This document shows, in pieces, positions 1 through 64,000 of a stretch of 64,000 nucleotides of DNA. Within the stretch, counting starts at the first letter, position 1; each line of letters begins with the position of its first letter. Source of the DNA: a virus; the IMG/VR virus record IMGVR_UViG_3300031857_015401, positions 1 to 64,000 of that record, one strand, 5' to 3'. The position numbers and the translations under genes were made by a program. Below the pieces are notes generated by a model, which made no database searches, had not been told where the DNA came from, and saw nothing but the letters and a program-made list of their open reading frames with translations.

Positions 1-1282
1 GACCTATAGTTGTACCGGTATTTCCATAATCTGTCCAATCAAGACTAAAAGCATATGATTGTCTTTGTAGTGTGTCGTCACTAGGTCCGTTAGCATTTGT
101 TGTACTATTCCAACCATACTCTCTAATATTTGGTACTAAATATTCTGCTCTTTGTACTGACTGACCAAAGGATTCATTTTGATATTGAATTTTAAATCTA
201 TATTTTGCCTTTGTTGGTATTCCGACTGTAGGGTCGTTTGATAAAATCTGTTCTCCAAATTCATTTGTTGTAACATAATCTAAATTCATAGGTACTTCTG
301 TAAGCCATGTTCCCTCATTATCAATTATATTACCTCCTTGATCTAAATTATGTTGTTCTAATATTGGTAGTCCTGCTGCGTCTGAATAAATTGTTTGTCT
401 AATTGCTAAAATTCTACCAGGGGCAGTAACTAAATCACAAAGATTTCCTGAGTCAAATTTAGGTTTGCAATTAGATTGTAATGCGTCTTCATCTGTCGTT
501 GAGAAAATTGAACCCATAAAAATTGCTTGTGGTTCTATTTTTATTCCCGAATCTCTTAAATCAAAATCAACTCTTGTTATACCTATGTTACATAAATCTT
601 CCTCACCCCAAAAAGACGCGACTTCAACTTCTTTTTTTTGATTAATTATTTGTGGTAAAGAATCTAAGTCAGTAGATGACCTAAAAGAAGGCCCATCAAA
701 CTGACCTTCACTACCCATACCCATTCTTATTAAATCAGATGGTCTTAATGAAAAACAACCTATGTTTGATAAATCGGCATCCATAATTATTATTTGTTGT
801 CCTAAAGGGACACCAACAATCATGAAATCACCGCTATCGTTAGTTCTGGCGGTGTATTTATAATATTTTTCATAAACTTCTAAAACCTCACTTCTTGTTA
901 AAACATCTTCTCTATCAGGAAAAGTACCTGTAGGGTTATGTCCTCCATATTCTTGAACGTAAGGTAATAAGTTATACCTATATCCGTCTTCGTTTTTGTC
1001 TGTTAGTGTTTTATATGGGTATAATGTGGATATAACAGGATCTTCGTCATCTTCGTTTGATAATGGCACAAAAACGGATACACTAACATTTGGTACCCCA
1101 TAACCTCCATTTGTTATTACTCTACCAGCAATTACACCATAATCGGCACAAAACCTAGTATAAAGGTCTGATTGTTTTAATTTTAAAGATAGAATTTCAA
1201 TAAAATCAAAGTCTTGATCGATTTTGATTCTTATGTTCTTATCTATACCCGGTGTTGTTCTTAATCTATAATTTTTAGACAT
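1..1282 (-). CDS. Large virion structural protein with carboxypeptidase-regulatory-like domain, partial (C-terminus off the left edge)
   Basis: The minus strand is open from an ATG at 1282 to the window edge, 427 codons with no stop, so the C-terminus is missing. The protein starts MSKNYRLRTTPGIDKNIRI. Residues about 50-75 (GRVITNGGYGVPNVSVSVFV) and about 145-165 (GDFMIVGVPLGQQIIIM) look like the two halves of a carboxypeptidase-regulatory/transthyretin-like beta-sandwich, a fold common in phage surface and tail proteins. It lies downstream of gp25 and gp6 on the same strand, so a baseplate or tail-tip role is inferred. A TATTTATG box sits 13 bases before the ATG, suggesting its own promoter. 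I do not recognise a named homologue; the exact role is open. Confidence 0.7.
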   Translation of the reverse strand, partial: MSKNYRLRTTPGIDKNIRIKIDQDFDFIEILSLKLKQSDLYTRFCADYGVIAGRVITNGGYGVPNVSVSVFVPLSNEDDEDPVISTLYPYKTLTDKNEDGYRYNLLPYVQEYGGHNPTGTFPDREDVLTRSEVLEVYEKYYKYTARTNDSGDFMIVGVPLGQQIIIMDADLSNIGCFSLRPSDLIRMGMGSEGQFDGPSFRSSTDLDSLPQIINQKKEVEVASFWGEEDLCNIGITRVDFDLRDSGIKIEPQAIFMGSIFSTTDEDALQSNCKPKFDSGNLCDLVTAPGRILAIRQTIYSDAAGLPILEQHNLDQGGNIIDNEGTWLTEVPMNLDYVTTNEFGEQILSNDPTVGIPTKAKYRFKIQYQNESFGQSVQRAEYLVPNIREYGWNSTTNANGPSDDTLQRQSYAFSLDWTDYGNTGTTIG

Positions 1283-1295
1283 GGTTCTCTTTGTT

Positions 1296-1303
1296 CATAA
1301 ATA
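1296..1303 (-). promoter_or_regulatory. TATTTATG box upstream of the left-edge structural gene
   Basis: Sense-strand TATTTATG lies 13 bases before the ATG at 1282. It matches the TATTTATA-like box found before most transcription units here. Promoter function is inferred from this recurrence. Confidence 0.4.
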
Positions 1304-1354
1304 GTTATGTTACTATTTTTAAAAGTAAGTTTGTATGTTTAAAAATAAAGAATC

Positions 1355-3193
1355 TTATGAGAAATTAACCGTTCCTAAAGTTTTAACCCTAACTTTAATG
1401 TCTTTATTTGGAAATCGTACTTGGTATATCTGATCGGGTTCAGCAAATATTGTATCATCAACTAATTCAATTTGTTTTGTTGCCGGATCAACATATCTTT
1501 GTGATGTTTCAGATGATGAATACTGACCACCAACTTTATTATATACATTAATTGCTGTTAATGTATTAACACCGTTAATTGCTTGTACAATTCTTCTTAA
1601 ATCAGATATATTAACATTTTGACCAAGTTCTCTTTTACCTGGTTCCATATAGTCTGTAACTGTGTTAATTATTTGTGTTATTATTTGCGATCTTGACCCG
1701 ATGTTTTCAGTAACAACAAAAAATTCTAATTCTAAATCAATAACCTTTGCAACTTCAATTGATATATAGTCATTAATCATTCTATATTTAGAAAGGTATG
1801 TTGCTAAGTTAGTTTTAAGATTATTGGAAACTGTTTGTGTTAACGATCCATTAGCATCAAAAGATAATATTTTAATTAATATTTTATTATCAATTTCAGT
1901 TATAGATACTTTCGCAGGTGCCCCGAATTGTCCTGGCATGGTATCGATTAAAGATTTATAGTCATTTACTGTCACCGCCCTTCTTTGGGAGGCGAAATTA
2001 AACGTAACCATATTTCTTACTTCTTCAATTGTTGGTTGATTTGATCCTCCGATTGCTGCACTCACATTAGTAACCGTAATTGATTGTGTAACGCTTTGAT
2101 TATAACTAGAACTACTACCATTAACAAAGAAATTAGGATTTATTACTTGGTTTATTGCTCCTACCCCAATATTTGACGTAATACCACCACCTATTCTATA
2201 TTGTACAAATAATGTTGTATTTGGTTTAACGGTTAAACCCAACCCTATATTGTTTTGATAATTTTGTAGTTTTAAAGTAACTCCCGTTCTAGAAAATTGT
2301 TGTAATTGCTCATTTGGGGTAGTAGTTCCCGCACCAAATTGTATTTTTAAAAACCCTTCTGGGGTGTATTCAGTTATAAATCTATTGTCAGTTTTAATAT
2401 ATGTACCAACTTTTACCCCAGCATTATCAACTGGTTTAGTTGAATCTTCAATAAAAACAGTATCCTCAACTAAAGAATCAACTTGATACCACCTACCTTC
2501 GGTACCAGCAAATTCAGCATAGGTTGGTGTGTTTTGATAAGATGTTCCGTCTTTTTGTATTATTGATGTTACCCCTAAAACATTTTTTTCAGGTAAAAAC
2601 AAACTATAAAATGGAACAACGTTGTTTGGATTTATTACAGTTTTAAACACTTTAGTGGTACCATTAACTATCACTTCTCTTTTAGTTATAACATAATTTA
2701 CTAAACTGTTATTTTGGTCAAAAGTAGGTACTTTAGTCCTATTAATAGACCCTTCAATATTAAAATCAGAATTAAAGTCAATATCATATAAATTTTCAAA
2801 AATAGTACCTCCACCACCAAATTGAGACCCGGCTCTTAAAATACCACAATAACTACTATCTTCTTGATCTCCATTAGCGGGAACAGTAATAGAAATATCA
2901 GCAATTGCAACTGAAGGTCTAAAACCAGGTATTTTTAAACCATACGTTCTAGCAATGTTAAAAACTGATGACCTTTGTTGTGCGTATTGTAAAACTGTTT
3001 CTTGAATACTTCTATCAATATGAAAATGTAGGTTATCAGTAACTGCAGCATTTAAATCCATCAAAACAGAAAATACAGATGCGTCATTAAAGTTTTGAAT
3101 TAATTCGGGATAATATTGTTGCGTGAAATTTATAAGCTCTTGTCTTATTCCTTCAAAATCTCTTTCTGTGTATGATATTTTTTTATTAGCCAT
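1355..3193 (-). CDS. 6: Baseplate wedge protein, T4 gp6-like
   Basis: 612 aa. The N-terminus (SYTERDFEGIRQELINF, then NDASVFSVLMDLNAAVTDNL) and the segment around residue 390-420 (VRNMVTFNFASQRRAVTVNDY) are typical of the gp6/Mu gp47/J-like baseplate family, which builds the inner ring of the baseplate wedge around the hub. The length is close to T4 gp6 (660 aa). It directly follows gp25 (5-base gap), the usual arrangement of these two wedge genes. No SD sequence is present; a weak TATTTAAT lies 4 bases before the ATG, inside the end of gp25. Identification is confident. Confidence 0.9.
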   Translation of the reverse strand: MANKKISYTERDFEGIRQELINFTQQYYPELIQNFNDASVFSVLMDLNAAVTDNLHFHIDRSIQETVLQYAQQRSSVFNIARTYGLKIPGFRPSVAIADISITVPANGDQEDSSYCGILRAGSQFGGGGTIFENLYDIDFNSDFNIEGSINRTKVPTFDQNNSLVNYVITKREVIVNGTTKVFKTVINPNNVVPFYSLFLPEKNVLGVTSIIQKDGTSYQNTPTYAEFAGTEGRWYQVDSLVEDTVFIEDSTKPVDNAGVKVGTYIKTDNRFITEYTPEGFLKIQFGAGTTTPNEQLQQFSRTGVTLKLQNYQNNIGLGLTVKPNTTLFVQYRIGGGITSNIGVGAINQVINPNFFVNGSSSSYNQSVTQSITVTNVSAAIGGSNQPTIEEVRNMVTFNFASQRRAVTVNDYKSLIDTMPGQFGAPAKVSITEIDNKILIKILSFDANGSLTQTVSNNLKTNLATYLSKYRMINDYISIEVAKVIDLELEFFVVTENIGSRSQIITQIINTVTDYMEPGKRELGQNVNISDLRRIVQAINGVNTLTAINVYNKVGGQYSSSETSQRYVDPATKQIELVDDTIFAEPDQIYQVRFPNKDIKVRVKTLGTVNFS

Positions 3194-3198
3194 ATTAA

Positions 3199-3660
3199 TT
3201 AAATATTAATTATTACAAATTCTCTAGACCCAAAAGCGCTAGCGTTATCAATATATTCTATTTTTACCTTAGCTGTGTATTCTTCTGTGTTAGCCCCTGG
3301 TACTCTATAGACAGGTATATCAAATTGTTCCGATGATAATTCACCAAGTGATGGTTCAGTATCAATATAAGGTTCAATAGTTATATTTTGTATTACTAAA
3401 TTAGGTATATATTTACTTACCGATTCTTGTATTTCTGATTTAATGTTTTCAAATGTTTCTCCGTCTAATGGTTCAAAAATATACTCATATAGTCTTGTAC
3501 CAAAATCAGGTAAATAATATCTCGTTCCCTTTCTAGTTAATAATAAATGAATTAAGTTACTTCTTATTTCATCATCTGTTTGTTCAGAAAGTGCCAAAAA
3601 TTTACCATTAGTACTTTGCCTAAACGGGAATATTATACCATAAGTAATACCATCTGCCAT
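3199..3660 (-). CDS. 25: Baseplate wedge protein, T4 gp25-like
   Basis: 153 aa. The segment at residues 33-54 (RSNLIHLLLTRKGTRYYLPD...) is the hallmark of the GPW/gp25 family, followed by an amphipathic region and beta-rich C-terminus. gp25 joins the wedge to the sheath and starts sheath assembly; members resemble lysozyme domains by name only and are structural. It is immediately upstream of gp6 on the same strand. A TATTTATT box ends 4 bases before the ATG, so if this is the promoter the transcript is essentially leaderless. Confidence 0.9.
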   Translation of the reverse strand: MADGITYGIIFPFRQSTNGKFLALSEQTDDEIRSNLIHLLLTRKGTRYYLPDFGTRLYEYIFEPLDGETFENIKSEIQESVSKYIPNLVIQNITIEPYIDTEPSLGELSSEQFDIPVYRVPGANTEEYTAKVKIEYIDNASAFGSREFVIINI

Positions 3661-3664
3661 ATTA

Positions 3665-3672
3665 AATAAATA
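3665..3672 (-). promoter_or_regulatory. TATTTATT box upstream of gp25
   Basis: Sense-strand TATTTATT 4 bases before the gp25 ATG. It belongs to the recurrent TATTTATA-like set. If it is a -10-like element the gp25-gp6 mRNA would be leaderless. Confidence 0.4.
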
Positions 3673-3691
3673 TAGTGTTGGTAAATTTTAT

Positions 3692-3724
3692 ATAAATAAA
3701 AAAATCCTTACTTTCGTAAGGATT
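3692..3724 (-). terminator. Rho-independent terminator with GAAA tetraloop after the replication operon
   Basis: On the minus strand AATCCTTAC and GTAAGGATT form a perfect 9-bp stem with a GAAA loop, followed by a run of seven T. The stem covers the last codons and the stop of the 75-aa gene at 3708, so coding and terminator functions overlap. It separates the replication unit from gp25. Confidence 0.85.
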
Positions 3725-3935
3725 CTTTAAGGTTTTGATTTCCTCTTTCGTATTGAGGTTCATAAGGACAATGTAAACACCTACTTCCACAACACTTACC
3801 TCTTCTTATATGATAATCTTCGGTCATAACCATTCTACCTTGGTTATCATAATAGAATTCGTTTGGTTGTAGTTTAGGTCCGAATTCCCTAACATATAAT
3901 TGTTGTACCCAATCTTTTGATGCGTTTACTGTCAT
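3708..3935 (-). CDS. Small cysteine-rich protein, DUF5522-like
   Basis: 75 aa. The core at about residues 42-60 (HIRRGKCCGSRCLHCPYEP) contains CC..xC..C, the four-cysteine pattern of the short DUF5522 family, probably a metal-binding knuckle. The function of that family is unknown. It starts 3 bases after the stop of the ribonucleotide reductase gene on the same strand, so it is cotranscribed and may accompany it. Its last codons form the left arm of a terminator hairpin. Confidence 0.7.
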   Translation of the reverse strand: MTVNASKDWVQQLYVREFGPKLQPNEFYYDNQGRMVMTEDYHIRRGKCCGSRCLHCPYEPQYERGNQNLKESLRK

Positions 3936-3938
3936 GAC

Positions 3939-5798
3939 TTATACTATTTCACATGCCCCACCAGCACAAGCGGCTTCACCTCTAAGGTCGGTATTATCTT
4001 GTAACTCAACAACTTTAGTTAAATCAACATCAGTTAATGTTTTAACTAATCTTTCAAAGTCTTCTTTTGTACAATCTTCAAAAGGTGCTTGTGTGTAAGT
4101 TCCTCCATTATATGGTAATACAGATAGTCCATTATAAAAATCTCTGTTATTCCACATCCAATCACCAACTAAATCCCACTCATCTTCTTTAATTGAAACG
4201 GTTGCAGATACATTATGTGTGTTTTGACCGTTTCTGTGTCCAGGTTTAATCCATTCTTGAGAAACTTTCTTAACTCTTTCTAACATCTGAAATACTGACT
4301 CGTGTCTAACAATAGACCCTTCTGGTGCTCTTTGTGGGATAGTAATAACCGCAGTGTCGTGAGGACGGAAAAACTCATCTTCAATTAACTCAGGGTGATT
4401 AATCGCCAAGTAAGAATAGATTGATTCGTTTTTACCAACACGGATTCTTCTTAAATAGAAGTCATTATGCCAAGCGTGAATTCCTGATGAGGTTCCTAAC
4501 ACTAACGATGAGGTTCCTGATGGTTTAACGGTCGTTGTTCTTGCTGATTTATTAATTTTAATAAGTTCAGCAACTCTTTCGTTTTCTTCTTTAACGGCCT
4601 TAGCCGCTTTTTTCATGTCATACCCTAAAACAACACCTGAACCAATACCTGTCATACCAACACCAATAAGTGCATCTTTTTCAGTTGTTCTTTTCCAAAT
4701 ATCTCTTAAATAATGGAAGTCAGTATAACCAGCCTGTAATGTACCAATAAATGCGGCTGCTCTAACTCTTTTTTCAAAATCTTCTTGTGATTCGATATCT
4801 GAAGCATTTACCTCACATAAGTTACAAAATTGGAATGGTCTTAGTGCGATTTCACAACAAGGGTTTGTTCCCCAATCTTTATCGTTAGATAGATAAATTC
4901 CAGGTTCTCCTGCCCCTGATAATTCAATACGTTTCCAAAGATCCATAAAGAATTCTTTTGTGATTTTGTGACGAAGAAGTACCGCTGAGTTATTTGCTCT
5001 ACCTCTTTGTGCGTTTTGTTCCCACCAATTTCCTGACTTACAAGAAATCATTTCTTCATCATCAGCCGAGAATAATGAAATAAGTGCCGCTCTTCTGATA
5101 CCACCAGCTAGAACTGCGTCAGCAATATGACATACGATATCGTGAGTTTCAATTGGTGTTAATTTTTCACCGTCTTTTTTGTTATCCAACACTTTAGTAA
5201 TGTGGTGAATACAATCTTTTAACGGTTGAGGTCCTGGTGCTTTACCTCCTGATGTTACAAGCATCGCCCCTTTTTGTCTAATATCTGAAAAGTCAAAAAT
5301 AGGTGTTGATGACTTATAACCTAAATACGATTCCATTAACACTTTAATGGCATCTGCCCATCCTTCAATTGAGTCACCAATTAAGTAACGTCTTGTTCTT
5401 TCAGGATTTGGTTTTTTAATATCTGGTAATTTTTCAACGTGGTGTTTTTGAACTGAGTAACCAACTCCTGTTCCACCTAAAAGTAAAAACATAGTTTCAG
5501 AAAATGAATCTACGTGGTCAATTGGCATGTAAGCACAATTATAAATTCTGTTTGGTGAAATCTCAATTGGTTTCCCACCAAATTGTAATGATCTCATTGA
5601 TGGTAATACTTTCTTGTCGTATACCATTTTATATACCTCCTCTATCTCATCTTTAATGTGGGGGTACTTACGTTGGTGCATTTCTTTGTTTCTTGTTACC
5701 AACTCTTCCCAAGTCTCTCTCCTGTTTAATTCAGGTTGAAACTTAGCGTATTTCATAAAGACAGTAATGTCACTTAATATTTTTTGCGAAATATCCAT
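3939..5798 (-). CDS. nrdJ: Adenosylcobalamin-dependent (class II) ribonucleoside-triphosphate reductase
   Basis: 619 aa. Residues align with the monomeric class II enzyme of Lactobacillus (RTPR): C88 in RIYNCAYMP and C325 in FQFCNLCEVN would be the substrate-reducing pair, C314 and E316 in NPCCEI the thiyl cysteine and its glutamate, and C611/C616 in the C-terminal CAGGAC the swinging redox pair. The 314-to-325 and 611-to-616 spacings equal those of C408/C419 and C731/C736 in RTPR. So the enzyme looks complete although shorter than RTPR (739 aa). It reduces NTPs to dNTPs for phage replication and needs cobalamin from the host. It is followed by the DUF5522-like gene and preceded by gp41. No NrdA/NrdB pair is present in this window. 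Confidence 0.9.
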   Translation of the reverse strand: MDISQKILSDITVFMKYAKFQPELNRRETWEELVTRNKEMHQRKYPHIKDEIEEVYKMVYDKKVLPSMRSLQFGGKPIEISPNRIYNCAYMPIDHVDSFSETMFLLLGGTGVGYSVQKHHVEKLPDIKKPNPERTRRYLIGDSIEGWADAIKVLMESYLGYKSSTPIFDFSDIRQKGAMLVTSGGKAPGPQPLKDCIHHITKVLDNKKDGEKLTPIETHDIVCHIADAVLAGGIRRAALISLFSADDEEMISCKSGNWWEQNAQRGRANNSAVLLRHKITKEFFMDLWKRIELSGAGEPGIYLSNDKDWGTNPCCEIALRPFQFCNLCEVNASDIESQEDFEKRVRAAAFIGTLQAGYTDFHYLRDIWKRTTEKDALIGVGMTGIGSGVVLGYDMKKAAKAVKEENERVAELIKINKSARTTTVKPSGTSSLVLGTSSGIHAWHNDFYLRRIRVGKNESIYSYLAINHPELIEDEFFRPHDTAVITIPQRAPEGSIVRHESVFQMLERVKKVSQEWIKPGHRNGQNTHNVSATVSIKEDEWDLVGDWMWNNRDFYNGLSVLPYNGGTYTQAPFEDCTKEDFERLVKTLTDVDLTKVVELQDNTDLRGEAACAGGACEIV

Positions 5799-5822
5799 TT
5801 TTTACAAATTTAATAATTTATT

Positions 5823-7205
5823 TTAAGATTCTTGTTGTTCTTTTTGTTTTTTTCTCTCTAACAGTTCTTTTATTCTGTTACGATTTTTTTCTTCCTTTTG
5901 TTCTTCATGACCTAAGAAAGTCACACTTTGTTCAGTATCAATTTCTAACATACCATTATCAAACTTACAGTTTTCAAATATGATACCGTCCTTTCCAATT
6001 CTTGACTTTGTAATCGCAATAGTTGCTAAATTCATTTCTTTTTGTTGTAATGACTTAGCAACTGTAATGATTACGTGTCCTACTTGAGCCTTTTTAATCG
6101 ATCCACCCATTTGATCTGTTGTCACAACTTCAGATGAAATTGAGTTTCTATTACCTTGTGTAGCTGTCCAACCTGCGATGTCTAATTCATGACACATCGC
6201 TTCAAATCCTCGCATGACCGATCCTTCGCTTTTCCATTCATCACCTAACATCTTGTCAGGAACAACACAATCAATATAATCTAAAATAATCATATCAATT
6301 TTAGTTCCTTCGGCAATCATCTTTCTTACTTGATTTTTAATCTGATTCATAGTTACAGTATCAGAAGCCAACTTTTTCATTATCAACTTATTTTTTCTTG
6401 TTGATTGAATGTGTTTAACTTTTTCCATAACTTCTGCTTTATTTTCAGATAAATCATCAGGATGAATACCGGTCCAAAGTGTAAAGTGTTTTCTTTGAAT
6501 AATTTTTGGGTTGTCTTCAAAAAATATTTGAAGTACGTTATACCCTAAGTTAAATGCGTGATTTGCAATTTTGGTTGTGAACGTTGATTTACCAACTCCG
6601 GTAGGGGCTAAAATAACGCCAATCTCTCCTTTGGCTAATCCTCCTTTTAATAAATTATCAATACCGGGTACACCAATAGGAATTGGGTGTCTGTAATCGT
6701 CGTCCAAAACCTCATCAAGGTTAAAAAATACATCACTTGTTCCTTTATCAACTTCACCAACTTGTATGGCTCCCCTAACCATTTCTTCTAACTTATCATA
6801 ACTTTCAAAATCACCTTTGTCGATGATTGATTGTGCTTTAGTCATTACTTTTTGGAGCTCTTGCTGTTTGCAAAATTTTAAGGATTTTTCTTGAACAAAC
6901 ATAGACCCTTCGTCAGATACTTCTTTAACTTGCTTTAATGTATCTAAAACGCTCTTTTGAGCCATTGCAGAGGTTATTTCTGATTTGGTTAGTTGTTCTA
7001 AGGTATCAAATGTCGGTGTATGCTCATAATTTGAATAATATTCTTTAATCATTTGACAAATGATTCTAAAATATTGGTTGTCAAAATAATGAGGATCAAT
7101 TACTTCAAGGATAGAATTAGAGAAATCTTTGTATGTAATAATGTTATTTAATAATTGAATTTGAAAAGTATTTCCTAAGTATCCGAAGTTTTTTTTGTCT
7201 GACAT
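5823..7205 (-). CDS. 41: Replicative DNA helicase, T4 gp41/DnaB-like
   Basis: 460 aa. An N-terminal helical domain (about 1-170) precedes a RecA-like motor domain with Walker A APTGVGKST at residues 200-208 and Walker B MIILDY at about 305-310. The order matches DnaB-family hexameric helicases such as T4 gp41 (475 aa), which unwind DNA ahead of the fork and recruit primase. A lysine/glutamate-rich tail (about 435-460) ends the protein. It sits in the replication cluster next to RNase H and UvsX. A TATTTATT box lies 27 bases before the ATG, so it may start its own transcript. No primase gene is seen in the window. Confidence 0.9.
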   Translation of the reverse strand: MSDKKNFGYLGNTFQIQLLNNIITYKDFSNSILEVIDPHYFDNQYFRIICQMIKEYYSNYEHTPTFDTLEQLTKSEITSAMAQKSVLDTLKQVKEVSDEGSMFVQEKSLKFCKQQELQKVMTKAQSIIDKGDFESYDKLEEMVRGAIQVGEVDKGTSDVFFNLDEVLDDDYRHPIPIGVPGIDNLLKGGLAKGEIGVILAPTGVGKSTFTTKIANHAFNLGYNVLQIFFEDNPKIIQRKHFTLWTGIHPDDLSENKAEVMEKVKHIQSTRKNKLIMKKLASDTVTMNQIKNQVRKMIAEGTKIDMIILDYIDCVVPDKMLGDEWKSEGSVMRGFEAMCHELDIAGWTATQGNRNSISSEVVTTDQMGGSIKKAQVGHVIITVAKSLQQKEMNLATIAITKSRIGKDGIIFENCKFDNGMLEIDTEQSVTFLGHEEQKEEKNRNRIKELLERKKQKEQQES

Positions 7206-7232
7206 ATTGTGTAGAATTTAATGTGATTTACT

Positions 7233-7240
7233 AATAAATA
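7233..7240 (-). promoter_or_regulatory. TATTTATT box upstream of gp41
   Basis: Sense-strand TATTTATT 27 bases before the gp41 ATG, in the intergenic gap after the 150-aa gene. Part of the recurrent box set; promoter role inferred. Confidence 0.35.
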
Positions 7241-7243
7241 CTG

Positions 7244-7696
7244 TTAAGCGAATGAATAATTCAAGTAATTAAAAGATAAATTTTTCTCTGATAAAATGTC
7301 AGTTAGTTCTCTTAAAATGTTTTTTATGGATGGGCGTATATCCAGGGTATATCTTACCTTTGGTGGGTATAATTTCGCATCAATAATTCTATGACAAATT
7401 GTCTCATTTCCGACCTTTAAAATAATGTTAAATACTTCAGGTCCGTCTGTGTTTGATGTTTCTAATACGGTTGGGTCTTCTTCAATTTGAAATCTATTTT
7501 CTAACATATAGACCATACACTTGTTTCTTAATTTTGTTTGTAACTCTTCTGACAACTCTTTAATGTAGTCATATAATTCAATACTATTTTTAACTTTAGG
7601 GTTATATCCCTTAACATTAAAAAATCTTTGTACAACAAAATTATTGTTAAGTGTCATTAAGAATTCAACCTTTGTTACATCATTCTGCTCTTTCAT
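7244..7696 (-). CDS. Hypothetical protein in the replication cluster
   Basis: 150 aa, not recognised. It is a mixed alpha/beta sequence without membrane segments or obvious metal-binding or NTPase motifs. Its start lies 3 bases from the stop of the RNase H gene and it is followed by gp41, so it is cotranscribed with replication genes and may be a small replication or helicase-loading accessory. That role is only inferred from position. No SD sequence is seen before the ATG. Confidence 0.6.
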   Translation of the reverse strand: MKEQNDVTKVEFLMTLNNNFVVQRFFNVKGYNPKVKNSIELYDYIKELSEELQTKLRNKCMVYMLENRFQIEEDPTVLETSNTDGPEVFNIILKVGNETICHRIIDAKLYPPKVRYTLDIRPSIKNILRELTDILSEKNLSFNYLNYSFA

Positions 7697-7699
7697 AAT

Positions 7700-8707
7700 T
7701 TACTTTTTTGTTTTAAAATTGTTTTTTTCTTTTCTTGTTAACTTTAAAAATGGTTTTAAAAAATATACCCACTGTTCATCCCCTTTTGGTAGGTATTTAA
7801 ATAATCCGTCTTCCATCATCATCCGAATTAAGTTTTTATATCCTCTTCCGTCAGGATCCAATGACTCAGAGTAATATGCTTCAACTAATTCTTTTCCTTC
7901 TTCACTTATTAAGGGTTGTGACAAATCTACGATTTTTTTATTAATTTCAAAAAACTCGTCACCAAAAATTCCCTCTTTTGTTTTTCCTGTGAGTAAATTT
8001 TTAAGAACTGTATTATCTTTTTGTTCTTTTAAAAGTTCTTCACCTTTTGATAAAATATCTGAAAAAGAAACTTCTTTTTCAAGTATCTCAGGAAATAATT
8101 TGATAAATGTCTTTTCTCCTAAATAATAAATTCCATCAATATTATCTGATTTATCTCCTGATAATATTTTAAATGTTTTAACATTGTAGTGTGGGATTTC
8201 TATTTCGTGTAGTTTAATCATATCACCCTTCTTATAGTACTTCTTTGTGTTGGGTGAATAGATTGTCACATCCTCTGAAATAAGTTGCGTAAGGTCTCTA
8301 TCTGCACTAAATATTGTTTTATACTCTCCTTTTGATATTTGACAATAATAGGCGATTAAGTCATCCGCTTCAGAATTATCAAACTCAACTTGTCTAACAA
8401 ACATTTCCTCTAAATATTGTTTAACTCGTTGTCTTTGATTGTAGAAGGATTCTTCTTTTAGTTGATTGTCTGATGGTTTTCGGTTGAGTTTGTATTTTGG
8501 GTAGATGATTCTTCTTTGGGACGAACTAGTTTCACCATCCCAAAATACTACAACCTTATTGAAGTTAGATTCGTCAATGAACCTACGTAATGTATTTAAG
8601 AAATGCCAAATACCTCCTATGTGTTGTCCGTTGTTAAAGTAATCTTTAACTCCGTGAAATCCTATTTTTAATAAGTTGTTCCCGTCAACTAATAAAGTTT
8701 TGGTCAT
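7700..8707 (-). CDS. rnh: RNase H / 5'-3' exonuclease, T4 Rnh-like (FEN/PIN family)
   Basis: 335 aa. Acidic motifs of the FEN1/T4 RNase H family are visible in order: LVDGNN at the N-terminus, VVFWDGE at about 53-59, SEADDLIAYY at about 112-121, FSADRDLTQL at about 134-143, and SGDKSDNIDGI at about 183-193, the last being the helix-hairpin-helix region. Together they bind the catalytic metal ions. The enzyme removes RNA primers and flaps from lagging-strand fragments. Length (T4: 305 aa) and position between UvsX and gp41 agree. Identification is confident. Confidence 0.88.
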   Translation of the reverse strand: MTKTLLVDGNNLLKIGFHGVKDYFNNGQHIGGIWHFLNTLRRFIDESNFNKVVVFWDGETSSSQRRIIYPKYKLNRKPSDNQLKEESFYNQRQRVKQYLEEMFVRQVEFDNSEADDLIAYYCQISKGEYKTIFSADRDLTQLISEDVTIYSPNTKKYYKKGDMIKLHEIEIPHYNVKTFKILSGDKSDNIDGIYYLGEKTFIKLFPEILEKEVSFSDILSKGEELLKEQKDNTVLKNLLTGKTKEGIFGDEFFEINKKIVDLSQPLISEEGKELVEAYYSESLDPDGRGYKNLIRMMMEDGLFKYLPKGDEQWVYFLKPFLKLTRKEKNNFKTKK

Positions 8708-8728
8708 TAATTTTTTTTTACAAGGTTC

Positions 8729-9736
8729 TTACTCTACTTCTTCTTTTTCTGCTTTCAAATCAAAGTCACCATCAACTCCGATTATCTCTTTCCAATACTC
8801 GGCATAATCTTTTTTGTATTGTTCAATTGATGCCTTTTCTTCTGACGCCTCCTTACCCGGTAAAAACCCGTGTGGTGTCACAATAATTTTACCGTCTTCA
8901 AACCCAAGTCCATTGATGTGGTTTTTCATAACAGATACTTTTGTTCTTGACGCAAACTTAACTGTTCTCTTGTCTTTTGTTGCGGTAATCTTAGTTGTAC
9001 CAGCACCTTTTTGGTTTCCAAATAAAAATACTAAAGATGAGTTTAACCAAATTGCTTCTCCACCTTTTGCTTTAATTTTTGGTTGACCAAATGGGTTGTC
9101 AGGTAATTCTACCCATGGTTGGTTAACAATGATAAGGGTATTTTCATATTTTGAATCCGCTTTACGTGATCCTGATATTCTTTGATTAATACCCATACCA
9201 ATCTTGTCAGCCAATACTGATGCGTTGTGTTGTTTTCCACCTTTACCTTCGTAAGTCATCTTACAAGGAACTGAACCAACAGAATCCCACATAATACATA
9301 ATGAATAGTCTAAATCCCCTTTTTCTTGTGCATCTAACAAATCATTAATATAGTCTGTTATTTGTTCTATATAATCAAAGTTATTATTGAATATATAAAA
9401 CCCGTCCCACTCTAATTCGCCTGTTTCAGTATCAACAACCTCCTCACATTCAAAACCCATAAGTTTAGCATGTTCAAAAGACCACTTTTGTTCTGTAATA
9501 ATAAAAACAGGTAGTATTCCTTTCTTTTGTGCATCAACAGCGGTTTTTACTAAGGCGGTTGTTTTACCTGTGTCTGAATGACCTAAAAACATATTGATGT
9601 GTCCCATAGCAGGACCTGGTAGTCCAACAGCATCTAAGAAAGGTTCGCCAAGATCAAAAAACCTTTGTGGTTTATATTTTGCCGATGTAGAAAATTTTTT
9701 CTTTAATGAACTAAAATCATTCTTCTTTATTGCCAT
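8729..9736 (-). CDS. uvsX: RecA-like recombinase UvsX
   Basis: 335 aa. Walker A is GHSDTGKT at residues 52-59 and Walker B is the hydrophobic strand ending in CIMWDSVG. The segment LIIVNQPWVELPDNPFG with KAKGGEAI matches the DNA-binding loop region of UvsX. It assembles on ssDNA for homologous pairing, driving recombination-dependent replication and repair. It overlaps the preceding 98-aa gene by 20 bases, so the two are translationally coupled, and gp32 lies just beyond. The acidic C-terminus (KAEKEEVE) is usual for UvsX. T4 UvsX is 391 aa; this one is compact. Confidence 0.9.
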   Translation of the reverse strand: MAIKKNDFSSLKKKFSTSAKYKPQRFFDLGEPFLDAVGLPGPAMGHINMFLGHSDTGKTTALVKTAVDAQKKGILPVFIITEQKWSFEHAKLMGFECEEVVDTETGELEWDGFYIFNNNFDYIEQITDYINDLLDAQEKGDLDYSLCIMWDSVGSVPCKMTYEGKGGKQHNASVLADKIGMGINQRISGSRKADSKYENTLIIVNQPWVELPDNPFGQPKIKAKGGEAIWLNSSLVFLFGNQKGAGTTKITATKDKRTVKFASRTKVSVMKNHINGLGFEDGKIIVTPHGFLPGKEASEEKASIEQYKKDYAEYWKEIIGVDGDFDLKAEKEEVE

Positions 9737-10013
9737 CTTTTTGTTCGTTTAATAATTTTAACATGTCTTCAGTTATTTCAAACTTGTCGTCTCTTTTTAC
9801 GTTATATTTGTAAACTGTTTCCAACATTTCTAACTTGTCTTTTGCGTTTGTCATTTTTTCAACAAGTACATCCATTTCTTCTAAATGTTGTGGGTGTTCA
9901 CCAATACCAACAGGGTTATTGAAATATACTAATAATGTTGCTTCTGCGTATGCCATCTCTGACCTATATTTCAAGGTCAGAGCTTCATACATTTTTTCTG
10001 ATATCTTATTCAT
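9717..10013 (-). CDS. Small hypothetical protein between gp32 and UvsX
   Basis: 98 aa, not recognised by sequence. It is mostly helical and charged, with a long amphipathic helix around residues 43-65. It begins 11 bases after gp32 and overlaps UvsX by 20 bases, so it is tightly bound to the recombination pair. A recombination mediator role comparable to UvsY is possible from position and helical character, but no UvsY motif can be shown. Confidence 0.6.
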   Translation of the reverse strand: MNKISEKMYEALTLKYRSEMAYAEATLLVYFNNPVGIGEHPQHLEEMDVLVEKMTNAKDKLEMLETVYKYNVKRDDKFEITEDMLKLLNEQKDGNKEE

Positions 10014-10024
10014 ATTTTATTATG

Positions 10025-10876
10025 TTAGAAAGGTAATTCTTCTGATGGTTCTTCATCCGCTTGTGGGTCAACAATAGGCGTTTCTTCTTTAACACCTCCA
10101 AGTGAAATTTCCGCTTCTTCTCCGTAAACATATTTTTTAAGTTCACTACTCCAAATTGGTGTTTCCCCTACCGCAACTGCTTCTAAATATTCAACAGGTT
10201 TTTTAGAATAAACATCACTCCAAGTTAATTCATCTTTAACCCAACCATCCATGATTTCTTTATCTTCGTGTAATGGTGCAGGATCGTCATACATAATTGT
10301 TTGAACAACAGTATATTCTTTTCCTTGTGGTGTTTTTGCCTTTATCAACTCAATGATTAAGTCTCTACCTTTTTCAGCATCAGTAACATCACCTTTTGCT
10401 TTCCAAATAGGAAGAATTTTATCTAATACACCTTCTTGTTTGTAGTTGTGTTTAAATCTCCAAAACTTAACTCCATCTTGTTCGTTATCTCTATCAATAA
10501 CTTTAACAATGTAAAACAATCTTGCTCTGTATTGTGAAGCTAATTCTTTATCTTCTTTTTTACCTGTAGAAATAAGTTCATTATAAACTTCGGTAAGTGG
10601 TGATCTTTCGTTGTCATTTTTATCAGGGTCATACAACTTAACCCATTGTCCGTTAACTTGAATTTCATGATACCAAACTTCAACAAATGGTGAAGAACCA
10701 TCTTTTGTTGGTAAAATTCTAATTCTTTTTTGTGCTGATTTCTCATTCTTTTGAAGAATTGCAGAGAAGTACTTCTTCATTCTGTCTTCTTGAGAAATGT
10801 TTGATTTTTGTGAACCTCCGCTTGGTTGTGAGTTCTTTTCGTACTGAGCGAGTACCGCATCTAAAGCATTTGACAT
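10025..10876 (-). CDS. 32: Single-stranded DNA-binding protein, T4 gp32-like
   Basis: 283 aa from the ATG at 10876 (MSNALDAVLAQYEK). An in-frame ATG at 10945 exists but would add 23 hydrophobic residues unlike any gp32, so the inner start is chosen. The core (about residues 35-220) has the gp32 pattern: KRIRILPTKDGSSPFVEVWYH, then an FYIVKVIDRDN strand and KFWRFKHNYKQ. The C-terminal tail is acidic and ends EPSEELPF, the type of tail used to dock replication partners. It coats ssDNA and organises UvsX, helicase and polymerase. It leads the gp32-98aa-UvsX-RNaseH-gp41 run. Confidence 0.85.
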   Translation of the reverse strand: MSNALDAVLAQYEKNSQPSGGSQKSNISQEDRMKKYFSAILQKNEKSAQKRIRILPTKDGSSPFVEVWYHEIQVNGQWVKLYDPDKNDNERSPLTEVYNELISTGKKEDKELASQYRARLFYIVKVIDRDNEQDGVKFWRFKHNYKQEGVLDKILPIWKAKGDVTDAEKGRDLIIELIKAKTPQGKEYTVVQTIMYDDPAPLHEDKEIMDGWVKDELTWSDVYSKKPVEYLEAVAVGETPIWSSELKKYVYGEEAEISLGGVKEETPIVDPQADEEPSEELPF

Positions 10877-10943
10877 AATTTGTTTTTTTAAAAATTTATA
10901 CTCTTTTATCTGAATAAAATATAAGTATAAATCTAATAATGTC

Positions 10944-10973
10944 AAATAAAAAAGGTTCGGATGACCGAACCTT
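10944..10973 (-). terminator. Rho-independent terminator after the PAPD-repeat gene
   Basis: The minus strand has AAGGTTCGG and CCGAACCTT, a 9-bp stem with TCAT loop, followed by a T-rich run. It begins 6 bases after the stop of the 239-aa gene, so it ends the 11934-10979 unit and insulates gp32. Confidence 0.85.
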
Positions 10974-10978
10974 ATTTC

Positions 10979-11698
10979 TTAAAGTATTCTTCTGTTTCTT
11001 CTTTGATAACGTTCATTAACATTTTCCTCTTCGTCATATATGTTAAAAGTTTTTTTAATTTCGTTTGGTGAAAAGTTTTCTACTTCATCTGAAGTAAGGA
11101 CGTACTCGTTTTTACCTGACTTTTCCATTTCAGGTTCTTTATCATTAAAAAAATCAGTTAATTTTTGATTATATGGATAAGAATCTAAAGACCTTAACAT
11201 TAATTTTTCTTCAGGTGTTTTATCTCTATATTTGTCAAACTTATTTTCTAAACTATCAATTTTATTCATTAATTGATCAATATTTTCTAATTTAGATTGT
11301 AAATCATCTAATTTAGAAAAAATACCATCCATAACTTCATCTTGTTTCTTTTTAATTTCTTGTTGTGTTGTAACTAAATCAGTTATATCTATTTCTTCCG
11401 CTTCCTCTTCTTCACCTTCTTTTTCTGCACCAACTTCTTCAACATCAGGATCTGTAGTAACATCGACAGGTTCAGGTACTTCTTCACCTCCTCCAGCATC
11501 AGGTGCCGGTGGTGCTCCAGCATCAGGTGCCGGTGGTGCTCCAGCATCTGGTGCCGGTGGTGCTCCAGCGTCCGGTGCCGGTGGTGCTCCAGCATCAGGT
11601 GCCGGTGGTAGCGCCCCAGGATCTTGTTCGTTTAATATGTAAGTATTTATTTCATTAAATCTTTTTAATTCTGACAATAATCTTTTTTCTAAGTTCAT
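10979..11698 (-). CDS. Acidic protein with PPAPDAGA tandem repeats and coiled coil
   Basis: 239 aa. After a short helical N-terminus (about 1-25) come five 8-residue repeats PPAPDAGA (about 30-70), then a very acidic stretch (about 73-110), a predicted coiled coil (about 112-160), and a charged C-terminus ending in arginine-rich ERYQRRNRRIL. The layout suggests a flexible linker joining two helical parts, as in scaffold or structural proteins, but no family is recognised. The repeat DNA is far richer in G+C than the surroundings. The gene sits between gp32 and the tail cluster and is ended by a strong terminator. Confidence 0.65.
   Translation of the reverse strand: MNLEKRLLSELKRFNEINTYILNEQDPGALPPAPDAGAPPAPDAGAPPAPDAGAPPAPDAGAPPAPDAGGGEEVPEPVDVTTDPDVEEVGAEKEGEEEEAEEIDITDLVTTQQEIKKKQDEVMDGIFSKLDDLQSKLENIDQLMNKIDSLENKFDKYRDKTPEEKLMLRSLDSYPYNQKLTDFFNDKEPEMEKSGKNEYVLTSDEVENFSPNEIKKTFNIYDEEENVNERYQRRNRRIL
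11496..11615. repeat. Five tandem 24-bp repeats inside the 239-aa gene
   Basis: Five consecutive 24-base units, differing at only a few positions except for the last, encode PPAPDAGA on the minus strand. Because the units are in frame, copy number change by slippage would keep the reading frame. Confidence 0.9.
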
Positions 11699-11709
11699 TT
11701 TAATATTTT

Positions 11710-11934
11710 TTAACCGTTTAATAGTGTTTTAACCCCTGTTGGAGTTTCGACTCTTAAAGTTTTATTAGTCTTAACTGTATTGTCAAATCTTTCAATAAGT
11801 CCGTCTTTCATTCTTATTGTATAACAATCTCCTGTATCTAAATCACAAACTTGTTTGTGATCTGAATCGATTTGTTTTTCTGTGATTCTCGTATCTTTTC
11901 TAAGATAATCATCTAATAATTTTTTTACACTCAT
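11710..11934 (-). CDS. Small hypothetical protein
   Basis: 74 aa, not recognised. It has a helical start followed by short beta segments (QVCDLDTGDCYTIRMKDGL). Two cysteines (CDLDTGDC) could form a pair. It precedes the repeat protein by 11 bases and has a TATTTATA box 12 bases before its ATG, so it is the first gene of this short unit. Confidence 0.55.
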   Translation of the reverse strand: MSVKKLLDDYLRKDTRITEKQIDSDHKQVCDLDTGDCYTIRMKDGLIERFDNTVKTNKTLRVETPTGVKTLLNG

Positions 11935-11946
11935 AACTTTTTTATA

Positions 11947-11954
11947 TATAAATA
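11947..11954 (-). promoter_or_regulatory. TATTTATA box upstream of the 74-aa gene
   Basis: Exact sense-strand TATTTATA 12 bases before the ATG at 11934, in the gap after the 2145-aa gene. Promoter role inferred from recurrence. Confidence 0.45.
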
Positions 11955-11972
11955 TATTGTACTTTATAAAAT

Positions 11973-14900
11973 TTAAGAAGGGAAGTAAGTTTGTGCGATT
12001 TTTGCTATGTTAATATATGACTGAAAATCATCTTCTGTGATTGTACCTCTGTTTAAATTTTCATTAATTGCGTCATTAATTTCATTTGCACTCTCGTTAA
12101 AAAAACCGGCATCCCAAACCCTTATTGCGTATTGGGCAACTGATTTTGCCTCTACTTCCGAAGTAATATTAGTACCACCATTTATAGTGTTTAAAGCATC
12201 AATAACTGGTAAAGTAGGTTTAACTATTGAATTAGCGGTAAATATTGATCCTGTATCTGAACTATAAGAAAATAATGGTGTCGGTATATTTCCTCTTGTT
12301 TGTGTACAAATTAATTCAAACGTATTCAATACTGATTGTTGTTGTTCATTTACAGCATTAATTTCAAAATAGTTTTTATTAAGTGGTTCAAACAATCCAG
12401 AACTACTAGATGCTCCTGTCGGTCTAGTTAATGCTATAGTAAATAAAATTATTTTACATACTCTATTATTTGTGGTGTCTGTAACATTTGTATCTAATAA
12501 AGTTTTAAAGTCTTCATATGTTAATGGTGTTTTTTGAATATTAACAAACCTATAACCAGCATTAGAAGTATAACTACCAAATAATAAATTAATACAACTT
12601 TGTTGGTCACTAATCAGACCTTCTTTTTCTAATTTTTGACCTTCTGGATCAAGTATAGTAACTTCTTCGGTTGGGACTCCTTCTGTGTTTTTTCTTTCAA
12701 GTATTTTTGATTTATATTTTTCTAAATAGTTAGTTTTTATGTATGTACCAAGACTATCAGGTTGTGGTAATGCGTATTTTGGCATTCTACTACCCTTAAA
12801 AGTAGTTTCAAAACCGTTAATTGTTATATTATGTGAAACATTAAATATATAATAAGGTCCATAGAATAGTGGTACGTGTCTTAAATTAAAATACATTAGT
12901 GGTTGTATCATAACATTACCTAAAGAATTGATTGTACAAGCATATGACAGGGATTTATAAAAAGAATAAAGTGAAGTTGATTGTTGAGCAATTTGACCAC
13001 CGCTAGCACTATTAGCTAAATTAGTTCTAACTTGGAAAGTGGCTGCGGTATTTTTTTTATCATCCATACCAACAGTAAAACCTTTAAATATATTTTGATT
13101 TCTAATTCCAAAATCAACATTAAACCCAACAACTTTATTAGATAAAGATTTATTTTGTTTATTATCTTCAATTCTTAACGGATTAGTTGCCGGATTTCTA
13201 AAATCATAACTATCATCTCCATAAATCATAAAACTATTATCTTTTGATGGTAATTTTTCTGATTCTCTACCTGTATACACACACAAAAATTTTGCGGTTG
13301 AGTTAATATAATCAACATTAGTCCATGTCCCAAATAAGTTACCAGCAGAATCAAAATTTATTGCTTGTGGGTTTTTTGATGGTTGTTGTATTCCATAGAA
13401 ATTAACATAAGATGGTAAAGAAAAAAATAACATATTACCACATTTTTCTAAAATAGATCCAACAACAGAATATATATCTACACCACCATCAGCATTTAAT
13501 ATATTCTTAGCGTCTTCCATTGGAATTTGAATTTTGTCTCCTATGTCATTGTTTGAAACGTCGTGAAATAAAAAATCCTCAAATAATGTTTTATTTTTAA
13601 AATCTGTCCCTGATATCCACTTATCGTTTAAGGTTTGAAAAACATTATATAAAGATAGTTTAGTTACATCCCCTTCTACTGTACTATTAGTAGTTCCGTT
13701 TTTTGTTTTTAAAGTAGGTAAGTTTTTATTTAAATACTGAGAAATTTCAGAAATAGCATTATTATTAAAATTATTAATCTCAACTAAGAATGTTCTTAAT
13801 AATCCTTTAAATGTTGTTGAATTAAAAGTTTGATTATTTTTTTTAGCTTCGTATTTATGTCTCGCAAATATTTTAATCAATGGATATAAAGATTTAATAT
13901 TATTAATACTAAATTTTAAATTCATGTCTATGAAAAAATCTGTAATTACTGATCCTGAATTAGTGTAATTAACATTAGGTAGTGTTGAAAACCCTACGTA
14001 TTTTTGTAAAGTTTTCCATTCTTGGTTAAATGCCGCTTTACTTTGGGTTAAGGTGATGGTTTGTCCGTCACCAGGTAATGAATTTAATATGTATGGTTCT
14101 TCAAATTTAAAAGGTTCTACTGGTGTGAATCCTGGTTCATTTAAAAAACTATTAAAAAGTTTTCTATCAAAATTTCCAGCATTACCAATTTTTAATATAC
14201 AATCAAATGATAAAAATTTTTGAATATTATTTGTTATATTTTTTATTTGTGCTTGAGCTAAGTTTACCGAATCGGTATTTTGTTGGTTAAATAATTGGAC
14301 ATAATTATCTCTAACTAAAAATATTTTTTTAATTTGATTAAATAGTGTTCTTTCTTCTATGTTTTTTATTTTATTTGTGCTAGTATATGATGGACTTTTT
14401 ATTTCGTTTTCTAAAATAAAAATGTCTTCTGCCGTTGGGTTTGGTTTACAAAAACCTAAAAAGGCCTTTTCAAATAAATCTAAAATTTCAGGTTTGAACA
14501 CGGCAAATATGTCTTCAATATATTTAATTTTATCTGTAGTAAAATCTAAATACTCATTGTATTTTGGTTTTGTTACCAAATCATTATCAAAATAACCGTA
14601 TTGTGGAGCACCCCATAGTGTTCTAACCGAACCATTGTACATTGCCGGATTATCTTTTACTTCTAAATTTAATTTATCTTCATTATTAAAACATTCAAAA
14701 ACCGTTTGATTAAAAATCGAACCACCATTAGAAGGGATTAATAAATATGATTTATAATTGGCATCAATTAATGGATCTTTATCAAAAGTTAAATACTGAA
14801 AAAAAGGATTTATAATTATTGATCTATTAAGATTATTTGGGTCTCCACTTAAATTCATAATATAAGAAGCCTCAGTGTTTAACCCAACCTTTAATTTATT

Positions 14901-17900
14901 TTGATTATATAAATCTTCAAATTCAGTAATATTATAATTTGTAAATAAATCTTTTTTTGTAAAATACCAATGTAAATCATTTATCATTTTTGGATAGAAC
15001 CCAGTGTTAAATGTTTCTGAAACTTGTGTGGTGTTAAATGCTTGACTTTTATAACCCCTAAAGTCTATTGTTCCTCCAGTGTAGTTTTTAATTTGAAAAT
15101 TAGTAGTTAATGAATTATTAAATGGATCGTAATATTGGTTATAATCAAAGTTTTTCCATACGTCATCCAAGATATCAACATTTTCATCTAAATATTTTTT
15201 ATACCTATACCAAATAGATCCAAATTTTAAAATACTAGCATATGGTATTTGGTGTATCGCCGAAAAGTTTTTTAGTGTTGCGGCAAACCCATCTAAATCA
15301 GTTTCTTGTGACGTATCAATAATAAAATCCGTTAAGTCAGACAATGGCATAGCGGCTAAGTATAGGTAACCAAGTGTAGTGTATGGGTTTTCTACTTTAT
15401 TTTTTTCTTTATTAACACCATCCAATATTGAATTTATAAAGTATGGTGTGTTAAATATCGTAGTTTTTTGAAAATTAGTCCCAACACTACCACTATAGGT
15501 GTCTTTTAATAAAATATCATTAACAGTTAAGTAATAATTTTTTTTATCTGTGTCATCAAAAAATTTTTTTAACCCTTCTCTGTTTTCTATCTTAGTGTCT
15601 GTTTGTTTATCAAAAAAAACATTAGTTGAAAAATTTTTAAATTGGGTATTAGCATAATCTTTAAAACATTTTATGCTTTTATATTCTTCAGTTTCACTTA
15701 ATCTTGATATTGTTTTTTTGTCATCTAAAAATAGATAGGTTTTTGTGGTTTCATTAAAAAATTTAGCTTTAGTGGATTTTGTATTTCCAGTTACGTAATC
15801 ATCATCAGTAAATGGTAAAGTATCTAAAAAAGAAAATTCTGATATTTCACTACTTCTTAAATATTCTTCAAAGTTTTTAATTAAAGGTATTGTGTTATCT
15901 AAACTTATAGATCTAGCATCAATTGTTGACATATCAAAAAGCCCGTAATCTTTTTCAATGTCGTTTCTTAAATAATCAGTTACATATTTATCTCTTTCAA
16001 AATCTGCCCAATTAGCACCAATACCACCACTATTAGAAATATTAAATAATTCCTGTCTTAGTGTTTGTAAATTATATTTTTTTGTTTTTAATTTTTCAAC
16101 AAGGCTCGGACTGTCTCTAACGGCATTTATAATATTTTTAGATTCCAAGTCATATAAAAATTTATCAATTTGTTTACTTTTAAAAGTACTTTTTACTAAT
16201 TTAGGGTACGTACTTAAAAGGTATGCTCTTTCATAAAATTCATAAAAAAAAGAAATTTCAGATTTATTCTCATAAGGAACATCATTAAATGGGAAATAAA
16301 CAGTATTACATGATCCGTACTTAGCCAATTCTTTAGGGTTGTTATAAACACTTCTTTTTATTTCTTTTGCTCTTTTTGTGGATGATGTTAAATAATCTTC
16401 TAAAAAATTTATTTCAGGCCAAACACTATTATCAAAAGCTGCGGTCTTGTCAGAATATTTAGGATCACCAATATATCTAATATTATATTTTTCAGTACCG
16501 TCTTCTTCTTTTTCTTCGACAAAATATGTTGGCCATGGATAAACCACATTTACATTTTTTAAATTTTCAGACGTTCCCCCTATTGAATTTTTCGCATCTA
16601 TACCAAAATTTTTATCGGGTGGTAGTATAGTACTAACTCTTTTAGGGTTGTCTCGTAAATCCCAAGCATCTGTATGAGTTTTATCCATTATACGATAAAA
16701 AGAATCCAAACCAGCGAATAAAATTGCCATTATATTTCTTAATGTTGGTTTATAACCTAAACCTCCATTTTTAGAGAAAAATTTAATGGCTAATTCATCT
16801 GAAAGTTGTGTCTCAATTTCTTGTTCTTTTTCGTCTATTTTTTTTCTTAAAATTTCTATTTTATTTAAAAAACTATTAGGGACATACTCCACACCACCAA
16901 CATTTATTTCACCGTATTTTAAAAGTGTAGGGAAAGTTTCAATTTCTGTATTTGTAATATCTTTTATAATTTCTTTTGTATTTGTTATTAAATTTAATTG
17001 AGCAATAAAAATCTGTACTTGTTCGTCTGTTGGTACTCTTTTTAATCTTGCCGCTAAAGTTTTTTTGTAATCTTCTTCGGTTAATAAATCATAATCAAAT
17101 TCCTCAAATATTTCAGTGTCCGTAATATTAACTGGAATTTGATTACCATTTGTTGAGTCTTGACCAAATGATGCGTTTCTCCTCATGTTATCTAAAGCGT
17201 TATTAATTTCTGCTTTAATAGCACTTATAATGTCTCTTCTTTTTTGAAAGTCTAATGTATTTTTAAACGGGTAGTAAATTTGACCGTTATAAACAATATA
17301 GTTATTAGTATCTAAATAATTGTTAAGAACTACTTTATAAGCCTTGTCTTTTATATCCAATAAATCATTTCTAAATTGTGAAATATCACTTAATATTACA
17401 AAATCCCCTTGTTGTATTTTAGACTCCATATTAGTTTGGAAACTATCAGCATCTTCAATAAATTCATCTATTGTTAAATTTGGAAAATCTTGGGCAATTA
17501 AACCTTTAGATTTATATATAGAATAAACCTCATCTAAAACTTGTCTACCATAAGATGTTTGAGTGTCACTAACTCTTGTGTTTGTAGAATTTGTAGAAGA
17601 TGGTTCAGTTTTTTGTATTACCGTTGGGAACATTTTTGGTGCGGTTCTAGCATAATCTAAAAGACTGTCACTTAATAACCCTGAATTTTTACCTATTAAA
17701 CTTAGTTTAATATTAAAATTACCACTATTTGCATCAAAAGACGCACTAAAATTTGTTAAGTTTAAACTGTACCTTATAGCCTTACCATAATAACCTTTTA
17801 GTGTTAAATAAAATAATGGATAAGGTAAATTAAAAAAAACAGAATAAAGTGATTTCTCACCTTGCTCAAATAATGTTCTTCCTTGTATATCTATTAATTC

Positions 17901-18410
17901 AATATCGACTTTTGGTACAAACATACCACCAGCCTTACCTCCAGTAATTTCTACTCTTATTGATGATATACCTAATAATTGAGTGTCTTCATAGTTTGAA
18001 ACGTCTCTTAAATATCTTGTAGTACCTTCTTTATCCGTAATCGCTCTTTCTGTTGTTTGATTAGCCCCTCTTCCTTCTTTAGCCCCTCTACCTGTTAATT
18101 GGTCTGACCAACTAGTATCGAAACTTTTTTTATTTATTGGTTGTAAAAAATTGATTTTATCACCTTTTTCTTTACCTTCAATACTAGCGATAGTAGTACT
18201 TACAACAGCACTATCTAAATCTAACCCAACTGCTAATTTGGTTCTTGGTATTACCTTCGTTTCTAAATTAGCATAAAACACTAAATCTTCGTGTTCAACA
18301 AGTCTATCTTTAACTTCATTGTTTACAACAATTTTATTCGGATCTATTAAAATAATATTATCATAATCCGTTTCAACATAAATTGTATTTTTACTTCTAT
18401 CATCTGCCAT
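11973..18410 (-). CDS. Giant virion structural protein (2145 aa), probable baseplate/tail component
   Basis: 2145 aa, no named homologue recognised. It starts MADDRSKNTIYVETDYDNI. The first about 300 residues are beta-rich (VPKVDIELIDIQGRTLFEQG, then FNLPYPLFYLTLKGYYGKA), the middle is asparagine/lysine-rich and helical, and near residue 1900 another beta-rich block resembles the start (FNLRHVPLFYGPYYIFNVSH). No signal peptide or membrane segment is evident. It overlaps the gp53-like baseplate gene by 11 bases and lies in one run with the 1952-aa protein, so a baseplate, hub or tail-tip role is inferred. It could combine functions that T4 spreads over several hub proteins, but no enzymatic motif is visible. 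Confidence 0.65.
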   Translation of the reverse strand: MADDRSKNTIYVETDYDNIILIDPNKIVVNNEVKDRLVEHEDLVFYANLETKVIPRTKLAVGLDLDSAVVSTTIASIEGKEKGDKINFLQPINKKSFDTSWSDQLTGRGAKEGRGANQTTERAITDKEGTTRYLRDVSNYEDTQLLGISSIRVEITGGKAGGMFVPKVDIELIDIQGRTLFEQGEKSLYSVFFNLPYPLFYLTLKGYYGKAIRYSLNLTNFSASFDANSGNFNIKLSLIGKNSGLLSDSLLDYARTAPKMFPTVIQKTEPSSTNSTNTRVSDTQTSYGRQVLDEVYSIYKSKGLIAQDFPNLTIDEFIEDADSFQTNMESKIQQGDFVILSDISQFRNDLLDIKDKAYKVVLNNYLDTNNYIVYNGQIYYPFKNTLDFQKRRDIISAIKAEINNALDNMRRNASFGQDSTNGNQIPVNITDTEIFEEFDYDLLTEEDYKKTLAARLKRVPTDEQVQIFIAQLNLITNTKEIIKDITNTEIETFPTLLKYGEINVGGVEYVPNSFLNKIEILRKKIDEKEQEIETQLSDELAIKFFSKNGGLGYKPTLRNIMAILFAGLDSFYRIMDKTHTDAWDLRDNPKRVSTILPPDKNFGIDAKNSIGGTSENLKNVNVVYPWPTYFVEEKEEDGTEKYNIRYIGDPKYSDKTAAFDNSVWPEINFLEDYLTSSTKRAKEIKRSVYNNPKELAKYGSCNTVYFPFNDVPYENKSEISFFYEFYERAYLLSTYPKLVKSTFKSKQIDKFLYDLESKNIINAVRDSPSLVEKLKTKKYNLQTLRQELFNISNSGGIGANWADFERDKYVTDYLRNDIEKDYGLFDMSTIDARSISLDNTIPLIKNFEEYLRSSEISEFSFLDTLPFTDDDYVTGNTKSTKAKFFNETTKTYLFLDDKKTISRLSETEEYKSIKCFKDYANTQFKNFSTNVFFDKQTDTKIENREGLKKFFDDTDKKNYYLTVNDILLKDTYSGSVGTNFQKTTIFNTPYFINSILDGVNKEKNKVENPYTTLGYLYLAAMPLSDLTDFIIDTSQETDLDGFAATLKNFSAIHQIPYASILKFGSIWYRYKKYLDENVDILDDVWKNFDYNQYYDPFNNSLTTNFQIKNYTGGTIDFRGYKSQAFNTTQVSETFNTGFYPKMINDLHWYFTKKDLFTNYNITEFEDLYNQNKLKVGLNTEASYIMNLSGDPNNLNRSIIINPFFQYLTFDKDPLIDANYKSYLLIPSNGGSIFNQTVFECFNNEDKLNLEVKDNPAMYNGSVRTLWGAPQYGYFDNDLVTKPKYNEYLDFTTDKIKYIEDIFAVFKPEILDLFEKAFLGFCKPNPTAEDIFILENEIKSPSYTSTNKIKNIEERTLFNQIKKIFLVRDNYVQLFNQQNTDSVNLAQAQIKNITNNIQKFLSFDCILKIGNAGNFDRKLFNSFLNEPGFTPVEPFKFEEPYILNSLPGDGQTITLTQSKAAFNQEWKTLQKYVGFSTLPNVNYTNSGSVITDFFIDMNLKFSINNIKSLYPLIKIFARHKYEAKKNNQTFNSTTFKGLLRTFLVEINNFNNNAISEISQYLNKNLPTLKTKNGTTNSTVEGDVTKLSLYNVFQTLNDKWISGTDFKNKTLFEDFLFHDVSNNDIGDKIQIPMEDAKNILNADGGVDIYSVVGSILEKCGNMLFFSLPSYVNFYGIQQPSKNPQAINFDSAGNLFGTWTNVDYINSTAKFLCVYTGRESEKLPSKDNSFMIYGDDSYDFRNPATNPLRIEDNKQNKSLSNKVVGFNVDFGIRNQNIFKGFTVGMDDKKNTAATFQVRTNLANSASGGQIAQQSTSLYSFYKSLSYACTINSLGNVMIQPLMYFNLRHVPLFYGPYYIFNVSHNITINGFETTFKGSRMPKYALPQPDSLGTYIKTNYLEKYKSKILERKNTEGVPTEEVTILDPEGQKLEKEGLISDQQSCINLLFGSYTSNAGYRFVNIQKTPLTYEDFKTLLDTNVTDTTNNRVCKIILFTIALTRPTGASSSSGLFEPLNKNYFEINAVNEQQQSVLNTFELICTQTRGNIPTPLFSYSSDTGSIFTANSIVKPTLPVIDALNTINGGTNITSEVEAKSVAQYAIRVWDAGFFNESANEINDAINENLNRGTITEDDFQSYINIAKIAQTYFPS

Positions 18411-18717
18411 AATAAAAAATATGAGCGTCTACCGCATTTTTGTAGTCTAATAATGCACTAATTAATGGATATGGTACTATTAAAATTGTACCATCAGGTA
18501 TATTTGATTCCAAACCTCCGTATATTGGGTTTGCCATCTGTATTAACCAACCAAAATAAGGTGATCCATATTTTTCATAACTAATTTTATCTAATCTGGA
18601 TTTTCCAGTTCTATAAATATATTTTTGATCGGATGGTCTTGTACCAAAATTAACATACGGAACTACTGTTTGATTACCGTTTAATAAAAATCTATTATAT
18701 CTTTTAAAATATTCCAT
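18400..18717 (-). CDS. 53: Baseplate wedge protein, T4 gp53-like
   Basis: 105 aa. The segment at about residues 37-80 (GKSRLDKISYEKYGSPYFGW, then MANPIYGG and IPDGTILIVPYP) has the LysM-like pattern seen in gp53 wedge proteins: a D.IS...YG.P..gW.I...N. core. gp53 clamps the gp6/gp25 region of adjacent wedges. It is shorter than T4 gp53 (196 aa), carrying little beyond the core. It overlaps the 2145-aa gene by 11 bases and follows the 1952-aa gene by 1 base, so all three are translationally coupled. Confidence 0.65.
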   Translation of the reverse strand: MEYFKRYNRFLLNGNQTVVPYVNFGTRPSDQKYIYRTGKSRLDKISYEKYGSPYFGWLIQMANPIYGGLESNIPDGTILIVPYPLISALLDYKNAVDAHIFYYGR

Positions 18718-18718
18718 A

Positions 18719-21700
18719 TTAGCTCATTGTTTTTTTAAGATTAAAGTATGTTGATTGAACATCAACAGTTGACCAAATATCTTTTAGTTGTTGATCATAA
18801 GGTGCTTGTGTTGGGTTTTGTTTTTTGTAGTCCATAATTCTTTCTTTGTCTTGACTAAACGGTGTGTATGTGTTATTTGGTAAAAACGTATTTAAAAATT
18901 CATCTTTAAACTTTTTAAACTGTTCATCTGTTTTCTTTTTTGATCTTTCAAAATCTTGATATAAACCAAAAGGTCTTTTAGTAATGTTATTTGTATTAGG
19001 ATCATAAACAAAACCCATATTAGATAAAATAAATCTTTTCCACTCATCTCTTTTTTCTTCATTACTATTTTCACCTAATGGTATTACACTAACGATATTA
19101 TCGGCGAACTTTAAGTAATCGTCTAATATGTCTTTTCCAAATAACATAAAAAATCTATTCACACCTTTTTGTACTGTTTGATAACCTTCGGCAAAATCAT
19201 TACTTTCTCTTAAAAACATTTGAAATGAATAATCAGTATTATATGTGAATGGCGTGCCGCTAGGTATTATAGCATATTCATTCATTTTTGACATGTAAGT
19301 ATTTAAATCATCTTTAATTTTATAAAAATCATTTATAAATTCGTCAAATGTGTTTGTCGTACCATACCCAGGTGTTGTTGGGTGAACGTCTCCTGTTGTT
19401 CCTGAAATATCATAAACCACAACACCTCCTCTTTTATTAATATAACCGTCGACTTTATTTGATATGTAATTCATTTGGTCACTTATACTTATAAATGATA
19501 GTGTGGTTTTAACTATACTACCCTGAGCCTCGCCTAATATTTTTAATAAAGGACTATATTTTGAATCTATTGTTTCTGTTATTTTTCTTTTTATTTTTCT
19601 TTTTTCATTGTTTGTAAAATTAGTTTCGTCTAAACCGGCAAGTATTGGGCATTCGCCAGAATCAATATCTTTTTTGGCATCAGAAATTAAATCAACTACT
19701 CTTTTTGCGTAAGCACTTGATCTTCCAAAAATATTAACAACATTAGTAGAATCACCACTTAACCAATTAAATAATCCTTGGTTGTATTTTCTTTCTGAAT
19801 TATATAAAGTAATACCACCTATTAATGATTCGTTTTTAATTTTTTCAAAATTATTAAACAATGATAGATAATACTCTTGAGTTGTTTTAACTAACTCATT
19901 CATTTTTTCTTTATATTTGATTGTTCCTGTTACGGCACTTGTGGACACATCTAAAAAATTAGTTAATATTGTACCTATTGGGTTACCTGCCGGATTTCCT
20001 GGTGTGGTGTCACCTGTAAATGTACCATATTCGTTTTTAAAATCCTCAAGAAGTTCCGCATCAATATTTTCATAAATTTTTTCAGTTTCTTCAGCTCTTT
20101 CATCATACATCTCAGTATTAGCATAATAATTAAACGTAAGTGCGTTTTGTATTGTGGCCACCGGACCAGCTAAACCTTGTCCTCCTATAAATTTTAATTG
20201 TAAAGTAACCTCAGCAATCATTGGTTGTAAACCAATTCCTTCAGGATTAATATCAAATTTTAAATCGTCATATTTAAAACTAACACTATCAATTATTGCC
20301 TTTGTGTGGTAAAAATCACCAACCCTAATAACCACTACAGGCGGAGTACCAAAAGCACTGTTAAATACATCATTATACTGAAATTCTGTTTGTCCTTGAT
20401 TTCCGGCTGAAACCGCAGTTGGGATTGTGTCCCCTGGTCTAGTACATTGATTTAAAAATGTTAATCTAGAATTTAAACCTTCGGGAGTCATTGAATGAAA
20501 TGCTGGTTGAAAATTTTTAATCTTACTTTTTATGCCGTCAAATATCATAGGTTGTTGTTCTTGTAACATTTCAAAATAATCGCATTCTGATAATAATTTT
20601 CTTAATAATTTTTTTGTTAGTCCTTTTGTGTTTGCTTTTGCACTATTAACTTTTATTTGGTTACTTACTGTTTGGTATTGTGGTGTATTACTTTCCGTAT
20701 TATTATTATCAGCGGCAGTTATGTCAGGTCCGCTACCTTCAGGGTTTGTTGCTAAATTATCCGTATTATTTGTTTTATTGTCGTCGACAATTTCAGGTGG
20801 TGTTACTTTTACTTCTGTAACTGTAACTCTACGACATAACATTGCCTGAACGGAACTTTTTCCATCTTTTTTTTCATTTTGAAAAGCTTTAGAACAATCT
20901 ATATTAGAATACTTTGGTGTTTTTAAAGTGGAATTCTTACCTTCCGCCAATGTATTAATTTTTAATTTATTATTTTCTATATATTTTTTAAAGTCAACAC
21001 CTCCATGTGTTTTTCCTGTAATTGTTTGTAAAACAGAATCAAATCTTCTAGATGAAAGTTTATCGTTATAATCATCACTACCATTAGCATTTGCTGACGA
21101 AACTAAAGAAAATTCCACACCAGCATCAGATTCTAATGCGTTTGCTATTTTTGTTAAAAATTCATCAAACTTACTTTTTTGTGCCTCAATATCATTCCAA
21201 ATTTCAGATACGCTTGATTTTTTCCATATTATATATTCATTTGGTACATTTTCAATTGTAGTGTCAGTTGGTATATCTTTACTTATTTTAAAAGTTCCGT
21301 ATTTAATGTAATACCCATCAGTATAAGGTGCATAACTTGGTATTCCGTTTAAATATATATCTTTTTCATTAATAAAACTAGAGTAAAGAGTATCGTAATC
21401 TTTATCACTCATTGTATTATTTTTTACCTCTATTGGTAATCCTTGACCAAAAAATAAAATAATTTCCTCAAATTTACCTCCAGCACTTGATTCTTCGTTT
21501 ATTTCATCAACAAGTTTTTGAGTATCTGTTGTTTGGTTTTCACCACTATCTAAATCTTGGTTTTTATCAATATTAACTTCCCCTTTTGGTTGTTCGTTTG
21601 GTATTTCTGCAATAACTTGTTTTATTTCATTTCTTGTTGTTAATGCTTCTGTTGCCTCAAATATATCACTTAAACTAAATTGTCTATATTTTCTTAATAA

Positions 21701-24577
21701 ATCAATTGGATCGTATTCTAAACATCCAGCAAAAAATGAATCAATTATTTTTGTTGCTTCGCTAGCACTTTCTTTTTCTAATTCTTTTTGGACTAATACG
21801 TTTAATATTGATGGGTGGTCAACAACTATTTTAAAACTTAAAGATCCTGATCTTTCCGTATTTTTATATAAATAAACAGGTTCGGGTCTTCCGATAAAAC
21901 TTGTTCCTTCCCATCTTGCTTGTGAAGTATCACTATAAGATAAATCATAAGGAGGAAACCACATAATTCTTCCACCATTAGGACCTATTTCACATGCCGG
22001 TAAATCATCAACTCTAAATCCAGGCCTACTTGAAGTTCTCCAAGCTAAATTTTCTATTGACAACATATATTTAGTAACCTTACCACCGACTATGTTCGTT
22101 GCCGACAAATTGTCTGACGATTTCATTGGGGCTATATTTAAGTTGTATGTGTTAGATAATACAGAATTGTCAAAATTTCTTATATTTTTTCCTTTTTTTT
22201 GTAGTTCGTTAAATGTGAAGTAAGGCCTATCTTTAGTGAATAACCTACAGTATTCGTACCCTTTAATTGTTGCCGTTTTATTAACAGAATTAGGTGTTGT
22301 GTATCTAATTACTCTAGAACCTTTTGTTAATTCTAAAAGTCCATCTTTAAAAACTTTTGAGACTTGGTTAATGGCGTTTCCAACATGTTCAGTTCTTCTT
22401 GATGAACTGTTAGCCGCATTAACTAATTTTTGGGTGATGTCTAATATAGAACCTTCTTTAAAGTCAAATTCGGTTGACTTTGATTTATTATATTCCGGAC
22501 CAAAACTTGCTTGTTCAAAAACAGTGTCCGTACCTACTGAGTTTTCTTGTTTGTTACCAGGACCAACAAATTTACCCGGATCATAAATGTTATTTTTAGC
22601 AATCCAAGTAAGCCCTCCTTGTATTCCTACAGAATCGTAAAAAGGTTTAGCATAAACACCAAAAAGTATGTTTGTTACTTTTTCTCCTTCATATTCTTTT
22701 GAGACTTCACTATAACTATAAACAGGTCCAATGTTTGGTTTTCCAAACTTACCTGCCGGTTGGTCATTTTTAGGACTTACTAAATCTTTTAAATAATTAT
22801 TAGATCTACCAACATAAAAATTACCTTTAGGTGCCAATAAATTAGGACTCTGTATTGATGACAACAAATAGTTAGGTCTATAATTATTATAAAATAATTG
22901 ATCAAATAATAGGTTTCTAACTTGTGGTGATGTGTTAGCTAAAAATAATTCCGATGAACTATCAATAAATGGCGTTGTTAAATCATTTATTAAATTACCT
23001 AATTGAGATGCAACCGCACCAACAGGATTTGTTAGACTTTGATTTAAAAAATTTCTGCTTGGGTAATCAAAATAACTGCCGGGTATTATTGAATATGGTG
23101 AATATAAACCGGAAAGTCTTGTAGCGAAATCAGCCGCCTTTAATACTAAATTTGGTGGTTCAGTAATTTTAAAATCTCTTTGTATTATTGGTAAATTATT
23201 TGATAGTACCCCTAACACATCAAAAGGATTTAAACTTGGTTGAACTGATATACCTCCACTTTCAGGATTAATAGTTGAATTAGTGAGTGTTGATTTACCG
23301 AGTGTTTGTTGTAGTAATTCAAACGCAACTCTAGCCTTAAATTCTTTTTGTAGTTGTTTTGCCCCTAATTGTGCTAAAGCAGAGTCTTGACTTAATTTAC
23401 CTTCACTACCATTAATACTTTCCACATTGTCTGTTGTTAAAATACTAATTGGTAAGTATTCTGATGGTATAAACGCAAACGTAGAGTCACTATTTAAATA
23501 AGGTTTATTAATACTTTGATTAATAAAATCCTCAATTGTTAATTCAGAAAATTCACCTTCTCCGTTATTGTATCTATTTTTTACATAAAAAAAGTTTTTA
23601 GATTCTTGTGTTGTTTTACTAGGTGAAGAAGTTTCATAGTTATATTCACCTTTATTTGGTTTTTGTTCTACTTTTACATTAGGTTCAGCAATTGTAGGGT
23701 TATTAGGTTGATATTGGTTATTTAATAAAATAGTTAAATTTTGTTCTCCTAATATTTCTAAATTACTATTATCACCTGAACTTTCTGTTGGTAAGTACTC
23801 GCCAAAATTAGATCCAATAGAAAGATATTTATTTATGTTTACAGTACTACCATAAGACCTTCCTTTAGATATTGGTGCGTATTTATTTCTTGTGTATTCT
23901 TTTATTTCTTCTTCTTGCCCAATAGCCTCTAATCTACTACCGTCCGCATCTGTCTGATCTAGATATTCACCAGCATTTGCACCAAGAGTAAATACATCAA
24001 ATAAAACTGTTTGACCATATTGACCTGTTTGTTTTTGAGGTCCAAATTTATTTAAAACTCTTAATACTTTTTCTTGTTCATTACCTTTTAATTCTAAATC
24101 ACTTCCAACACTATCAGAAATTCCGTAATTACCTTCATTTGCCTTAGTTTGAAAATTTTGATTAGGATTAACAATAAACTTACTTTGACCTGATTCAGGA
24201 CCATATTGATTTTGTACTAATAAATCTGTTTTTTTATTTTGTCCTATTCTTTCTATAGTCGAAAACAATGTTTTTGAAAAATCATAAAAACCTAAATTGG
24301 TTTGTGTGTTTTGATTAATATTTATATTAACAATATCCCCAAAACCATTATTTCCTGGAGTATATTTATTTAACCCTATAAGTGTTGGTTCAATTAATTT
24401 AGAAGTAATATCTATTGGGGTACTATCAATAACTGAATAATCAATTAAAACTAAATCTCTTTGTTCTGATTTTAATGGTGCATTATAAAAACCGTCAACC
24501 TTGTAAGGTTTTAAATTTTTTAGTAAAAGTTTTTTTCTAAAATTTTCAGTCGAGTCAAATGATAATGGGCTTTCCAT
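18719..24577 (-). CDS. Giant tail/baseplate structural protein (1952 aa) with six ~54-aa N-terminal repeats
   Basis: 1952 aa. Residues 70-340 contain six degenerate repeats, each opening with N(K/Q/R)(Y/F)xP-like at positions 70, 123, 176, 231, 287 and 334, several of them containing a G(E/N)Y element. The middle has structural-protein strands (RSGSLSFKIVVDHPSI). Near residue 1380-1500 the segment PPVVVIRVGDFYHTKAI... followed by IAEVTLQLKFIGGQGLAG looks like a tail-tube-initiator or LysM-bearing baseplate domain, comparable in type to gp48/gp54-class proteins; this is tentative. No catalytic motif was found. It is the first gene of the coupled run 1952aa-gp53-2145aa, with an exact TATTTATA box 13 bases before the ATG. 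Confidence 0.65.
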   Translation of the reverse strand: MESPLSFDSTENFRKKLLLKNLKPYKVDGFYNAPLKSEQRDLVLIDYSVIDSTPIDITSKLIEPTLIGLNKYTPGNNGFGDIVNININQNTQTNLGFYDFSKTLFSTIERIGQNKKTDLLVQNQYGPESGQSKFIVNPNQNFQTKANEGNYGISDSVGSDLELKGNEQEKVLRVLNKFGPQKQTGQYGQTVLFDVFTLGANAGEYLDQTDADGSRLEAIGQEEEIKEYTRNKYAPISKGRSYGSTVNINKYLSIGSNFGEYLPTESSGDNSNLEILGEQNLTILLNNQYQPNNPTIAEPNVKVEQKPNKGEYNYETSSPSKTTQESKNFFYVKNRYNNGEGEFSELTIEDFINQSINKPYLNSDSTFAFIPSEYLPISILTTDNVESINGSEGKLSQDSALAQLGAKQLQKEFKARVAFELLQQTLGKSTLTNSTINPESGGISVQPSLNPFDVLGVLSNNLPIIQRDFKITEPPNLVLKAADFATRLSGLYSPYSIIPGSYFDYPSRNFLNQSLTNPVGAVASQLGNLINDLTTPFIDSSSELFLANTSPQVRNLLFDQLFYNNYRPNYLLSSIQSPNLLAPKGNFYVGRSNNYLKDLVSPKNDQPAGKFGKPNIGPVYSYSEVSKEYEGEKVTNILFGVYAKPFYDSVGIQGGLTWIAKNNIYDPGKFVGPGNKQENSVGTDTVFEQASFGPEYNKSKSTEFDFKEGSILDITQKLVNAANSSSRRTEHVGNAINQVSKVFKDGLLELTKGSRVIRYTTPNSVNKTATIKGYEYCRLFTKDRPYFTFNELQKKGKNIRNFDNSVLSNTYNLNIAPMKSSDNLSATNIVGGKVTKYMLSIENLAWRTSSRPGFRVDDLPACEIGPNGGRIMWFPPYDLSYSDTSQARWEGTSFIGRPEPVYLYKNTERSGSLSFKIVVDHPSILNVLVQKELEKESASEATKIIDSFFAGCLEYDPIDLLRKYRQFSLSDIFEATEALTTRNEIKQVIAEIPNEQPKGEVNIDKNQDLDSGENQTTDTQKLVDEINEESSAGGKFEEIILFFGQGLPIEVKNNTMSDKDYDTLYSSFINEKDIYLNGIPSYAPYTDGYYIKYGTFKISKDIPTDTTIENVPNEYIIWKKSSVSEIWNDIEAQKSKFDEFLTKIANALESDAGVEFSLVSSANANGSDDYNDKLSSRRFDSVLQTITGKTHGGVDFKKYIENNKLKINTLAEGKNSTLKTPKYSNIDCSKAFQNEKKDGKSSVQAMLCRRVTVTEVKVTPPEIVDDNKTNNTDNLATNPEGSGPDITAADNNNTESNTPQYQTVSNQIKVNSAKANTKGLTKKLLRKLLSECDYFEMLQEQQPMIFDGIKSKIKNFQPAFHSMTPEGLNSRLTFLNQCTRPGDTIPTAVSAGNQGQTEFQYNDVFNSAFGTPPVVVIRVGDFYHTKAIIDSVSFKYDDLKFDINPEGIGLQPMIAEVTLQLKFIGGQGLAGPVATIQNALTFNYYANTEMYDERAEETEKIYENIDAELLEDFKNEYGTFTGDTTPGNPAGNPIGTILTNFLDVSTSAVTGTIKYKEKMNELVKTTQEYYLSLFNNFEKIKNESLIGGITLYNSERKYNQGLFNWLSGDSTNVVNIFGRSSAYAKRVVDLISDAKKDIDSGECPILAGLDETNFTNNEKRKIKRKITETIDSKYSPLLKILGEAQGSIVKTTLSFISISDQMNYISNKVDGYINKRGGVVVYDISGTTGDVHPTTPGYGTTNTFDEFINDFYKIKDDLNTYMSKMNEYAIIPSGTPFTYNTDYSFQMFLRESNDFAEGYQTVQKGVNRFFMLFGKDILDDYLKFADNIVSVIPLGENSNEEKRDEWKRFILSNMGFVYDPNTNNITKRPFGLYQDFERSKKKTDEQFKKFKDEFLNTFLPNNTYTPFSQDKERIMDYKKQNPTQAPYDQQLKDIWSTVDVQSTYFNLKKTMS

Positions 24578-24590
24578 CTATTTTTTTATT

Positions 24591-24598
24591 TATAAATA
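24591..24598 (-). promoter_or_regulatory. TATTTATA box upstream of the 1952-aa tail gene
   Basis: Sense-strand TATTTATA 13 bases before the ATG at 24577. The surrounding TATTTATAAATA is also a palindrome, so the T4-type TATAAATA can be read on the same strand with a shift of 4. Confidence 0.45.
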
Positions 24599-24617
24599 GA
24601 TAATGAGTATATTTTTT

Positions 24618-26591
24618 TTATTTAGTGATCCCTTTATCTGCCATAAAGTTTCCTTTTCTATCAATAATATTTAGTATTTTTCTTTTCATTTTTTCATTAA
24701 AATCACTATCTTTAGATAACATATCGGATAATGTACCATTGCTTGTTACGTTTACGTTGATATTAATGTCTCCTGATGCCTCAATTTTTTCAACTCTTTC
24801 TTCTTTTTTTTCTGAAATTTTAGTTTCTGAAACATTTGATGGTATACTATTTATAGTGTCTCTCATACTTAACATACTAAGATATGAATTTTTCAATATA
24901 TCTAAATTTTTTAATAGGTTTGGAGCAAATACTGCTTCATCTTCTTTCAAGAAACTAAACATCTCACCTTTTTCAAGTGATAAAACTTTATTACCGGTAG
25001 AAAAAGCGGCATCATCTTTACTTTTAGTACCATAACCAGTACTAAATTGGGCGGTATCATCACTTTGATTATAAGTAATTTTTAAATTATCACTAGTAAT
25101 TGACGCATCCCGTATCATAATATCCCTTTCTGCTTGTGTAATTTCATCTTTTTGTCGATTTTTATTAGAAAATTCGGCCATATTATTATTAAGTGCTTCG
25201 GTAGCGGCACCAAGAGTGGCGGAAGTCAAATCTTTAGTAGCATCTAATGTAATATCAACACCTTGTCTATATTGTTCAATTATATCATTTCTTTTATCTG
25301 CACTCAACGAATTTAATAAAGTATCTCTAATAATTCTAGCATCTTTATTTAATGACTCTTGTAATGTAAGACCCTTAGCTGCGGTTTCTTGTTCTGAAAG
25401 TGATGCGTTTTTTTGGTAGGCTTCTAATGCAGATTGTATTGCTGCTGGTTGTGATGTCATGGCGGATTCTAAATCATCGGTTTTGAAACCTGGTATATCT
25501 AAAGTTAATTTTCCTCCTTTTACTTCAGTAAGCGATGATAATAAATCTTTACTTTCTTGTGGCATACCTTCACCAAACCCAGTAAGATTCATTTTGTTTA
25601 TAACTTCTTGTGCCTTAAATGCTTCTCTACCTATTTTTGTAAATTCATCTAAACTTTTTCCAAAGGCGGTTGCCTGTTCCTTTAGTCTCATTCTAGAAAG
25701 AGGATCTATTTCTATTTCTCCTGTTGCCTTATTTATTTTAAAAGCATTTGCCGCCATTTTTGTCATTTCATCTTGTAACTGACCAACGTCATTCATCCCC
25801 ATATCCATTAACTTAAATGGATTACCTAAATTACCAATAGCACCACCTAACATTTGTAAATTTGCGGCGGTTTCAATTGCTTTTTCTGGATCCCAAAAAT
25901 CTTGAGCCTTTGTCAACGCACCAATAGCATCAACGTCTGTTCTTAATCTTTGTGCTTGTTTAACCATGTCAGCCAGTCCTTGAACTCCGTTTTTAAAACC
26001 GTAGGAATCCACGCTTTTTAATTTACCCTCAATTTCTTTTAAAACTTTCCCACTATCTAATCCAACCATTTTGGCTTCTTTTGATAAACGTTGTATTGTT
26101 TCAATTGATTTAGATTGGGATCCTTCCATTCTAATAAAACTAGATACCATAGTACCAAGTTCTCCTGACGCAATATTCAACGCCTTTGATAAGAACACCA
26201 TAGAACCCGCAACATCCATCGCGTTTCCTTTAGAATCTTTCATTGTTGATACCAAGTCATTGGATAAAAACACAACTTTACCCATTCCTTTTGAAAAATT
26301 TTCAACTTCTTTTGTAATGTCTTCAAATTTTCCCCCTATTTCTAATACGTTCTTGTATGATTTTAATAATTGTTCTCTAAAATTTGACGATTCAAAGACC
26401 ATTCCACTAGCCATCGTTCTTTGTAACTTAATGGCTTGGTCTTCCATTTCAGTTAATGCCCGAATAGTAGTTGATGGTTTTGCTAACGCCTCGATGGATT
26501 CTTTTATCGTGCTTAAAACTTCATTAATCGCCACCCCTTTTGCGTCCCATTCTTTAGGAGCACCTCCTGCTGCTGCAAAAAATAACATCAT
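24618..26591 (-). CDS. Tape-measure-like tail protein
   Basis: 657 aa, starting at two adjacent ATGs (MMLFFAAAGGAPKEWDAKG). Almost the whole chain is predicted helical with alternating charged and small residues (for example GKVLKEIEGKLKSVDSYG), ending in a charged tail, as in tail tape-measure proteins. T4 gp29, which fills this role, is 590 aa, so length fits a T4-sized tail. It sits between gp26 and the giant baseplate proteins, the usual location. The assignment rests on composition, size and context rather than a specific motif. A TATTTATT box lies 16 bases upstream. Confidence 0.7.
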   Translation of the reverse strand: MMLFFAAAGGAPKEWDAKGVAINEVLSTIKESIEALAKPSTTIRALTEMEDQAIKLQRTMASGMVFESSNFREQLLKSYKNVLEIGGKFEDITKEVENFSKGMGKVVFLSNDLVSTMKDSKGNAMDVAGSMVFLSKALNIASGELGTMVSSFIRMEGSQSKSIETIQRLSKEAKMVGLDSGKVLKEIEGKLKSVDSYGFKNGVQGLADMVKQAQRLRTDVDAIGALTKAQDFWDPEKAIETAANLQMLGGAIGNLGNPFKLMDMGMNDVGQLQDEMTKMAANAFKINKATGEIEIDPLSRMRLKEQATAFGKSLDEFTKIGREAFKAQEVINKMNLTGFGEGMPQESKDLLSSLTEVKGGKLTLDIPGFKTDDLESAMTSQPAAIQSALEAYQKNASLSEQETAAKGLTLQESLNKDARIIRDTLLNSLSADKRNDIIEQYRQGVDITLDATKDLTSATLGAATEALNNNMAEFSNKNRQKDEITQAERDIMIRDASITSDNLKITYNQSDDTAQFSTGYGTKSKDDAAFSTGNKVLSLEKGEMFSFLKEDEAVFAPNLLKNLDILKNSYLSMLSMRDTINSIPSNVSETKISEKKEERVEKIEASGDININVNVTSNGTLSDMLSKDSDFNEKMKRKILNIIDRKGNFMADKGITK

Positions 26592-26607
26592 ATATTATAA
26601 TTTATTT

Positions 26608-26615
26608 AATAAATA
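26608..26615 (-). promoter_or_regulatory. TATTTATT box upstream of the tape-measure gene
   Basis: Sense-strand TATTTATT 16 bases before the first ATG of the tape-measure gene. One of the recurrent boxes. Confidence 0.35.
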
Positions 26616-26621
26616 TAAGTT

Positions 26622-26801
26622 TTATTTTTTTTCATATTCTTTATGTAATTTGTCCATGAAATATTTTCTTTCAAAAATAGGCATAACCATCAGGTCAGAA
26701 TACGAAAACTTTCCGTATTTAACTAAATAATAAAATTCGTCTAATTGGTATTTTTTAAATTCAGAAGAAAGGCCGAAAAAATTCCACCCCAAAAGTAACA
26801 T
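26622..26801 (-). CDS. 59-aa ORF overlapping the end of gp26 (tail assembly chaperone-like, possible frameshift extension)
   Basis: 59 aa from ATG at 26801 (MLLLGWNFFGLSSEFKK), +1 relative to gp26 and overlapping it by 41 bases. The body QLDEFYYLVKYGKFSYSDLM then MPIFERKYFMDKL is typical of small phage tail-assembly chaperone subunits, with the FER motif. It lies between gp26 and the tape-measure gene, exactly where many tailed phages place the second chaperone reading frame. It could be translated from its own ATG, or as a gp26 fusion by a +1 (or -2) shift at the T6C run at 26775-26781. The frame has a stop (TAA) just before CTGTTAATG, so the overlap is confined to this window. Confidence 0.7.
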   Translation of the reverse strand: MLLLGWNFFGLSSEFKKYQLDEFYYLVKYGKFSYSDLMVMPIFERKYFMDKLHKEYEKK

Positions 26802-27513
26802 TAACAGTTACTTCTTCTCCAGACGGGGCGATTACTTTTTTTTGTAAGTCCATTTGTGGCTCACATTCGTTTATAAATTTTCTTAAATCTTTAGAATCAG
26901 ATATTGGCATGTTATTTATGAAAGTAGAAATTTGACCTTTATCTGTCGTTCCATCTATTTCAATTATTTGATTTTCCAATCTTTTAGTAACAACAGGAGT
27001 AATCATACCTTTTGGGTATGAATCCAATAATTGTTCAATTTTTTTATCATCACCTAAATTTAATAATTTAAATTTAACATTTTTTTGAGATTTAGGTAAA
27101 GTGTAAGAAAAATGTCCGTTCGAGTCTGGTTCGTGTTTTAAAGGTAAAAATGAAACCTCATCTAAAGTTACGGTCATTTCAAAATACTTATTAGTTTTTG
27201 GGTCCAAAATATTAAAATTATATTCAGGTCCAAATGCGGTATTTCTTAAAAATATTAATATAGCTTGAACATCGATATTCAGTAGTTGGTCAATATTAAA
27301 ACCTGGTTCATAAATTTTATTTTTTAAAAGTGATGTTACAATCCCTTCTTTTGAATTATTTTGAGACATTAATAAGTTTTCATCCGCGGCTGTTAAATAA
27401 CCAACCTTTAAAGATTCTTTTTTTGGTGTGTAAAAAACACCTTTAGATGGTAATTTTACCACGTCATGTGGTAAATTAAAATTTTGTTGTCCGTATTCTA
27501 TCGCTTGATCCAT
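26761..27513 (-). CDS. 26: Baseplate hub/assembly protein, T4 gp26-like
   Basis: 250 aa. The N-terminus (HDVVKLPSKGVFYTPKKESL followed by LTAADENLLMSQN) fits the T4_baseplate family of gp26-like proteins, which carry an LPSKG.fY motif and an E(D/N).L hinge. The C-terminus ends GVEFFRPFF. In T4 gp26 is a hub assembly factor; in related phages such proteins behave like tail-assembly chaperones. It is directly before an overlapping 59-aa ORF and then the tape-measure gene, supporting a chaperone role. Confidence 0.75.
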   Translation of the reverse strand: MDQAIEYGQQNFNLPHDVVKLPSKGVFYTPKKESLKVGYLTAADENLLMSQNNSKEGIVTSLLKNKIYEPGFNIDQLLNIDVQAILIFLRNTAFGPEYNFNILDPKTNKYFEMTVTLDEVSFLPLKHEPDSNGHFSYTLPKSQKNVKFKLLNLGDDKKIEQLLDSYPKGMITPVVTKRLENQIIEIDGTTDKGQISTFINNMPISDSKDLRKFINECEPQMDLQKKVIAPSGEEVTVNVTFGVEFFRPFF

Positions 27514-27549
27514 AATTTTTATTTTAAAAATAATCTAACTTTTTTTCAT

Positions 27550-27582
27550 GTAAATAAAAAACCCACCAATAATAGTGGGTTT
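27550..27582 (-). terminator. Rho-independent terminator after the tail tube gene
   Basis: The minus strand has AAACCCAC and GTGGGTTT, an 8-bp stem with an 8-base loop, followed by TTTTATTT. It lies 25 bases after the tail tube stop and would cap the abundant tube transcript before gp26. Confidence 0.8.
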
Positions 27583-27606
27583 AATATTAATATGTTTAAA
27601 ATATAA

Positions 27607-28095
27607 TTAATAAACTAATATACATCTATCAGGTTGTAATGTCATATCTACCATTGCTAAATCATCACCGCCATAACCAAGATCACCAAAAGAAGCCTTT
27701 GTAATTAAACATCCTTGTAAAATCCATTTCTCAACTGCTACTCCTGTTGGGTCTAACATTTCTAAATCAACATCTTTTTTATAACCCGCAGCATATCCCA
27801 TACGACCTGTCACTGATTCTGCGTGTAATCTAACCCACTCCATAACTGCCTGAGATGCTGATGGTCCGATTGGGTCACGTAGTTTTACTGTGATCTCTCC
27901 CCATTTGAATGATCCTGAAACATAAGTTTCGGTGTTCAGAAATTTAATTTCTTTTTTTCCAATATCAATACTTGGTCTTGATGCCGATTCTACATACCAT
28001 GAGTTTATACCCAAACTAGAGGGGAAAGTCATGATAAACCTATTTTTTCTTTTAGGTTCATACTGAAAGGGCATTCTCATTAATAAATCTGCCAT
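27607..28095 (-). CDS. 19: Tail tube protein, T4 gp19-like
   Basis: 162 aa, the same length as T4 gp19 (163 aa). It begins MADLLMRMPFQYEPKRKNRF and shows the tube pattern of alternating beta strands: NRFIMTFPSSLGINSWYVES, then a KWGEITVKLRDPIG strand and a C-terminal MVDMTLQPDRC strand. It polymerises into the rigid inner tube of the contractile tail. It is flanked by its own box (29 bases upstream) and terminator, fitting a highly expressed monocistronic gene. Confidence 0.85.
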   Translation of the reverse strand: MADLLMRMPFQYEPKRKNRFIMTFPSSLGINSWYVESASRPSIDIGKKEIKFLNTETYVSGSFKWGEITVKLRDPIGPSASQAVMEWVRLHAESVTGRMGYAAGYKKDVDLEMLDPTGVAVEKWILQGCLITKASFGDLGYGGDDLAMVDMTLQPDRCILVY

Positions 28096-28124
28096 GTTTT
28101 TATTTTTTTAAGTTTTTATTTATA

Positions 28125-28132
28125 TATAAATA
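28125..28132 (-). promoter_or_regulatory. TATTTATA box upstream of the tail tube gene
   Basis: Sense-strand TATTTATA, immediately followed by TATAAATA, 29 bases before the tube ATG. The tube gene is flanked by this and a terminator. Confidence 0.45.
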
Positions 28133-28200
28133 TTATCTATTTTATTTTTTTCTATTTACTTTTGTCCACAATGAAAATATTCTTATATTAAATCCGGTTA

Positions 28201-29073
28201 TTAATATTCTGTTTTAATATTTCCTTTAGTTAAATATGTTCTTACTGGACTTTTTTCATATTCACTAGATAAAAATTCTTTCATTTTTTCAACATTTCTG
28301 AGGTCATCATCTGAAAAACCAATAATTGGTTCCTGATTTGCAACGTCATTTTTAAAGAACGCACTTTTACCTATCTCCTTAGCCATTTCTCGACAATAAG
28401 ATATAAACTCTCTCATCGCCTTTATTTTTCCTTCTTCAGGATTGGCAGCACTACCCGCACCAAAAGAAACGGGGTGAAACCTACACATATCTAAATATTC
28501 ATTAATTATATCTTTATCTGAAAATTCTAAATCATAAGCCTCTTCTATTTGTTCTTCTTCAGTAAATTTTCTATATTTTATTAAATTATCCACTAAAGTT
28601 TGTCTATTAATACCATTATGATTTGCAACTATTAAATTTAACACAGCCTCTTTTAATGTTTCAGGATTGTGTCCTCTTGCTGTGATAATTGCAAATATAG
28701 ACCCACCATTAATACACTCAACAAAATCATTCCACGAAGGTCCTAAAGGCGCTATCATTGAATCAATAACAAATCTTTTATCTCCCTTAACTCCGAAGTT
28801 TCTAAAAGGATCAGGTGCGTAACCAACTACAGTTGTCCCTTTAAAATTAAATGGTTCTGAACCTATTTGGTGTCTGTGTTCAGCAAACTCCTCTGTGGAC
28901 ATACCAACCTCTTCTTCGTTTTCAGTCATAACAATAATCTGAGTTGGCATAAACATAATATTATCATCCCAATCAAAGGCATAATATTTTGTATCTGGGT
29001 TTCCTTGTTCGTCAAACCCTTCTATTAAAGATTTTTTTCTAACGTATTTATAAACGTGTTCTTTTATATTCAT
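28201..29073 (-). CDS. HAD-superfamily phosphatase-like protein
   Basis: 290 aa. HAD motif I is seen as YAFDWDDNI (nucleophile and acid candidates D34 and D36), motif II as IITARGHN near residue 133, and a motif IV candidate as GFSDDD near 263-268. These point to a phosphohydrolase using an aspartyl-phosphate; the substrate is unknown. The gene lies between tail sheath and tube, which is odd for a metabolic enzyme. Its ATG overlaps the stop of a 46-aa gene as ATGA, so the two are coupled. Confidence 0.65.
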   Translation of the reverse strand: MNIKEHVYKYVRKKSLIEGFDEQGNPDTKYYAFDWDDNIMFMPTQIIVMTENEEEVGMSTEEFAEHRHQIGSEPFNFKGTTVVGYAPDPFRNFGVKGDKRFVIDSMIAPLGPSWNDFVECINGGSIFAIITARGHNPETLKEAVLNLIVANHNGINRQTLVDNLIKYRKFTEEEQIEEAYDLEFSDKDIINEYLDMCRFHPVSFGAGSAANPEEGKIKAMREFISYCREMAKEIGKSAFFKNDVANQEPIIGFSDDDLRNVEKMKEFLSSEYEKSPVRTYLTKGNIKTEY

Positions 29074-29210
29074 TTTTTATTAAGTTGTGACAATAATTTT
29101 TCTAACTGAGATTCAGTTATAATAATATTTTGTTTTTTTTGTGAATAGGAATTATAACTTTTAAAATCGTTACCTACACTTTCTTTAATAAGTTTTTTTT
29201 GTATTTTCAT
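29070..29210 (-). CDS. 46-aa small protein coupled to the HAD gene
   Basis: 46 aa from ATG at 29210 (MKIQKKLIKESVGNDF), ending TGA that overlaps the ATG of the HAD-like gene as ATGA. The C-terminal helix IIITESQLEKLLSQL has a TE.QL..L pattern common in short phage proteins. Function unknown. It has an exact TATTTATA box 12 bases before its ATG, the same spacing as other first genes, which supports it being a real first cistron. Confidence 0.6.
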   Translation of the reverse strand: MKIQKKLIKESVGNDFKSYNSYSQKKQNIIITESQLEKLLSQLNKK

Positions 29211-29222
29211 GACTTTTTATTT

Positions 29223-29230
29223 TATAAATA
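29223..29230 (-). promoter_or_regulatory. TATTTATA box upstream of the 46-aa/HAD operon
   Basis: Sense-strand TATTTATA 12 bases before ATG at 29210, directly after the sheath terminator. Confidence 0.45.
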
Positions 29231-29231
29231 T

Positions 29232-29260
29232 ATAAATGGGGAATATTCCTACTCCCCATT
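29232..29260 (-). terminator. Hairpin after the tail sheath gene
   Basis: AATGGGGA and TCCCCATT form an 8-bp stem with a 10-base loop, 20 bases after the sheath stop on the minus strand. The tract behind it is A/T-mixed rather than pure T, so termination may be leaky. Confidence 0.6.
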
Positions 29261-29279
29261 ATATAAAATTTATGTTTTA

Positions 29280-32200
29280 TCACACATCTTCAAAAGATGC
29301 TCCCGTTGGTGTGATTACAAACTCGATGTCAATATATTCTAACGCTCTTGTTGGTTTTAAGTAAATTTTACCTGTTAATGTATTAGAATCTAAATCTTCA
29401 GGAGTGTTAGAAACGGTAACTCTAAAGTCAATTAAACCTCTGTCTCTTCTTATAGAATCTAATATTGGATTAACTGAGTCTAAGAATTGTTGTCTAACTT
29501 TATCGTCATTTTGTTCAAATAATAATCTTACTGCCACAGCTGAGATTAATTTTCTTGCTTGTAGTAACAATCTTCTTACGTTAATTCTGTCAAGTGCAGA
29601 TTCTTTAACTTGTAAAGTTTTATTACCCCAAATAACTGTACCAACATCAGAGAAAGTTGCAATTGGGTTAATTCTACCTTTATATAAAGTATCTCTATCT
29701 TCTTGAGTTAATTTTTTACGAGCTCTTACTGCATTTACTAAACCACGAGTATAACCTGCTGATGCAAACCAAGGGAAAGCTATGTTATCGGTTAAAGCTA
29801 AGTTTTTAACAACTTCAGCCGTTGGCGGTAAGTAAATTTGTGTATTATTAACACTATCTCTTGTTAAAACCCATGGGTAGTAAGTTGCGGTATAGTTAGA
29901 ATCGATTGTTGTCTCTTCTAATGAATCAACCGCTTCTTGTGGATATCTCAACCCTTCTTCAACATCTTGGTAAGAAGGTAATAATAAATTAAAGTCAGGT
30001 GTTGTACAAATGTAAATTGAATCCGCCCTATCTGTTTCAACCATATCAATTGCATCCTCAACTAAGTTTGAGTTATATACGTAATCAATACCTGGTGTTA
30101 CAAATACATTAATATTAACTGATTCAGGATTTGCAAAAGTTGTTTGACCCCATTTGTATGCGTAATAGTCAGTGTTCGCCCATGTTTCTTGGTTAGGACC
30201 TGCAATTTGTTTAAATGCTCCCCATCCAGACGCTGTTGGGTAAGTAGCTGATGATGCGGCTCCGTTTTTAAATCCTGATTGACCTAATGCAAATGAGTCT
30301 CCGTTTGTTCTACTTTCTCGATATATATCCCATCCGTCAAAACCACCGTATGCTAATAACGTGAATTTACGAGTGTTTAGTCTGTAGTAAGGGTTATCAC
30401 TATCTTCAGGTTCTGAATTAAATGATCCGGCACCAACTTCAAACATTTGAGTTGTTGCTGAATTAACAGTCATTGTTACAATAGTCGCCCCACTATCCAT
30501 ATGGAAACCTTTTGTAGTATAACCCCAAGATATGCCAACAGTATCAGTTGCTAAATTTGCTGGTATTTGTTTTCCTTTATAATCAAAAAAGTCATAATCA
30601 ACTCCTGTAATATTAGATATACCTAAGTAAGCTCTTCTTGGGTTTTCACCATTTGAAATCACTGGGTTGTCTCCACCTGAAGATGAACCAAATGGTGGGT
30701 TATATATTGTATCACCAGGTTGTAAATATCTTGTTTTATAAACTACAAATGGAGGTGTTGCATTAGCGTATTCTCTACTAATATAACCTTCAAATCCACA
30801 AGGTAATGCGTCTATAGGTGCTTCGTTATTAACCTCTAACATAACATATTTAGATTTAACTTCGTACTCACCATTAGATGTACCTATTTTGTTTGCAACA
30901 TAGTTATTTTGATTAGGATCCATAGAACAATTAGTAAAACTTTCTAAAACTCTTACGTTTTGATCATTATCATAAAAATCCCTAATGAATACATCAAAAG
31001 TTCCATTAGCAAATGATATATTTCCAATTGACATTTTAACTAGTCTGTTCGCGGCGTTACCATCAGAAATTAAAACAAACTTAAATAATTTATAAACTTT
31101 ATTACCTCTTAATTCAGAAACAACATACGGAGTTTCAGGGGTTTGGTATTGTTCTAAATAGAAAGCGATTGAATCGTTATAATCAAAGTTAGTTGTGTCT
31201 GTCACACCCGGTAGATCAATTAATTCATTGTAAATACCTCTAATTTTACCTAACCTATAACCGGTTAATAATAATGAAGTGTAAGATTCTTCAATAAATA
31301 AAGGTACTTCATTTCTATCTTTTCCAAAATTACTTCTTCCAAATACTTTAGATATGTATTTTGAATCTGTTGATGATAAAGATGTTTCAAAACTAAATGT
31401 TTCACTATCGTTTGTAATACCTGAAATTGCAAAAGTTTGGAATGGATTAGAAGATATTCCTGAATATGAACCTGTAGTTATTATATCAACTCCTGTGGTT
31501 GCACTTACTACAAATCTAGGTCCTTTTTGAGTACTAGAGTAATTAGTAATACCTCTTGATCTTAAAGTAGCGACTACTAAATTATCATAATCAGTATAAG
31601 GTGTTCCTGAATAATTAGTAATATATAACTCCATTTGACCTGAATAAACACCGCCAGTTAATCCTGTAATACCGTTTAATACTGCACCAAAACCATATCC
31701 ATAATAACTACCAATGTCATTGGCTCTACTATAAGAGAATAATGAGTAGTACCAAGGGTCATTAGAGAATGAAGAAACGTCGTTATTTGCAAAAATTACA
31801 TCATCAACACCAAACGTTTCTGTGAATGCTGTTGCCCCTCCACTTGTTATTGTTGCACCTGTGACAGCAGAAAAGGTAGGAGTATCTACTGAACCCCAAA
31901 AATACGCCGTTCTTCCTGAAAGTGCCGATGAATTAGCAAAGTAACCAATTTCATTTGAAATATATTCTTGAAAATCTAAATCTAATGTTGATGTTCCTCC
32001 AATACTATTTGTGTAGTTATTATAAAAACTTGAAGATAGTGGTGATGGAATTGTTCCTGTTATAGTTACTGTTCCTCCCGTTGTACCTGTAAAATACAAA
32101 TACACAGGTGTTGATGGGGTTGTTCCTGTAATACCTAAAGTACTACTATCTAAATTACCTGTAGTTACAATTGACCAAGACGGTCCAGCATCATAACCTG

Positions 32201-32498
32201 ATAACCCAAGTATTCTAGATACAAATAATTGATTTGATTGTTGTAAATATGCCTTAGCTATGTAAGCAGCTTCATATTTAGGTATTTGAGTATTTACAAA
32301 TTTTTCTGGACTTGTTCCACCAAAATATGTTTGAAACTCATCAAAATTAGTTATAAATATAGGTTCAAAGGCAGGACCCTGTAAAGTCTCACCAACTATT
32401 CCTAAAGTTGTTACACCAACACTTTGTGCAACGAAAGTTAAGTCTCTTTCTGAGGTATATACACCAGGAGAAACGAATACTTTTGTAGTAGATGCCAT
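29280..32498 (-). CDS. 18: Tail sheath protein, T4 gp18-like, enlarged
   Basis: 1072 aa. The N-terminus (TKVFVSPGVYTSERDLTFV, then TLGIVGETLQGPAFEP) and the C-terminus (TPEDLDSNTLTGKIYLKPTR followed by ALEYIDIEFVITPTGASFED) are hallmarks of the sheath family; the segment GTVIWGNKTL with RINVRRLLLQARKLI is the conserved inner domain. Sheath subunits assemble around the tube and contract. T4 gp18 is 659 aa, so about 400 extra residues, mostly Gly/Thr/Ser-rich beta sequence after residue about 110, probably form domains on the outer tail surface. A TATTTATA box lies 30 bases upstream. Confidence 0.9.
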   Translation of the reverse strand: MASTTKVFVSPGVYTSERDLTFVAQSVGVTTLGIVGETLQGPAFEPIFITNFDEFQTYFGGTSPEKFVNTQIPKYEAAYIAKAYLQQSNQLFVSRILGLSGYDAGPSWSIVTTGNLDSSTLGITGTTPSTPVYLYFTGTTGGTVTITGTIPSPLSSSFYNNYTNSIGGTSTLDLDFQEYISNEIGYFANSSALSGRTAYFWGSVDTPTFSAVTGATITSGGATAFTETFGVDDVIFANNDVSSFSNDPWYYSLFSYSRANDIGSYYGYGFGAVLNGITGLTGGVYSGQMELYITNYSGTPYTDYDNLVVATLRSRGITNYSSTQKGPRFVVSATTGVDIITTGSYSGISSNPFQTFAISGITNDSETFSFETSLSSTDSKYISKVFGRSNFGKDRNEVPLFIEESYTSLLLTGYRLGKIRGIYNELIDLPGVTDTTNFDYNDSIAFYLEQYQTPETPYVVSELRGNKVYKLFKFVLISDGNAANRLVKMSIGNISFANGTFDVFIRDFYDNDQNVRVLESFTNCSMDPNQNNYVANKIGTSNGEYEVKSKYVMLEVNNEAPIDALPCGFEGYISREYANATPPFVVYKTRYLQPGDTIYNPPFGSSSGGDNPVISNGENPRRAYLGISNITGVDYDFFDYKGKQIPANLATDTVGISWGYTTKGFHMDSGATIVTMTVNSATTQMFEVGAGSFNSEPEDSDNPYYRLNTRKFTLLAYGGFDGWDIYRESRTNGDSFALGQSGFKNGAASSATYPTASGWGAFKQIAGPNQETWANTDYYAYKWGQTTFANPESVNINVFVTPGIDYVYNSNLVEDAIDMVETDRADSIYICTTPDFNLLLPSYQDVEEGLRYPQEAVDSLEETTIDSNYTATYYPWVLTRDSVNNTQIYLPPTAEVVKNLALTDNIAFPWFASAGYTRGLVNAVRARKKLTQEDRDTLYKGRINPIATFSDVGTVIWGNKTLQVKESALDRINVRRLLLQARKLISAVAVRLLFEQNDDKVRQQFLDSVNPILDSIRRDRGLIDFRVTVSNTPEDLDSNTLTGKIYLKPTRALEYIDIEFVITPTGASFEDV

Positions 32499-32529
32499 TT
32501 TTCTATTTAATTAAAGATTTATTTTTTTA

Positions 32530-32537
32530 TATAAATA
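32530..32537 (-). promoter_or_regulatory. TATTTATA box upstream of the sheath gene
   Basis: Sense-strand TATTTATA 31 bases before the sheath ATG at 32498; the spacing resembles that of the tube gene. Confidence 0.45.
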
Positions 32538-32623
32538 CATTAAAAAAATGAAAAAAACTTAGGTCAAAAATAATAAATATGTAATAGTATGAAAAAATTC
32601 TACTTTTTTTCTACCTTATAAAA

Positions 32624-32631
32624 TATTTACT
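32624..32631 (+). promoter_or_regulatory. TATTTACT box upstream of the 49-aa gene
   Basis: TATTTACT ends 5 bases before the ATG at 32637, a near copy of the arrangement before 34401 and 36181. Confidence 0.3.
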
Positions 32632-32636
32632 TATAT

Positions 32637-32786
32637 ATGAAAAAAATTAAAAATATAAAGATTTCAGAAGAGACTCATGAAATATTAAAAAAGTATTGTG
32701 AGGAAAACGGATTTAAACTTTATAAGTTTTTAGAAAATTTAATCATCAAAACATGTCAAAAAGAAAAAGACATTTACGGAGAATAA
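32637..32786 (+). CDS. 49-aa ribbon-helix-helix-like protein, candidate regulator
   Basis: 49 aa (MKKIKNIKISEETHEILKKY...), ending at 32786 directly against the stop of the convergent 346-aa gene. A short basic beta strand (KKIKNIKI), a helix (EETHEILKKYCEEN), a turn at G25 and a second helix (LYKFLENLIIKTC) match the Arc/CopG/MetJ ribbon-helix-helix plan, whose dimers bind DNA with the strand. It is the only plus-strand gene in a long minus-strand tail cluster, which suggests separate timing. Small size means the fold call is tentative. Confidence 0.6.
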   Translation: MKKIKNIKISEETHEILKKYCEENGFKLYKFLENLIIKTCQKEKDIYGE

Positions 32787-33827
32787 TTAAACCAATACAG
32801 AATTTGTTTTAATTACTGATTGTTTTGTGTTATCTGTTTTAGTAACTATTACTTTTAAAGTATCCCCATCAGTTATTTGTATTACAGGTAAATCATCACC
32901 AAGATAATTATTATTTATAAAAACAGAATAACTTGAAACATTTTCTAATGTTGTAACATTTAAATCAACAGTGTATCTAAAAACTTCATTTAATTGAGTA
33001 TTACCAGAAACAAATAATAAATCAAGGTCAAAACTTTTAGGTCTTGGTGGTTCTATTTTAACTCTTTTACTTTTAGTTTTTGTGTCAAATTCAAACATAG
33101 TTACCGCTCTTGTTATTGCAGGAGAAACTTGAAATTCTTTTTCATCAAGTAACATACCCCTTAAAGTTATTTTATAACTTTGAATATAGTATTTTCTTTT
33201 TTCAATTTCTTTAACTGATTCGTCGGTTGGGTCCTCTAAAAGTACTGACATATAGTGTCCGTTAATTTGAACATACGCTTGTTTTGAAGTAAATTTTTGC
33301 ATCATAAGTTTATTAAACTCATTTACTTCTCTCATTCTATTACAAAATATTTTTATAGTATATGTAATATCTACAGGTACAGGTTGAGGAATTTTATATA
33401 CATCCGCGCCTTTTCTTTGTCCGTCCCATGTTGGTACTGTGTAATAAAAAAATCTTAATCTTTCAGGTATATTTGCCGCCGCATTTTGCATTTTACCGTA
33501 TTTAACTTCAGGTTGTCTAACAGTTATTATAAATGGTAAAGAAACATTTTTGTCTAAGTCTTGAAACTTCCATGTTTCTGTGAATTGAGACCAACTTTGA
33601 GTGGTAATAATTTTATCTACTGTTGGTACTGTTTTTTTATCAACGACTAATTTTAAATCAGTTTTAACAAAATCTAATATACCTCTATCCATATCGGCAT
33701 GTAAAACCCCTTTTGGGAGATATGTGCCTTTATCGGTAATATCATCCAACATTTCTTGTCTTCTTTCAACCCCCACCTTTTTAGGGACTAAAGGTAAATA
33801 ATTTTTTATTTTTTTAGGTAATGACAT
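32787..33827 (-). CDS. Tail completion/sheath terminator-like protein (gp15/gp3-like, tentative)
   Basis: 346 aa. The middle (about 95-245) has structural-protein strands (PVPVDITYTIKIFCNRM, then EVNEFNKLMMQKF and YVQINGHYMSVLLED), a pattern seen in tail terminator and sheath stabiliser proteins of T4-like phages. A C-terminal block (about 275-346) looks like a separate small beta domain. T4 gp15 is 272 aa. It sits between the sheath gene and the next putative neck protein, where gp15 usually lies. The identification is context-led. It shares 1 base with the preceding gene's stop region, so the two are coupled. Confidence 0.5.
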   Translation of the reverse strand: MSLPKKIKNYLPLVPKKVGVERRQEMLDDITDKGTYLPKGVLHADMDRGILDFVKTDLKLVVDKKTVPTVDKIITTQSWSQFTETWKFQDLDKNVSLPFIITVRQPEVKYGKMQNAAANIPERLRFFYYTVPTWDGQRKGADVYKIPQPVPVDITYTIKIFCNRMREVNEFNKLMMQKFTSKQAYVQINGHYMSVLLEDPTDESVKEIEKRKYYIQSYKITLRGMLLDEKEFQVSPAITRAVTMFEFDTKTKSKRVKIEPPRPKSFDLDLLFVSGNTQLNEVFRYTVDLNVTTLENVSSYSVFINNNYLGDDLPVIQITDGDTLKVIVTKTDNTKQSVIKTNSVLV

Positions 33828-34342
33828 TATATTCCGTTAAATTCGTCGTTAGTTACAGGTGCCGCAATTATTGTTCTGTAATATTTTTTATAACCACCAT
33901 AAGTATGTTTATTATCTGAAGTAACTCTACCATCATTAACAACACTGTAGTATCTTACTTTATCTTCCGTTTCATAATAACCTAAGTAATCACCCAAAGA
34001 AATTTCAACAGCTAAATGATCTAAGTGTGATTGATAAACACTAAACGTCATATTACCTGGTTCTATTTGTGAAAGTTTCGATGTTCCGTAATCTGAATTT
34101 GTAGGAGCTTCTATTTTAACAAGACCTTTTAATTCTACAGGAGCCAAAAATTGTATCCCTTCTGTTAATGCCTCACCATAAACATCGTCGTTATTTGTTC
34201 TTTGTCTATCAACACGATATAAAACAACACTGAAATTCATATCACCCATTTGCCATTCCATACCCATTTCAATTTCTAAATTGAAGTCCTCTTCAGAAAA
34301 AAACTTATTTAATCTTGTTATTGGTACTCTTTTTTGTGTCAT
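33827..34342 (-). CDS. Putative neck/head-tail connector protein
   Basis: 171 aa. Beta-rich (EWQMGDMNFSVVLYRVDR near 29-46; NMTFSVYQSHLDHLAVEISL near 97-116) with a tyrosine-rich C-terminal half. No specific family is recognised; a gp14-like neck role is a guess from its place beside the gp15-like and near the gp13-like genes. A TATTTATA box ends 3 bases before the ATG, and it overlaps the next gene by one base. Confidence 0.45.
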   Translation of the reverse strand: MTQKRVPITRLNKFFSEEDFNLEIEMGMEWQMGDMNFSVVLYRVDRQRTNNDDVYGEALTEGIQFLAPVELKGLVKIEAPTNSDYGTSKLSQIEPGNMTFSVYQSHLDHLAVEISLGDYLGYYETEDKVRYYSVVNDGRVTSDNKHTYGGYKKYYRTIIAAPVTNDEFNGI

Positions 34343-34345
34343 ATA

Positions 34346-34353
34346 TATAAATA
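34346..34353 (-). promoter_or_regulatory. TATTTATA box upstream of the 171-aa gene
   Basis: Sense-strand TATTTATA 3 bases before the ATG at 34342. This is in the 58-base divergent gap shared with the SNF2 gene. Confidence 0.4.
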
Positions 34354-34387
34354 CTTTAATTGATTTTTTTATATTATTTACTATTTT

Positions 34388-34395
34388 TATTTATA
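34388..34395 (+). promoter_or_regulatory. TATTTATA box upstream of the SNF2 helicase gene
   Basis: TATTTATA followed by ATATA and then the ATG at 34401. Nearly the same 16 bases precede the gene at 36181. Confidence 0.45.
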
Positions 34396-34400
34396 ATATA

Positions 34401-36167
34401 ATGGAAGAATTAATTTCAAAAACTCCCGAAACAAGGGCCCTTCAGTTATTAGATGAATATGTTGGGTCAAATAACTATATCTTGTCGTTAAAACACAAAA
34501 AACAAAATAGTAAGACATTTACACCTACAAGACCACAAGCAGAATACATTATAAATTTTCACGGAAGAGTGCCAAAGGTTGCAAAAAAATGGGTTAAACT
34601 TGATTCATATTTTGGTAAAAAAATGATGGAAGATAAGATGTATACAAAAGAACCATCAGAAATTTATGTTGAGAAGTTATTAGTTGAGAAAGATAAATCA
34701 TACCATATATGGGGTAAAATATTTAGTGGGGAAACTTTACATGATTTTTGGATACCTAAATCGGCACTAATAAAAGATAACGAGGTTAAAAATGTTGTTA
34801 TTGAATATTCTAAGTACGAACACAGATCTCCGATGTCTCACCAAAAAGAGGCTATTGAAAAACTTGTTAGAAATAAAAAGTTTATCTTGGCTGATGATAT
34901 GGGTCTTGGTAAAACAACATCAACAATTATATCTGCACTTGAAACAGGTGCAAAAAAAATATTAATAATTTGTCCTGCGTCTTTAAAAATAAATTGGGAA
35001 AGAGAGATTGCAAATTATTCAGACAGAACCGTATATATTGCAGAAGGTAAGAAATTTTCGGATGAATCTGATTTTGTAATTATTAACTATGACATATTAA
35101 AAAACTTCCACGACCCAAAAAAGAAAGACGACTCTATAATTTTAAAATCAAATTTTGAATTGGTTATCATGGATGAGGCTCACATGATCTCAAACCCACA
35201 AGCACAAAGGACAAAAATAGTAAACGATTTATGTGATAGGTTAGATAGGGTTTGGTTGTTAACAGGAACCCCAATGACATCAAGACCAATGAATTATTTT
35301 AATTTATTAAAATTGGTTGATAGTCCTGTTGCTGCTAATTGGATGGCTTACGCAAAAAGATATTGTAATGGTTATCAATTTAATGTTGGAAAAAGAAAAG
35401 TTTGGAATGTTACGGGAGCATCTAACTTAGATGAATTAAGAGAAAGAACTCAAACACATATTCTAAGAAGATTAAAAGAAGAAGTTTTAGACTTACCTGA
35501 TAAAATTATTACACCCGTTTATTTAAGATTAAAGTCAAAAGATTATGAAGAACTAATGGGTGAGTACTATGATTGGTATGATAAAAACCAAGAAGAATCT
35601 TCGTCACTTACCATTCAGTTTGGTAAATTAATGAAAGTAAGAAAAGTAATTGCACAAGAAAAAGTTAAATCAACAATTGAATTGGCAGAAAACATAATTG
35701 AACAAGGAAAAAAAGTTATCATATTTACAAACTTTACAGATACATTACAAGAAATATATAATCACTTTGGAAAATCTGCAGTTTATTTAGACGGATCTTG
35801 TTCAAAACCCCACCGTCAAAAAGCGGTGGACGACTTTCAAGAAAATGAAAAAATTAAAGTATTTGTTGGTAACTTAAAAGCCGCTGGTGTTGGTATAACA
35901 TTAACCTCAGCTGAAGCAGTTATTATGAATGACTTATCATTTGTACCTGCTGAACACGCACAGGCGGAAGACAGATCACATAGGATAGGTCAAAAAAATT
36001 CAACGTCAGTTTATTACCCATTATTTGAAAATACAATTGAAGGAGCAATTTATGACATCTTAACAAGAAAGAAAAAAATCATATCAACAGTAATGGGTGA
36101 TGATCTATTATTGGATGAAGGGTCGTCAATAGAAGAAATGTTAAATATGATTTCTTCTAATAGATGA
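34401..36167 (+). CDS. SNF2-family (superfamily 2) helicase/translocase
   Basis: 588 aa from ATG at 34401. An upstream in-frame ATG at 34281 would add 40 hydrophobic residues and overlap the divergent gene, so it is rejected. Motif I is DDMGLGKTT at 165-173, motif II is MDEAH at 257-261, motif III is LTGTP at 287-291, and the C-terminal lobe has SHRIGQ motif VI. These are SNF2/HepA-type dsDNA translocase motifs. An N-terminal domain (about 1-140) may bind substrate. It could act like T4 UvsW or Dda in fork or recombination processing, but UvsW is a different SF2 branch. It heads the plus-strand island with the metalloprotease-SOD gene. Confidence 0.88.
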   Translation: MEELISKTPETRALQLLDEYVGSNNYILSLKHKKQNSKTFTPTRPQAEYIINFHGRVPKVAKKWVKLDSYFGKKMMEDKMYTKEPSEIYVEKLLVEKDKSYHIWGKIFSGETLHDFWIPKSALIKDNEVKNVVIEYSKYEHRSPMSHQKEAIEKLVRNKKFILADDMGLGKTTSTIISALETGAKKILIICPASLKINWEREIANYSDRTVYIAEGKKFSDESDFVIINYDILKNFHDPKKKDDSIILKSNFELVIMDEAHMISNPQAQRTKIVNDLCDRLDRVWLLTGTPMTSRPMNYFNLLKLVDSPVAANWMAYAKRYCNGYQFNVGKRKVWNVTGASNLDELRERTQTHILRRLKEEVLDLPDKIITPVYLRLKSKDYEELMGEYYDWYDKNQEESSSLTIQFGKLMKVRKVIAQEKVKSTIELAENIIEQGKKVIIFTNFTDTLQEIYNHFGKSAVYLDGSCSKPHRQKAVDDFQENEKIKVFVGNLKAAGVGITLTSAEAVIMNDLSFVPAEHAQAEDRSHRIGQKNSTSVYYPLFENTIEGAIYDILTRKKKIISTVMGDDLLLDEGSSIEEMLNMISSNR

Positions 36168-36175
36168 TATTTATA
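36168..36175 (+). promoter_or_regulatory. TATTTATA box upstream of the metalloprotease-SOD gene
   Basis: TATTTATA begins on the base after the SNF2 stop and is followed by ATATT and the ATG at 36181. Copy of the 34388 arrangement. Confidence 0.45.
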
Positions 36176-36180
36176 ATATT

Positions 36181-37263
36181 ATGGAAATAGAATTAAATAA
36201 TAGTGGTAATATAGAACAAAAAAAATTAATAAAAAAATTTATAGATTTTTTAGATAAAGAGTATCCATTAAAAAATGATTTAAAGATTGATTTTTTAGAA
36301 AAAAGAACGGGAACTATGACCACAGGTAGTAGGACTAACAATAACCGATTAAAAATATTAGTAAAAGATAGATTAAATAGAGATATTTTAAAAACTATCG
36401 CACACGAATGGATTCACGAATACCAAAGAACAGTTCTAAAAAGAAATAAGGGACCAAAAATTGGTGGTCAAAACGAAGACGAAGCCAATTCATTGGCCGG
36501 ATCATTAATAAAAAAATTTGAAAAAAATAATAAATCTGAAGATAACATTATTTATAAACCGTTTCAAAAAAAAATTAATGAGTTAGAATTAAAAATTAAT
36601 GAAGATTTAATTTTACAAAAAAGTATAATATCAGAAATTAAAAAGGTTAGTATTGAAAAACTTCCATATGATTTTAATTCAGTAGAAACCTTCATTGATA
36701 GTGAGACAATGAAAACTCACTATACAAAACATTATAAAGGTTATGTTGATAAATTAAATTTAGAATTAGAAAAAATAAAAGGTAAAGATTTAGATTTAGA
36801 AGAAATTGTAAAAAACATTTCTAAATTTAATACAAAGGTTAAAAATAATGGTGGTGGCGCATTTAATCACGCGTTGTTTTGGAAAATGTTGTCACCAAAA
36901 AAACAAATTTTAGAAGACCCGATAAAAAGTAAAATTATAAAACATTTTGGTTCTTTTGAAAAATTTAAAGAGGAATTTGAAGAAGAAGCAAAATCAAGAT
37001 TTGGTTCAGGTTGGGTTTGGTTAATTTTAACAAAAAGTAACGGATTAAAGATTGTAACTACCGCGAATCAAGATAATCCACTTATGAACACAGAAAAAAC
37101 CCAAGGTTATCCTTTATTAGGTCTTGATGTTTGGGAACACGCGTATTATTTAAAATATAAAAACGAAAGAGATAAATACGTTAAAAATTTTTGGAAAGTT
37201 GTTAATTGGGGGTTTGTTAATGATTTATACACAACCCAATTAAGAAAGAAATCAAATCAATAA
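36181..37263 (+). CDS. Fusion: zinc metalloprotease-like domain + Fe/Mn superoxide dismutase
   Basis: 360 aa. Residues about 30-120 hold a zincin core: AHEWIHE gives H75-E76-xx-H79, and EDEANSLAGSLI gives a likely third ligand E101, a pattern close to ImmA/IrrE-type peptidases. A charged linker (about 120-158) follows. Residues about 160-352 are an Fe/Mn superoxide dismutase: LPYDFNSVE start, ligands H180 (THYTKHY), H230 (GAFNHALFW), D316 and H320 (LDVWEHAYY), plus FGSGWVWL and VVNWGFVNDLY, all typical. The SOD would convert superoxide to oxygen and peroxide. Both active sites look intact. The gene lies between the SNF2 helicase and neck gene, separated by boxes on both sides. The role of the fusion is unknown. 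Confidence 0.88.
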   Translation: MEIELNNSGNIEQKKLIKKFIDFLDKEYPLKNDLKIDFLEKRTGTMTTGSRTNNNRLKILVKDRLNRDILKTIAHEWIHEYQRTVLKRNKGPKIGGQNEDEANSLAGSLIKKFEKNNKSEDNIIYKPFQKKINELELKINEDLILQKSIISEIKKVSIEKLPYDFNSVETFIDSETMKTHYTKHYKGYVDKLNLELEKIKGKDLDLEEIVKNISKFNTKVKNNGGGAFNHALFWKMLSPKKQILEDPIKSKIIKHFGSFEKFKEEFEEEAKSRFGSGWVWLILTKSNGLKIVTTANQDNPLMNTEKTQGYPLLGLDVWEHAYYLKYKNERDKYVKNFWKVVNWGFVNDLYTTQLRKKSNQ

Positions 37264-37265
37264 GA

Positions 37266-37273
37266 TATTTATA
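37266..37273 (+). promoter_or_regulatory. TATTTATA box upstream of the neck gene
   Basis: TATTTATA just after the metalloprotease-SOD stop, 14 bases before the ATG at 37288. Confidence 0.45.
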
Positions 37274-37287
37274 TAAAAATATATCTT

Positions 37288-38406
37288 ATGTCAACATCAA
37301 TTATTTCAGAACCAGAAAGAGGTAAGTTGTATAAAAGAATTAGAAATCTTTTAGGTGCACCATTACGTTCAGTAGAGTTGGAAGACGAACAGATGGATTC
37401 ATTATTAGAATTATCCGTTCAGGATTATGCTCAACACGTTAATGATTGGTTAATTGAATCTCAATGGTCTTCACTCTATGGATTAAACTTAGATGAACAA
37501 TCCGTTACAAGGGCGTTTACTACAAGAAGTTTAGATTGGGAAACTCAATACACTTACTCGTATTCAAAAATTGTTGGTTTACAGGCCGGGGGTGATTATG
37601 TTTTGAAAAAAGATTATATTGATTTAATACCAAATCAACAAATATATGAAATACCTGCAGGTAGAGAACTTAATGAACTTTTATGGTTTTCAAGATCTGA
37701 ATTAGATGCTGCGTATTTTGATCCATTTATGGGTGGGTTTGGTGGTTTTGGGGGTATTGGTCTTGGTGGTGGTGCTGGATTTTCACAAATGGGTACAACG
37801 GGTAATTACTTTATAACACCTGCGTTTGATATCCTTTTAAGAATGCAAGATATTAATATTAAAAGAAGATTAATCACAGGTGAATTAACATATAGAGTTA
37901 CCGCATTACCTGAAGGTAAAAAAGCAATACATTTAATGAATGTTCCTGGTGGTAAATTTGATTTTGGTAATATGAAAAATAAAGACTACAGAGTTTGGTA
38001 TTGGTATTATGAAACAAATGATAGAGAAGATTGTTTGAAAAAAAATCCTGACATTGTAAAACTTCCTTCTGATGTACCTATTGATGAAATTAGGTGGGAC
38101 GAATTAAATGGTCCGGCACAAACATGGGTTAGAAGGTGGTTCACCGCATATTGTAAAGAAACTTTAGCAAAAGTAAGAGGTAAATACAGTGGTAATTTAA
38201 AAACACCCGATAGTGAAGTAACTATTGAATGGCAATCTTTAAATACTGAAGCTAAAGATGAAAAAACATTGTTGTGGGAAGAACTAAAAACAAGATTAGA
38301 AAGATTAAGACCTGAAAAACAATGGGAAATTAAAGGTGCAATGGCTGAAAATATGAACAAAGCATTAAAATTCAGACCATTTACAAGTCCGTATAATGTT
38401 ATATAA
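37288..38406 (+). CDS. 13: Neck protein, T4 gp13-like
   Basis: 372 aa. The N-terminus (GKLYKRIRNLLGAPLRSVEL followed by EDEQMDSLLELSVQDYAQHV) is typical of the gp13-type neck/head-completion proteins of T4-like phages; the middle carries a glycine-rich loop (FMGGFGGFGGIGLGGGAGFS, about 151-170) and the C-terminus has a helical region. gp13 seals the head and joins the tail. T4 gp13 is 309 aa. It is on the plus strand, opposite to the tail genes, and is followed 6 bases later by a 110-aa gene. Confidence 0.7.
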   Translation: MSTSIISEPERGKLYKRIRNLLGAPLRSVELEDEQMDSLLELSVQDYAQHVNDWLIESQWSSLYGLNLDEQSVTRAFTTRSLDWETQYTYSYSKIVGLQAGGDYVLKKDYIDLIPNQQIYEIPAGRELNELLWFSRSELDAAYFDPFMGGFGGFGGIGLGGGAGFSQMGTTGNYFITPAFDILLRMQDINIKRRLITGELTYRVTALPEGKKAIHLMNVPGGKFDFGNMKNKDYRVWYWYYETNDREDCLKKNPDIVKLPSDVPIDEIRWDELNGPAQTWVRRWFTAYCKETLAKVRGKYSGNLKTPDSEVTIEWQSLNTEAKDEKTLLWEELKTRLERLRPEKQWEIKGAMAENMNKALKFRPFTSPYNVI

Positions 38407-38412
38407 TTTTTT

Positions 38413-38745
38413 ATGGCAATTTTTAAAAGTGTACCATCAAAAAGAATTATAAACGGTAATGTTATTGAAACATCTGAGTCAGCAATTGTTACAAATTCTT
38501 TTTATAAAACAAACGGAGAATATGCAATTGTTGTTAAAGGTATTGAAAAATGTGAAGTATTTTTAGATAGTAATACTACTGACCATGTTGTAATAAAATC
38601 GTTGACAGAAGTTATTGTTAAATCAGAAGAATTAATAGACGAAGAATTTAATGAAGTTGAACTAACTAAAGGTTCTTGTGTTGAGTTTAAAAAAATAGGA
38701 TCCTTTTGGTATATACTATCTTCAGATGGGTTAAAGGGATCTTAG
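38413..38745 (+). CDS. Small beta-rich hypothetical protein next to the neck gene
   Basis: 110 aa, not recognised. A string of short beta strands (IINGNVIETSESAIVTNSFY, then YAIVVKGIEKCEVFLDSN) suggests a small structural or decoration protein. It follows the gp13-like gene by 6 bases and is likely cotranscribed with it. Its stop overlaps the end of the convergent polymerase gene by 4 bases, leaving no room for an ordinary terminator. Confidence 0.6.
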   Translation: MAIFKSVPSKRIINGNVIETSESAIVTNSFYKTNGEYAIVVKGIEKCEVFLDSNTTDHVVIKSLTEVIVKSEELIDEEFNEVELTKGSCVEFKKIGSFWYILSSDGLKGS

Positions 38746-41642
38746 TCAAAAACTAAAGACATTAGATCCCCATCTTCATCGAATTCATAAATATCATCAT
38801 CATCTACTTCATTTTTTAACTTACTTTCTAACATAATTCTTCTATTGTTTTCAACTCTTTCACTATCCACTAAATTAATTGTGTCATCAATATACATGTA
38901 GTAAGGGTCAATTCCAACACTTTTCCAAAACGTAACCTCCATATCAGAAAGGGTTAATACCTCATCTAACTTATCTTGGTCTTTTTCTTTCATAGGAAAC
39001 CCTCTACCTAATGTTGTTTGTGATTTTGTAAATATTGGCATATCTTTAGGGTCTTCAATTAAAATGTCTTTTCTAATTTCAGGACTATATACAACAAGTA
39101 ACGGTTCAATTCTTTTATTAAATGCCGCCAAATATCTTGGTACATTATACTCACCTAATAAATCAGGATTTAATTCTATTTCTTTTTCATCGATTAAATA
39201 ACAATTTAAAATAACTTCACTTTTTGATAACATTTCAAGTGGCACTGCACCATAACCATCCATGTAGTCTTGTATTTGTTTTTTAGTCATCTTGGTTGTT
39301 TTCTTTTGAACGTCTCCATGTGATTTTTTTTCACCGTTATTAACGTAATAGATTGTATCACCTAAACCAGGATTTTTACCTGCATTCATTAGAAGTTCCA
39401 TATGTGCTTGACGTGACATTAAACTACCTGCTTTTGTTGTTTTTGTAATATGAACTTTATAATCTTCTATTGATTGTTTAACACGGGCCTTATTCGCAAT
39501 CTTTGCTAATGGAATTTGTTTATTAAATATTTTATCTACATACTCATAGTAAAAATCTAAAAACTCAGCACCCTTACCATCAAGTAACATTCTTAGTCCT
39601 TTATCTAAAAATTCTGCCACATATGTTTGAAGTTTTTTAGATTTAATTGTATTACCTGTTAATTTAACTTTACCCTTATCTGTTAAAAGTGCGTAGTTTT
39701 TACGAGCCACGTTAATGGTTGCTGGCCATACACCATCAATATCAAGACCCATTTCATTTCTCATAAATAAATCATTGTATTCTGCAACATCGGCTTCTGC
39801 TCCCGTATAAACTTTTCCTTCCTCAACTAAACCATTAAGACCCTTACCTACATAAGTGTAATTATCTCTATCTTCAGGAGTTTCAAAGTTTACACCATCC
39901 GTATCCATTACAAGTGGCGTATACCCTTTACTCATGAAGTACATAATCATCTGTCGTAAATACTGCCTTCCGGTACACGTAATCTGTTCTCCCATGTCCA
40001 TATCACCCCAAGGGAAGACGTGGGGTGCTGATAATGATCCAAAGAAGGCATTGATAAAGATTTTGATTGGTAATTGTTTCCTGTCGTATGAGACAGAAAG
40101 TTTCGGATCCGTTTTTTTAAATTCACTTGCTAAATTTTTATATTTTATACGGGTATCTCTAAAGTATTTTAACATACTTTTCATTGCTCCCGTTACATCA
40201 CATTTAGGAAATACGTCATGAACCAACTGTATAGATGGATAAAGAGAAGAGTAGTCAAGTTTTAATACCTTTCTTGAATATCCTACTTGAAGTAATCTTG
40301 ATAGTCCTCCTGTAAATTTTCTTTTTGGTAGCTTTTTAGGAATTGCTAAATTATGTTTATATGACCACGCACACATAATCATCTTCCATAAGGTAGCCGT
40401 ACCCATAGTTGAAAGTCTTTCATATGTTGTTGGTACAAGTTTAGAAAGTAAAAAGTTTGCTTGGTTAAACTGCTCGTCAACAACCATTGTTTCGTAAAGG
40501 TCATCATCAAGGTAATCCTCAATTATTTTTGAACCTGTAATTTTTTTATATACATCGTCTCTTCTTGAACATATTTCATCTATTTTAGAATCAAGTCCTA
40601 CTTTTTTGTAGTTACCATTTTCTTTATTCATCCAATATTCCTCATTGTCAAAATAAATTTTACCAATTTTATCCCCTTCTACGTATACACGATTTTCTTT
40701 TTCCGCTTCAATAAACTTGGTAATGTACTTCAAAGACCAACTCTTAATGTCAGAGTTAATTGCTTGTGCTCTACGAACTGCATGGGCAATATCAATAATA
40801 TTATAACCCCACATTTGTGTTTGAACGTAAGGTTCCATTTCATTTGCTAACTTTAAAATTCCGTCTTTTTGTTTTAATGAATAATCGGGGTTTAAAGTTT
40901 TTGCAATTTTTTTAATGTTTAATTTTAAAATCTCTGCACGTTTTAAAATAAAAGGAAAGTCAAAGAATGCTGAGTTGTATCCACCAACAAGAGAAGGTTT
41001 TAGTTTATCTATTGTTTCAAAAAACTCAATAATCATTTGTCTTTCTTCCTCTTCATTCTGAGCCGACAATAATTTTAAAAAACCACGATTGTCTTTCATA
41101 CCAATCAAGAATATTTTACTTGTCTTGGGATCTAAACCTGTGGTCTCGATATCGAATACAAACCTGTGTATTTCATCATATTCGTCAAACCCTTTAAATA
41201 GTCTTTTACTTTTTTGAATTAAGTATTGTTCAACAGGTGAGAGAATTGTAATTGCGTCTGAATTATCTCTACCCCATGGATCAAGACCGCCACCTTTAAA
41301 AAAGTTTACAAGGTTTGAATATGATTTTGTTGTTTTAACCAAGAACGTTAATCCGTTCTTTAATCTTTCGTCGCCGTGATCTTCTAATTTTTCTATGATA
41401 ATACCGTTTTCGGACATTGCCTTTTTTTGTAGGTCTTTGTTACCTTTGTAAAAGTTTTTACTTCTAAGGTCACCAACCCATGCGAACGGAATAAATGTGT
41501 CCATTCTCAAAAGTTTTCCTTTGATTGGGTCTTGTATTACTTTAAATATTTTATCTGATTTGTAATCGTATTCTAACGCTACGATATATTTTTCTTCGTC
41601 TTCGCCATGTAAAAAGCGTTCAATTTCTTCTTGTGGAACCAT
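38742..41642 (-). CDS. 43: DNA polymerase, family B, T4 gp43-like
   Basis: 966 aa (T4 gp43 is 898). The proofreading domain has ExoI FVFDIETTG (D164, E166) and ExoII GYNSAFFDF (about 221-229). The polymerase domain has motif A LDYSSLYPSI (D463), motif B KIFINAFFGS (K527) and motif C MDTDGV (D580, D582). All catalytic residues are present. It is the replicative polymerase. Unlike T4 it is not in the gp41/UvsX cluster but lies between the neck and fibre genes, convergent to the neck operon. A 61-base leader between a TATTTATT box and the ATG contains a small hairpin that might be an operator. Confidence 0.95.
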   Translation of the reverse strand: MVPQEEIERFLHGEDEEKYIVALEYDYKSDKIFKVIQDPIKGKLLRMDTFIPFAWVGDLRSKNFYKGNKDLQKKAMSENGIIIEKLEDHGDERLKNGLTFLVKTTKSYSNLVNFFKGGGLDPWGRDNSDAITILSPVEQYLIQKSKRLFKGFDEYDEIHRFVFDIETTGLDPKTSKIFLIGMKDNRGFLKLLSAQNEEEERQMIIEFFETIDKLKPSLVGGYNSAFFDFPFILKRAEILKLNIKKIAKTLNPDYSLKQKDGILKLANEMEPYVQTQMWGYNIIDIAHAVRRAQAINSDIKSWSLKYITKFIEAEKENRVYVEGDKIGKIYFDNEEYWMNKENGNYKKVGLDSKIDEICSRRDDVYKKITGSKIIEDYLDDDLYETMVVDEQFNQANFLLSKLVPTTYERLSTMGTATLWKMIMCAWSYKHNLAIPKKLPKRKFTGGLSRLLQVGYSRKVLKLDYSSLYPSIQLVHDVFPKCDVTGAMKSMLKYFRDTRIKYKNLASEFKKTDPKLSVSYDRKQLPIKIFINAFFGSLSAPHVFPWGDMDMGEQITCTGRQYLRQMIMYFMSKGYTPLVMDTDGVNFETPEDRDNYTYVGKGLNGLVEEGKVYTGAEADVAEYNDLFMRNEMGLDIDGVWPATINVARKNYALLTDKGKVKLTGNTIKSKKLQTYVAEFLDKGLRMLLDGKGAEFLDFYYEYVDKIFNKQIPLAKIANKARVKQSIEDYKVHITKTTKAGSLMSRQAHMELLMNAGKNPGLGDTIYYVNNGEKKSHGDVQKKTTKMTKKQIQDYMDGYGAVPLEMLSKSEVILNCYLIDEKEIELNPDLLGEYNVPRYLAAFNKRIEPLLVVYSPEIRKDILIEDPKDMPIFTKSQTTLGRGFPMKEKDQDKLDEVLTLSDMEVTFWKSVGIDPYYMYIDDTINLVDSERVENNRRIMLESKLKNEVDDDDIYEFDEDGDLMSLVFD

Positions 41643-41673
41643 ATTTGTATTTTTTAAATTTGGGTTATTATAC

Positions 41674-41691
41674 TCACAAAAAATATTGTGA
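41674..41691 (-). promoter_or_regulatory. Hairpin in the polymerase leader, candidate operator
   Basis: TCACAA and TTGTGA form a 6-bp stem with a 6-base loop, 31 bases before the polymerase ATG and without a T tract. T4 gp43 represses its own mRNA by binding a leader hairpin, so an analogous site is conceivable. The sequence is unlike the T4 operator. Confidence 0.25.
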
Positions 41692-41703
41692 TTTCCCTTT
41701 CTT

Positions 41704-41711
41704 AATAAATA
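41704..41711 (-). promoter_or_regulatory. TATTTATT box upstream of the DNA polymerase gene
   Basis: Sense-strand TATTTATT 61 bases before the polymerase ATG; the longest leader of the set. Confidence 0.3.
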
Positions 41712-41730
41712 CGAAATGGTTGGTCAAATG

Positions 41731-42084
41731 TCAAATAATGTTGATGTATAAATTTGAAACTATCGGGGCGATTAATTCTCCATTTTCTAATATAACTGAA
41801 AACTCACCAATATACCTACCTTTTTTATTTGTGTCTTTTTGTGTCCATTTGTAAAAGATGTAATACTCTCTTTCTGAATCGGGGTTTGTTCTATTTTTAT
41901 CTGTTAAATATGCTGGTTTCATAAATATTTTTTGAATTCCGTTGTCTTCACTTTTCATGGAAAAACGAATATTTGCATTATCTAAAATAGAATAAAAATC
42001 TTTCCATGAGTCGGTTCTTCCGTCTCTAATAACATCCATCTTTAAAATGGGTAGTGTTGTATTTTGTTGAATAAAAAATTCCAT
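41731..42084 (-). CDS. Hypothetical protein after the LamG-like gene
   Basis: 117 aa, not recognised. It has beta-type segments (FFIQQNTTLPILKMDVIRDG and RYIGEFSVILENGELIAPIV) and reads like a small virion or baseplate-accessory protein. It is 14 bases downstream of the LamG-like gene on the same strand, so it probably belongs to the fibre operon. No catalytic motif. Confidence 0.6.
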   Translation of the reverse strand: MEFFIQQNTTLPILKMDVIRDGRTDSWKDFYSILDNANIRFSMKSEDNGIQKIFMKPAYLTDKNRTNPDSEREYYIFYKWTQKDTNKKGRYIGEFSVILENGELIAPIVSNLYINII

Positions 42085-42098
42085 ATATTATTTAATGT

Positions 42099-42821
42099 TT
42101 ATAAACCATACCACCATTTAACGGCATTAAAATTATATAATATTTCTTCGTCAGTTAATCTTCTATTATATAGATGGACCTCACCTATTGATCCATTTAT
42201 AAATTGTTCCGAACCAAAACAACATGACCCCCAAGCAATAGCCGTCCACCAAACACTATTATCTAAAACAGATAAAGTTCCGGTTGTATGTGGGACTCCA
42301 TTTATATACATTGTTGCGTTATTAGACGGTGAACCTGTCGCACCACTAAATGCTAATGTTACGTATCTCCATTGATTATCTAACAAATTAATTCCTGTTG
42401 ATGTAATTATATTCCCATTCCAACTATAAAAAAGTAAAACGTTATTGTTTGTAAAAATTCCCCAAGCATCTCGTTTAGTAACAATACCCGCAAATCCACT
42501 AGATGATGCGTTGATTTTTACCCAAACACCTACTGTTGCAGTTGTAAGTTGTGTTGATGGGTTGTTTGGTACAACCATTTGTTTACTCGTTGTTTTATTA
42601 AAGTCAATAACACCTTTATTGTAAATTGGGGTGCCCCCGTTATTTGCGGGTGAGGTTTGTTGTGTAGATGTTGCATTATTACCCTCTGGATTTTTTGATA
42701 AATCAAACCAAGTAGTTCCTGTACTAGGAAATGAATTAATGTTTTTAGCATCTAAGTTAAAAACTAAACCTGATTGAGTAATTGAATAATTAAAGGTGTG
42801 TGAATTTACTATAAAACTCAT
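42099..42821 (-). CDS. LamG/concanavalin-like domain protein, putative adhesin
   Basis: 240 aa. Residues about 15-235 show the jelly-roll pattern of LamG/concanavalin A-like proteins: LVFNLDAKN, ATVGVWVKIN, NNQWRYVTLAFSG-like strand (about 148-160), MYINGVPHTTG and a final IGEVHLYNRRLTDEEILYNF, the usual last strand and helix. Such domains bind glycans. The gene is 2 bases from the fibre gene upstream on the same strand, so a receptor-binding or fibre-tip role is likely, inferred from domain and position. Confidence 0.75.
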   Translation of the reverse strand: MSFIVNSHTFNYSITQSGLVFNLDAKNINSFPSTGTTWFDLSKNPEGNNATSTQQTSPANNGGTPIYNKGVIDFNKTTSKQMVVPNNPSTQLTTATVGVWVKINASSSGFAGIVTKRDAWGIFTNNNVLLFYSWNGNIITSTGINLLDNQWRYVTLAFSGATGSPSNNATMYINGVPHTTGTLSVLDNSVWWTAIAWGSCCFGSEQFINGSIGEVHLYNRRLTDEEILYNFNAVKWWYGL

Positions 42822-42823
42822 AA

Positions 42824-43909
42824 TTAACTTGTTCTATTACCAATTATTGTAACTTTTAAGCCTCTTGCCGTTCCACTACCTGTCTGAGTTATTTTTACAC
42901 TAATTTCGTCGTCATCTACCAAAATTGGTGTCGATATTACGGGTTGTGTTGTACCTAAAGCTTTTGATGTTTTTTGATTATTATCTATGGTTATTAAAGT
43001 AGATAATATTGTTGTTCCCGTATTTAAAATATCAACTGTAAAAGTATTACCACTTGTTTGTGCGGTTGTTAGTGAACCTCTAACCTCAGTAACTAACATG
43101 TTATATGGTATTCTAAAAGTTGTTGTTGTTCCAGTAATTAATGCGGTTATTTCATCAGAACAAGAAACTTGTATAACAACCGGCAAGTTTTGGTAGGTCG
43201 TTGCACTAAATGTGTTGGCAGATAAACCACCTGTAAAATTAGTTGGGTTAGTTACTGTCCCTCCCGAAAAAGAACCTCCTCCACCACCGCTAATACCTGT
43301 CAAATTAGAACCATCACCATAAAACGTTGTTCCACTAATTGTGGTTGCTGAAATAGAACCAGCAACTTCTAAATTTGCCGTTGCTGCAGTTGTACCGATA
43401 CCAATCTTACCATCACTTTGAATTCTCATTCTCTCAACTCCAACGTCAGACCCAAAAGTCAAAGTACCTCCTGTTGTTTCTGTCGATATATCAAAAGTAC
43501 CTCCAGTGTAAAACCAAGACATTTTTGCACCATAAACACTTGATGGTGTGCCAAAATATATTTGTGATGTATTATTATCGGTAGTAAAAAGACCTACATT
43601 ATTATTATTAAAACCTTGTACTATAAAATTAGTAGTAAATGGTAATCCTGATGATGGTATTTGTGATGTACTGTTATTTACTTGTAATTTTGCTTGAGTA
43701 CCTCCTGAAGTTGTTAAATATTCAATTCTACCAATATTAACACTACCACCTGAATTTATAATAAATGGAGTTAAATCAGGATTTGTACTATCTTCAATTA
43801 ATACTGCATTTCCGGTTCCTAATTGACTAATATAAATTGCGTCTGTTGATGTATTAGAACTTATATTCAGTCCTCCACTTATTCCTAAAGAATCATAAAA
43901 ATTTGTCAT
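42824..43909 (-). CDS. Tail fibre/spike-like protein
   Basis: 361 aa. Beta-rich, low in charge, with GGTLTFGSDVGVERMRIQSD, an IGIGTTAATANLEVAGSISA segment and FYGDGSNLTGI near 200, a common triple-beta-helix repeat motif of phage fibres and surface proteins. A glycine run (GGGGGSFSGG, about 208-217) marks a hinge. The segment SATTYQNLP is shared with the 453-aa fibre gene upstream. It precedes the LamG-like gene by 2 bases. A distal fibre or spike role is inferred. Confidence 0.7.
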   Translation of the reverse strand: MTNFYDSLGISGGLNISSNTSTDAIYISQLGTGNAVLIEDSTNPDLTPFIINSGGSVNIGRIEYLTTSGGTQAKLQVNNSTSQIPSSGLPFTTNFIVQGFNNNNVGLFTTDNNTSQIYFGTPSSVYGAKMSWFYTGGTFDISTETTGGTLTFGSDVGVERMRIQSDGKIGIGTTAATANLEVAGSISATTISGTTFYGDGSNLTGISGGGGGSFSGGTVTNPTNFTGGLSANTFSATTYQNLPVVIQVSCSDEITALITGTTTTFRIPYNMLVTEVRGSLTTAQTSGNTFTVDILNTGTTILSTLITIDNNQKTSKALGTTQPVISTPILVDDDEISVKITQTGSGTARGLKVTIIGNRTS

Positions 43910-43914
43910 AATAA

Positions 43915-44079
43915 TTAATTTTTAAGTGAATATCCCTCTCTTATATAACCAAAATAATACTCTTCGAGTTCAATTTCATTTTGATTATTATAATAAATAA
44001 TTTTTTGTTTATTGATAGTTCCTTCTACAGGATGATTAATACTATAATTTACAATTTCATATGTACCTAAGTAACCCAT
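43915..44079 (-). CDS. 54-aa small protein between two fibre genes
   Basis: 54 aa (MGYLGTYEIVNYSINHP...), starting at the base after the stop of the 453-aa fibre gene (TAAATG) and ending 5 bases before the next fibre ATG. It is tyrosine-rich and beta-like, with no recognisable family. It could be a fibre chaperone or junction protein. Placement in an unbroken coupled run supports it being translated. Confidence 0.55.
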   Translation of the reverse strand: MGYLGTYEIVNYSINHPVEGTINKQKIIYYNNQNEIELEEYYFGYIREGYSLKN

Positions 44080-45441
44080 TTAAAAATCTATTAATACGTT
44101 TATTTGTTGTCTTACTGTTGTTGGGTTTGTTGCATATGCCGGAGTGTCCCATTCAATTTCTAATTTATCACCAGCAACAACAGGTAATGGTGATGTTAAT
44201 GTATAATTAATTAATGAACTTGACGAATCAAAAGTCGCGGCACTTGTTATAATTCTTGTGGTTGATTGTGTTATATTATTTATTGAAAATGTGTTTAATT
44301 CAGAAGATCCTAAAGTACCACCAATTGTTCTTGATATGGACACTTGTGTGATATTACCTGTTTTTTGTGATATTAATCTTCTACCATCACTTGATGACGT
44401 AAGAGGAGCTAAATTAAATTGACCCCCAATAAAATATGAGACACTATCTGAAGGACTTACACTATCATGACCAAAAAGTAATGCTATCGATCCCCTTGGC
44501 GTTGTAGATGTCAAAGAACCTCCAACAACAACAACTTTAACACCATTTAAAGAACTACTTAATGTAATATCAAATGAATTTAGTTGATAGTTACTAATAT
44601 TTCCAAAAATTTGTTGATTAGTATTTGTGTCTATAATTTGCGCTAATACTTCAGTTGTACCAAAATTGTGTGTTATTGAAACAGGGATTCCTGACGTATA
44701 GTTATTTGTTTGACTATAAGTATATCCAGTACTGAATCCTGTAATAGAAAACGTACCTCCCGTATTATTTGTGAATGTTGTGGTTCCTGCTGAATATGTA
44801 CCACCAGTTACTCTGATGTCTGTGGGTAAATTTTGATATGTTGTTGCTGAAATTGTATTTACGTTTAAAGTACCATTTAATATTGCCTGTGATCCATCAA
44901 AAGTAAAATTAGATTCCCCTGTTATCACACCAGAAGTACCAAGAGAGGTTAAAACGTAATTATTAACGTTGTTTAAAATTTGAGCCACTCCGCTAGTTCC
45001 TGATGTTCCATTTATTCCGCTAGTTCCTGATGTTCCATTTATTCCGCTAGTTCCTGATGTTCCATTTATTCCGCTAGTTCCATTTATTCCGCTAGTTCCT
45101 GATGTTCCATTTATTCCGCTAGTTCCTGATGTTCCATTAATACCCGATGTTCCGTCAATCCCTGACATTGGTATAGTTACTGTATTACCATCGTTACGGT
45201 AAAGATATAATATCGATGTTCCCGAAAAAAATGTACCGCCAGTAACAAATGTGTTAGTATCTGCAGCAATATTCACAGATAAAGTACCTCCGGTTGGGTT
45301 AATTAAAGTTAAAGTACTTGAAGAATAAGTAATTCCGCTTACCCCCAAACTTTGTAGATAATACAAATTATTATCCATATCTGCAAATGTAAGTTTTGCA
45401 TTCTTATTATCAGGAGGTAGTATTCTAGTTATTAATGACAT
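44080..45441 (-). CDS. Tail fibre protein with collagen-like GTSGIN repeats
   Basis: 453 aa. The N-terminus (LPPDNKNAKLTFADMDNNLY) is of the kind that attaches fibres to the baseplate in marine T4-like phages. Residues about 95-150 are an uninterrupted Gly-X-Y run built of GTSGIN/GTSGTSGIN, a collagen-like stalk that would form a triple helix. The C-terminal part (about 180-453) is beta-rich. SATTYQNLP is shared with the 361-aa fibre. An exact TATTTATA box is 7 bases before the ATG. Confidence 0.8.
   Translation of the reverse strand: MSLITRILPPDNKNAKLTFADMDNNLYYLQSLGVSGITYSSSTLTLINPTGGTLSVNIAADTNTFVTGGTFFSGTSILYLYRNDGNTVTIPMSGIDGTSGINGTSGTSGINGTSGTSGINGTSGINGTSGTSGINGTSGTSGINGTSGTSGVAQILNNVNNYVLTSLGTSGVITGESNFTFDGSQAILNGTLNVNTISATTYQNLPTDIRVTGGTYSAGTTTFTNNTGGTFSITGFSTGYTYSQTNNYTSGIPVSITHNFGTTEVLAQIIDTNTNQQIFGNISNYQLNSFDITLSSSLNGVKVVVVGGSLTSTTPRGSIALLFGHDSVSPSDSVSYFIGGQFNLAPLTSSSDGRRLISQKTGNITQVSISRTIGGTLGSSELNTFSINNITQSTTRIITSAATFDSSSSLINYTLTSPLPVVAGDKLEIEWDTPAYATNPTTVRQQINVLIDF
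44990..45141. repeat. Tandem 27-bp repeats with one 18-bp unit in the collagen-like stalk
   Basis: Three identical 27-base units, one 18-base unit lacking 9 bases, another 27-base unit and a final partial unit. They encode the GTSGTSGIN pattern on the minus strand. Near-perfect identity at DNA level implies recent expansion or active slippage. Every length change is a multiple of three. Confidence 0.9.
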
Positions 45442-45448
45442 TTTATTT

Positions 45449-45456
45449 TATAAATA
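45449..45456 (-). promoter_or_regulatory. TATTTATA box upstream of the collagen-like fibre gene
   Basis: Sense-strand TATTTATA 7 bases before the ATG at 45441. Confidence 0.4.
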
Positions 45457-45462
45457 TAAAGT

Positions 45463-47391
45463 TTATTCAAAATAGAAGAAATCCGCATAACCCTCTTCCA
45501 TATAACCGTTAGTTACCGTACAGTTTGGACACCAAAAATCAAATAGATTAAATTTATTTTTTAATATTCTAAAATTATGTTGTACTTGTGGAGAACTTAA
45601 AGGTTCAACGTACATTCTAAATTGTGATATTCCACCCATAAAAGTTCCTCCAAAATTTTGTTCTAATAAAATATTTGTTGAAAGTCCTGATAATGTTGTT
45701 GCGGATAAAATATTATTCGGAAATAATTCAGGGTCTTGTATGTAAGGTCCGTATGGGTTTGAGCAACCAGAAAAAATTAAATGGTCATGCAATCCTTGGG
45801 TTCCTCCACCAAATGAAATATTAAACGGAACACCAACCTGTTTTTCCTTTTCTGTATTTAATTCTCTTGGTATTATCTCTTCAAAATCCTCAATAACTAA
45901 AAACAAATACCCATTAACATAAAGTTTTAACGTTCCCAATCTATAATCTAATTCCTCAAACCATTTTCTATCAAATCTAACTTTATAAACTTTTGGTTCT
46001 TTTGTGTCACCAGGATGTGTATTCGGTGGAGATATCAATTTATAAGATTGTCCATCAATAGACGATTGGTAAGTTTCTAACCTTAAATCATTAAGTCCTC
46101 CTAAATTTAATAAATCACATTCTTCAATAGTTTTATACCTTTCAAAAACAGCACTTATCATTACCCATCTTTCTTCATCTGTGTCATCACATGCTAAATT
46201 ACATATTTCATAAATTGGTGGTGTTACCACTGTTGTTATTGTATATCCTGTTTGAAATGTTACTCCTGTTGTTTCACAAGTTCCTGTTGTAACGCAATCA
46301 CCTGTTATTTTTATATATTTAACAGCTAAACTCGGATTTAATGGACACCCACTAAATTGAAAAGAAAGTGCGTTTGATAGTACATCAAACTTAGGATCTG
46401 TTTCAGGTAAGGGTACTATTTCTGTCGACGCACAACCACAATTACAACCTGTATTATGGACAGTTGTAAAACCACTATTAGGGTAAACGTGAATACAATT
46501 TGCATTTGTAACGCCAGTATCTGAACAAGCACAAGATTCAATACAAGTTAAATCATTTGTAACTCTTGTATACCCTGAATTTGATTCTGGTGTTCCTGTT
46601 GCACTATGGTAATATTTATTTTCTGACCTTGTACCAAAATAAAAGAATGTCCCTGCGTTTGATGGGTAAACATCATTTAAATATTGTTCAGTAGCATAGT
46701 TAGGGTTATATTCTTCAGTTATTCTTGGTTTTAATAACATTTCAACTGACCAACCCTTATTTACTCTTTCAGGAAAAACTTCATAATCATGACCAAATAA
46801 TTTGTAAAACCCTTGATAAAACCCGCCATATAATTCTTGGTAATACCCAACAGTGTCGCCTGTTTTTGATACAATATTATAAAGAGTGTTTTTTGATCTC
46901 CCCGAAAATTTTACATTTGGTGATTTTGCAAAACTTCTAACGGGGTGCATTTTAAATCTACTATCCCTGTAATCAGGTTCAAATTTGTAAGTATTATCTA
47001 TTCCTTTTATATAATATAAAGTTTCACCAGTTATTTGATTAAATAAACCATTGTCTGTAGCAACTAAACCAACATCACAAATACCAGTGTACGCGGTATA
47101 ACAAGAATAATCTAATTTTTTTGGGTTATAATAATTTAATGAAACTAGTGTGTTATCATCATAATAGTCACCAAAATCTATTGTATATTGTTTTGTAGAA
47201 CCTGAATTTGATAAATCAAACCTTATTGGTAACCTATTACCATCATTTACAGCAATAACGTCATCTGAGAACACAACTTCTTCGTCATAATCTCTTTCAT
47301 CTGAAGCCAAAGTAAGGTCAAAATACTGACCATAGTTTAGTTTCATTTTATATCTTGGGTAATAATACGAATTTATGTTCTGACTTGACAT
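45463..47391 (-). CDS. Cysteine-rich virion structural protein (642 aa), fibre cluster
   Basis: 642 aa, not recognised. It starts MSSQNINSYYYPRYKMKLNY. A cysteine-dense stretch at about 285-320 (CIESCACSD, then TGCNCGCAS) and more cysteines around 350-400 and near the end (FWCPNCTVTNG) suggest disulfide or metal knots. Beta strands and aromatic residues are frequent, and FNISFGGGTQGLHDHLIFSG resembles LamG-like strands of adhesins. It heads the fibre operon, and the TATTTATC box is 10 bases upstream. A baseplate or fibre-network role is inferred from position. Confidence 0.6.
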   Translation of the reverse strand: MSSQNINSYYYPRYKMKLNYGQYFDLTLASDERDYDEEVVFSDDVIAVNDGNRLPIRFDLSNSGSTKQYTIDFGDYYDDNTLVSLNYYNPKKLDYSCYTAYTGICDVGLVATDNGLFNQITGETLYYIKGIDNTYKFEPDYRDSRFKMHPVRSFAKSPNVKFSGRSKNTLYNIVSKTGDTVGYYQELYGGFYQGFYKLFGHDYEVFPERVNKGWSVEMLLKPRITEEYNPNYATEQYLNDVYPSNAGTFFYFGTRSENKYYHSATGTPESNSGYTRVTNDLTCIESCACSDTGVTNANCIHVYPNSGFTTVHNTGCNCGCASTEIVPLPETDPKFDVLSNALSFQFSGCPLNPSLAVKYIKITGDCVTTGTCETTGVTFQTGYTITTVVTPPIYEICNLACDDTDEERWVMISAVFERYKTIEECDLLNLGGLNDLRLETYQSSIDGQSYKLISPPNTHPGDTKEPKVYKVRFDRKWFEELDYRLGTLKLYVNGYLFLVIEDFEEIIPRELNTEKEKQVGVPFNISFGGGTQGLHDHLIFSGCSNPYGPYIQDPELFPNNILSATTLSGLSTNILLEQNFGGTFMGGISQFRMYVEPLSSPQVQHNFRILKNKFNLFDFWCPNCTVTNGYMEEGYADFFYFE

Positions 47392-47401
47392 TCTTTTTTA
47401 T

Positions 47402-47409
47402 GATAAATA
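47402..47409 (-). promoter_or_regulatory. TATTTATC box upstream of the 642-aa gene
   Basis: Sense-strand TATTTATC 10 bases before the ATG at 47391; half of a divergent pair in a 51-base gap. Confidence 0.4.
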
Positions 47410-47421
47410 CTTTAATCGCAG

Positions 47422-47429
47422 TATTTATA
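47422..47429 (+). promoter_or_regulatory. TATTTATA box upstream of the 251-aa gene
   Basis: TATTTATA 13 bases before the ATG at 47443; divergent to the box at 47402-47409. Confidence 0.45.
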
Positions 47430-47442
47430 GGTAAAAGCCTGA

Positions 47443-48198
47443 ATGAAAACATATAAATATTCAACAAAGGAAAGAGCAGAAAGGGTTGCAAAAACACTTG
47501 GTTGCTCAGGCTCACACTATCACAATGAAGATGGTAATAGAAAATATATGCCCTGTAAGGACATGAAAACTTTTAAAGAAAAAACAAAAAAAGAAAAAAA
47601 AGGAAAAGAAGAAGAGGTTACTGAATTAATTGATGATGATGGTACTTGGTTAACATCAAGTATTCCTTTATTAGACCCAGCATCAAGTCTAAATGGTCTG
47701 TCTTTTACTGATAGAACTGTTGGTATGTCTAGAATGCCAAGAGACCCTTTATTAAGAGGTTGGTATGGGTATTACGGAGAAGGAACAATCAAAGAGGAAG
47801 ATATGGAAGATGCGTTTGGTTTTGAAGACACTATGTTTATGGATTATAAAGATACTGTAAAACATTTTCAAAAAAAATTAGGGTTAGACAAAGAGGACGC
47901 CGTTGATAGGACCATACAACAAGGTAAAAAACCTAATTTACATAAAAGGACACCAAAAAAAATAAGTAAATTAAAAAACTTTATAGACAGATTAATTTTA
48001 AAAGAAAAAGAAATCGATGAATCTGAGATTGCCGAAGATGTGTTAGTTGATAAAACAAAATCTAATTTTTTAAATAAAAAAGAAAATGAAGATGTTAATA
48101 AATTGATATTAAAAAATATTAATTCATTAAAAAAAATGGCAAGAAATCAAGGAATAACAACACAACAACTTGTAAGATTAATTAGTCGTGAACAGTAA
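47443..48198 (+). CDS. Hypothetical protein with a C/H-rich N-terminal module
   Basis: 251 aa. The N-terminus (RVAKTLGCSGSHYHNEDGNR followed by KYMPCKDMKTF) contains C..SHYH..(12)..C, a short module that recurs in phage proteins and may bind a metal. A charged linker, an acidic patch (EEDMEDAFGFED) and a lysine-rich helical C-terminus follow. Function unknown; it heads a run of five small plus-strand genes and could belong to the head or packaging group. It overlaps the next gene by 11 bases. Confidence 0.6.
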   Translation: MKTYKYSTKERAERVAKTLGCSGSHYHNEDGNRKYMPCKDMKTFKEKTKKEKKGKEEEVTELIDDDGTWLTSSIPLLDPASSLNGLSFTDRTVGMSRMPRDPLLRGWYGYYGEGTIKEEDMEDAFGFEDTMFMDYKDTVKHFQKKLGLDKEDAVDRTIQQGKKPNLHKRTPKKISKLKNFIDRLILKEKEIDESEIAEDVLVDKTKSNFLNKKENEDVNKLILKNINSLKKMARNQGITTQQLVRLISREQ

Positions 48199-48640
48199 TT
48201 TATACAATAGAAAGGCAAAATTACCTGATGATTTGATAAAACATTTAAAACAATGTGCCGGTTCTGTTAGTGCTGATTCAAATACGGAGGGATTTAATAG
48301 AAATAAAGAAATAGTTAGTAGCGGAGTTGTTACTTACCAACAAATAAAAAGAATAAAAAATTGGTTTGATCAATTTACAGGTAAAAAAGAAGATGCTCCT
48401 TTTATTTTAAATGGTGGTGATAGGATGAAATCGTGGTGTGATGAGGTTTTAAGAGTTTGGAGAGACAACGATTCATCTAGTAAAGAACATAAAAGCGATG
48501 CTGGAATGCAAAACCAATATTTAGATTCTCATGAAAAAAATAGTTTTAATCTAAACGATAAACACACAACAACGGTAGATAATTTAAAAGTTGAAAACGA
48601 GATAAAAAGAATAAATAAACTTATAAAAATAATAAATTAA
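48188..48640 (+). CDS. Hypothetical protein with GTG start
   Basis: 150 aa starting at GTG 48188, overlapping the previous gene by 11 bases; no ATG is near. The segment LPDDLIKHLKQCAGSVSADS and later ITYQQIKRIKNWFDQF-like helices appear conserved in type with small phage proteins near head genes, but no family name can be given. The C-terminus is lysine-rich. Coupling to neighbours by overlap and a 1-base gap supports expression. Confidence 0.6.
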   Translation: MNSNLYNRKAKLPDDLIKHLKQCAGSVSADSNTEGFNRNKEIVSSGVVTYQQIKRIKNWFDQFTGKKEDAPFILNGGDRMKSWCDEVLRVWRDNDSSSKEHKSDAGMQNQYLDSHEKNSFNLNDKHTTTVDNLKVENEIKRINKLIKIIN

Positions 48641-48641
48641 A

Positions 48642-48935
48642 ATGGCGGTACAATCAGATAAAATAGATTTTTCTCAACCTGATAATGAGTTGTCAAGAAT
48701 TGCTGAAGAGCAAAGAAAAAAATTATTTCCAAGAAATGATTTTAAACCAACCGACCCTTATTCGTCAGTTCATCCTGATGCTTTAGCTAATGGTGACAAA
48801 ATTGGTAGGGGGACTGGTGGTGATTTAGATATTTATAACAATAATATTGGAACATCTGATGATGTAACAAAAAGAAAAGAAGAGTTAAAAGTAAATAAAT
48901 ATTCATCTAACAACCCATACTATAACGTTAAATGA
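48642..48935 (+). CDS. Small hypothetical protein
   Basis: 97 aa, not recognised. Largely polar and low in hydrophobic residues, hence probably extended or disordered (QPDNELSRIAEEQRKKLF, then RGTGGDLDIYNNNIG). Begins 1 base after the previous stop and overlaps the next start by 4 bases (ATGA). Confidence 0.5.
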   Translation: MAVQSDKIDFSQPDNELSRIAEEQRKKLFPRNDFKPTDPYSSVHPDALANGDKIGRGTGGDLDIYNNNIGTSDDVTKRKEELKVNKYSSNNPYYNVK

Positions 48936-49324
48936 AACTTCTTAACAGTTTAAAAGGTTTGGTTACTGAGGCTGCGGCTCTTGGTGATGTTCAAGATTCT
49001 ATAAAGAAAAAATCTATTATGATTATTTATTACGATGGTGATGATAATGGAGGAAAGGGATATAGAACAATAGAACCTGTATGTTTAGGATATAGTAAAA
49101 GAGGAAATTTAGTACTAAGAGCATGGGAAAGAGAAGGAGCGTCTTGGTCAGAAAAAAATAAAGGAAATATTTTACCTGGTTGGAGGTTATTTAGATTAGA
49201 TAAAATCTTTACATATAAACCAACTATGGATAATTTTATGGATATAAGACCTTACTATAACCCTAATGGTGATAGATCTATGGATAGGGTCTTAATAAAT
49301 GCAAAATTTGATAATATAACATAA
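48932..49324 (+). CDS. WYL-domain-like protein
   Basis: 130 aa. Residues about 28-95 (IMIIYYDGDDNGGKGYRTIE then PVCLGYSKRGNLVLRAWERE and GWRLFRLDKI) follow the WYL fold pattern: I.Y..dG....R.IEP..LGYS.rGN.VLRA......WR.FRLD.I. WYL domains bind nucleic acids or small ligands in regulators and in phage proteins. There is no DNA-binding helix-turn-helix, so this is a stand-alone module after a helical N-terminus (MKLLNSLKGLVTEAA). It overlaps its predecessor by ATGA. Confidence 0.6.
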   Translation: MKLLNSLKGLVTEAAALGDVQDSIKKKSIMIIYYDGDDNGGKGYRTIEPVCLGYSKRGNLVLRAWEREGASWSEKNKGNILPGWRLFRLDKIFTYKPTMDNFMDIRPYYNPNGDRSMDRVLINAKFDNIT

Positions 49325-49325
49325 T

Positions 49326-49952
49326 ATGGGAACAGCCGAAGATTTGATGCAAAGATTAGCAGTATCAAAAAAAATAATGGAAAAACATAATGAAATAAAA
49401 AGGGGGGACGCTAGATCAATTAACCCATCGGTACAGGAATTTGAACCGGTTTCTGCAAACTATAATATACCGCAAGAATTTATTTCTGAACAAACAACAC
49501 CTAAAAGTACATATGATCCATCACAACCTTTAGATATGGATAGAATTAAAAATTCAAAATTACCTGATGAAATTAAACAACTAATGTTTGAACACCCAAT
49601 AGTACAACCAAGCTCAATTGGTGCCACCGCATTGTCTGATGAAGTTATTGAGGGAGCACAAAGACTAATGGGTAAAACTAATAAAATCACAGAACAACCT
49701 AAAGAAATAAAAACCCAAACAACAAAAATTATTACTGAAAATCATACAAATTCTAATATTAATGTTTCAGAAATTAAAAATATGATTAGAGATGTTGTTA
49801 GAGATACAGTTAGAGATGTTGTTAGAGAAGAACTAAAAGATGCCGGCATGTTAGTAGAATCAACACAAAATTCAAACGAAACAATACAATTTAAAGTTGG
49901 TCAACATTTGTTTATTGGTAAAGTAACAAAAATTAAAAAATTAGAAAAATAA
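49326..49952 (+). CDS. Hypothetical protein with a helical C-terminal repeat
   Basis: 208 aa, not recognised. The N-terminal half is helical and polar; MDRIKNSKLPDEIKQLMFEH (about 71-90) is a candidate conserved helix. The C-terminus has a short coiled segment with repeated RDVVRDTVRDVVREEL, then a beta hairpin (FKVGQHLFIGKVTKI). Candidate virion or packaging accessory. It ends the operon; a strong terminator follows after 21 bases. Confidence 0.55.
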   Translation: MGTAEDLMQRLAVSKKIMEKHNEIKRGDARSINPSVQEFEPVSANYNIPQEFISEQTTPKSTYDPSQPLDMDRIKNSKLPDEIKQLMFEHPIVQPSSIGATALSDEVIEGAQRLMGKTNKITEQPKEIKTQTTKIITENHTNSNINVSEIKNMIRDVVRDTVRDVVREELKDAGMLVESTQNSNETIQFKVGQHLFIGKVTKIKKLEK

Positions 49953-49973
49953 TATTATTTGAGTATCATCTGA

Positions 49974-50004
49974 AATCCACTCCAAAAGGGTGGATTTTTT
50001 GTTT
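49974..50004 (+). terminator. Strong rho-independent terminator before the glycan operon
   Basis: AATCCACTC and GGGTGGATT make a 9-bp stem including one T-G pair, with a 5-base loop, followed by TTTTTTGTTTT on the plus strand. It isolates the structural-type genes from the glycan operon downstream. Confidence 0.85.
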
Positions 50005-50020
50005 TATATTTTTTATATTT

Positions 50021-50028
50021 TATTTAAA
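50021..50028 (+). promoter_or_regulatory. TATTTAAA box upstream of the glycan operon
   Basis: Weak box, TATTTAAA, 11 bases before the ATG at 50040. Position after a terminator supports a new promoter here. Confidence 0.3.
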
Positions 50029-50039
50029 TTATATTTTAA

Positions 50040-51251
50040 ATGAAAAAAATAAAAGTATTAGTACTCCCATCAGACCGCACGGGAGTTGGAAAATTTAGGT
50101 CTGTTGATCCTCATGTAATGTTACAAAATAATCATTCAGACGAATTTCACGTAGATATTGATTACGAACCAAAAATTAATGATATAAATTATTGGAAACA
50201 ATATGATATTGTTCATTTTCATAGATCCATTGGCCAAGATTATAACCAAGCACCGAATATTATTAAAAATTTAAACGCTTTAGGTATTGTAACAATTATG
50301 GATTTGGATGATTATTGGTTACCTACTAAAGAACACCCAGTACATCAGTTAGTAGTTCAAAATAAGTTACATGAAAAAATTATGGATAACTTAAAAGTTG
50401 CAGGTCATGTAACGACAACAACGTCTATTTTTGCTACAGAAATATCTAAACTTAATAAGAATGTTTATGTGTTACCAAACGCAATAAATCCAAACGAGCA
50501 ACAGTTTAAAGCAGAAACATTACCTTCAGATAAGTTAAGATTTGGTTGGTTAGGTGGTTCTTCACATTTACACGACTTAAAATTATTAGACGGTACAATT
50601 AATAAATTAAAACCGTATAACGATAAGTTTAGTATGTACCTTTGTGGTTTTGATATTAGAGGTAGTGTTACAGAAATAAATAAAGAAACTGGAGAACAAA
50701 AACAAAGACCAATTAGACCTGAAGAAACTGTTTGGGCTCGTTACGAAGAAATATTCACAGATAACTATAGAATGGTTACTCCTGAACATAAAGATTTTTT
50801 AATGAAATTTAAAGAAGAAGATTACGTTTCTGATGTCTTACCTTTCTATAATAGAATTTGGACAAAACCTGTAACGAGTTATGCTGCAAATTATAGATGG
50901 TTTGACGTTTCATTAGCACCAATTAAAAACCATATCTTTAATAGAGTTAAGTCACAATTAAAAGTAATTGAAGCAGGGTTTTATAAAAAAGCATTAATCG
51001 CATCTAATGTTGGTCCTTACACAATTGATTTAAAACATTCTTTAAAAAATGGTGAATTTACTGATGGAAATGCGCTTTTAGTGGATGAGGTAAGAAATGG
51101 TGATTGGTCTAAATACATGAAAAAATTAATTGACAACCCTAATTTCGCGTATGATTTAGGCCAACGTCTTTATGAAACAGTTAAAGACACATACGACTTA
51201 AATAAAGTAACAAAAGATAGAGCAGAATTATATAAAACACTTGTAAAATGA
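50040..51251 (+). CDS. Glycosyltransferase, GT4-like (GT-B fold)
   Basis: 403 aa. An N-terminal Rossmann half (IKVLVLPSDRTGVGKFRSVD, ... DIVHFHRS) and a C-terminal half with RFGWLGGSSHLHDLKLL and VIEAGFYKKALIASNVGPY follow the GT-B pattern in which the second domain binds the nucleotide sugar; the E at about 320 in VIEAG is in the usual conserved position. It transfers a sugar to an unknown acceptor. It opens the glycan operon and overlaps the exonuclease by ATGA. Sugar and acceptor cannot be told from sequence. Confidence 0.8.
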   Translation: MKKIKVLVLPSDRTGVGKFRSVDPHVMLQNNHSDEFHVDIDYEPKINDINYWKQYDIVHFHRSIGQDYNQAPNIIKNLNALGIVTIMDLDDYWLPTKEHPVHQLVVQNKLHEKIMDNLKVAGHVTTTTSIFATEISKLNKNVYVLPNAINPNEQQFKAETLPSDKLRFGWLGGSSHLHDLKLLDGTINKLKPYNDKFSMYLCGFDIRGSVTEINKETGEQKQRPIRPEETVWARYEEIFTDNYRMVTPEHKDFLMKFKEEDYVSDVLPFYNRIWTKPVTSYAANYRWFDVSLAPIKNHIFNRVKSQLKVIEAGFYKKALIASNVGPYTIDLKHSLKNGEFTDGNALLVDEVRNGDWSKYMKKLIDNPNFAYDLGQRLYETVKDTYDLNKVTKDRAELYKTLVK

Positions 51252-51967
51252 TAAACATACCTATAACAAAAATTTTATTCTTGGATATTGAAACCGTTGG
51301 TGGTTGTCCTGATTTAGAATCTTGTGAAAGATTTAGTCCTGAAATTGCAGAACAATTTCATAAATATTTTGATTGGTTTATTAAAAGGTTTCCTGAAGAT
51401 AATACAATAGGTAAATCTGAAATAGAATTAAAAAATGAGGTGTTTAAAAAGAGATCCGCTCTTGTTCCTGAATTTGCAAAAATTGTTTGTGTTTCTATGG
51501 CGTTTGTATTGGATAACGGAGAAATTAAAAAACAAACATTTTCAGGTGACGATGAAAAAGAATTATTGTTACAAGTAAGAAATCTTTTGGATAGATGTCA
51601 AAAGTTAGATTTTTATTTATGTGGACATAATCTTAAAAATTTTGATATTCCTATGATGGCAAAAAGAATGATTATTAATGGTATTATGCCATCAAAACTT
51701 CTTCCATCGTATGATACAAAACCTTGGGAGGTAAAAGCGATTGACACAAAAGAAATATGGCAATATGGAGCATACACGGCCATTGGATCATTAGATTTAG
51801 TTTGTTCAACAATGGGAATACCAACACCAAAAGATGGTGAAGTCACTGGAGATAAAGTTCATCACGCTTATTGGGTGGAACAAAAATTACCACAAATTTC
51901 AGAATATTGTGAAAAAGATGTTAATGTATTAATTGAATTTATAAAAAAACTAAAAGAATTAAAGTAA
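51248..51967 (+). CDS. DEDD-family 3'-5' exonuclease, PolB-like
   Basis: 239 aa. The three exonuclease motifs are present: ExoI LFLDIETVGG (D13, E15), ExoII GHNLKNFDIPMM near residue 124-135, and ExoIII EYCEKDVNVL near 218-227. They match stand-alone DEDDy exonucleases related to the PolB proofreading domain. The enzyme trims DNA 3' ends. It starts with an ATGA overlap from the glycosyltransferase and ends in TAATG with the dUTPase, so DNA-metabolism genes are translationally coupled into the glycan run. Confidence 0.8.
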   Translation: MINIPITKILFLDIETVGGCPDLESCERFSPEIAEQFHKYFDWFIKRFPEDNTIGKSEIELKNEVFKKRSALVPEFAKIVCVSMAFVLDNGEIKKQTFSGDDEKELLLQVRNLLDRCQKLDFYLCGHNLKNFDIPMMAKRMIINGIMPSKLLPSYDTKPWEVKAIDTKEIWQYGAYTAIGSLDLVCSTMGIPTPKDGEVTGDKVHHAYWVEQKLPQISEYCEKDVNVLIEFIKKLKELK

Positions 51968-52572
51968 TGATTGAAAAAGTTAAAGATTTACAAAACAAAT
52001 TAAAATTAATCCAAGACCTAAAATCTAGTTTTTTGGAACGTGAAGATTTTTCTGAAGATGAACCAAAAACAATTGAAGAATTAGGTATTGATGAAGATAT
52101 GATATCAAAACATTTTGAAGATCAAATGATAAAAAAAGTTTCTTTAGAATATACAAATTCTTCTGATAATAAAGAACCTGAATACGCTTACGGGTCCGAC
52201 TCTGGTTTTGATTTAAGATCAACCGAAGAATTATGGGTACAAGGAAATGATAGAAAATTAATACCGACAGGTCTAAGATTTGATATTCCTGATGGGTATG
52301 AAATACAAGTAAGAAGTAAAAGTGGTTTAGCATTAAATCAAGGACTAATGGTTTTAAATTCGCCAGGCACTGTGGATAGTGGATATCAGGGTGAAATTAA
52401 AGTTATTTTATTTAACACAACAAAAGAAAGAATTAAAATAGAAAAGGGTCAAAAAATTGCACAAGCAGTTCTTTGTCCTGTAATTAATGGAAAATGGATT
52501 AACTTAGTTAAAGTTGAAGAGATTGGTGAGAAAGATAGAAACGATAAAGGATTTGGTAGTACTGGTTTATGA
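51967..52572 (+). CDS. dut: dUTPase with N-terminal extension
   Basis: 201 aa. All five dUTPase motifs are visible in order: YGSDSGFDLRS, VRSKSGLA, LNSPGTVDSGYQGEIKVIL, KGQKIAQAVL and RNDKGFGSTGL. It hydrolyses dUTP to dUMP, keeping uracil out of phage DNA and supplying dTMP synthesis. About 60 residues before the core are acidic and helical, longer than usual, of unknown purpose. The gene is coupled on both sides (TAATG with the exonuclease, ATGA with the next). Confidence 0.92.
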   Translation: MIEKVKDLQNKLKLIQDLKSSFLEREDFSEDEPKTIEELGIDEDMISKHFEDQMIKKVSLEYTNSSDNKEPEYAYGSDSGFDLRSTEELWVQGNDRKLIPTGLRFDIPDGYEIQVRSKSGLALNQGLMVLNSPGTVDSGYQGEIKVILFNTTKERIKIEKGQKIAQAVLCPVINGKWINLVKVEEIGEKDRNDKGFGSTGL

Positions 52573-54206
52573 TTACAATAGGATTTTCTACAAGAAAAAT
52601 TGATAATGATTTTGTTGAGTTGTTAAAAAAAACTTCAGGGATACCTAAATGTGAAATTGTACCGGTCGAAAATAACGGTCAGTTTTCATTAACTGAAGTT
52701 TATAATAAAATAATAAACGACTCTTCAAACGATATTGTGGTATTGTGTCATGATGATATATATTTTGATACCAAAAATTGGGGAAATAAAATTTTAAACC
52801 ATTTTAAAAGAAATAAAGATTATGGTGTATTAGGTTTGGCTGGAACAACTAATATGCCAAAATCAGCAAAATGGTGGGAAGACTTTTCAAAAATGAAAGG
52901 TATTGTAAATCATGAACATGAAGGTAAAAAATGGGAATCAAAATATTCGGCAAGTAAAGGAAACCAATTAGACGACGTTGTTTTAGTTGATGGTCTTTTT
53001 ATTGTTATTAACAAACAAAATATTAAAAAAAATTTTAATGAAGGCATAAAAGGATTTCATTTTTATGATGTTGATTTTTCTTTTAGAAATTTTATAGACG
53101 GTGTTAAAATTGGTGTTATGTATGATGTCAGAGTCACCCATAAATCAATTGGTCAAACAAACGAACAGTGGGAAAAAAATAGAGAGGTGTTCGCTGAAAA
53201 ATATAAAGACATATTACCCGTTAAGGTTAAAAGAAATTTGAACATAGATTCACCATTAAAAGTTTTACTTTCTTGTTTATTTTTTAAAACATTTACCGGT
53301 TCAGAAATGTATGTTTATGAATTAGCAAGAGGTTTAAAAAAATTAAATTGTGATGTTACTGTTTTATCTGACATTAATGGACCGTTATCACAAATTGCAA
53401 AATCACAAGGGATTAAAGTTTTAGGTTTTAACGACGCCCCCGGTTATAAAATGGGAGACGGAAAATGGGGATTTAATACTCCACAAGGAGTTCAACCATC
53501 ACAACCAAATATGTTATATAAAATGGGTGAGGTTGATTTTGACATTATCCATACACAACATACACCAATAACAAACCAAATGTGTCAAATGTACCCAAAC
53601 GTTGATAAAATATCAACAATACATTCTGAAGTTATAGAATTAGAAAATCCGGTTTTAAATGAATCAATCAAAAAATATATTTGTATTAGACCTGAAATAC
53701 AAGAACATATTACAAATAATTTTAACATCGACATTAATAACACTGAAGTGATTTACAACCCAATAGATACTGATAGATTTAACACAAAAAATACAAAAGA
53801 CGATGGGTATATTTTATTTGTTGGGACGTTAGATTATTTAAGAGAAAACACAATTAAAGATTTAGTTGAATATACAAAATCAATAGGTAAAGAATTTTGG
53901 TTGGTTGGTGAAAATAAATCAAACTATTTAGAAGATTTATTAAAATCAGAACACGTAAAACATTATGATGCAACAAATAAAGTTGAGAATTTTGTAAAAA
54001 ATTGTAGTGAGACTGCGGGCATACTTTTAGGAAGAACAACTATTGAGGGTTGGATGTGTGGAAAACCTGGTTGGATTTATAATGTAGATGAATCTGGATA
54101 TATTTTAAATAAAGAAAAGTTTGACATTCCTAAAGATATTAATAAATTTAATTCTTTAGAAGTATCAAAAAAAATAAAAGAAGAGTATATAAAAATTTTA
54201 AACTAA
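52569..54206 (+). CDS. Two-domain glycosyltransferase: GT2-like + GT4-like fusion
   Basis: 545 aa. The N-terminal domain (1 to about 215) is GT-A-like, starting ITIGFSTRKIDNDFVELLKK and carrying IVVLCHDDIYFDTKNW with the acidic DD pair that binds metal-nucleotide, then DVDFSFRNFI. The C-terminal domain (about 220-545) is GT-B-like with TGSEMYVYELARGLKKLN, VIYNPIDTDRFN and LFVGTLDYLRENTIKDLVEY, typical of GT4. Two different transfers in one chain could add two sugars in sequence. Neither donor can be inferred. Confidence 0.8.
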   Translation: MITIGFSTRKIDNDFVELLKKTSGIPKCEIVPVENNGQFSLTEVYNKIINDSSNDIVVLCHDDIYFDTKNWGNKILNHFKRNKDYGVLGLAGTTNMPKSAKWWEDFSKMKGIVNHEHEGKKWESKYSASKGNQLDDVVLVDGLFIVINKQNIKKNFNEGIKGFHFYDVDFSFRNFIDGVKIGVMYDVRVTHKSIGQTNEQWEKNREVFAEKYKDILPVKVKRNLNIDSPLKVLLSCLFFKTFTGSEMYVYELARGLKKLNCDVTVLSDINGPLSQIAKSQGIKVLGFNDAPGYKMGDGKWGFNTPQGVQPSQPNMLYKMGEVDFDIIHTQHTPITNQMCQMYPNVDKISTIHSEVIELENPVLNESIKKYICIRPEIQEHITNNFNIDINNTEVIYNPIDTDRFNTKNTKDDGYILFVGTLDYLRENTIKDLVEYTKSIGKEFWLVGENKSNYLEDLLKSEHVKHYDATNKVENFVKNCSETAGILLGRTTIEGWMCGKPGWIYNVDESGYILNKEKFDIPKDINKFNSLEVSKKIKEEYIKILN

Positions 54207-55210
54207 TGAAAATATTATTTTGTCTTGGGACTAGGCCTGAGTGGTTAAAAATAAAACCCCTTATAAATATTTTAGATAAAAAAAATTACGATATTTTTTT
54301 TACTGGTCAACATCAAGATTTATTAAAAGACTTAGAATTTGATTACAACGTTAATGTTATAAACAATAAAAATCGACTTGATGATATTATTATTTCATGT
54401 ATGTTAAATTTTCCTACAGAAAAATACGATTACGTTTTAGTACAAGGAGACACTGGTTCTGCCTTAGGGTGTGCGTTGGCAGCATATAATAGAAAAATAA
54501 AATTAATACATTTAGAAGCAGGACTTAGAACTTATGATTTAGAAAACCCATATCCCGAAGAGTCTTATAGACAAATAATATCAAGAATATCGTCAATTAA
54601 TTTATGTCCAACAAACGTTTCTTTTAATAATTTAACAAATGAAAAAGTTTCGGGTAAAACATATGTTGTTGGTAACACTGTTTTAGATAATTTAATAGAT
54701 TTAAAAGAAAAATCTAATTATGGTGATGACGTTTTAGTTACTTTACATAGAAGAGAAAACCATGACATTATGGATAGATGGTTTTTAGAATTAAATAAAC
54801 TATCAAAAAAGTACCCTAATTTAAATTTTATTTTACCAATACACCCAAACCCAAATGTTCAAAAATACAAAAACATTTTAGATAAAAAAATTAAAGTTGT
54901 TAATCCATTATCACACGGTGATTTAATTAAAATTTTATTAAATTGTAAATTTGTTATTACTGATAGTGGAGGTATTCAAGAAGAAGCAACATTTTTAAAT
55001 AAAAAATCTATAGTTTGTAGAAAAACAACAGAAAGACCTGAAGGTATAAGTACCGGTCATTTATTTTTATGTAATGAAACAAAAAATTTAGATGAGTTGG
55101 TTTACATAATTAATAAAAATTATTATATTAATAATGAATGTCCATATGGTAATGGAACTTCATCAAAGCAAATAATAGAAATTTTAAAAAATGATTACAG
55201 TAATCCTTAA
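54206..55210 (+). CDS. wecB: UDP-N-acetylglucosamine 2-epimerase
   Basis: 334 aa. Family signature pieces: LGTRPEWLKIKPLI at the start, QGDTGSALGCALAAY, HLEAGLRTYDLENPYPEE, TLHRREN and TDSGGIQEEATFL. These match non-hydrolysing UDP-GlcNAc 2-epimerases (WecB), which produce UDP-ManNAc. The length is slightly below WecB's usual 370. The product would feed the surrounding glycosyltransferases. It begins on a TAATG overlap and its end overlaps the next glycosyltransferase by 20 bases. Confidence 0.88.
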   Translation: MKILFCLGTRPEWLKIKPLINILDKKNYDIFFTGQHQDLLKDLEFDYNVNVINNKNRLDDIIISCMLNFPTEKYDYVLVQGDTGSALGCALAAYNRKIKLIHLEAGLRTYDLENPYPEESYRQIISRISSINLCPTNVSFNNLTNEKVSGKTYVVGNTVLDNLIDLKEKSNYGDDVLVTLHRRENHDIMDRWFLELNKLSKKYPNLNFILPIHPNPNVQKYKNILDKKIKVVNPLSHGDLIKILLNCKFVITDSGGIQEEATFLNKKSIVCRKTTERPEGISTGHLFLCNETKNLDELVYIINKNYYINNECPYGNGTSSKQIIEILKNDYSNP

Positions 55211-55919
55211 TGGTTATAAAAGATCTTCTCATTTTGAGAGACAATTAAATGCAATAAAGTCACAAACATTAAGACCTAAAGAAATAATGTTATGGCAAAA
55301 TAAAGGTGAGGATTTTGAGATATCTTTAACCGAACAAACAACACACGCAAATTGTAATAAAAATTTAGGTGTTTGGGCTAGATTTGCATTTGCATTAAAT
55401 GCAAAAACAGAATATGTTTGTATTTTTGATGATGACACAATACCTGGTACAAAATGGTTAGAAAACTGTTATAATACAATACAAACAAATGATGGTTTAT
55501 TAGGAACTATTGGTGTAAAATTTTTAGATAAAAATAATTACGTTTCTAATGTTAGGGTTGGTTGGGACAGACCAAATAATCAAACAGAAGTAGTTGATAT
55601 TGTTGGTCATTCTTGGTTTTTTAAAAGAGAAGATTTGGCAACTTTTTGGAGAGAGTTACCTGATTTAAATCACAATACTTTAGTTGGTGAGGATATGCAT
55701 TTTTCATACACGTTACAAAAGTACACAAATAAAAAAACATACGTTCCTCCGCACCCACCGTCTGATATGGAAATGTGGGGTAGTAAACCTGACACCGCAT
55801 GGACAATTGGTACGGATTCGGCAGCAATATCAAAAGATTGGTCAAACATGAACGCTATGAACCAAGCGTTTATAGGATATATAAATAAAGGATTTAAAAT
55901 ATTAAAAGATAATATATGA
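55191..55919 (+). CDS. Glycosyltransferase, GT2-like (GT-A fold)
   Basis: 242 aa. The start MITVILNGYKRSSHFERQLN and the segment YVCIFDDDTIPGTKWLENCY with the FDDDT acid motif (about 78-82) are GT2-like, followed by VGHSWFFKREDLATFW and VGEDMHFSYTLQKY near the catalytic base region. Adds an unknown sugar. It overlaps wecB by 20 bases and couples to the next gene by ATGA. Confidence 0.8.
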   Translation: MITVILNGYKRSSHFERQLNAIKSQTLRPKEIMLWQNKGEDFEISLTEQTTHANCNKNLGVWARFAFALNAKTEYVCIFDDDTIPGTKWLENCYNTIQTNDGLLGTIGVKFLDKNNYVSNVRVGWDRPNNQTEVVDIVGHSWFFKREDLATFWRELPDLNHNTLVGEDMHFSYTLQKYTNKKTYVPPHPPSDMEMWGSKPDTAWTIGTDSAAISKDWSNMNAMNQAFIGYINKGFKILKDNI

Positions 55920-56704
55920 AAACATTTATATCGGACTTTAATAAAATTAAAAAATTTATTGAAAATAACGTAAATTTTTCATTTACAAGATTTTCTGATG
56001 GAGAACTTTTTGTATTACAAAACAAAAGATTAGAACTTAATGAGGATCATTATATTATTGGAAACAGTAGAGGAGGTGGGTGGTACAATAAAGAAGAACA
56101 AAAAACTTTTATACCTGGTGAACATGAATTTTATAGAAAAAAATTAGAAGAGTCTCTACAATGCAATTTACCTAATTTTTATCGTGGCATATGTACAAGA
56201 CCTGATGTTGATTTAGAAACCTTTAATTGGATGGTTAATTTAGCAGGTGGAGATAGTGAAACACTTACTTGGTCTAATCTACTAATAAATGGTAATTACG
56301 AAAGATATTTAAATGAAATAGTTCCTTTATTTAAAAACAAAGAAATTATTTTTATTGTTAATGAAAGTGCTAATTTTGATAAATTACCTTTTATAGTTAA
56401 AAAAGATTTTAGAGTTGGTACAAACTGTTTTATTAATAATTATGACTTAATAGAAACAATTAAATCTTATATTATTGAAAACAATATTGAAAATCATTTA
56501 TTTTTGGTTTCAGCGGCTAGTTTTAGTAATTTATTAATTCACGAATTACATAAATTATCAAATAAAAACACATATTTAGAAATTGGTAGTACGTTGAATC
56601 CATTGATGGGTATGGAAGGTTGGAAAGGTAGTCGTGGTTATTTACGAGAATATTGGTTGGGTCAAAATAGAAATTATTTAAATATGGATTGTTTATGGAA
56701 TTAA
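55916..56704 (+). CDS. Glycosyltransferase with GT-D fold
   Basis: 262 aa. Near the N-terminus FSFTRFSDGELFVLQ carries the conserved (R)..DGE signature of the GT-D family (formerly DUF1792). The metal-binding DGE is at about 28-30. Known members transfer sugars in bacterial glycoprotein or polysaccharide assembly. It is followed by an overlapping acetyltransferase. Family assignment is fairly confident; substrate unknown. Confidence 0.72.
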   Translation: MKTFISDFNKIKKFIENNVNFSFTRFSDGELFVLQNKRLELNEDHYIIGNSRGGGWYNKEEQKTFIPGEHEFYRKKLEESLQCNLPNFYRGICTRPDVDLETFNWMVNLAGGDSETLTWSNLLINGNYERYLNEIVPLFKNKEIIFIVNESANFDKLPFIVKKDFRVGTNCFINNYDLIETIKSYIIENNIENHLFLVSAASFSNLLIHELHKLSNKNTYLEIGSTLNPLMGMEGWKGSRGYLREYWLGQNRNYLNMDCLWN

Positions 56705-57102
56705 AATTAGTTAAAAACAAAAAAAAATATTACGAATTTATTCGTAATATGAGGATACATCCTGATAACGAGTCGGGATTTTTAGAAAAAGTCAACATAA
56801 CTTCAGAACAACAAGAAAATTATATGAAAAAATATAATGATTGTTATTATGTTGCCATTTTAAATGAAAGTCCTGTTGGGTATGTTGGTGTTGTTGACAA
56901 TGATATAAGAATTTGTACAGACCCTTCATATAAAAAAACAGGTGCCGGAACTTTTATGTTAAATGAAATAATGAAATTATATCCAAATGCAACTGCAAAA
57001 ATATTAAAAGATAATGTTGCAAGTTTGTCTCTTTTTAAAAAATGTAATTTTACTATTGTTAATGACGATGAAAATCTTTATTATTTAAAATATGGAATAT
57101 AG
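56695..57102 (+). CDS. GNAT-family N-acetyltransferase
   Basis: 135 aa from ATG 56695 (MELKLVKNKKKYYEF); a TTG two codons earlier is also possible. The GNAT fold is indicated by YVAILNESPVGYVGVVDN, then DPSYKKTGAGTFMLNEIMKL (acetyl-CoA binding region) and SLSLFKKCNFTIV. It probably N-acetylates an aminosugar, matching the adjacent DegT-type aminotransferase. It overlaps the neighbours on both sides. Confidence 0.75.
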   Translation: MELKLVKNKKKYYEFIRNMRIHPDNESGFLEKVNITSEQQENYMKKYNDCYYVAILNESPVGYVGVVDNDIRICTDPSYKKTGAGTFMLNEIMKLYPNATAKILKDNVASLSLFKKCNFTIVNDDENLYYLKYGI

Positions 57103-57757
57103 AAGACCAAAAAACAACCCATACAAAGTTGTACAAATGTTTGAAGAGGAGGTTGCGGATTATACAGGTGCACCTTATGCCGTTTCTGTTGATAACTGTA
57201 CTAATGCATTATTTTTATGTTTAAAATACTTAAAAAATGTAAATTTTTTAGATAATGCAACACCAATAACAATACCATCTAAAACATACTTGTCTGTACC
57301 ACAATCAATTATTCATGCTGGTTTTATGCCAATATTTGATACAAGGGATAAATCTAACAATTGGCAAGGAATTTATAAATTAGAACCATTACCTATATAC
57401 GATTCAGCAAAAAGATTTACATCTAATATGTACATACACGGAACATTTATGTGTTTATCTTTTCATATAAAAAAACATTTAAAGATTGGTAAAGGCGGTA
57501 TGATTTTAACAGACAATAAAGATGCTGTTGAGTGGTTTAAAAAGGCTAGGTATGAAGGTCGTGGTGAAAAACTTTACCACGAGGACGATATAGATATGTT
57601 AGGGTGGAATATGTATATGACCCCACAACAAGCATCTCACGGATTATCACTTATGCAAAATTATCCATTAAACGTTCCTGATCTTGGAGAAAATAATGGG
57701 TATAGAGATTTAACAGAATTTACTGTTTTTAAAAATTATAAAAAAATAACAAAATGA
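57092..57757 (+). CDS. Short DegT/DnrJ/EryC1-type sugar aminotransferase
   Basis: 221 aa. Elements: VDNCTNALFLCLKYL (PLP pocket), ITIPSKTYLSVPQSIIHAGF, PIYDSAKRF (Asp binding the pyridinium) and LSFHIKKHLKIGKGGMIL, where one of the paired lysines should bind PLP. These match the DegT sugar aminotransferase large domain. The full family is about 370 aa, so the C-terminal small domain is mostly missing. It resembles the gene at 61312. It would transaminate a keto-sugar if active. Confidence 0.75.
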   Translation: MEYRRPKNNPYKVVQMFEEEVADYTGAPYAVSVDNCTNALFLCLKYLKNVNFLDNATPITIPSKTYLSVPQSIIHAGFMPIFDTRDKSNNWQGIYKLEPLPIYDSAKRFTSNMYIHGTFMCLSFHIKKHLKIGKGGMILTDNKDAVEWFKKARYEGRGEKLYHEDDIDMLGWNMYMTPQQASHGLSLMQNYPLNVPDLGENNGYRDLTEFTVFKNYKKITK

Positions 57758-58392
57758 AAAAAATAACAATCGAAAACAAAGAAGAGTGGAAAAAATACAT
57801 AATGAAAGAAGCGAATTATTCTTTACCTGATGAATGTAGAGGTGGATTATGTGTAGATGCAGGATGTAATATTGGTGATTTTCCTATGAATAATAAAAAT
57901 AGATTTGACAAATATATTTGCTATGACGTTTTTCAAGAAAATATAGATGAATGTAAAAAAAATACAGACACACTTGGTTGTATTGTAGAAATACATAAAA
58001 AAGCGGTTTGGTCAGAATCTGGAAAAAAAATTAACGTTATGGCTTATAGGCAAAACGAGAATGGAGATTTACAACATTTTGGTAATTCGGGAAATGTGGG
58101 TTGTATTGAAATTGTTGGTGATGGTGGTCAGGGATGGACTAAAGATAATGTAATCGATACTGTTGAAACTATTTGTATAGAAGATATAAAAAAAACATAT
58201 GGGAATATAAAACTGTTAAAGGTTGACGTTGAGGGGTCTGAATATAGTTTTTTACTTAACAAAGATCTATCAAATATTGATTATATTGTTGGTGAATTTC
58301 ATTTTGAAAAAGAAAAAAAAGACAATTTAGATTCTTGGATATGTAAAACACATGATAAGTTAGATGGTTACTACAAATTAAAAACAATATAA
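57754..58392 (+). CDS. FkbM-family SAM-dependent methyltransferase
   Basis: 212 aa. SAM motif I is LCVDAGCNIGDF (about 32-43); the FkbM signature appears as VETICIEDIKKTYG and KLLKVDVEGSEYSFLL, the acidic VDVEGSE being typical. FkbM enzymes O-methylate sugars or polyketides. Within the operon it likely methylates a sugar of the glycan. ATGA overlap with the aminotransferase. Confidence 0.8.
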   Translation: MKKITIENKEEWKKYIMKEANYSLPDECRGGLCVDAGCNIGDFPMNNKNRFDKYICYDVFQENIDECKKNTDTLGCIVEIHKKAVWSESGKKINVMAYRQNENGDLQHFGNSGNVGCIEIVGDGGQGWTKDNVIDTVETICIEDIKKTYGNIKLLKVDVEGSEYSFLLNKDLSNIDYIVGEFHFEKEKKDNLDSWICKTHDKLDGYYKLKTI

Positions 58393-58397
58393 AATTT

Positions 58398-58925
58398 ATG
58401 ATTATTGGTAATGATGTCGTTATTGATGATTTTGCAACTTTTAAAAGACCCGAATTAGTTGAAATTGGTAATCATGTATCGATAGATCATGGATTTTATT
58501 GCACAACTTCTTTAAATATTGGTGATTATGTGCACATATCACCCTATGTTACTTGTATTGGTGGGTCTCAAGGTGTTTTTATAGCAAAAGGTTTTAATAA
58601 TATAATGTCGGGTGCTAGAATTATATGTAGTTCAGATAGATTTGATGATAGCGGACTTTTTGGTGCAATGATCCCTAAAAAATATAAAGGTAAACAAATA
58701 ACAAAACCAGTAATTATGGAAGAATTTTCAAATATTGGTACTAATTCTATTGTTTTACCCGGATCAATACTTAGAAAAGGTGTATTATTAGCTGCCGGTA
58801 GTTTGTTAATTGGGGATACAGAAGAATGGGGGGTATATAAAGGTAATCCCGCAAAATTAGTTAAAAAAATAGATGGGTCAAAAATCATAAATCAATCATT
58901 GAACTTAGGGTATAAAAATATTTAA
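58398..58925 (+). CDS. Hexapeptide-repeat acyl/acetyltransferase (left-handed beta helix)
   Basis: 175 aa. Imperfect hexad repeats run through VEIGNHVSIDHGFYC, LNIGDYVHISPYVTCIGG and ILRKGVLLAAGSLLIGD, ending YKGNPAKLVKKI, the NPA.lv motif closing the coil. This is the WbbJ/LbetaH fold of CoA-dependent O- or N-acyltransferases that modify sugars. It lies 5 bases after the methyltransferase. Confidence 0.82.
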   Translation: MIIGNDVVIDDFATFKRPELVEIGNHVSIDHGFYCTTSLNIGDYVHISPYVTCIGGSQGVFIAKGFNNIMSGARIICSSDRFDDSGLFGAMIPKKYKGKQITKPVIMEEFSNIGTNSIVLPGSILRKGVLLAAGSLLIGDTEEWGVYKGNPAKLVKKIDGSKIINQSLNLGYKNI

Positions 58926-58926
58926 T

Positions 58927-59823
58927 ATGTCAATAATAACTAATGGATTAACCCAAGACGGTTTTGGCGCTAGACTACAAAGAGCAATTAATACAATGTC
59001 ATTTACATTTTACTTAAATGATAAATATAATACAAACATAGAGTATGTTCATACTCCATTTTCATATGAAGGTTTTGGTGAAGATTTTAGTTTAGGTGAA
59101 AGGGATAGGGAAATAGGAGATAATAGATACCCATACGATGAAATAACAAGAGAAGGTTATTTAAAAAGAGCAAATTTATGGGATAGTTTTGTAAACTACC
59201 AGGGTAAAATAATTACAGATATAGATTTAAATACGTACAATATAATTGATGAATTCGATTACCAATATAATAAACTTTTTTACGATATCCATCAAGGAGA
59301 AACTAAAAATAATATTTATGTAGTCAAATATTTACAATCACAATTAAATAATGGTTTTATTAATTTTAATAATATTGATTTTTATTATGATCAGATAAAA
59401 AAAAGAATACCGATAATAGAAAAAGAACATAACAATGAAATTATAATTCATATAAGAAGAAAAGATGCTATTAATTTTGGGTATGATAGATTTTTATCTG
59501 ATGAATATTATTTGGATTTATTAGATAAGCTTAAATCTTTTAAAGAAAAATATAAAATAACTATTCATACACAAAGAAAAAATTTTGATTATAATAAATA
59601 TTGTGGTTGGGATATTTGTTATGACGATGAAATTGAAGACTACGACCTGTTTAAAAAAATGGTTAATTGTAAAGTTTTAGTTGTTGGTAAAAGTTCTTTT
59701 AGTATTGCAGCAGCAATGTTAAATAAAAATATTATTGTATATCCCGAACAACCAACAAGAAAACTTGATAGATGGATAAATAAAATAAACTTTTTTAATT
59801 TAATAGAAAATTATGGATTATAG
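58927..59823 (+). CDS. Fucosyltransferase-like glycosyltransferase (GT11/GT23-type, tentative)
   Basis: 298 aa. The start DGFGARLQRAINTMSFTFYL and the segment EIIIHIRRKDAINFGYDRFL resemble the G..G..LQR.. and HIRRGD-type donor motif of alpha-1,2/1,6-fucosyltransferases; KMVNCKVLVVGKSSFSIAAA fits the conserved C-terminal segment with a Ser-Ser-F pair. GDP-fucose or a related GDP-sugar donor is plausible, in line with the SDR at 62034. The K in place of G in HIRRKD weakens the call. Confidence 0.6.
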   Translation: MSIITNGLTQDGFGARLQRAINTMSFTFYLNDKYNTNIEYVHTPFSYEGFGEDFSLGERDREIGDNRYPYDEITREGYLKRANLWDSFVNYQGKIITDIDLNTYNIIDEFDYQYNKLFYDIHQGETKNNIYVVKYLQSQLNNGFINFNNIDFYYDQIKKRIPIIEKEHNNEIIIHIRRKDAINFGYDRFLSDEYYLDLLDKLKSFKEKYKITIHTQRKNFDYNKYCGWDICYDDEIEDYDLFKKMVNCKVLVVGKSSFSIAAAMLNKNIIVYPEQPTRKLDRWINKINFFNLIENYGL

Positions 59824-60649
59824 GTTGGTAAAAGTTGATAGCTATGGTAGTGGGTTTTTTGGTAATTTTTTTACCATTTTATCAAATATTATAGGTCACG
59901 AAAATAGTGGTTATTACCCGTATGTTAATATTAATAAATCCGTTTGGGCCAATGGGTATGACCCAAGATACGATTTGTCACCACCAGAAAACGCAGATAA
60001 CCCGTGGGATTGGTGGTTTGATCAACCAATTCCAAAAACCGATGATAATATACATTATTTACCATTTGTTGGAAACGCATATTTTCCAGCAAACACAAAA
60101 GTTTGGGGTAGAAATGATATACCATATGCTAAAAGTGTGTCAGATAAGTACATAAAAATTAAAGATCATATATTAGAAAAAATTAATGATTTTTATGAAA
60201 AAAATTTAAAAAATGAAATAGTTTTAGGTATTATGGCAAGAGGTGCCGAAATGGGGATATGCCATCCAGAATATGGGAATCAAGGAATAAATGATTGGAT
60301 TAATGAAACAAAAAAAATTATAAGTTTACATCCAGAAATTACTAAAATTTTTTTAGTAACTGAAGAATCTTATTATGTTGAAGAATTTAAAAAAGAATTT
60401 GACAATTTAATTTATATGACTGATGTATATAGAAGGACCACAGAATCTTTAGAAGACATTGTAAATTTTTCATTATTATATTGTTTAGTGACACCAAGAG
60501 AAAACCATAAAAAACTTTTAGGTGAAGAATGTTTAATTCAGGCTAAATTATTAAGTAGGTCCGATTATCTTTTAGTTAAACAATGTGGTACATCTTCAGC
60601 GGCGATATTTTTTGCCGATAATAATTTAAAAAACGTATTTTATATATAA
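59813..60649 (+). CDS. Putative glycosyltransferase, fucosyltransferase-like fold
   Basis: 278 aa, not firmly recognised. LGIMARGAEMGICHPEYG holds an R-G that resembles the donor-binding HxRGxD-type motif of fucosyltransferases, and QCGTSSAAIFFADNNLKNVF resembles their C-terminal segment. It overlaps the upstream fucosyltransferase-like gene by 11 bases. No direct evidence of activity. Confidence 0.5.
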   Translation: MDYRLVKVDSYGSGFFGNFFTILSNIIGHENSGYYPYVNINKSVWANGYDPRYDLSPPENADNPWDWWFDQPIPKTDDNIHYLPFVGNAYFPANTKVWGRNDIPYAKSVSDKYIKIKDHILEKINDFYEKNLKNEIVLGIMARGAEMGICHPEYGNQGINDWINETKKIISLHPEITKIFLVTEESYYVEEFKKEFDNLIYMTDVYRRTTESLEDIVNFSLLYCLVTPRENHKKLLGEECLIQAKLLSRSDYLLVKQCGTSSAAIFFADNNLKNVFYI

Positions 60650-60652
60650 AAA

Positions 60653-61303
60653 ATGAATAGAACAGAAATTATAAATCATATAATATCAAAATATAATTTT
60701 GATACATATTTGGAAATCGGAGTAAGTGACGTTAATTTAAACTTTAACCACATAAAAATAAAAAATAAAATTGGGGTTGACCCAAACCCTGATGTTTGGG
60801 GAATTGACTACAATATGACTTCTGACGATTTTTTTAAAATTAATAAACAAAAATTTGATATTATTTTCATTGATGGTATGCATGAGTTTCATTTTGTTTA
60901 TAGAGACATAATAAACTCATTAGATATACTAAACGAAAATGGGGTTATCGTTTTACACGATTGTAATCCCGAAAATGAAGTTATTCAAATGGTGCCGGAA
61001 ACAAAAGATGGTATTTGGACCAATCAAGAGTGGGTTGATTTTGCAGAAAATTGGAGAAAATTATCTGTTGATGGTAATTGGAGTGGTGATTGTTGGAAAG
61101 CCATTGTTAAATTTAGATCACTTCATAATAATTTTAAAACTTTTGTTATTGATACTGATTTTGGTGTGGGAATAATAACCAAATCTACTAAATCAGTAGA
61201 ACCATTAATATTAAATGAAGAATTAACATATAAAAATTTAGAAAAAAATAGAAAAGAATGGTTAAATCTTTTTTCTATTGATGATTTCATAAATAATATA
61301 TAA
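60653..61303 (+). CDS. Class I SAM-dependent methyltransferase (Methyltransf_24-type)
   Basis: 216 aa. Motif I is TYLEIGVSDVNLNFNH (about 18-33), then FDIIFIDGMHEFHFVYRDI and GVIVLHDCNPENEVI, the classical D.iFIDg.H and LHDc..p segments of sugar-O-methyltransferases such as Methyltransf_24 proteins. It lies within the glycan operon, 3 bases after its predecessor. Confidence 0.78.
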   Translation: MNRTEIINHIISKYNFDTYLEIGVSDVNLNFNHIKIKNKIGVDPNPDVWGIDYNMTSDDFFKINKQKFDIIFIDGMHEFHFVYRDIINSLDILNENGVIVLHDCNPENEVIQMVPETKDGIWTNQEWVDFAENWRKLSVDGNWSGDCWKAIVKFRSLHNNFKTFVIDTDFGVGIITKSTKSVEPLILNEELTYKNLEKNRKEWLNLFSIDDFINNI

Positions 61304-61311
61304 TTTTTATT

Positions 61312-62037
61312 ATGACAAAATATAAATACAATAGTTATGTATTAGGTAAAGTTCCTGAAAACTTACAAAGACCGGACATTTATAAACTAAAAGAGTCTGG
61401 TTATGACTTTAATGATGCCAGAGAAATTATAGATATTTTTGAAGAAAAAATTGCAAAATTTGCTGGATGTAAATTTGCAGTTTTGACTGATTGTTGCTCA
61501 CACGGACTATTTCTTTGTTTAAAATATATACAAAGAAAAAAAGAAATAGATGTTGATCAAAAAATTACTATACCTAATAGGACGTATATATCTGCACCAA
61601 TGCAAATTATACATTCAGGTTATAAAGTAAATTTTGAAGATATTGAATGGTCGGGGTTATATCAATTAAAACCAACAAGAATTTATGATAGTGCAGTAAG
61701 ATGGACAAAAAATATGTACGTCGGTAATAATGCGTTACAGGTTATTTCTTTTCAATTTAAAAAAAGAATCCCAATAGGAAAAGGAGGGGTTATATTAACC
61801 GATGATGAAGAAGCCGCCAAAATGTTAAAACTTATGAGTTACGATGGAAGGGATTTAACTGTACCATATGATGATGAAAACCATATAAAAACAATGGGAT
61901 ATCATATGTATATGACACCCGAAGATGCAGCTAGAGGAATACTTTTAATGGATCAAACACCTGAAATAAATGAAGACGCTTGTAATCATACAAATTATAT
62001 GGATGTTGAACAAATGTTAAAAAATATATCTTTATGA
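61312..62037 (+). CDS. Short DegT/DnrJ/EryC1-type sugar aminotransferase, paralogue
   Basis: 241 aa. It shares with the gene at 57092 the order of motifs: TDCCSHGLFLCLKYI, ITIPNRTYISAPMQIIHSGY, RIYDSAVRWTKNMY, SFQFKKRIPIGKGGVILTDD and HMYMTPEDAARGILLM. The matching parts and similar truncation of the C-terminal domain point to duplication. K in the FKKRIPIGKGG segment should form the PLP Schiff base. ATGA coupling to the next SDR gene. Confidence 0.75.
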   Translation: MTKYKYNSYVLGKVPENLQRPDIYKLKESGYDFNDAREIIDIFEEKIAKFAGCKFAVLTDCCSHGLFLCLKYIQRKKEIDVDQKITIPNRTYISAPMQIIHSGYKVNFEDIEWSGLYQLKPTRIYDSAVRWTKNMYVGNNALQVISFQFKKRIPIGKGGVILTDDEEAAKMLKLMSYDGRDLTVPYDDENHIKTMGYHMYMTPEDAARGILLMDQTPEINEDACNHTNYMDVEQMLKNISL

Positions 62038-62987
62038 AGACAAAAATATTATTATTAGGTGGATATGGTTTTTTAGGTTCAAATATACACAACGAATTTA
62101 TTAATGACCAAAATTATGAAATTTTTTGTGAAAGTAGAAGAACAGATTGTGATATGTTAAATTATGAAAAATTATATCAAAAAATAAAAACAATTATGCC
62201 AAATATAATAATTTATTGTTCGGCTAATGTTGGTTCTGTTAACTATGTTACAAATTATGCCGCGGATGTTATAGATAATAATTTAAATATGTGTTTAAAT
62301 TTATACAAATCGGTTAAAAATATTAATAAAGATATTTTAATTATTAATCCATTGGCTAATTGTTCATATCCTGGTAATATAGATATACAACACGAATCTA
62401 TGTGGTGGGATGGAAAAATACACGAGTCAGTTGAGTCATTTGGTATGTTTAAAAAAACGTCATTTATTATTTCAGAATGTTACAAAAAACAGTATGGGAT
62501 AAAAACTATTAATATTATGTTAGGTGGTGGATATGGTGAAGGTGATCATACCGACGAAGAAAAGACGCACGCAATGAATGGAATAATTCTAAGAATGATA
62601 AAATCCAAAAAAAACAATGAAAATAAGTTTGTTGTTTGGGGTACAGGATCACCAATTAGGGAATGGGTTTATATGTCAGACGTTGCTAAAATAATAAAAG
62701 AAGTTATTGACAAAAATATGTATAACATTCCTAATCCTTTAAACATTGGTCAAAATAATGGAATTTCTATTTTGGATATAGTTAATATAGTTAAAGAAGA
62801 ATTAAATTATAATGGAAAAATTATTTTTGATACCACTAAGCAGGATGGTGCACCAAAAAAAGTTTTGGGGTCCACATTGTTTGATCAGTTTTTCCCAAAC
62901 TTTAAATTTACAAACCATAATGATGGTATAAAAAAAACAATTAAATATTATTTAGAAAAATATGAAAGTAATAGTATCGACTTGTGA
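62034..62987 (+). CDS. SDR sugar epimerase/reductase, GDP-L-fucose synthase-like
   Basis: 317 aa. A Rossmann start LLLGGYGFLGSNIHNEF binds NAD(P); the middle and C-terminus (SECYKKQYG, VWGTGSPIREWVYMSDVAK, NIGQNNGISILDIVNIV) match GDP-L-fucose synthase/WcaG-like SDRs. In the usual YxxxK site I read FGMFK, so the catalytic Tyr seems to be Phe, and the preceding Ser also looks changed (LANCSYPG). It may still act on a different substrate or rely on another residue. Followed by an overlapping GT-like gene. Confidence 0.75.
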   Translation: MKTKILLLGGYGFLGSNIHNEFINDQNYEIFCESRRTDCDMLNYEKLYQKIKTIMPNIIIYCSANVGSVNYVTNYAADVIDNNLNMCLNLYKSVKNINKDILIINPLANCSYPGNIDIQHESMWWDGKIHESVESFGMFKKTSFIISECYKKQYGIKTINIMLGGGYGEGDHTDEEKTHAMNGIILRMIKSKKNNENKFVVWGTGSPIREWVYMSDVAKIIKEVIDKNMYNIPNPLNIGQNNGISILDIVNIVKEELNYNGKIIFDTTKQDGAPKKVLGSTLFDQFFPNFKFTNHNDGIKKTIKYYLEKYESNSIDL

Positions 62988-63687
62988 TAAATACATAAAT
63001 TGTGTTGAAGCGTTAAAATATACATTTGATAAAAATGGGGGGTCTGATTTTGATGTTACAATACTAGGGTTTAAAGAACCAAATTTTGATTATGGAAATT
63101 GGAAATTTTTTTCTATGGGTACTGATGTTGGTCCACAAAATTTGAGTAACGATTTATGGACTTTTTTTAAAGATTTTGATGATGAAATTTTTCTTTGGTT
63201 AAATGATGACATAGTTTTAGTTGATGGTATAGATATTGAATTGTTAAATGAAATGAAAGATATGATACTAAATAACAAATCAATTGGAAGGATAACTGCA
63301 ACATCGGCAACTAAAAATCATTATGGAAATTATCCTGTCTATGAAGTTAAAGATGGTTATGAGTACCGTGAAGTACCACAAAACGCAGAATATAGACTAT
63401 CTTTAAATTCAAGTATATGGAGAACATCTTATTTTAAAAAATATTGTCAGCAAGGTGCTGGTAATTGGGTATGGGAAACAAGAAGCGATGCTTTAAATGA
63501 TGGATATACAATTTTAGGGACTATTGGTAGATACGCAATTGATTTTGGTCATCTATTTAGATTTGGTAATTTACATCTTTCACATAATTGGTATATGTCC
63601 GAATACACAAATAAAACTTTATCTGTAGAAGATAAAAATAAAGTTGAAAATATAATAAACAATAATTATAATTTATTAAAAAAATGA
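62962..63687 (+). CDS. Putative GT-A-like glycosyltransferase
   Basis: 241 aa. The segment DDEIFLWLNDDIVLVDGIDI has an NDD acidic cluster in the place of the GT-A DxD motif, and RLSLNSSIWRTSYFKKYCQQ follows in the acceptor region. Family unclear. It overlaps the SDR gene by 26 bases and the next SDR by ATGA. Confidence 0.55.
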   Translation: MKVIVSTCDKYINCVEALKYTFDKNGGSDFDVTILGFKEPNFDYGNWKFFSMGTDVGPQNLSNDLWTFFKDFDDEIFLWLNDDIVLVDGIDIELLNEMKDMILNNKSIGRITATSATKNHYGNYPVYEVKDGYEYREVPQNAEYRLSLNSSIWRTSYFKKYCQQGAGNWVWETRSDALNDGYTILGTIGRYAIDFGHLFRFGNLHLSHNWYMSEYTNKTLSVEDKNKVENIINNNYNLLKK

Positions 63688-64000
63688 AAGTATTAATAAC
63701 AGGAGGAGCCGGTTATTTAGGATCAACTTTATCTGAGTTGTTATTAGATAATGGGTATGAAGTAACAGTTTTGGATAATTTAATGTACAATCAGTTATCC
63801 ATTTTACATTTATTTAAAAAAGAAAATTTTAAATTTATAAATGGGGATGTTAGAGATAAAAGTCTATTAAAGTCACTTGTTAATTTAAACGATGTTTTAA
63901 TACCTTTAGCCGCTATTGTAGGTATGCCAGCTTGTAAATCAAACGAGCAATTAGCAATAGATGTTAATTTTGAACAAATTAAAACAATTGTTGAGTTTAT
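63684..64000 (+). CDS. NAD-dependent epimerase/dehydratase (SDR), partial (C-terminus off the right edge)
   Basis: About 105 codons from the ATG at 63684 run off the right edge. The N-terminus MKVLITGGAGYLGSTLSELL is the classic nucleotide-binding loop of extended SDR sugar enzymes, followed by VTVLDNLMYN and FINGDVRDKSLL, then PLAAIVGMPAC. Substrate cannot be deduced from the visible part. It continues the glycan operon (ATGA overlap). Confidence 0.85.
   Translation, partial: MKVLITGGAGYLGSTLSELLLDNGYEVTVLDNLMYNQLSILHLFKKENFKFINGDVRDKSLLKSLVNLNDVLIPLAAIVGMPACKSNEQLAIDVNFEQIKTIVEF

Follow-up and report, generated by a model that had tools for sequence, protein, structure and literature searches.

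A conserved slip site and a covarying 5' hairpin suggest +1 frameshifting in a phage tail assembly chaperone family

A 59-aa open reading frame (ORF) that overlaps the end of a larger gene, just upstream of an ORF in tape-measure position, raises the question of whether it encodes a small protein of its own or the C-terminal end of a frameshifted tail assembly chaperone (TAC). The locus lies in IMG/VR record IMGVR_UViG_3300031857_015401, a virus contig of 92,870 bases that is possibly a fragment; positions 1-64,000 of this record were analyzed and are referred to here as the window. TAC frameshifting is a classical phenomenon, and T4-like phages are among those known to use it. In phage lambda, gpG and gpGT are a short and a long form made from one locus, with the frameshift near the end of the N-terminal ORF and directly before the tape measure gene (PMC5009743). 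The original prediction held that a +1 slip at TTT TTT C fuses the 59-aa frame to the upstream gene, there called gp26. The overlap itself was confirmed, as the 59-aa ORF (26801..26622) lies in the +1 frame and shares 41 bases with the end of the 250-aa ORF (27513..26761). The features of the locus are as follows.

27607..28095, minus strand: tail tube protein (gp19-like; phrog_4542, E=1.8e-28), upstream neighbour of TAC-N
26761..27513, minus strand: TAC-N, 250 aa, 0 frame (PF12322, phrog_150)
26786..26829, minus strand: 5' RNA hairpin (covariation with controls; arms in 52 independently found loci)
26829-26824 with 26791-26786, minus strand: hairpin helix 1, GCCCCG with UGGGGU
26823-26815, minus strand: conserved 9-nt hairpin bulge, UC[A/U]GGAGAA
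26814-26807 with 26799-26792, minus strand: hairpin helix 2
26622..26801, minus strand: 59-aa ORF, +1 relative to TAC-N, with a 41-base overlap with the TAC-N end
26799..26801, minus strand: ATG of the 59-aa ORF, probably unused for TAC-C
26773..26781, minus strand: slip site UUU_UUU_CGG (TTTTTTCGG), with TTT_CGN conserved
26622..26774, minus strand: TAC-C, C-terminal domain of ~50 residues plus stop, +1 frame, open, under purifying selection and predicted to be helical
24618..26591, minus strand: 657-aa ORF, downstream neighbour, in tape-measure position (assigned by position)

The 250-aa product matched PF12322 (T4_baseplate; E=1.3e-6, 28.7 bits, cut-off 24.5) and the baseplate hub family phrog_150 (E=5e-14), and T4 gp26 and T4 gp51 both match PF12322. 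The gene order of tube, TAC-N, TAC-C and tape-measure-position ORF is the placement known from gpG/gpGT, and a tape measure is annotated at the equivalent position in phages immuto, LIS04 and SP-15; the 657-aa ORF of the window had no family match in Pfam or PHROG searches. AlphaFold2 modelled the fused protein with a mean pLDDT of 83.6 and C-domain helices at residues 252-265, 271-276 and 279-295. Foldseek matched this model to T4-like baseplate hub assembly proteins, including that of SP-15, and a PDB fold search returned no match. Because of its PF12322 membership, gene order and fold, identification of the 250-aa ORF as a member of the T4 gp26/gp51 family, and by analogy as the N-domain of a tail assembly chaperone, is supported; the chaperone identity first proposed from sequence has thereby gained backing.

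The 59 residues alone had no family match in Pfam or PHROG and no BLASTP match to T4 gp51, and TAC-C showed a weak likeness to the gp51 tail (hhalign E=0.002, probability 14%). Among relatives, the fused TAC-N and TAC-C protein aligned without gaps across the junction. PF12322 matches number two in T4 and one each in RM378, SP-15 and P-SSM2; the 92.9-kb record, a possible fragment, likewise contains one, which is not the two-gene strategy of T4. At least several hundred phage contigs carry this chaperone family (two scans found at least 570 and at least 600 encoding relatives).

Several other features of the tail region were recorded. A terminator-like hairpin with a T run lies between the tail tube gene and TAC-N (window 27582-27559, minus strand), and SP-15 has an annotated terminator at the matching place. 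The tail sheath protein (1072 aa, window 29280-32498, minus strand) is largely without family match in its N-terminal part, its best sheath family matches starting only at about residue 746. A 1952-aa tail-region protein (window 18719-24577, minus strand) had no Pfam or PHROG match, and no tRNA genes were found within the window.

Relatives of the locus were collected from IMG/VR together with named phages, giving a close group of 82 distinct loci (52-100% identity over 660 nt) and a distant group of 80 loci. The +1 frame was open in all 82 close relatives, typically for 43-58 codons beyond the 0-frame stop unless the contig ended, and the -1 frame was mostly shut within ~16 codons. In the window the -1 frame closes no more than six codons after the 0-frame stop, and the locus does not have the layout of a canonical -1 site (X_XXY_YYZ). 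The median pN/pS of the +1 frame was 0.21 in the close group (409 pairs) and 0.16 in the distant group (155 pairs), and a MP...RKY motif is conserved within it among relatives. Since the frame is open in 82 distinct relatives and bears these marks of purifying selection, its openness is, judged from the alignments, far from chance. Among the distant relatives, loci L282-L286 are on contigs that share bins with genomes of Flavobacteriaceae, Winogradskyella and Saprospiraceae, a hint of Bacteroidota hosts.

The six-T run noted originally is present at 26781..26776, but the gene continues past this run instead of ending there as had been stated: after the second TTT the 0 frame continues CGG CCT TTC TTC TGA, with the stop at 26763-26761, four codons beyond. 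With few exceptions, the 0 frame of the close group reads GGG GNN GAN TTT TTT CGN CCT TTC TTC near the stop, and the second TTT is followed by CGN in 82/82 distinct close relatives. Elsewhere in the close-group genes CGN accounts for 13% of Arg codons and AGA for 79%, and CGG makes up 3/164 Arg codons in the tail genes of the window. Neither protein constrains the C that follows the T run, the key base of the site, which the original prediction had not singled out: the third position of CGN is free to vary, and AGA would give the same residue.

The corresponding site of the distant group is TTT TTT TGG in 69/80 loci, with TTT TTT TAC, TTT CTT TGG, TTT TTT TTC and CTT TTT TGG as the other forms; all 80 fit UUU or CUU followed by a pyrimidine, again with the continuation in +1. 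A single rule, UUU and then a pyrimidine, fits all 162 loci (82 close and 80 distant), and tRNA-Phe (anticodon GAA) could therefore re-pair one base forward. The comparison of T run and overlap across relatives that accompanied the original prediction thus recovered the site throughout both groups, and the locus has the conserved overlap and slippery site of a frameshifted tail assembly chaperone. In every contig inspected from the close and distant groups the site was consistent, save for one clade described below.

Conservation upstream of the site revealed a second element, which was not part of the original prediction. At the codon level, conservation peaks outside the dual-coded part, at GCC CCG .. 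GGA (codons 224-227) and at GGG (codon 237; 82/82 against an 11% background), and these codons correspond to the arms and bulge of an RNA hairpin. Its 3' end lies 6-7 nt upstream of the P-site UUU, a distance that is the same across 81 gap-free rows. Across 78 distinct rows, 90.4% of hairpin cells were paired against 82.4% after shuffling, and double-change cells numbered 80 against 30.8 in shuffles (SD 4.4) and at most 37 in versions slid along the alignment; 0/500 shuffles reached the covariation score of the hairpin. As shuffling and sliding leave relatedness in, all 2775 column pairs were also ranked under sequence weighting. The two top ranks went to hairpin pairs, and the five best of the 300 wobble-wobble pairs lay within the hairpin or extended it. 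Amino-acid constraint is unlikely to explain this covariation because the top pairs are wobble-to-wobble. The mean MFE z-score was -1.8 for the hairpin segment and -0.6 to 0 for upstream segments not overlapping it.

An independent test came from a scan with a pattern lacking the hairpin arms, which found 52 new distinct loci. All 52 had TAC-C in +1 and the arms at the fixed spacing to the slip codon, as CCCC..GGGG in 51 and GTCC..GGAC in one (L364). The L364 sequence is in register with the arms, but in its best fold GGAC is paired to a GUCC lying closer by, and it is thus no decisive proof. A hairpin common to the distant group was looked for and not found although the slip site is kept there, which argues that the strategy can do without the hairpin. 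Four distant-group loci (L145, L147, L179 and L184) have hairpin-like sequences of their own upstream of the site, at no shared position. Downstream of the slip site there was no strong folding signal that would indicate a 3' structural stimulator. A possible pseudoknot pairing the bulge GGAGAA with UUCUUC downstream of the site was set aside, as TTC TTC is already accounted for by the +1 reading LSS. No Shine-Dalgarno sequence of the release factor 2 type lies ~3 nt before the slip codon; the GGGG, which stops 8 nt short of the P-site UUU, is the 3' hairpin arm. The bulge (window 26823-26815, minus strand) is almost invariant and Shine-Dalgarno-like.

Other routes to the same C-domain have to be weighed against ribosomal +1 shifting. 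TAC-C could be a separate small protein, translated from the ATG at 26801 or by ribosomes re-initiating once TAC-N is finished, in which case no fusion would be made. The ATG put forward originally is present in the window, and the +1 frame is annotated as a separate gene in Mel-JY01 and RM378. That start is, however, not conserved: a +1-frame ATG is present in the 60 nt preceding the slip site in 42/82 close and 22/80 distant relatives, and no ATG, GTG or TTG is found in that interval in 8/82 and 39/80. In L092, L094, L127 and L129, among others, a +1-frame stop stands immediately 5' of the site. With start codons often absent and stops preceding the site, TAC-C would have to be reached by shifting; UUU_CGN is invariant while start codons vary, and T4 gp51 is a natural in-frame protein with N and C parts. 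A start codon kept without the slip site had been named as the pattern that would speak against the slip, and the opposite was seen. We therefore consider a separate protein extremely improbable. Slippage of RNA polymerase on the T run, aided by the nascent hairpin and leaving part of the mRNA one U short, would give an identical protein, and the order of hairpin and then U run fits it, as do runs of T6 in 81/82 close and T7 in 71/80 distant loci. A ribosome slipping -2, as in phage Mu, would reach the same frame with one extra Phe, and UUUUUU permits tRNA-Phe to re-pair two bases back in 157/162 loci. Both fail on relatives with a broken T run: L077, L170, L184, L193 and L013, and likewise GXN1 and L018, have only T3 and keep the frame. 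A long unbroken homopolymer in all members, as programmed transcriptional slippage would call for, is thus not found, polymerase slippage does not need the invariant C that follows the run in the close group, and a clade with the C-domain in -1 has no run. For the -2 slip, re-pairing is impossible in these same seven (in GXN1 and L018 by inspection), all of which allow +1, and a 5' hairpin should oppose backward movement. Polymerase slippage is accordingly improbable, and the -2 slip very improbable.

A further alternative concerns the hairpin and leaves the shift itself untouched. The hairpin may be an RNA element with another role, such as translation control, processing or protein binding at the GGAG bulge, that lies beside the site by chance. 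Conservation of the 9-nt bulge beyond what a plain stem needs is in its favour, but the spacing to the slip codon is fixed in 81 gap-free rows and in 52/52 new loci, no Rfam family was found for the hairpin, and terminator prediction made no call at the hairpin or slip site. We regard this alternative as unlikely, though it carries appreciable weight.

A +1 fusion is the best-supported reading because the slip site is conserved, the +1 frame is selected and the start codon is not conserved, and the slip first proposed is in this respect largely borne out. We give a probability of roughly 85% to the reading that the locus encodes a TAC pair, TAC-N and a minor +1 fusion TAC-NC made via UUU_CGG and favoured by the hairpin. 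The majority of ribosomes would terminate at 26763-26761 to give the short form, and a fraction would shift at UUU_CGG to give TAC-NC, predicted at 296 aa (...GVEFF/GLSSEFKK...). In the shift, the P-site peptidyl-tRNA(Phe) would move from UUU (26778-26776, wobble) to the overlapping UUC (26777-26775, full pairing), with the rare CGG still waiting in the A-site. The hairpin would re-form behind the ribosome near the E-site and probably pull on the mRNA or block backward movement, thereby favouring +1. The predicted junction peptide is ...GVEFFGLSSEFK..., in which EFFGLSS would mark a +1 and EFFFGLSS a -2 event. By analogy with gpG/gpGT, the mixture of TAC-N and TAC-NC would coat the tape measure, recruit tube subunits and then leave.

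Each part of this mechanism has a precedent. Bacterial release factor 2 uses the +1 site CUU_UGA with an internal Shine-Dalgarno sequence. It shares with the window locus a YUU_Y slip rich in pyrimidines and a duplex of RNA upstream, and some relatives even have CUU_UGG; the window locus differs in its sense A-site codon, a duplex within the mRNA and longer spacing. The proven +1 site of influenza A PA-X (UCC_UUU_CGU; PMC3498833) combines UUU_C with a rare CGN codon in the A-site and has UUU_CGN and the UUU to UUC movement of tRNA-Phe in common with the window locus, but the gene is unrelated and the ribosome here is bacterial, making the likeness convergent at most. On 70S ribosomes, an upstream hairpin beside the E-site stimulated +1 and attenuated -1 shifting in synthetic constructs (Huang 2018, PMC6321510; see also PMC5009743); in Huang 2018 the effect on +1 in vitro was confined to reactions lacking RF2, which leave the A-site hungry. 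The SARS-CoV attenuator, the hairpins of Huang 2018 and the T4 gene 60 5' stem loop likewise stand next to the E-site, a few nt upstream of the shift site, but their +1 effects come from synthetic constructs or bypassing, whereas here the hairpin is conserved at an apparently natural +1 site. A +1 TAC frameshift is called very likely in the archaeal myovirus HSTV-2 (PMC5009743), which therefore shares direction and gene type with the window locus as far as that citing statement goes. Lambda gpG/gpGT has the same overlapping ORF at the end of the N-ORF, just before the gene in tape-measure position, but lambda shifts -1 and the window locus would shift +1 at UUU_Y with a 5' hairpin.

The same +1 arrangement was found in Streptococcus phage GXN1, Listeria phage LIS04, Bacillus phage SP-15, Flavobacterium phage immuto, Microcystis phage Mel-JY01, Rhodothermus phage RM378 and a megaphage contig. 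In three deposited phages the C-domain stands as a separate or truncated hypothetical gene (L013 4863-4973, L014 4740-4976, L106 4701-4877). T4-like TAC genes have the PF12322 N-domain in common with the window locus, but T4 uses two genes (gp26 short, gp51 long) and no shift in place of one gene and a +1 shift, and two cyanophages (P-SSM2 and S-PM2) as well as Salmonella phage Vi01 encode the C-domain in -1. The TACs of T4-like phages were reportedly identified by Vladimirov, Gautam and Davidson in 2022, and according to papers citing that work some T4-like phages are said to have two genes and others poly-T -1 sites. A sister clade within the present family (L160, L198-L206), which the original prediction did not include, also has TAC-C in the -1 frame, behind A_AAT_TTC in 10/10 contigs. 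Its TAC-N proteins are 57-67% identical, it has no T run, and its +1 frame closes early, L204 being cut off by the contig end. By sequence, A_AAU_UUC is a canonical -1 heptamer, and site type and C-domain frame appear to have changed together within one family, as would be expected if the fusion itself is under selection.

Our literature search, in which Vladimirov 2022 was covered through citing papers, returned no description of a phage +1 site with a conserved 5' hairpin, and the UUU_Y site with its hairpin looks like a new variant of TAC frameshifting. We lean toward the view that this is a natural hairpin-driven phage +1 frameshift, in a family in which a reversal of direction went along with a change of site type and of C-domain frame (+1 UUU_Y against -1 A_AAU_UUC). 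The annotation of the 'hypothetical' ORF behind gp26-like genes, as in immuto, Mel-JY01 and RM378, would be corrected to that of a putative chaperone end. To our knowledge, natural cases of +1 frameshifting are scarce and difficult to recognize, and for this reason its rules are poorly understood. The family supplies a covarying 5' hairpin at fixed spacing and an internal -1 clade as a control, and if the proposed mechanism is true, rules of frameshift direction would become readable from nature.

Follow-up and report, generated by a model that had tools for sequence, protein, structure and literature searches.

The stretch of DNA analysed here (the window) is 64,000 nucleotides long and belongs to a virus record of 92,870 bases, G000, in which T4-type genes are present, including gp32-like, gp25-like, baseplate, tail sheath, DnaB-like helicase and DNA polymerase genes. 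On its plus strand, an ORF with an ATG start (36181..37263) encodes 360 amino acids, in which a minimal gluzincin-like metallopeptidase fold (aa 1-116; 36181..36528) and a complete Fe/Mn superoxide dismutase (SOD; aa 158-350; 36652..37230) are joined by a variable linker (aa 117-157; 36529..36651). Both neighbouring genes lie on the same strand and are conserved. A SNF2-type helicase gene (34401..36167; phrog_62 DNA helicase, E 7e-113) was found upstream in 88 of 89 distinct fusion ORF strings, and a head-tail adaptor-like gene (37288..38406; phrog_211 head-tail adaptor Ad2, E 9e-11) was found downstream in 76 of them, 11 of the other 13 reaching the end of the available stretch. The initial annotation had placed the fusion among phage structural genes, which is partly right: it holds for the downstream neighbour and for tail-sheath and baseplate genes further off, but not for the helicase gene upstream. 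The T4-type late promoter motif TATAAATA occurred 28 times in the AT-rich window, compared with 18.2 ± 4.1 after shuffling (1 of 100 shuffles contained as many), which is no more than a mild enrichment.

Several other features of the record were observed. A glycan gene block (50040-63687 of the window, continuing to approximately 69311 in G000) contains genes for UDP-GlcNAc 2-epimerase, DegT aminotransferases, NAD epimerases, PfkB kinase and glycosyltransferase among the part of its genes that was searched. A phage ribonucleotide reductase at 3939-5798 of the window matched a B12-dependent-type insertion domain. Outside the window, adjoining the capsid gene, G000 encodes a subtilase-family protein and a GEVED/CUB protein (77427-81093). 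What we take to be secretion-signal-like starts and a C-terminal end of Bacteroidota style are present in both, which suggests that the host of this phage belongs to Bacteroidota. In addition, a zincin fragment (L242:1-231) was located at one end of a contig from a Flavobacteriales genome bin, and it is possibly DNA of a phage of that host.

To characterize the spread of the fusion, we scanned viral contigs with it and obtained at least 585 related stretches, of which the best 80, located on 80 different IMG/VR contigs, were analysed. Both domains were present in one frame in all of these best 80 loci, with an approximately full-length match and 57-77% identity. Misassembly of two genes could thus be ruled out, since both halves were in frame on 80 separate contigs (the best 80 of at least 585) and the gene slot was conserved. 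The earlier reading of one intact ORF joining a zincin-like domain to a SOD was therefore correct, and the same fusion is present in related phage contigs. In total, the loci collected yielded 102 distinct ORF strings containing zincin and SOD, or 97 without cut copies and with the window's own included: 59 with zincin and SOD only, 32 with an additional module designated modB and 6 with another designated modC. None of 30 matching records in the annotated phage collection covered both halves; 28 of them matched the SOD part, and two, both copies of cyanophage S-SRM01, matched the zincin part. It should be noted that the SOD gene of one locus (L124, 2913-5091) was spread over two frames (ORFs of 190 and 523 aa), which may reflect a frameshift, an insertion or an assembly error.

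The C-terminal half is a member of the Fe/Mn superoxide dismutase family on the basis of profile, ligands and fold, and its activity is predicted. In Pfam, Sod_Fe_N matched aa 158-238 (E 9.5e-22; 77.7 bits, cut-off 27) and Sod_Fe_C matched aa 247-347 (E 2e-40; 137.4 bits, cut-off 20.9). H180, H184, Y188, H230, D316 and H320 were each conserved without exception in the 46 aligned homologues. We take H180, H230, D316 and H320 to be the metal ligands, in agreement with the complete four-ligand SOD proposed in the initial annotation, and H184 and Y188 to be the gateway His and Tyr. The closest solved sequences were Fe/Mn-type SODs (C. difficile SOD 3tjt, E 5e-57), and Foldseek recovered the SOD fold of the model (6gsc, Sphingobacterium MnSOD; TM 0.91 by target length, 40% identity). 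Q297 was also invariant (46/46) and presumably marks a Mn-type SOD; on this sequence feature the phage enzyme is probably of Mn type.

The structure of the N-terminal half was predicted with confidence (AlphaFold mean pLDDT 92.4). As judged from the model, its HExxH helix, later Glu and core fold make it a zincin (gluzincin-like) metallopeptidase, with both activity and metal predicted. The zinc motif HEWIH occupies aa 75-79 (36403..36417), as previously noted, and H75, E76 and H79 were found in all 46 aligned homologues. E101 had been assigned as the zincin Glu; however, position 101 was E in only 41 homologues (D in four and V in one), whereas E99 (36475..36477) was present in 46 of 46, and E99 is thus likelier to be the third zinc ligand. 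The gluzincin-like core was recognized with a VIA-align Z of 10.3 over 112 residues (2.8 Å, to the M1 peptidase ERAP1), a moderate value that came from re-examination of Foldseek's own candidates; Foldseek itself gave no match of the domain model to the PDB at E≤0.001. Its viral structure matches were proteins named IrrE-like, SprT-like or uncharacterised.

Assignment of this domain to a named family is less straightforward. HMM searches placed the SOD half above the cut-offs of both Sod_Fe profiles, but the N-terminal half had no Pfam match at E≤1 in a whole-protein scan. Across 25 N-terminal domains, Peptidase_M78 matched two (E≤1; best E 0.034), the SprT-like profile six (best E 0.021) and DUF6055 nineteen (best E 1e-4). 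No named family is thus secure for the zincin domain. ImmA/IrrE membership, as initially proposed, was examined through Peptidase_M78 and rejected at the profile level, as the window protein was unmatched at E≤1 and the profile cut-off was not reached; the S-SRM01 relative scored 13 bits, below the cut-off of 22. The zincin character itself, based on motif and fold, was retained. A scan of genome contigs yielded two weak relatives among 11 stretches and thus revealed no cellular origin for the zincin.

The two domains are separated by a poorly conserved region. Among 46 homologues, mean column entropy was 2.12 bits for aa 116-149, compared with 1.26 for the zincin and 0.79 for the SOD, and aa 142-153 were the sole segment of the fusion model with a pLDDT below 50. 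Within this region, E152 was the sole invariant residue between F113 and L161 (46/46). It ends the triplet I-S-E (aa 150-152; 36628..36636), in which position 150 was I or L in 45 homologues and V in one, and position 151 varied among seven residue types. No other [LI]xE triplet occurred in over 60% of rows: this one reached 98% (100% when V was allowed) and three others 50-59%. A cut after E152 would leave eight residues, IKKVSIEK, ahead of the LPY at the start of the SOD, and a lead of about this length is usual for SODs. The T4 prohead protease gp21 is described as cutting after Glu in L/I-X-E (review PMC9026906), and the E152 site looks like this cleavage motif; it is a predicted prohead-protease site.

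Further investigation of the distinct zincin/SOD linkers revealed [LI]xE within the 14 aa ahead of LPY in 67 of 68 (68 of 68 with V). Together these 68 linkers contained 180 [LI]xE motifs versus 109 ± 8 after shuffling (0 of 2000 shuffles had as many), and all 23 distinct SOD/module junctions with C-terminal extensions carried the motif (48 motifs versus 15.8 ± 3.4, maximum 28 in 2000 shuffles), although the shuffles treat related sequences as independent and the counts are no independent trials. Two features count against a gp21-type site: the background is rich in L, I and E and the motif is short, and the SOD site has a bulky P1' residue (I or M), in comparison with A at the capsid site. 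By eye, we also found small phage proteins with [LIV]xE leaders such as LVTE|A and VLNE|T (window 48932-49324, L251 and L252-L256), which are candidate head cargo.

G000 encodes a gp21-type protease (PF03420; 85033-85737, minus strand), and the same ORF matched phrog_207, head maturation protease (E 2e-42). PF03420 was found in 7 of 13 and 3 of 10 records, many of them fragments, and this incomplete occurrence counts against the gp21 reading. The major head protein of G000 (phrog_138, E 1e-66) contains LINE|A at residue 60, as did all five records that were read, G000 included; T4 gp23 is described as losing 65 residues (PMC9958956). However, because four [LI]xE lie within the first 110 residues of the G000 capsid protein, LINE|A among them, this protein is only a loose internal control.

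The architecture of the fusion varied considerably among relatives. Longer relatives append modules C-terminal of the SOD and reach 962 aa (L143, in which five modules were read by eye). Single members of modA, modB, modC and modE had no Pfam match at E≤0.1, and the L078 module was at E 0.02. For modF (23 members), which corresponds to the C-terminal ~280 aa of L377-L456, no Pfam family matched more than one member (best E 2e-4, MC4), and neither modF nor modB profiles had a convincing match in the PDB (best E 0.17 and 0.43, respectively). The two module families, which share a G-x-D...Q-x-K-P pattern, are probably related to each other at a distance (hhalign E 1.3e-6, probability 91), and at the motif level the pattern suggests a PD-(D/E)XK-type nuclease. 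More distantly related zincins were also observed in five phage proteins of 561-1496 aa that join them to other domains (L342, L356, L366, L369 and L376), with Amidoligase_2 above cut-off in L342 and L366, NT5C (5'-nucleotidase) in L356, a zincin-linked NTP transferase-like domain below cut-off and a cytidyltransferase-like domain in L369 by eye. [LI]xE was seen near several joints of these large proteins, by eye and without a control.

In a second group of relatives, the zincin is missing. In two such loci (L293 and L294), the SOD is preceded by a short leader and modB forms a gene of its own, whose leader contains ILINE. Scanning with the SOD of these loci gave at least 595 related stretches, of which the best 80 were analysed (L447 is L293's own contig, and L399 and L400 look like copies of one contig). 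The zincin was absent from the SOD slot in all of these best 80 loci, and the same two neighbours, the SNF2-type helicase and the head-tail adaptor-like gene, were found in 76 of them. A leader of 32-51 aa ahead of LPY occurred only in this clade. Among 52 distinct leaders from the best 80 of at least 595 loci, 49 had [LI]xE within 15 aa of LPY and the other three had V-x-E; 51 leaders held 132 motifs compared with 78.7 ± 7.2 after shuffling (again with related sequences treated as independent). In the same best 80 loci, all 57 distinct SOD/next-module junctions carried the motif. Of ten zincin-less records, the two longest, both of 322 kb, had a standalone zincin approximately 145 and 160 kb from the SOD, and the other eight, which may be fragments, had none. 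Conversely, no SOD was found in nine records chosen for a standalone zincin (52-107 kb; these may also be fragments).

We consider it likely that the fusion product is a head-packaged polyprotein from which a gp21-type protease would cut after E152, freeing a virion-borne SOD to be injected with the DNA. The fusion chain would be synthesized at the same time as the virion proteins and incorporated in the prohead, where the protease would cut within the I-S-E of the floppy linker. The cut would release an Fe/Mn SOD of normal length, which may stay with the DNA and enter the host at infection; there it would most likely remove superoxide in the first minutes and shield the incoming DNA and cell metabolism. 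The zincin would be a second, optional module, either a released cargo protease or a long propeptide, and the zincin, the nuclease-like and other modules would be co-cargo of the same polyprotein. What carries this explanation at the sequence level is the pair of domains, the conserved motif, a protease and a motif-bearing capsid protein in the same phage, and the shuffling of modules together with the motif. From these we infer late expression, packaging, cleavage and injection and, more tentatively, SOD activity and a benefit to the phage; shielding of the phage or infected cell by the SOD, as suggested in the initial annotation, is plausible. The slot beside a head-tail adaptor-like gene in both clades counts for packaging, whereas the standalone zincins, which have no obvious [LI]xE at their ends, count against a packaged polyprotein.

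Among the other explanations, the SOD might act only inside the cell, as an auxiliary enzyme made during infection and never packaged, with the zincin fused to it by chance. Other large phages, such as Vibrio phage 2.275.O and Pseudomonas phage Callisto, likewise have Fe/Mn SOD-like genes, although these are standalone, zincin-free ORFs with about 27% identity over the SOD part. Such genes fit an intracellular role, but the motif in leader or linker and the slot beside the head-tail adaptor-like gene are conserved in two clades, and we regard this explanation as unlikely. Autoprocessing, in which the metallopeptidase would cut its own linker and free the SOD, has been proposed for the zincins of polyvalent proteins (PMC5512222). 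It would agree with the retained catalytic residues and with the related zincins in large multidomain phage proteins; however, it is weakened because the motif persists ahead of the SOD where the zincin is gone, and the motif fits the gp21 rule. Its role here seems improbable, although autoprocessing and packaging are not exclusive and our estimates for the two overlap. Finally, a stable bifunctional enzyme, whose protease and SOD would act jointly on a redox-linked host target across a spacer, as the initial annotation envisaged, could explain why catalytic residues are kept in both halves and why the fusion is found so often (97 distinct ORF strings), but it is likewise improbable and the functional pairing is unsupported, because the spacer is variable except for the capsid-protease-like [LIV]xE, a sister clade has the SOD without the zincin in the same slot (80 loci, the best 80 of at least 595), none of the nine standalone-zincin records (52-107 kb fragments) has a SOD, and the two are separate genes in both 322-kb records.

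Extended beyond this locus, the head-packaging explanation would mean that an active Mn-type SOD is carried and injected by T4-like phages, some of them represented by records of roughly 290-322 kb, and that it comes from shuffling polyproteins (with zincin, SOD, nuclease-like and unknown modules) diced in the prohead at L/I-x-E linkers; we hold the chances of this wider proposal to be evenly balanced. If true, it would represent a capsid-protease-processed cargo polyprotein system with a logic analogous to that of eukaryotic viral polyproteins. It would also give bacterial viruses an equivalent of the SOD that chloroviruses carry in their virions, and would point to oxidative danger when the phage enters. 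A further suggestion is a simple sequence rule by which [LIV]xE between modules in T4-like phages could reveal hidden injected cargo from genomes, including uncharacterised modules unrecognised by the family libraries searched.

Among the titles and abstract openings listed from the literature searched, which excludes preprints and most subscription journals, none described a packaged phage SOD. The chlorovirus PBCV-1, an algal virus, has a Cu/Zn SOD, which is a different class from the Fe/Mn enzymes. This SOD is described as late and virion-packaged, with less superoxide in infected cells, and the portions of the article consulted mention no polyprotein (PMC7019647). In SPN3US-type giant phages, ejection-protein propeptides of 111-254 aa are reported to be removed by the prohead protease, with several cuts in a propeptide (PMC10052503). 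The fusion would share with them a long removable N-terminal part; however, the cut here would remove a folded zincin whose catalytic residues are intact, and the phages concerned belong to the T4-like group. Polyvalent proteins (Iyer et al. 2017, PMC5512222) are described as combining unrelated enzymatic domains in one chain, with zincin hubs, and as being predicted to be injected. The fusion would work in a similar way and likewise contains two unrelated enzymatic domains, one of them a zincin, but has a SOD module, 'superoxide' having zero occurrences in the main text of that article, and its likely processing sites would be gp21-like rather than zincin-made.

A close parallel exists with the internal head proteins and Alt of T4, which are described as packaged, cut by gp21 after L/I-x-E and ejected (PMC9026906, PMC9958956). 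Shared features are an L/I-x-E linker or leader ahead of the mature domain and a gp21-type protease in the same phage. A short N-terminal capsid-targeting sequence, described for some T4 core proteins only (PMC9958956), is absent from the fusion, which starts directly at the zincin domain without a short leader, and this counts against packaging. The cargo also differs: here it is a SOD, the removed part would be a 152-aa folded zincin in contrast with a short propeptide, relatives of the fusion chain several modules, and packaging is predicted from genes. Without being filed as a member of that group, the fusion appears to work like the T4 gp21 substrates and internal head proteins.
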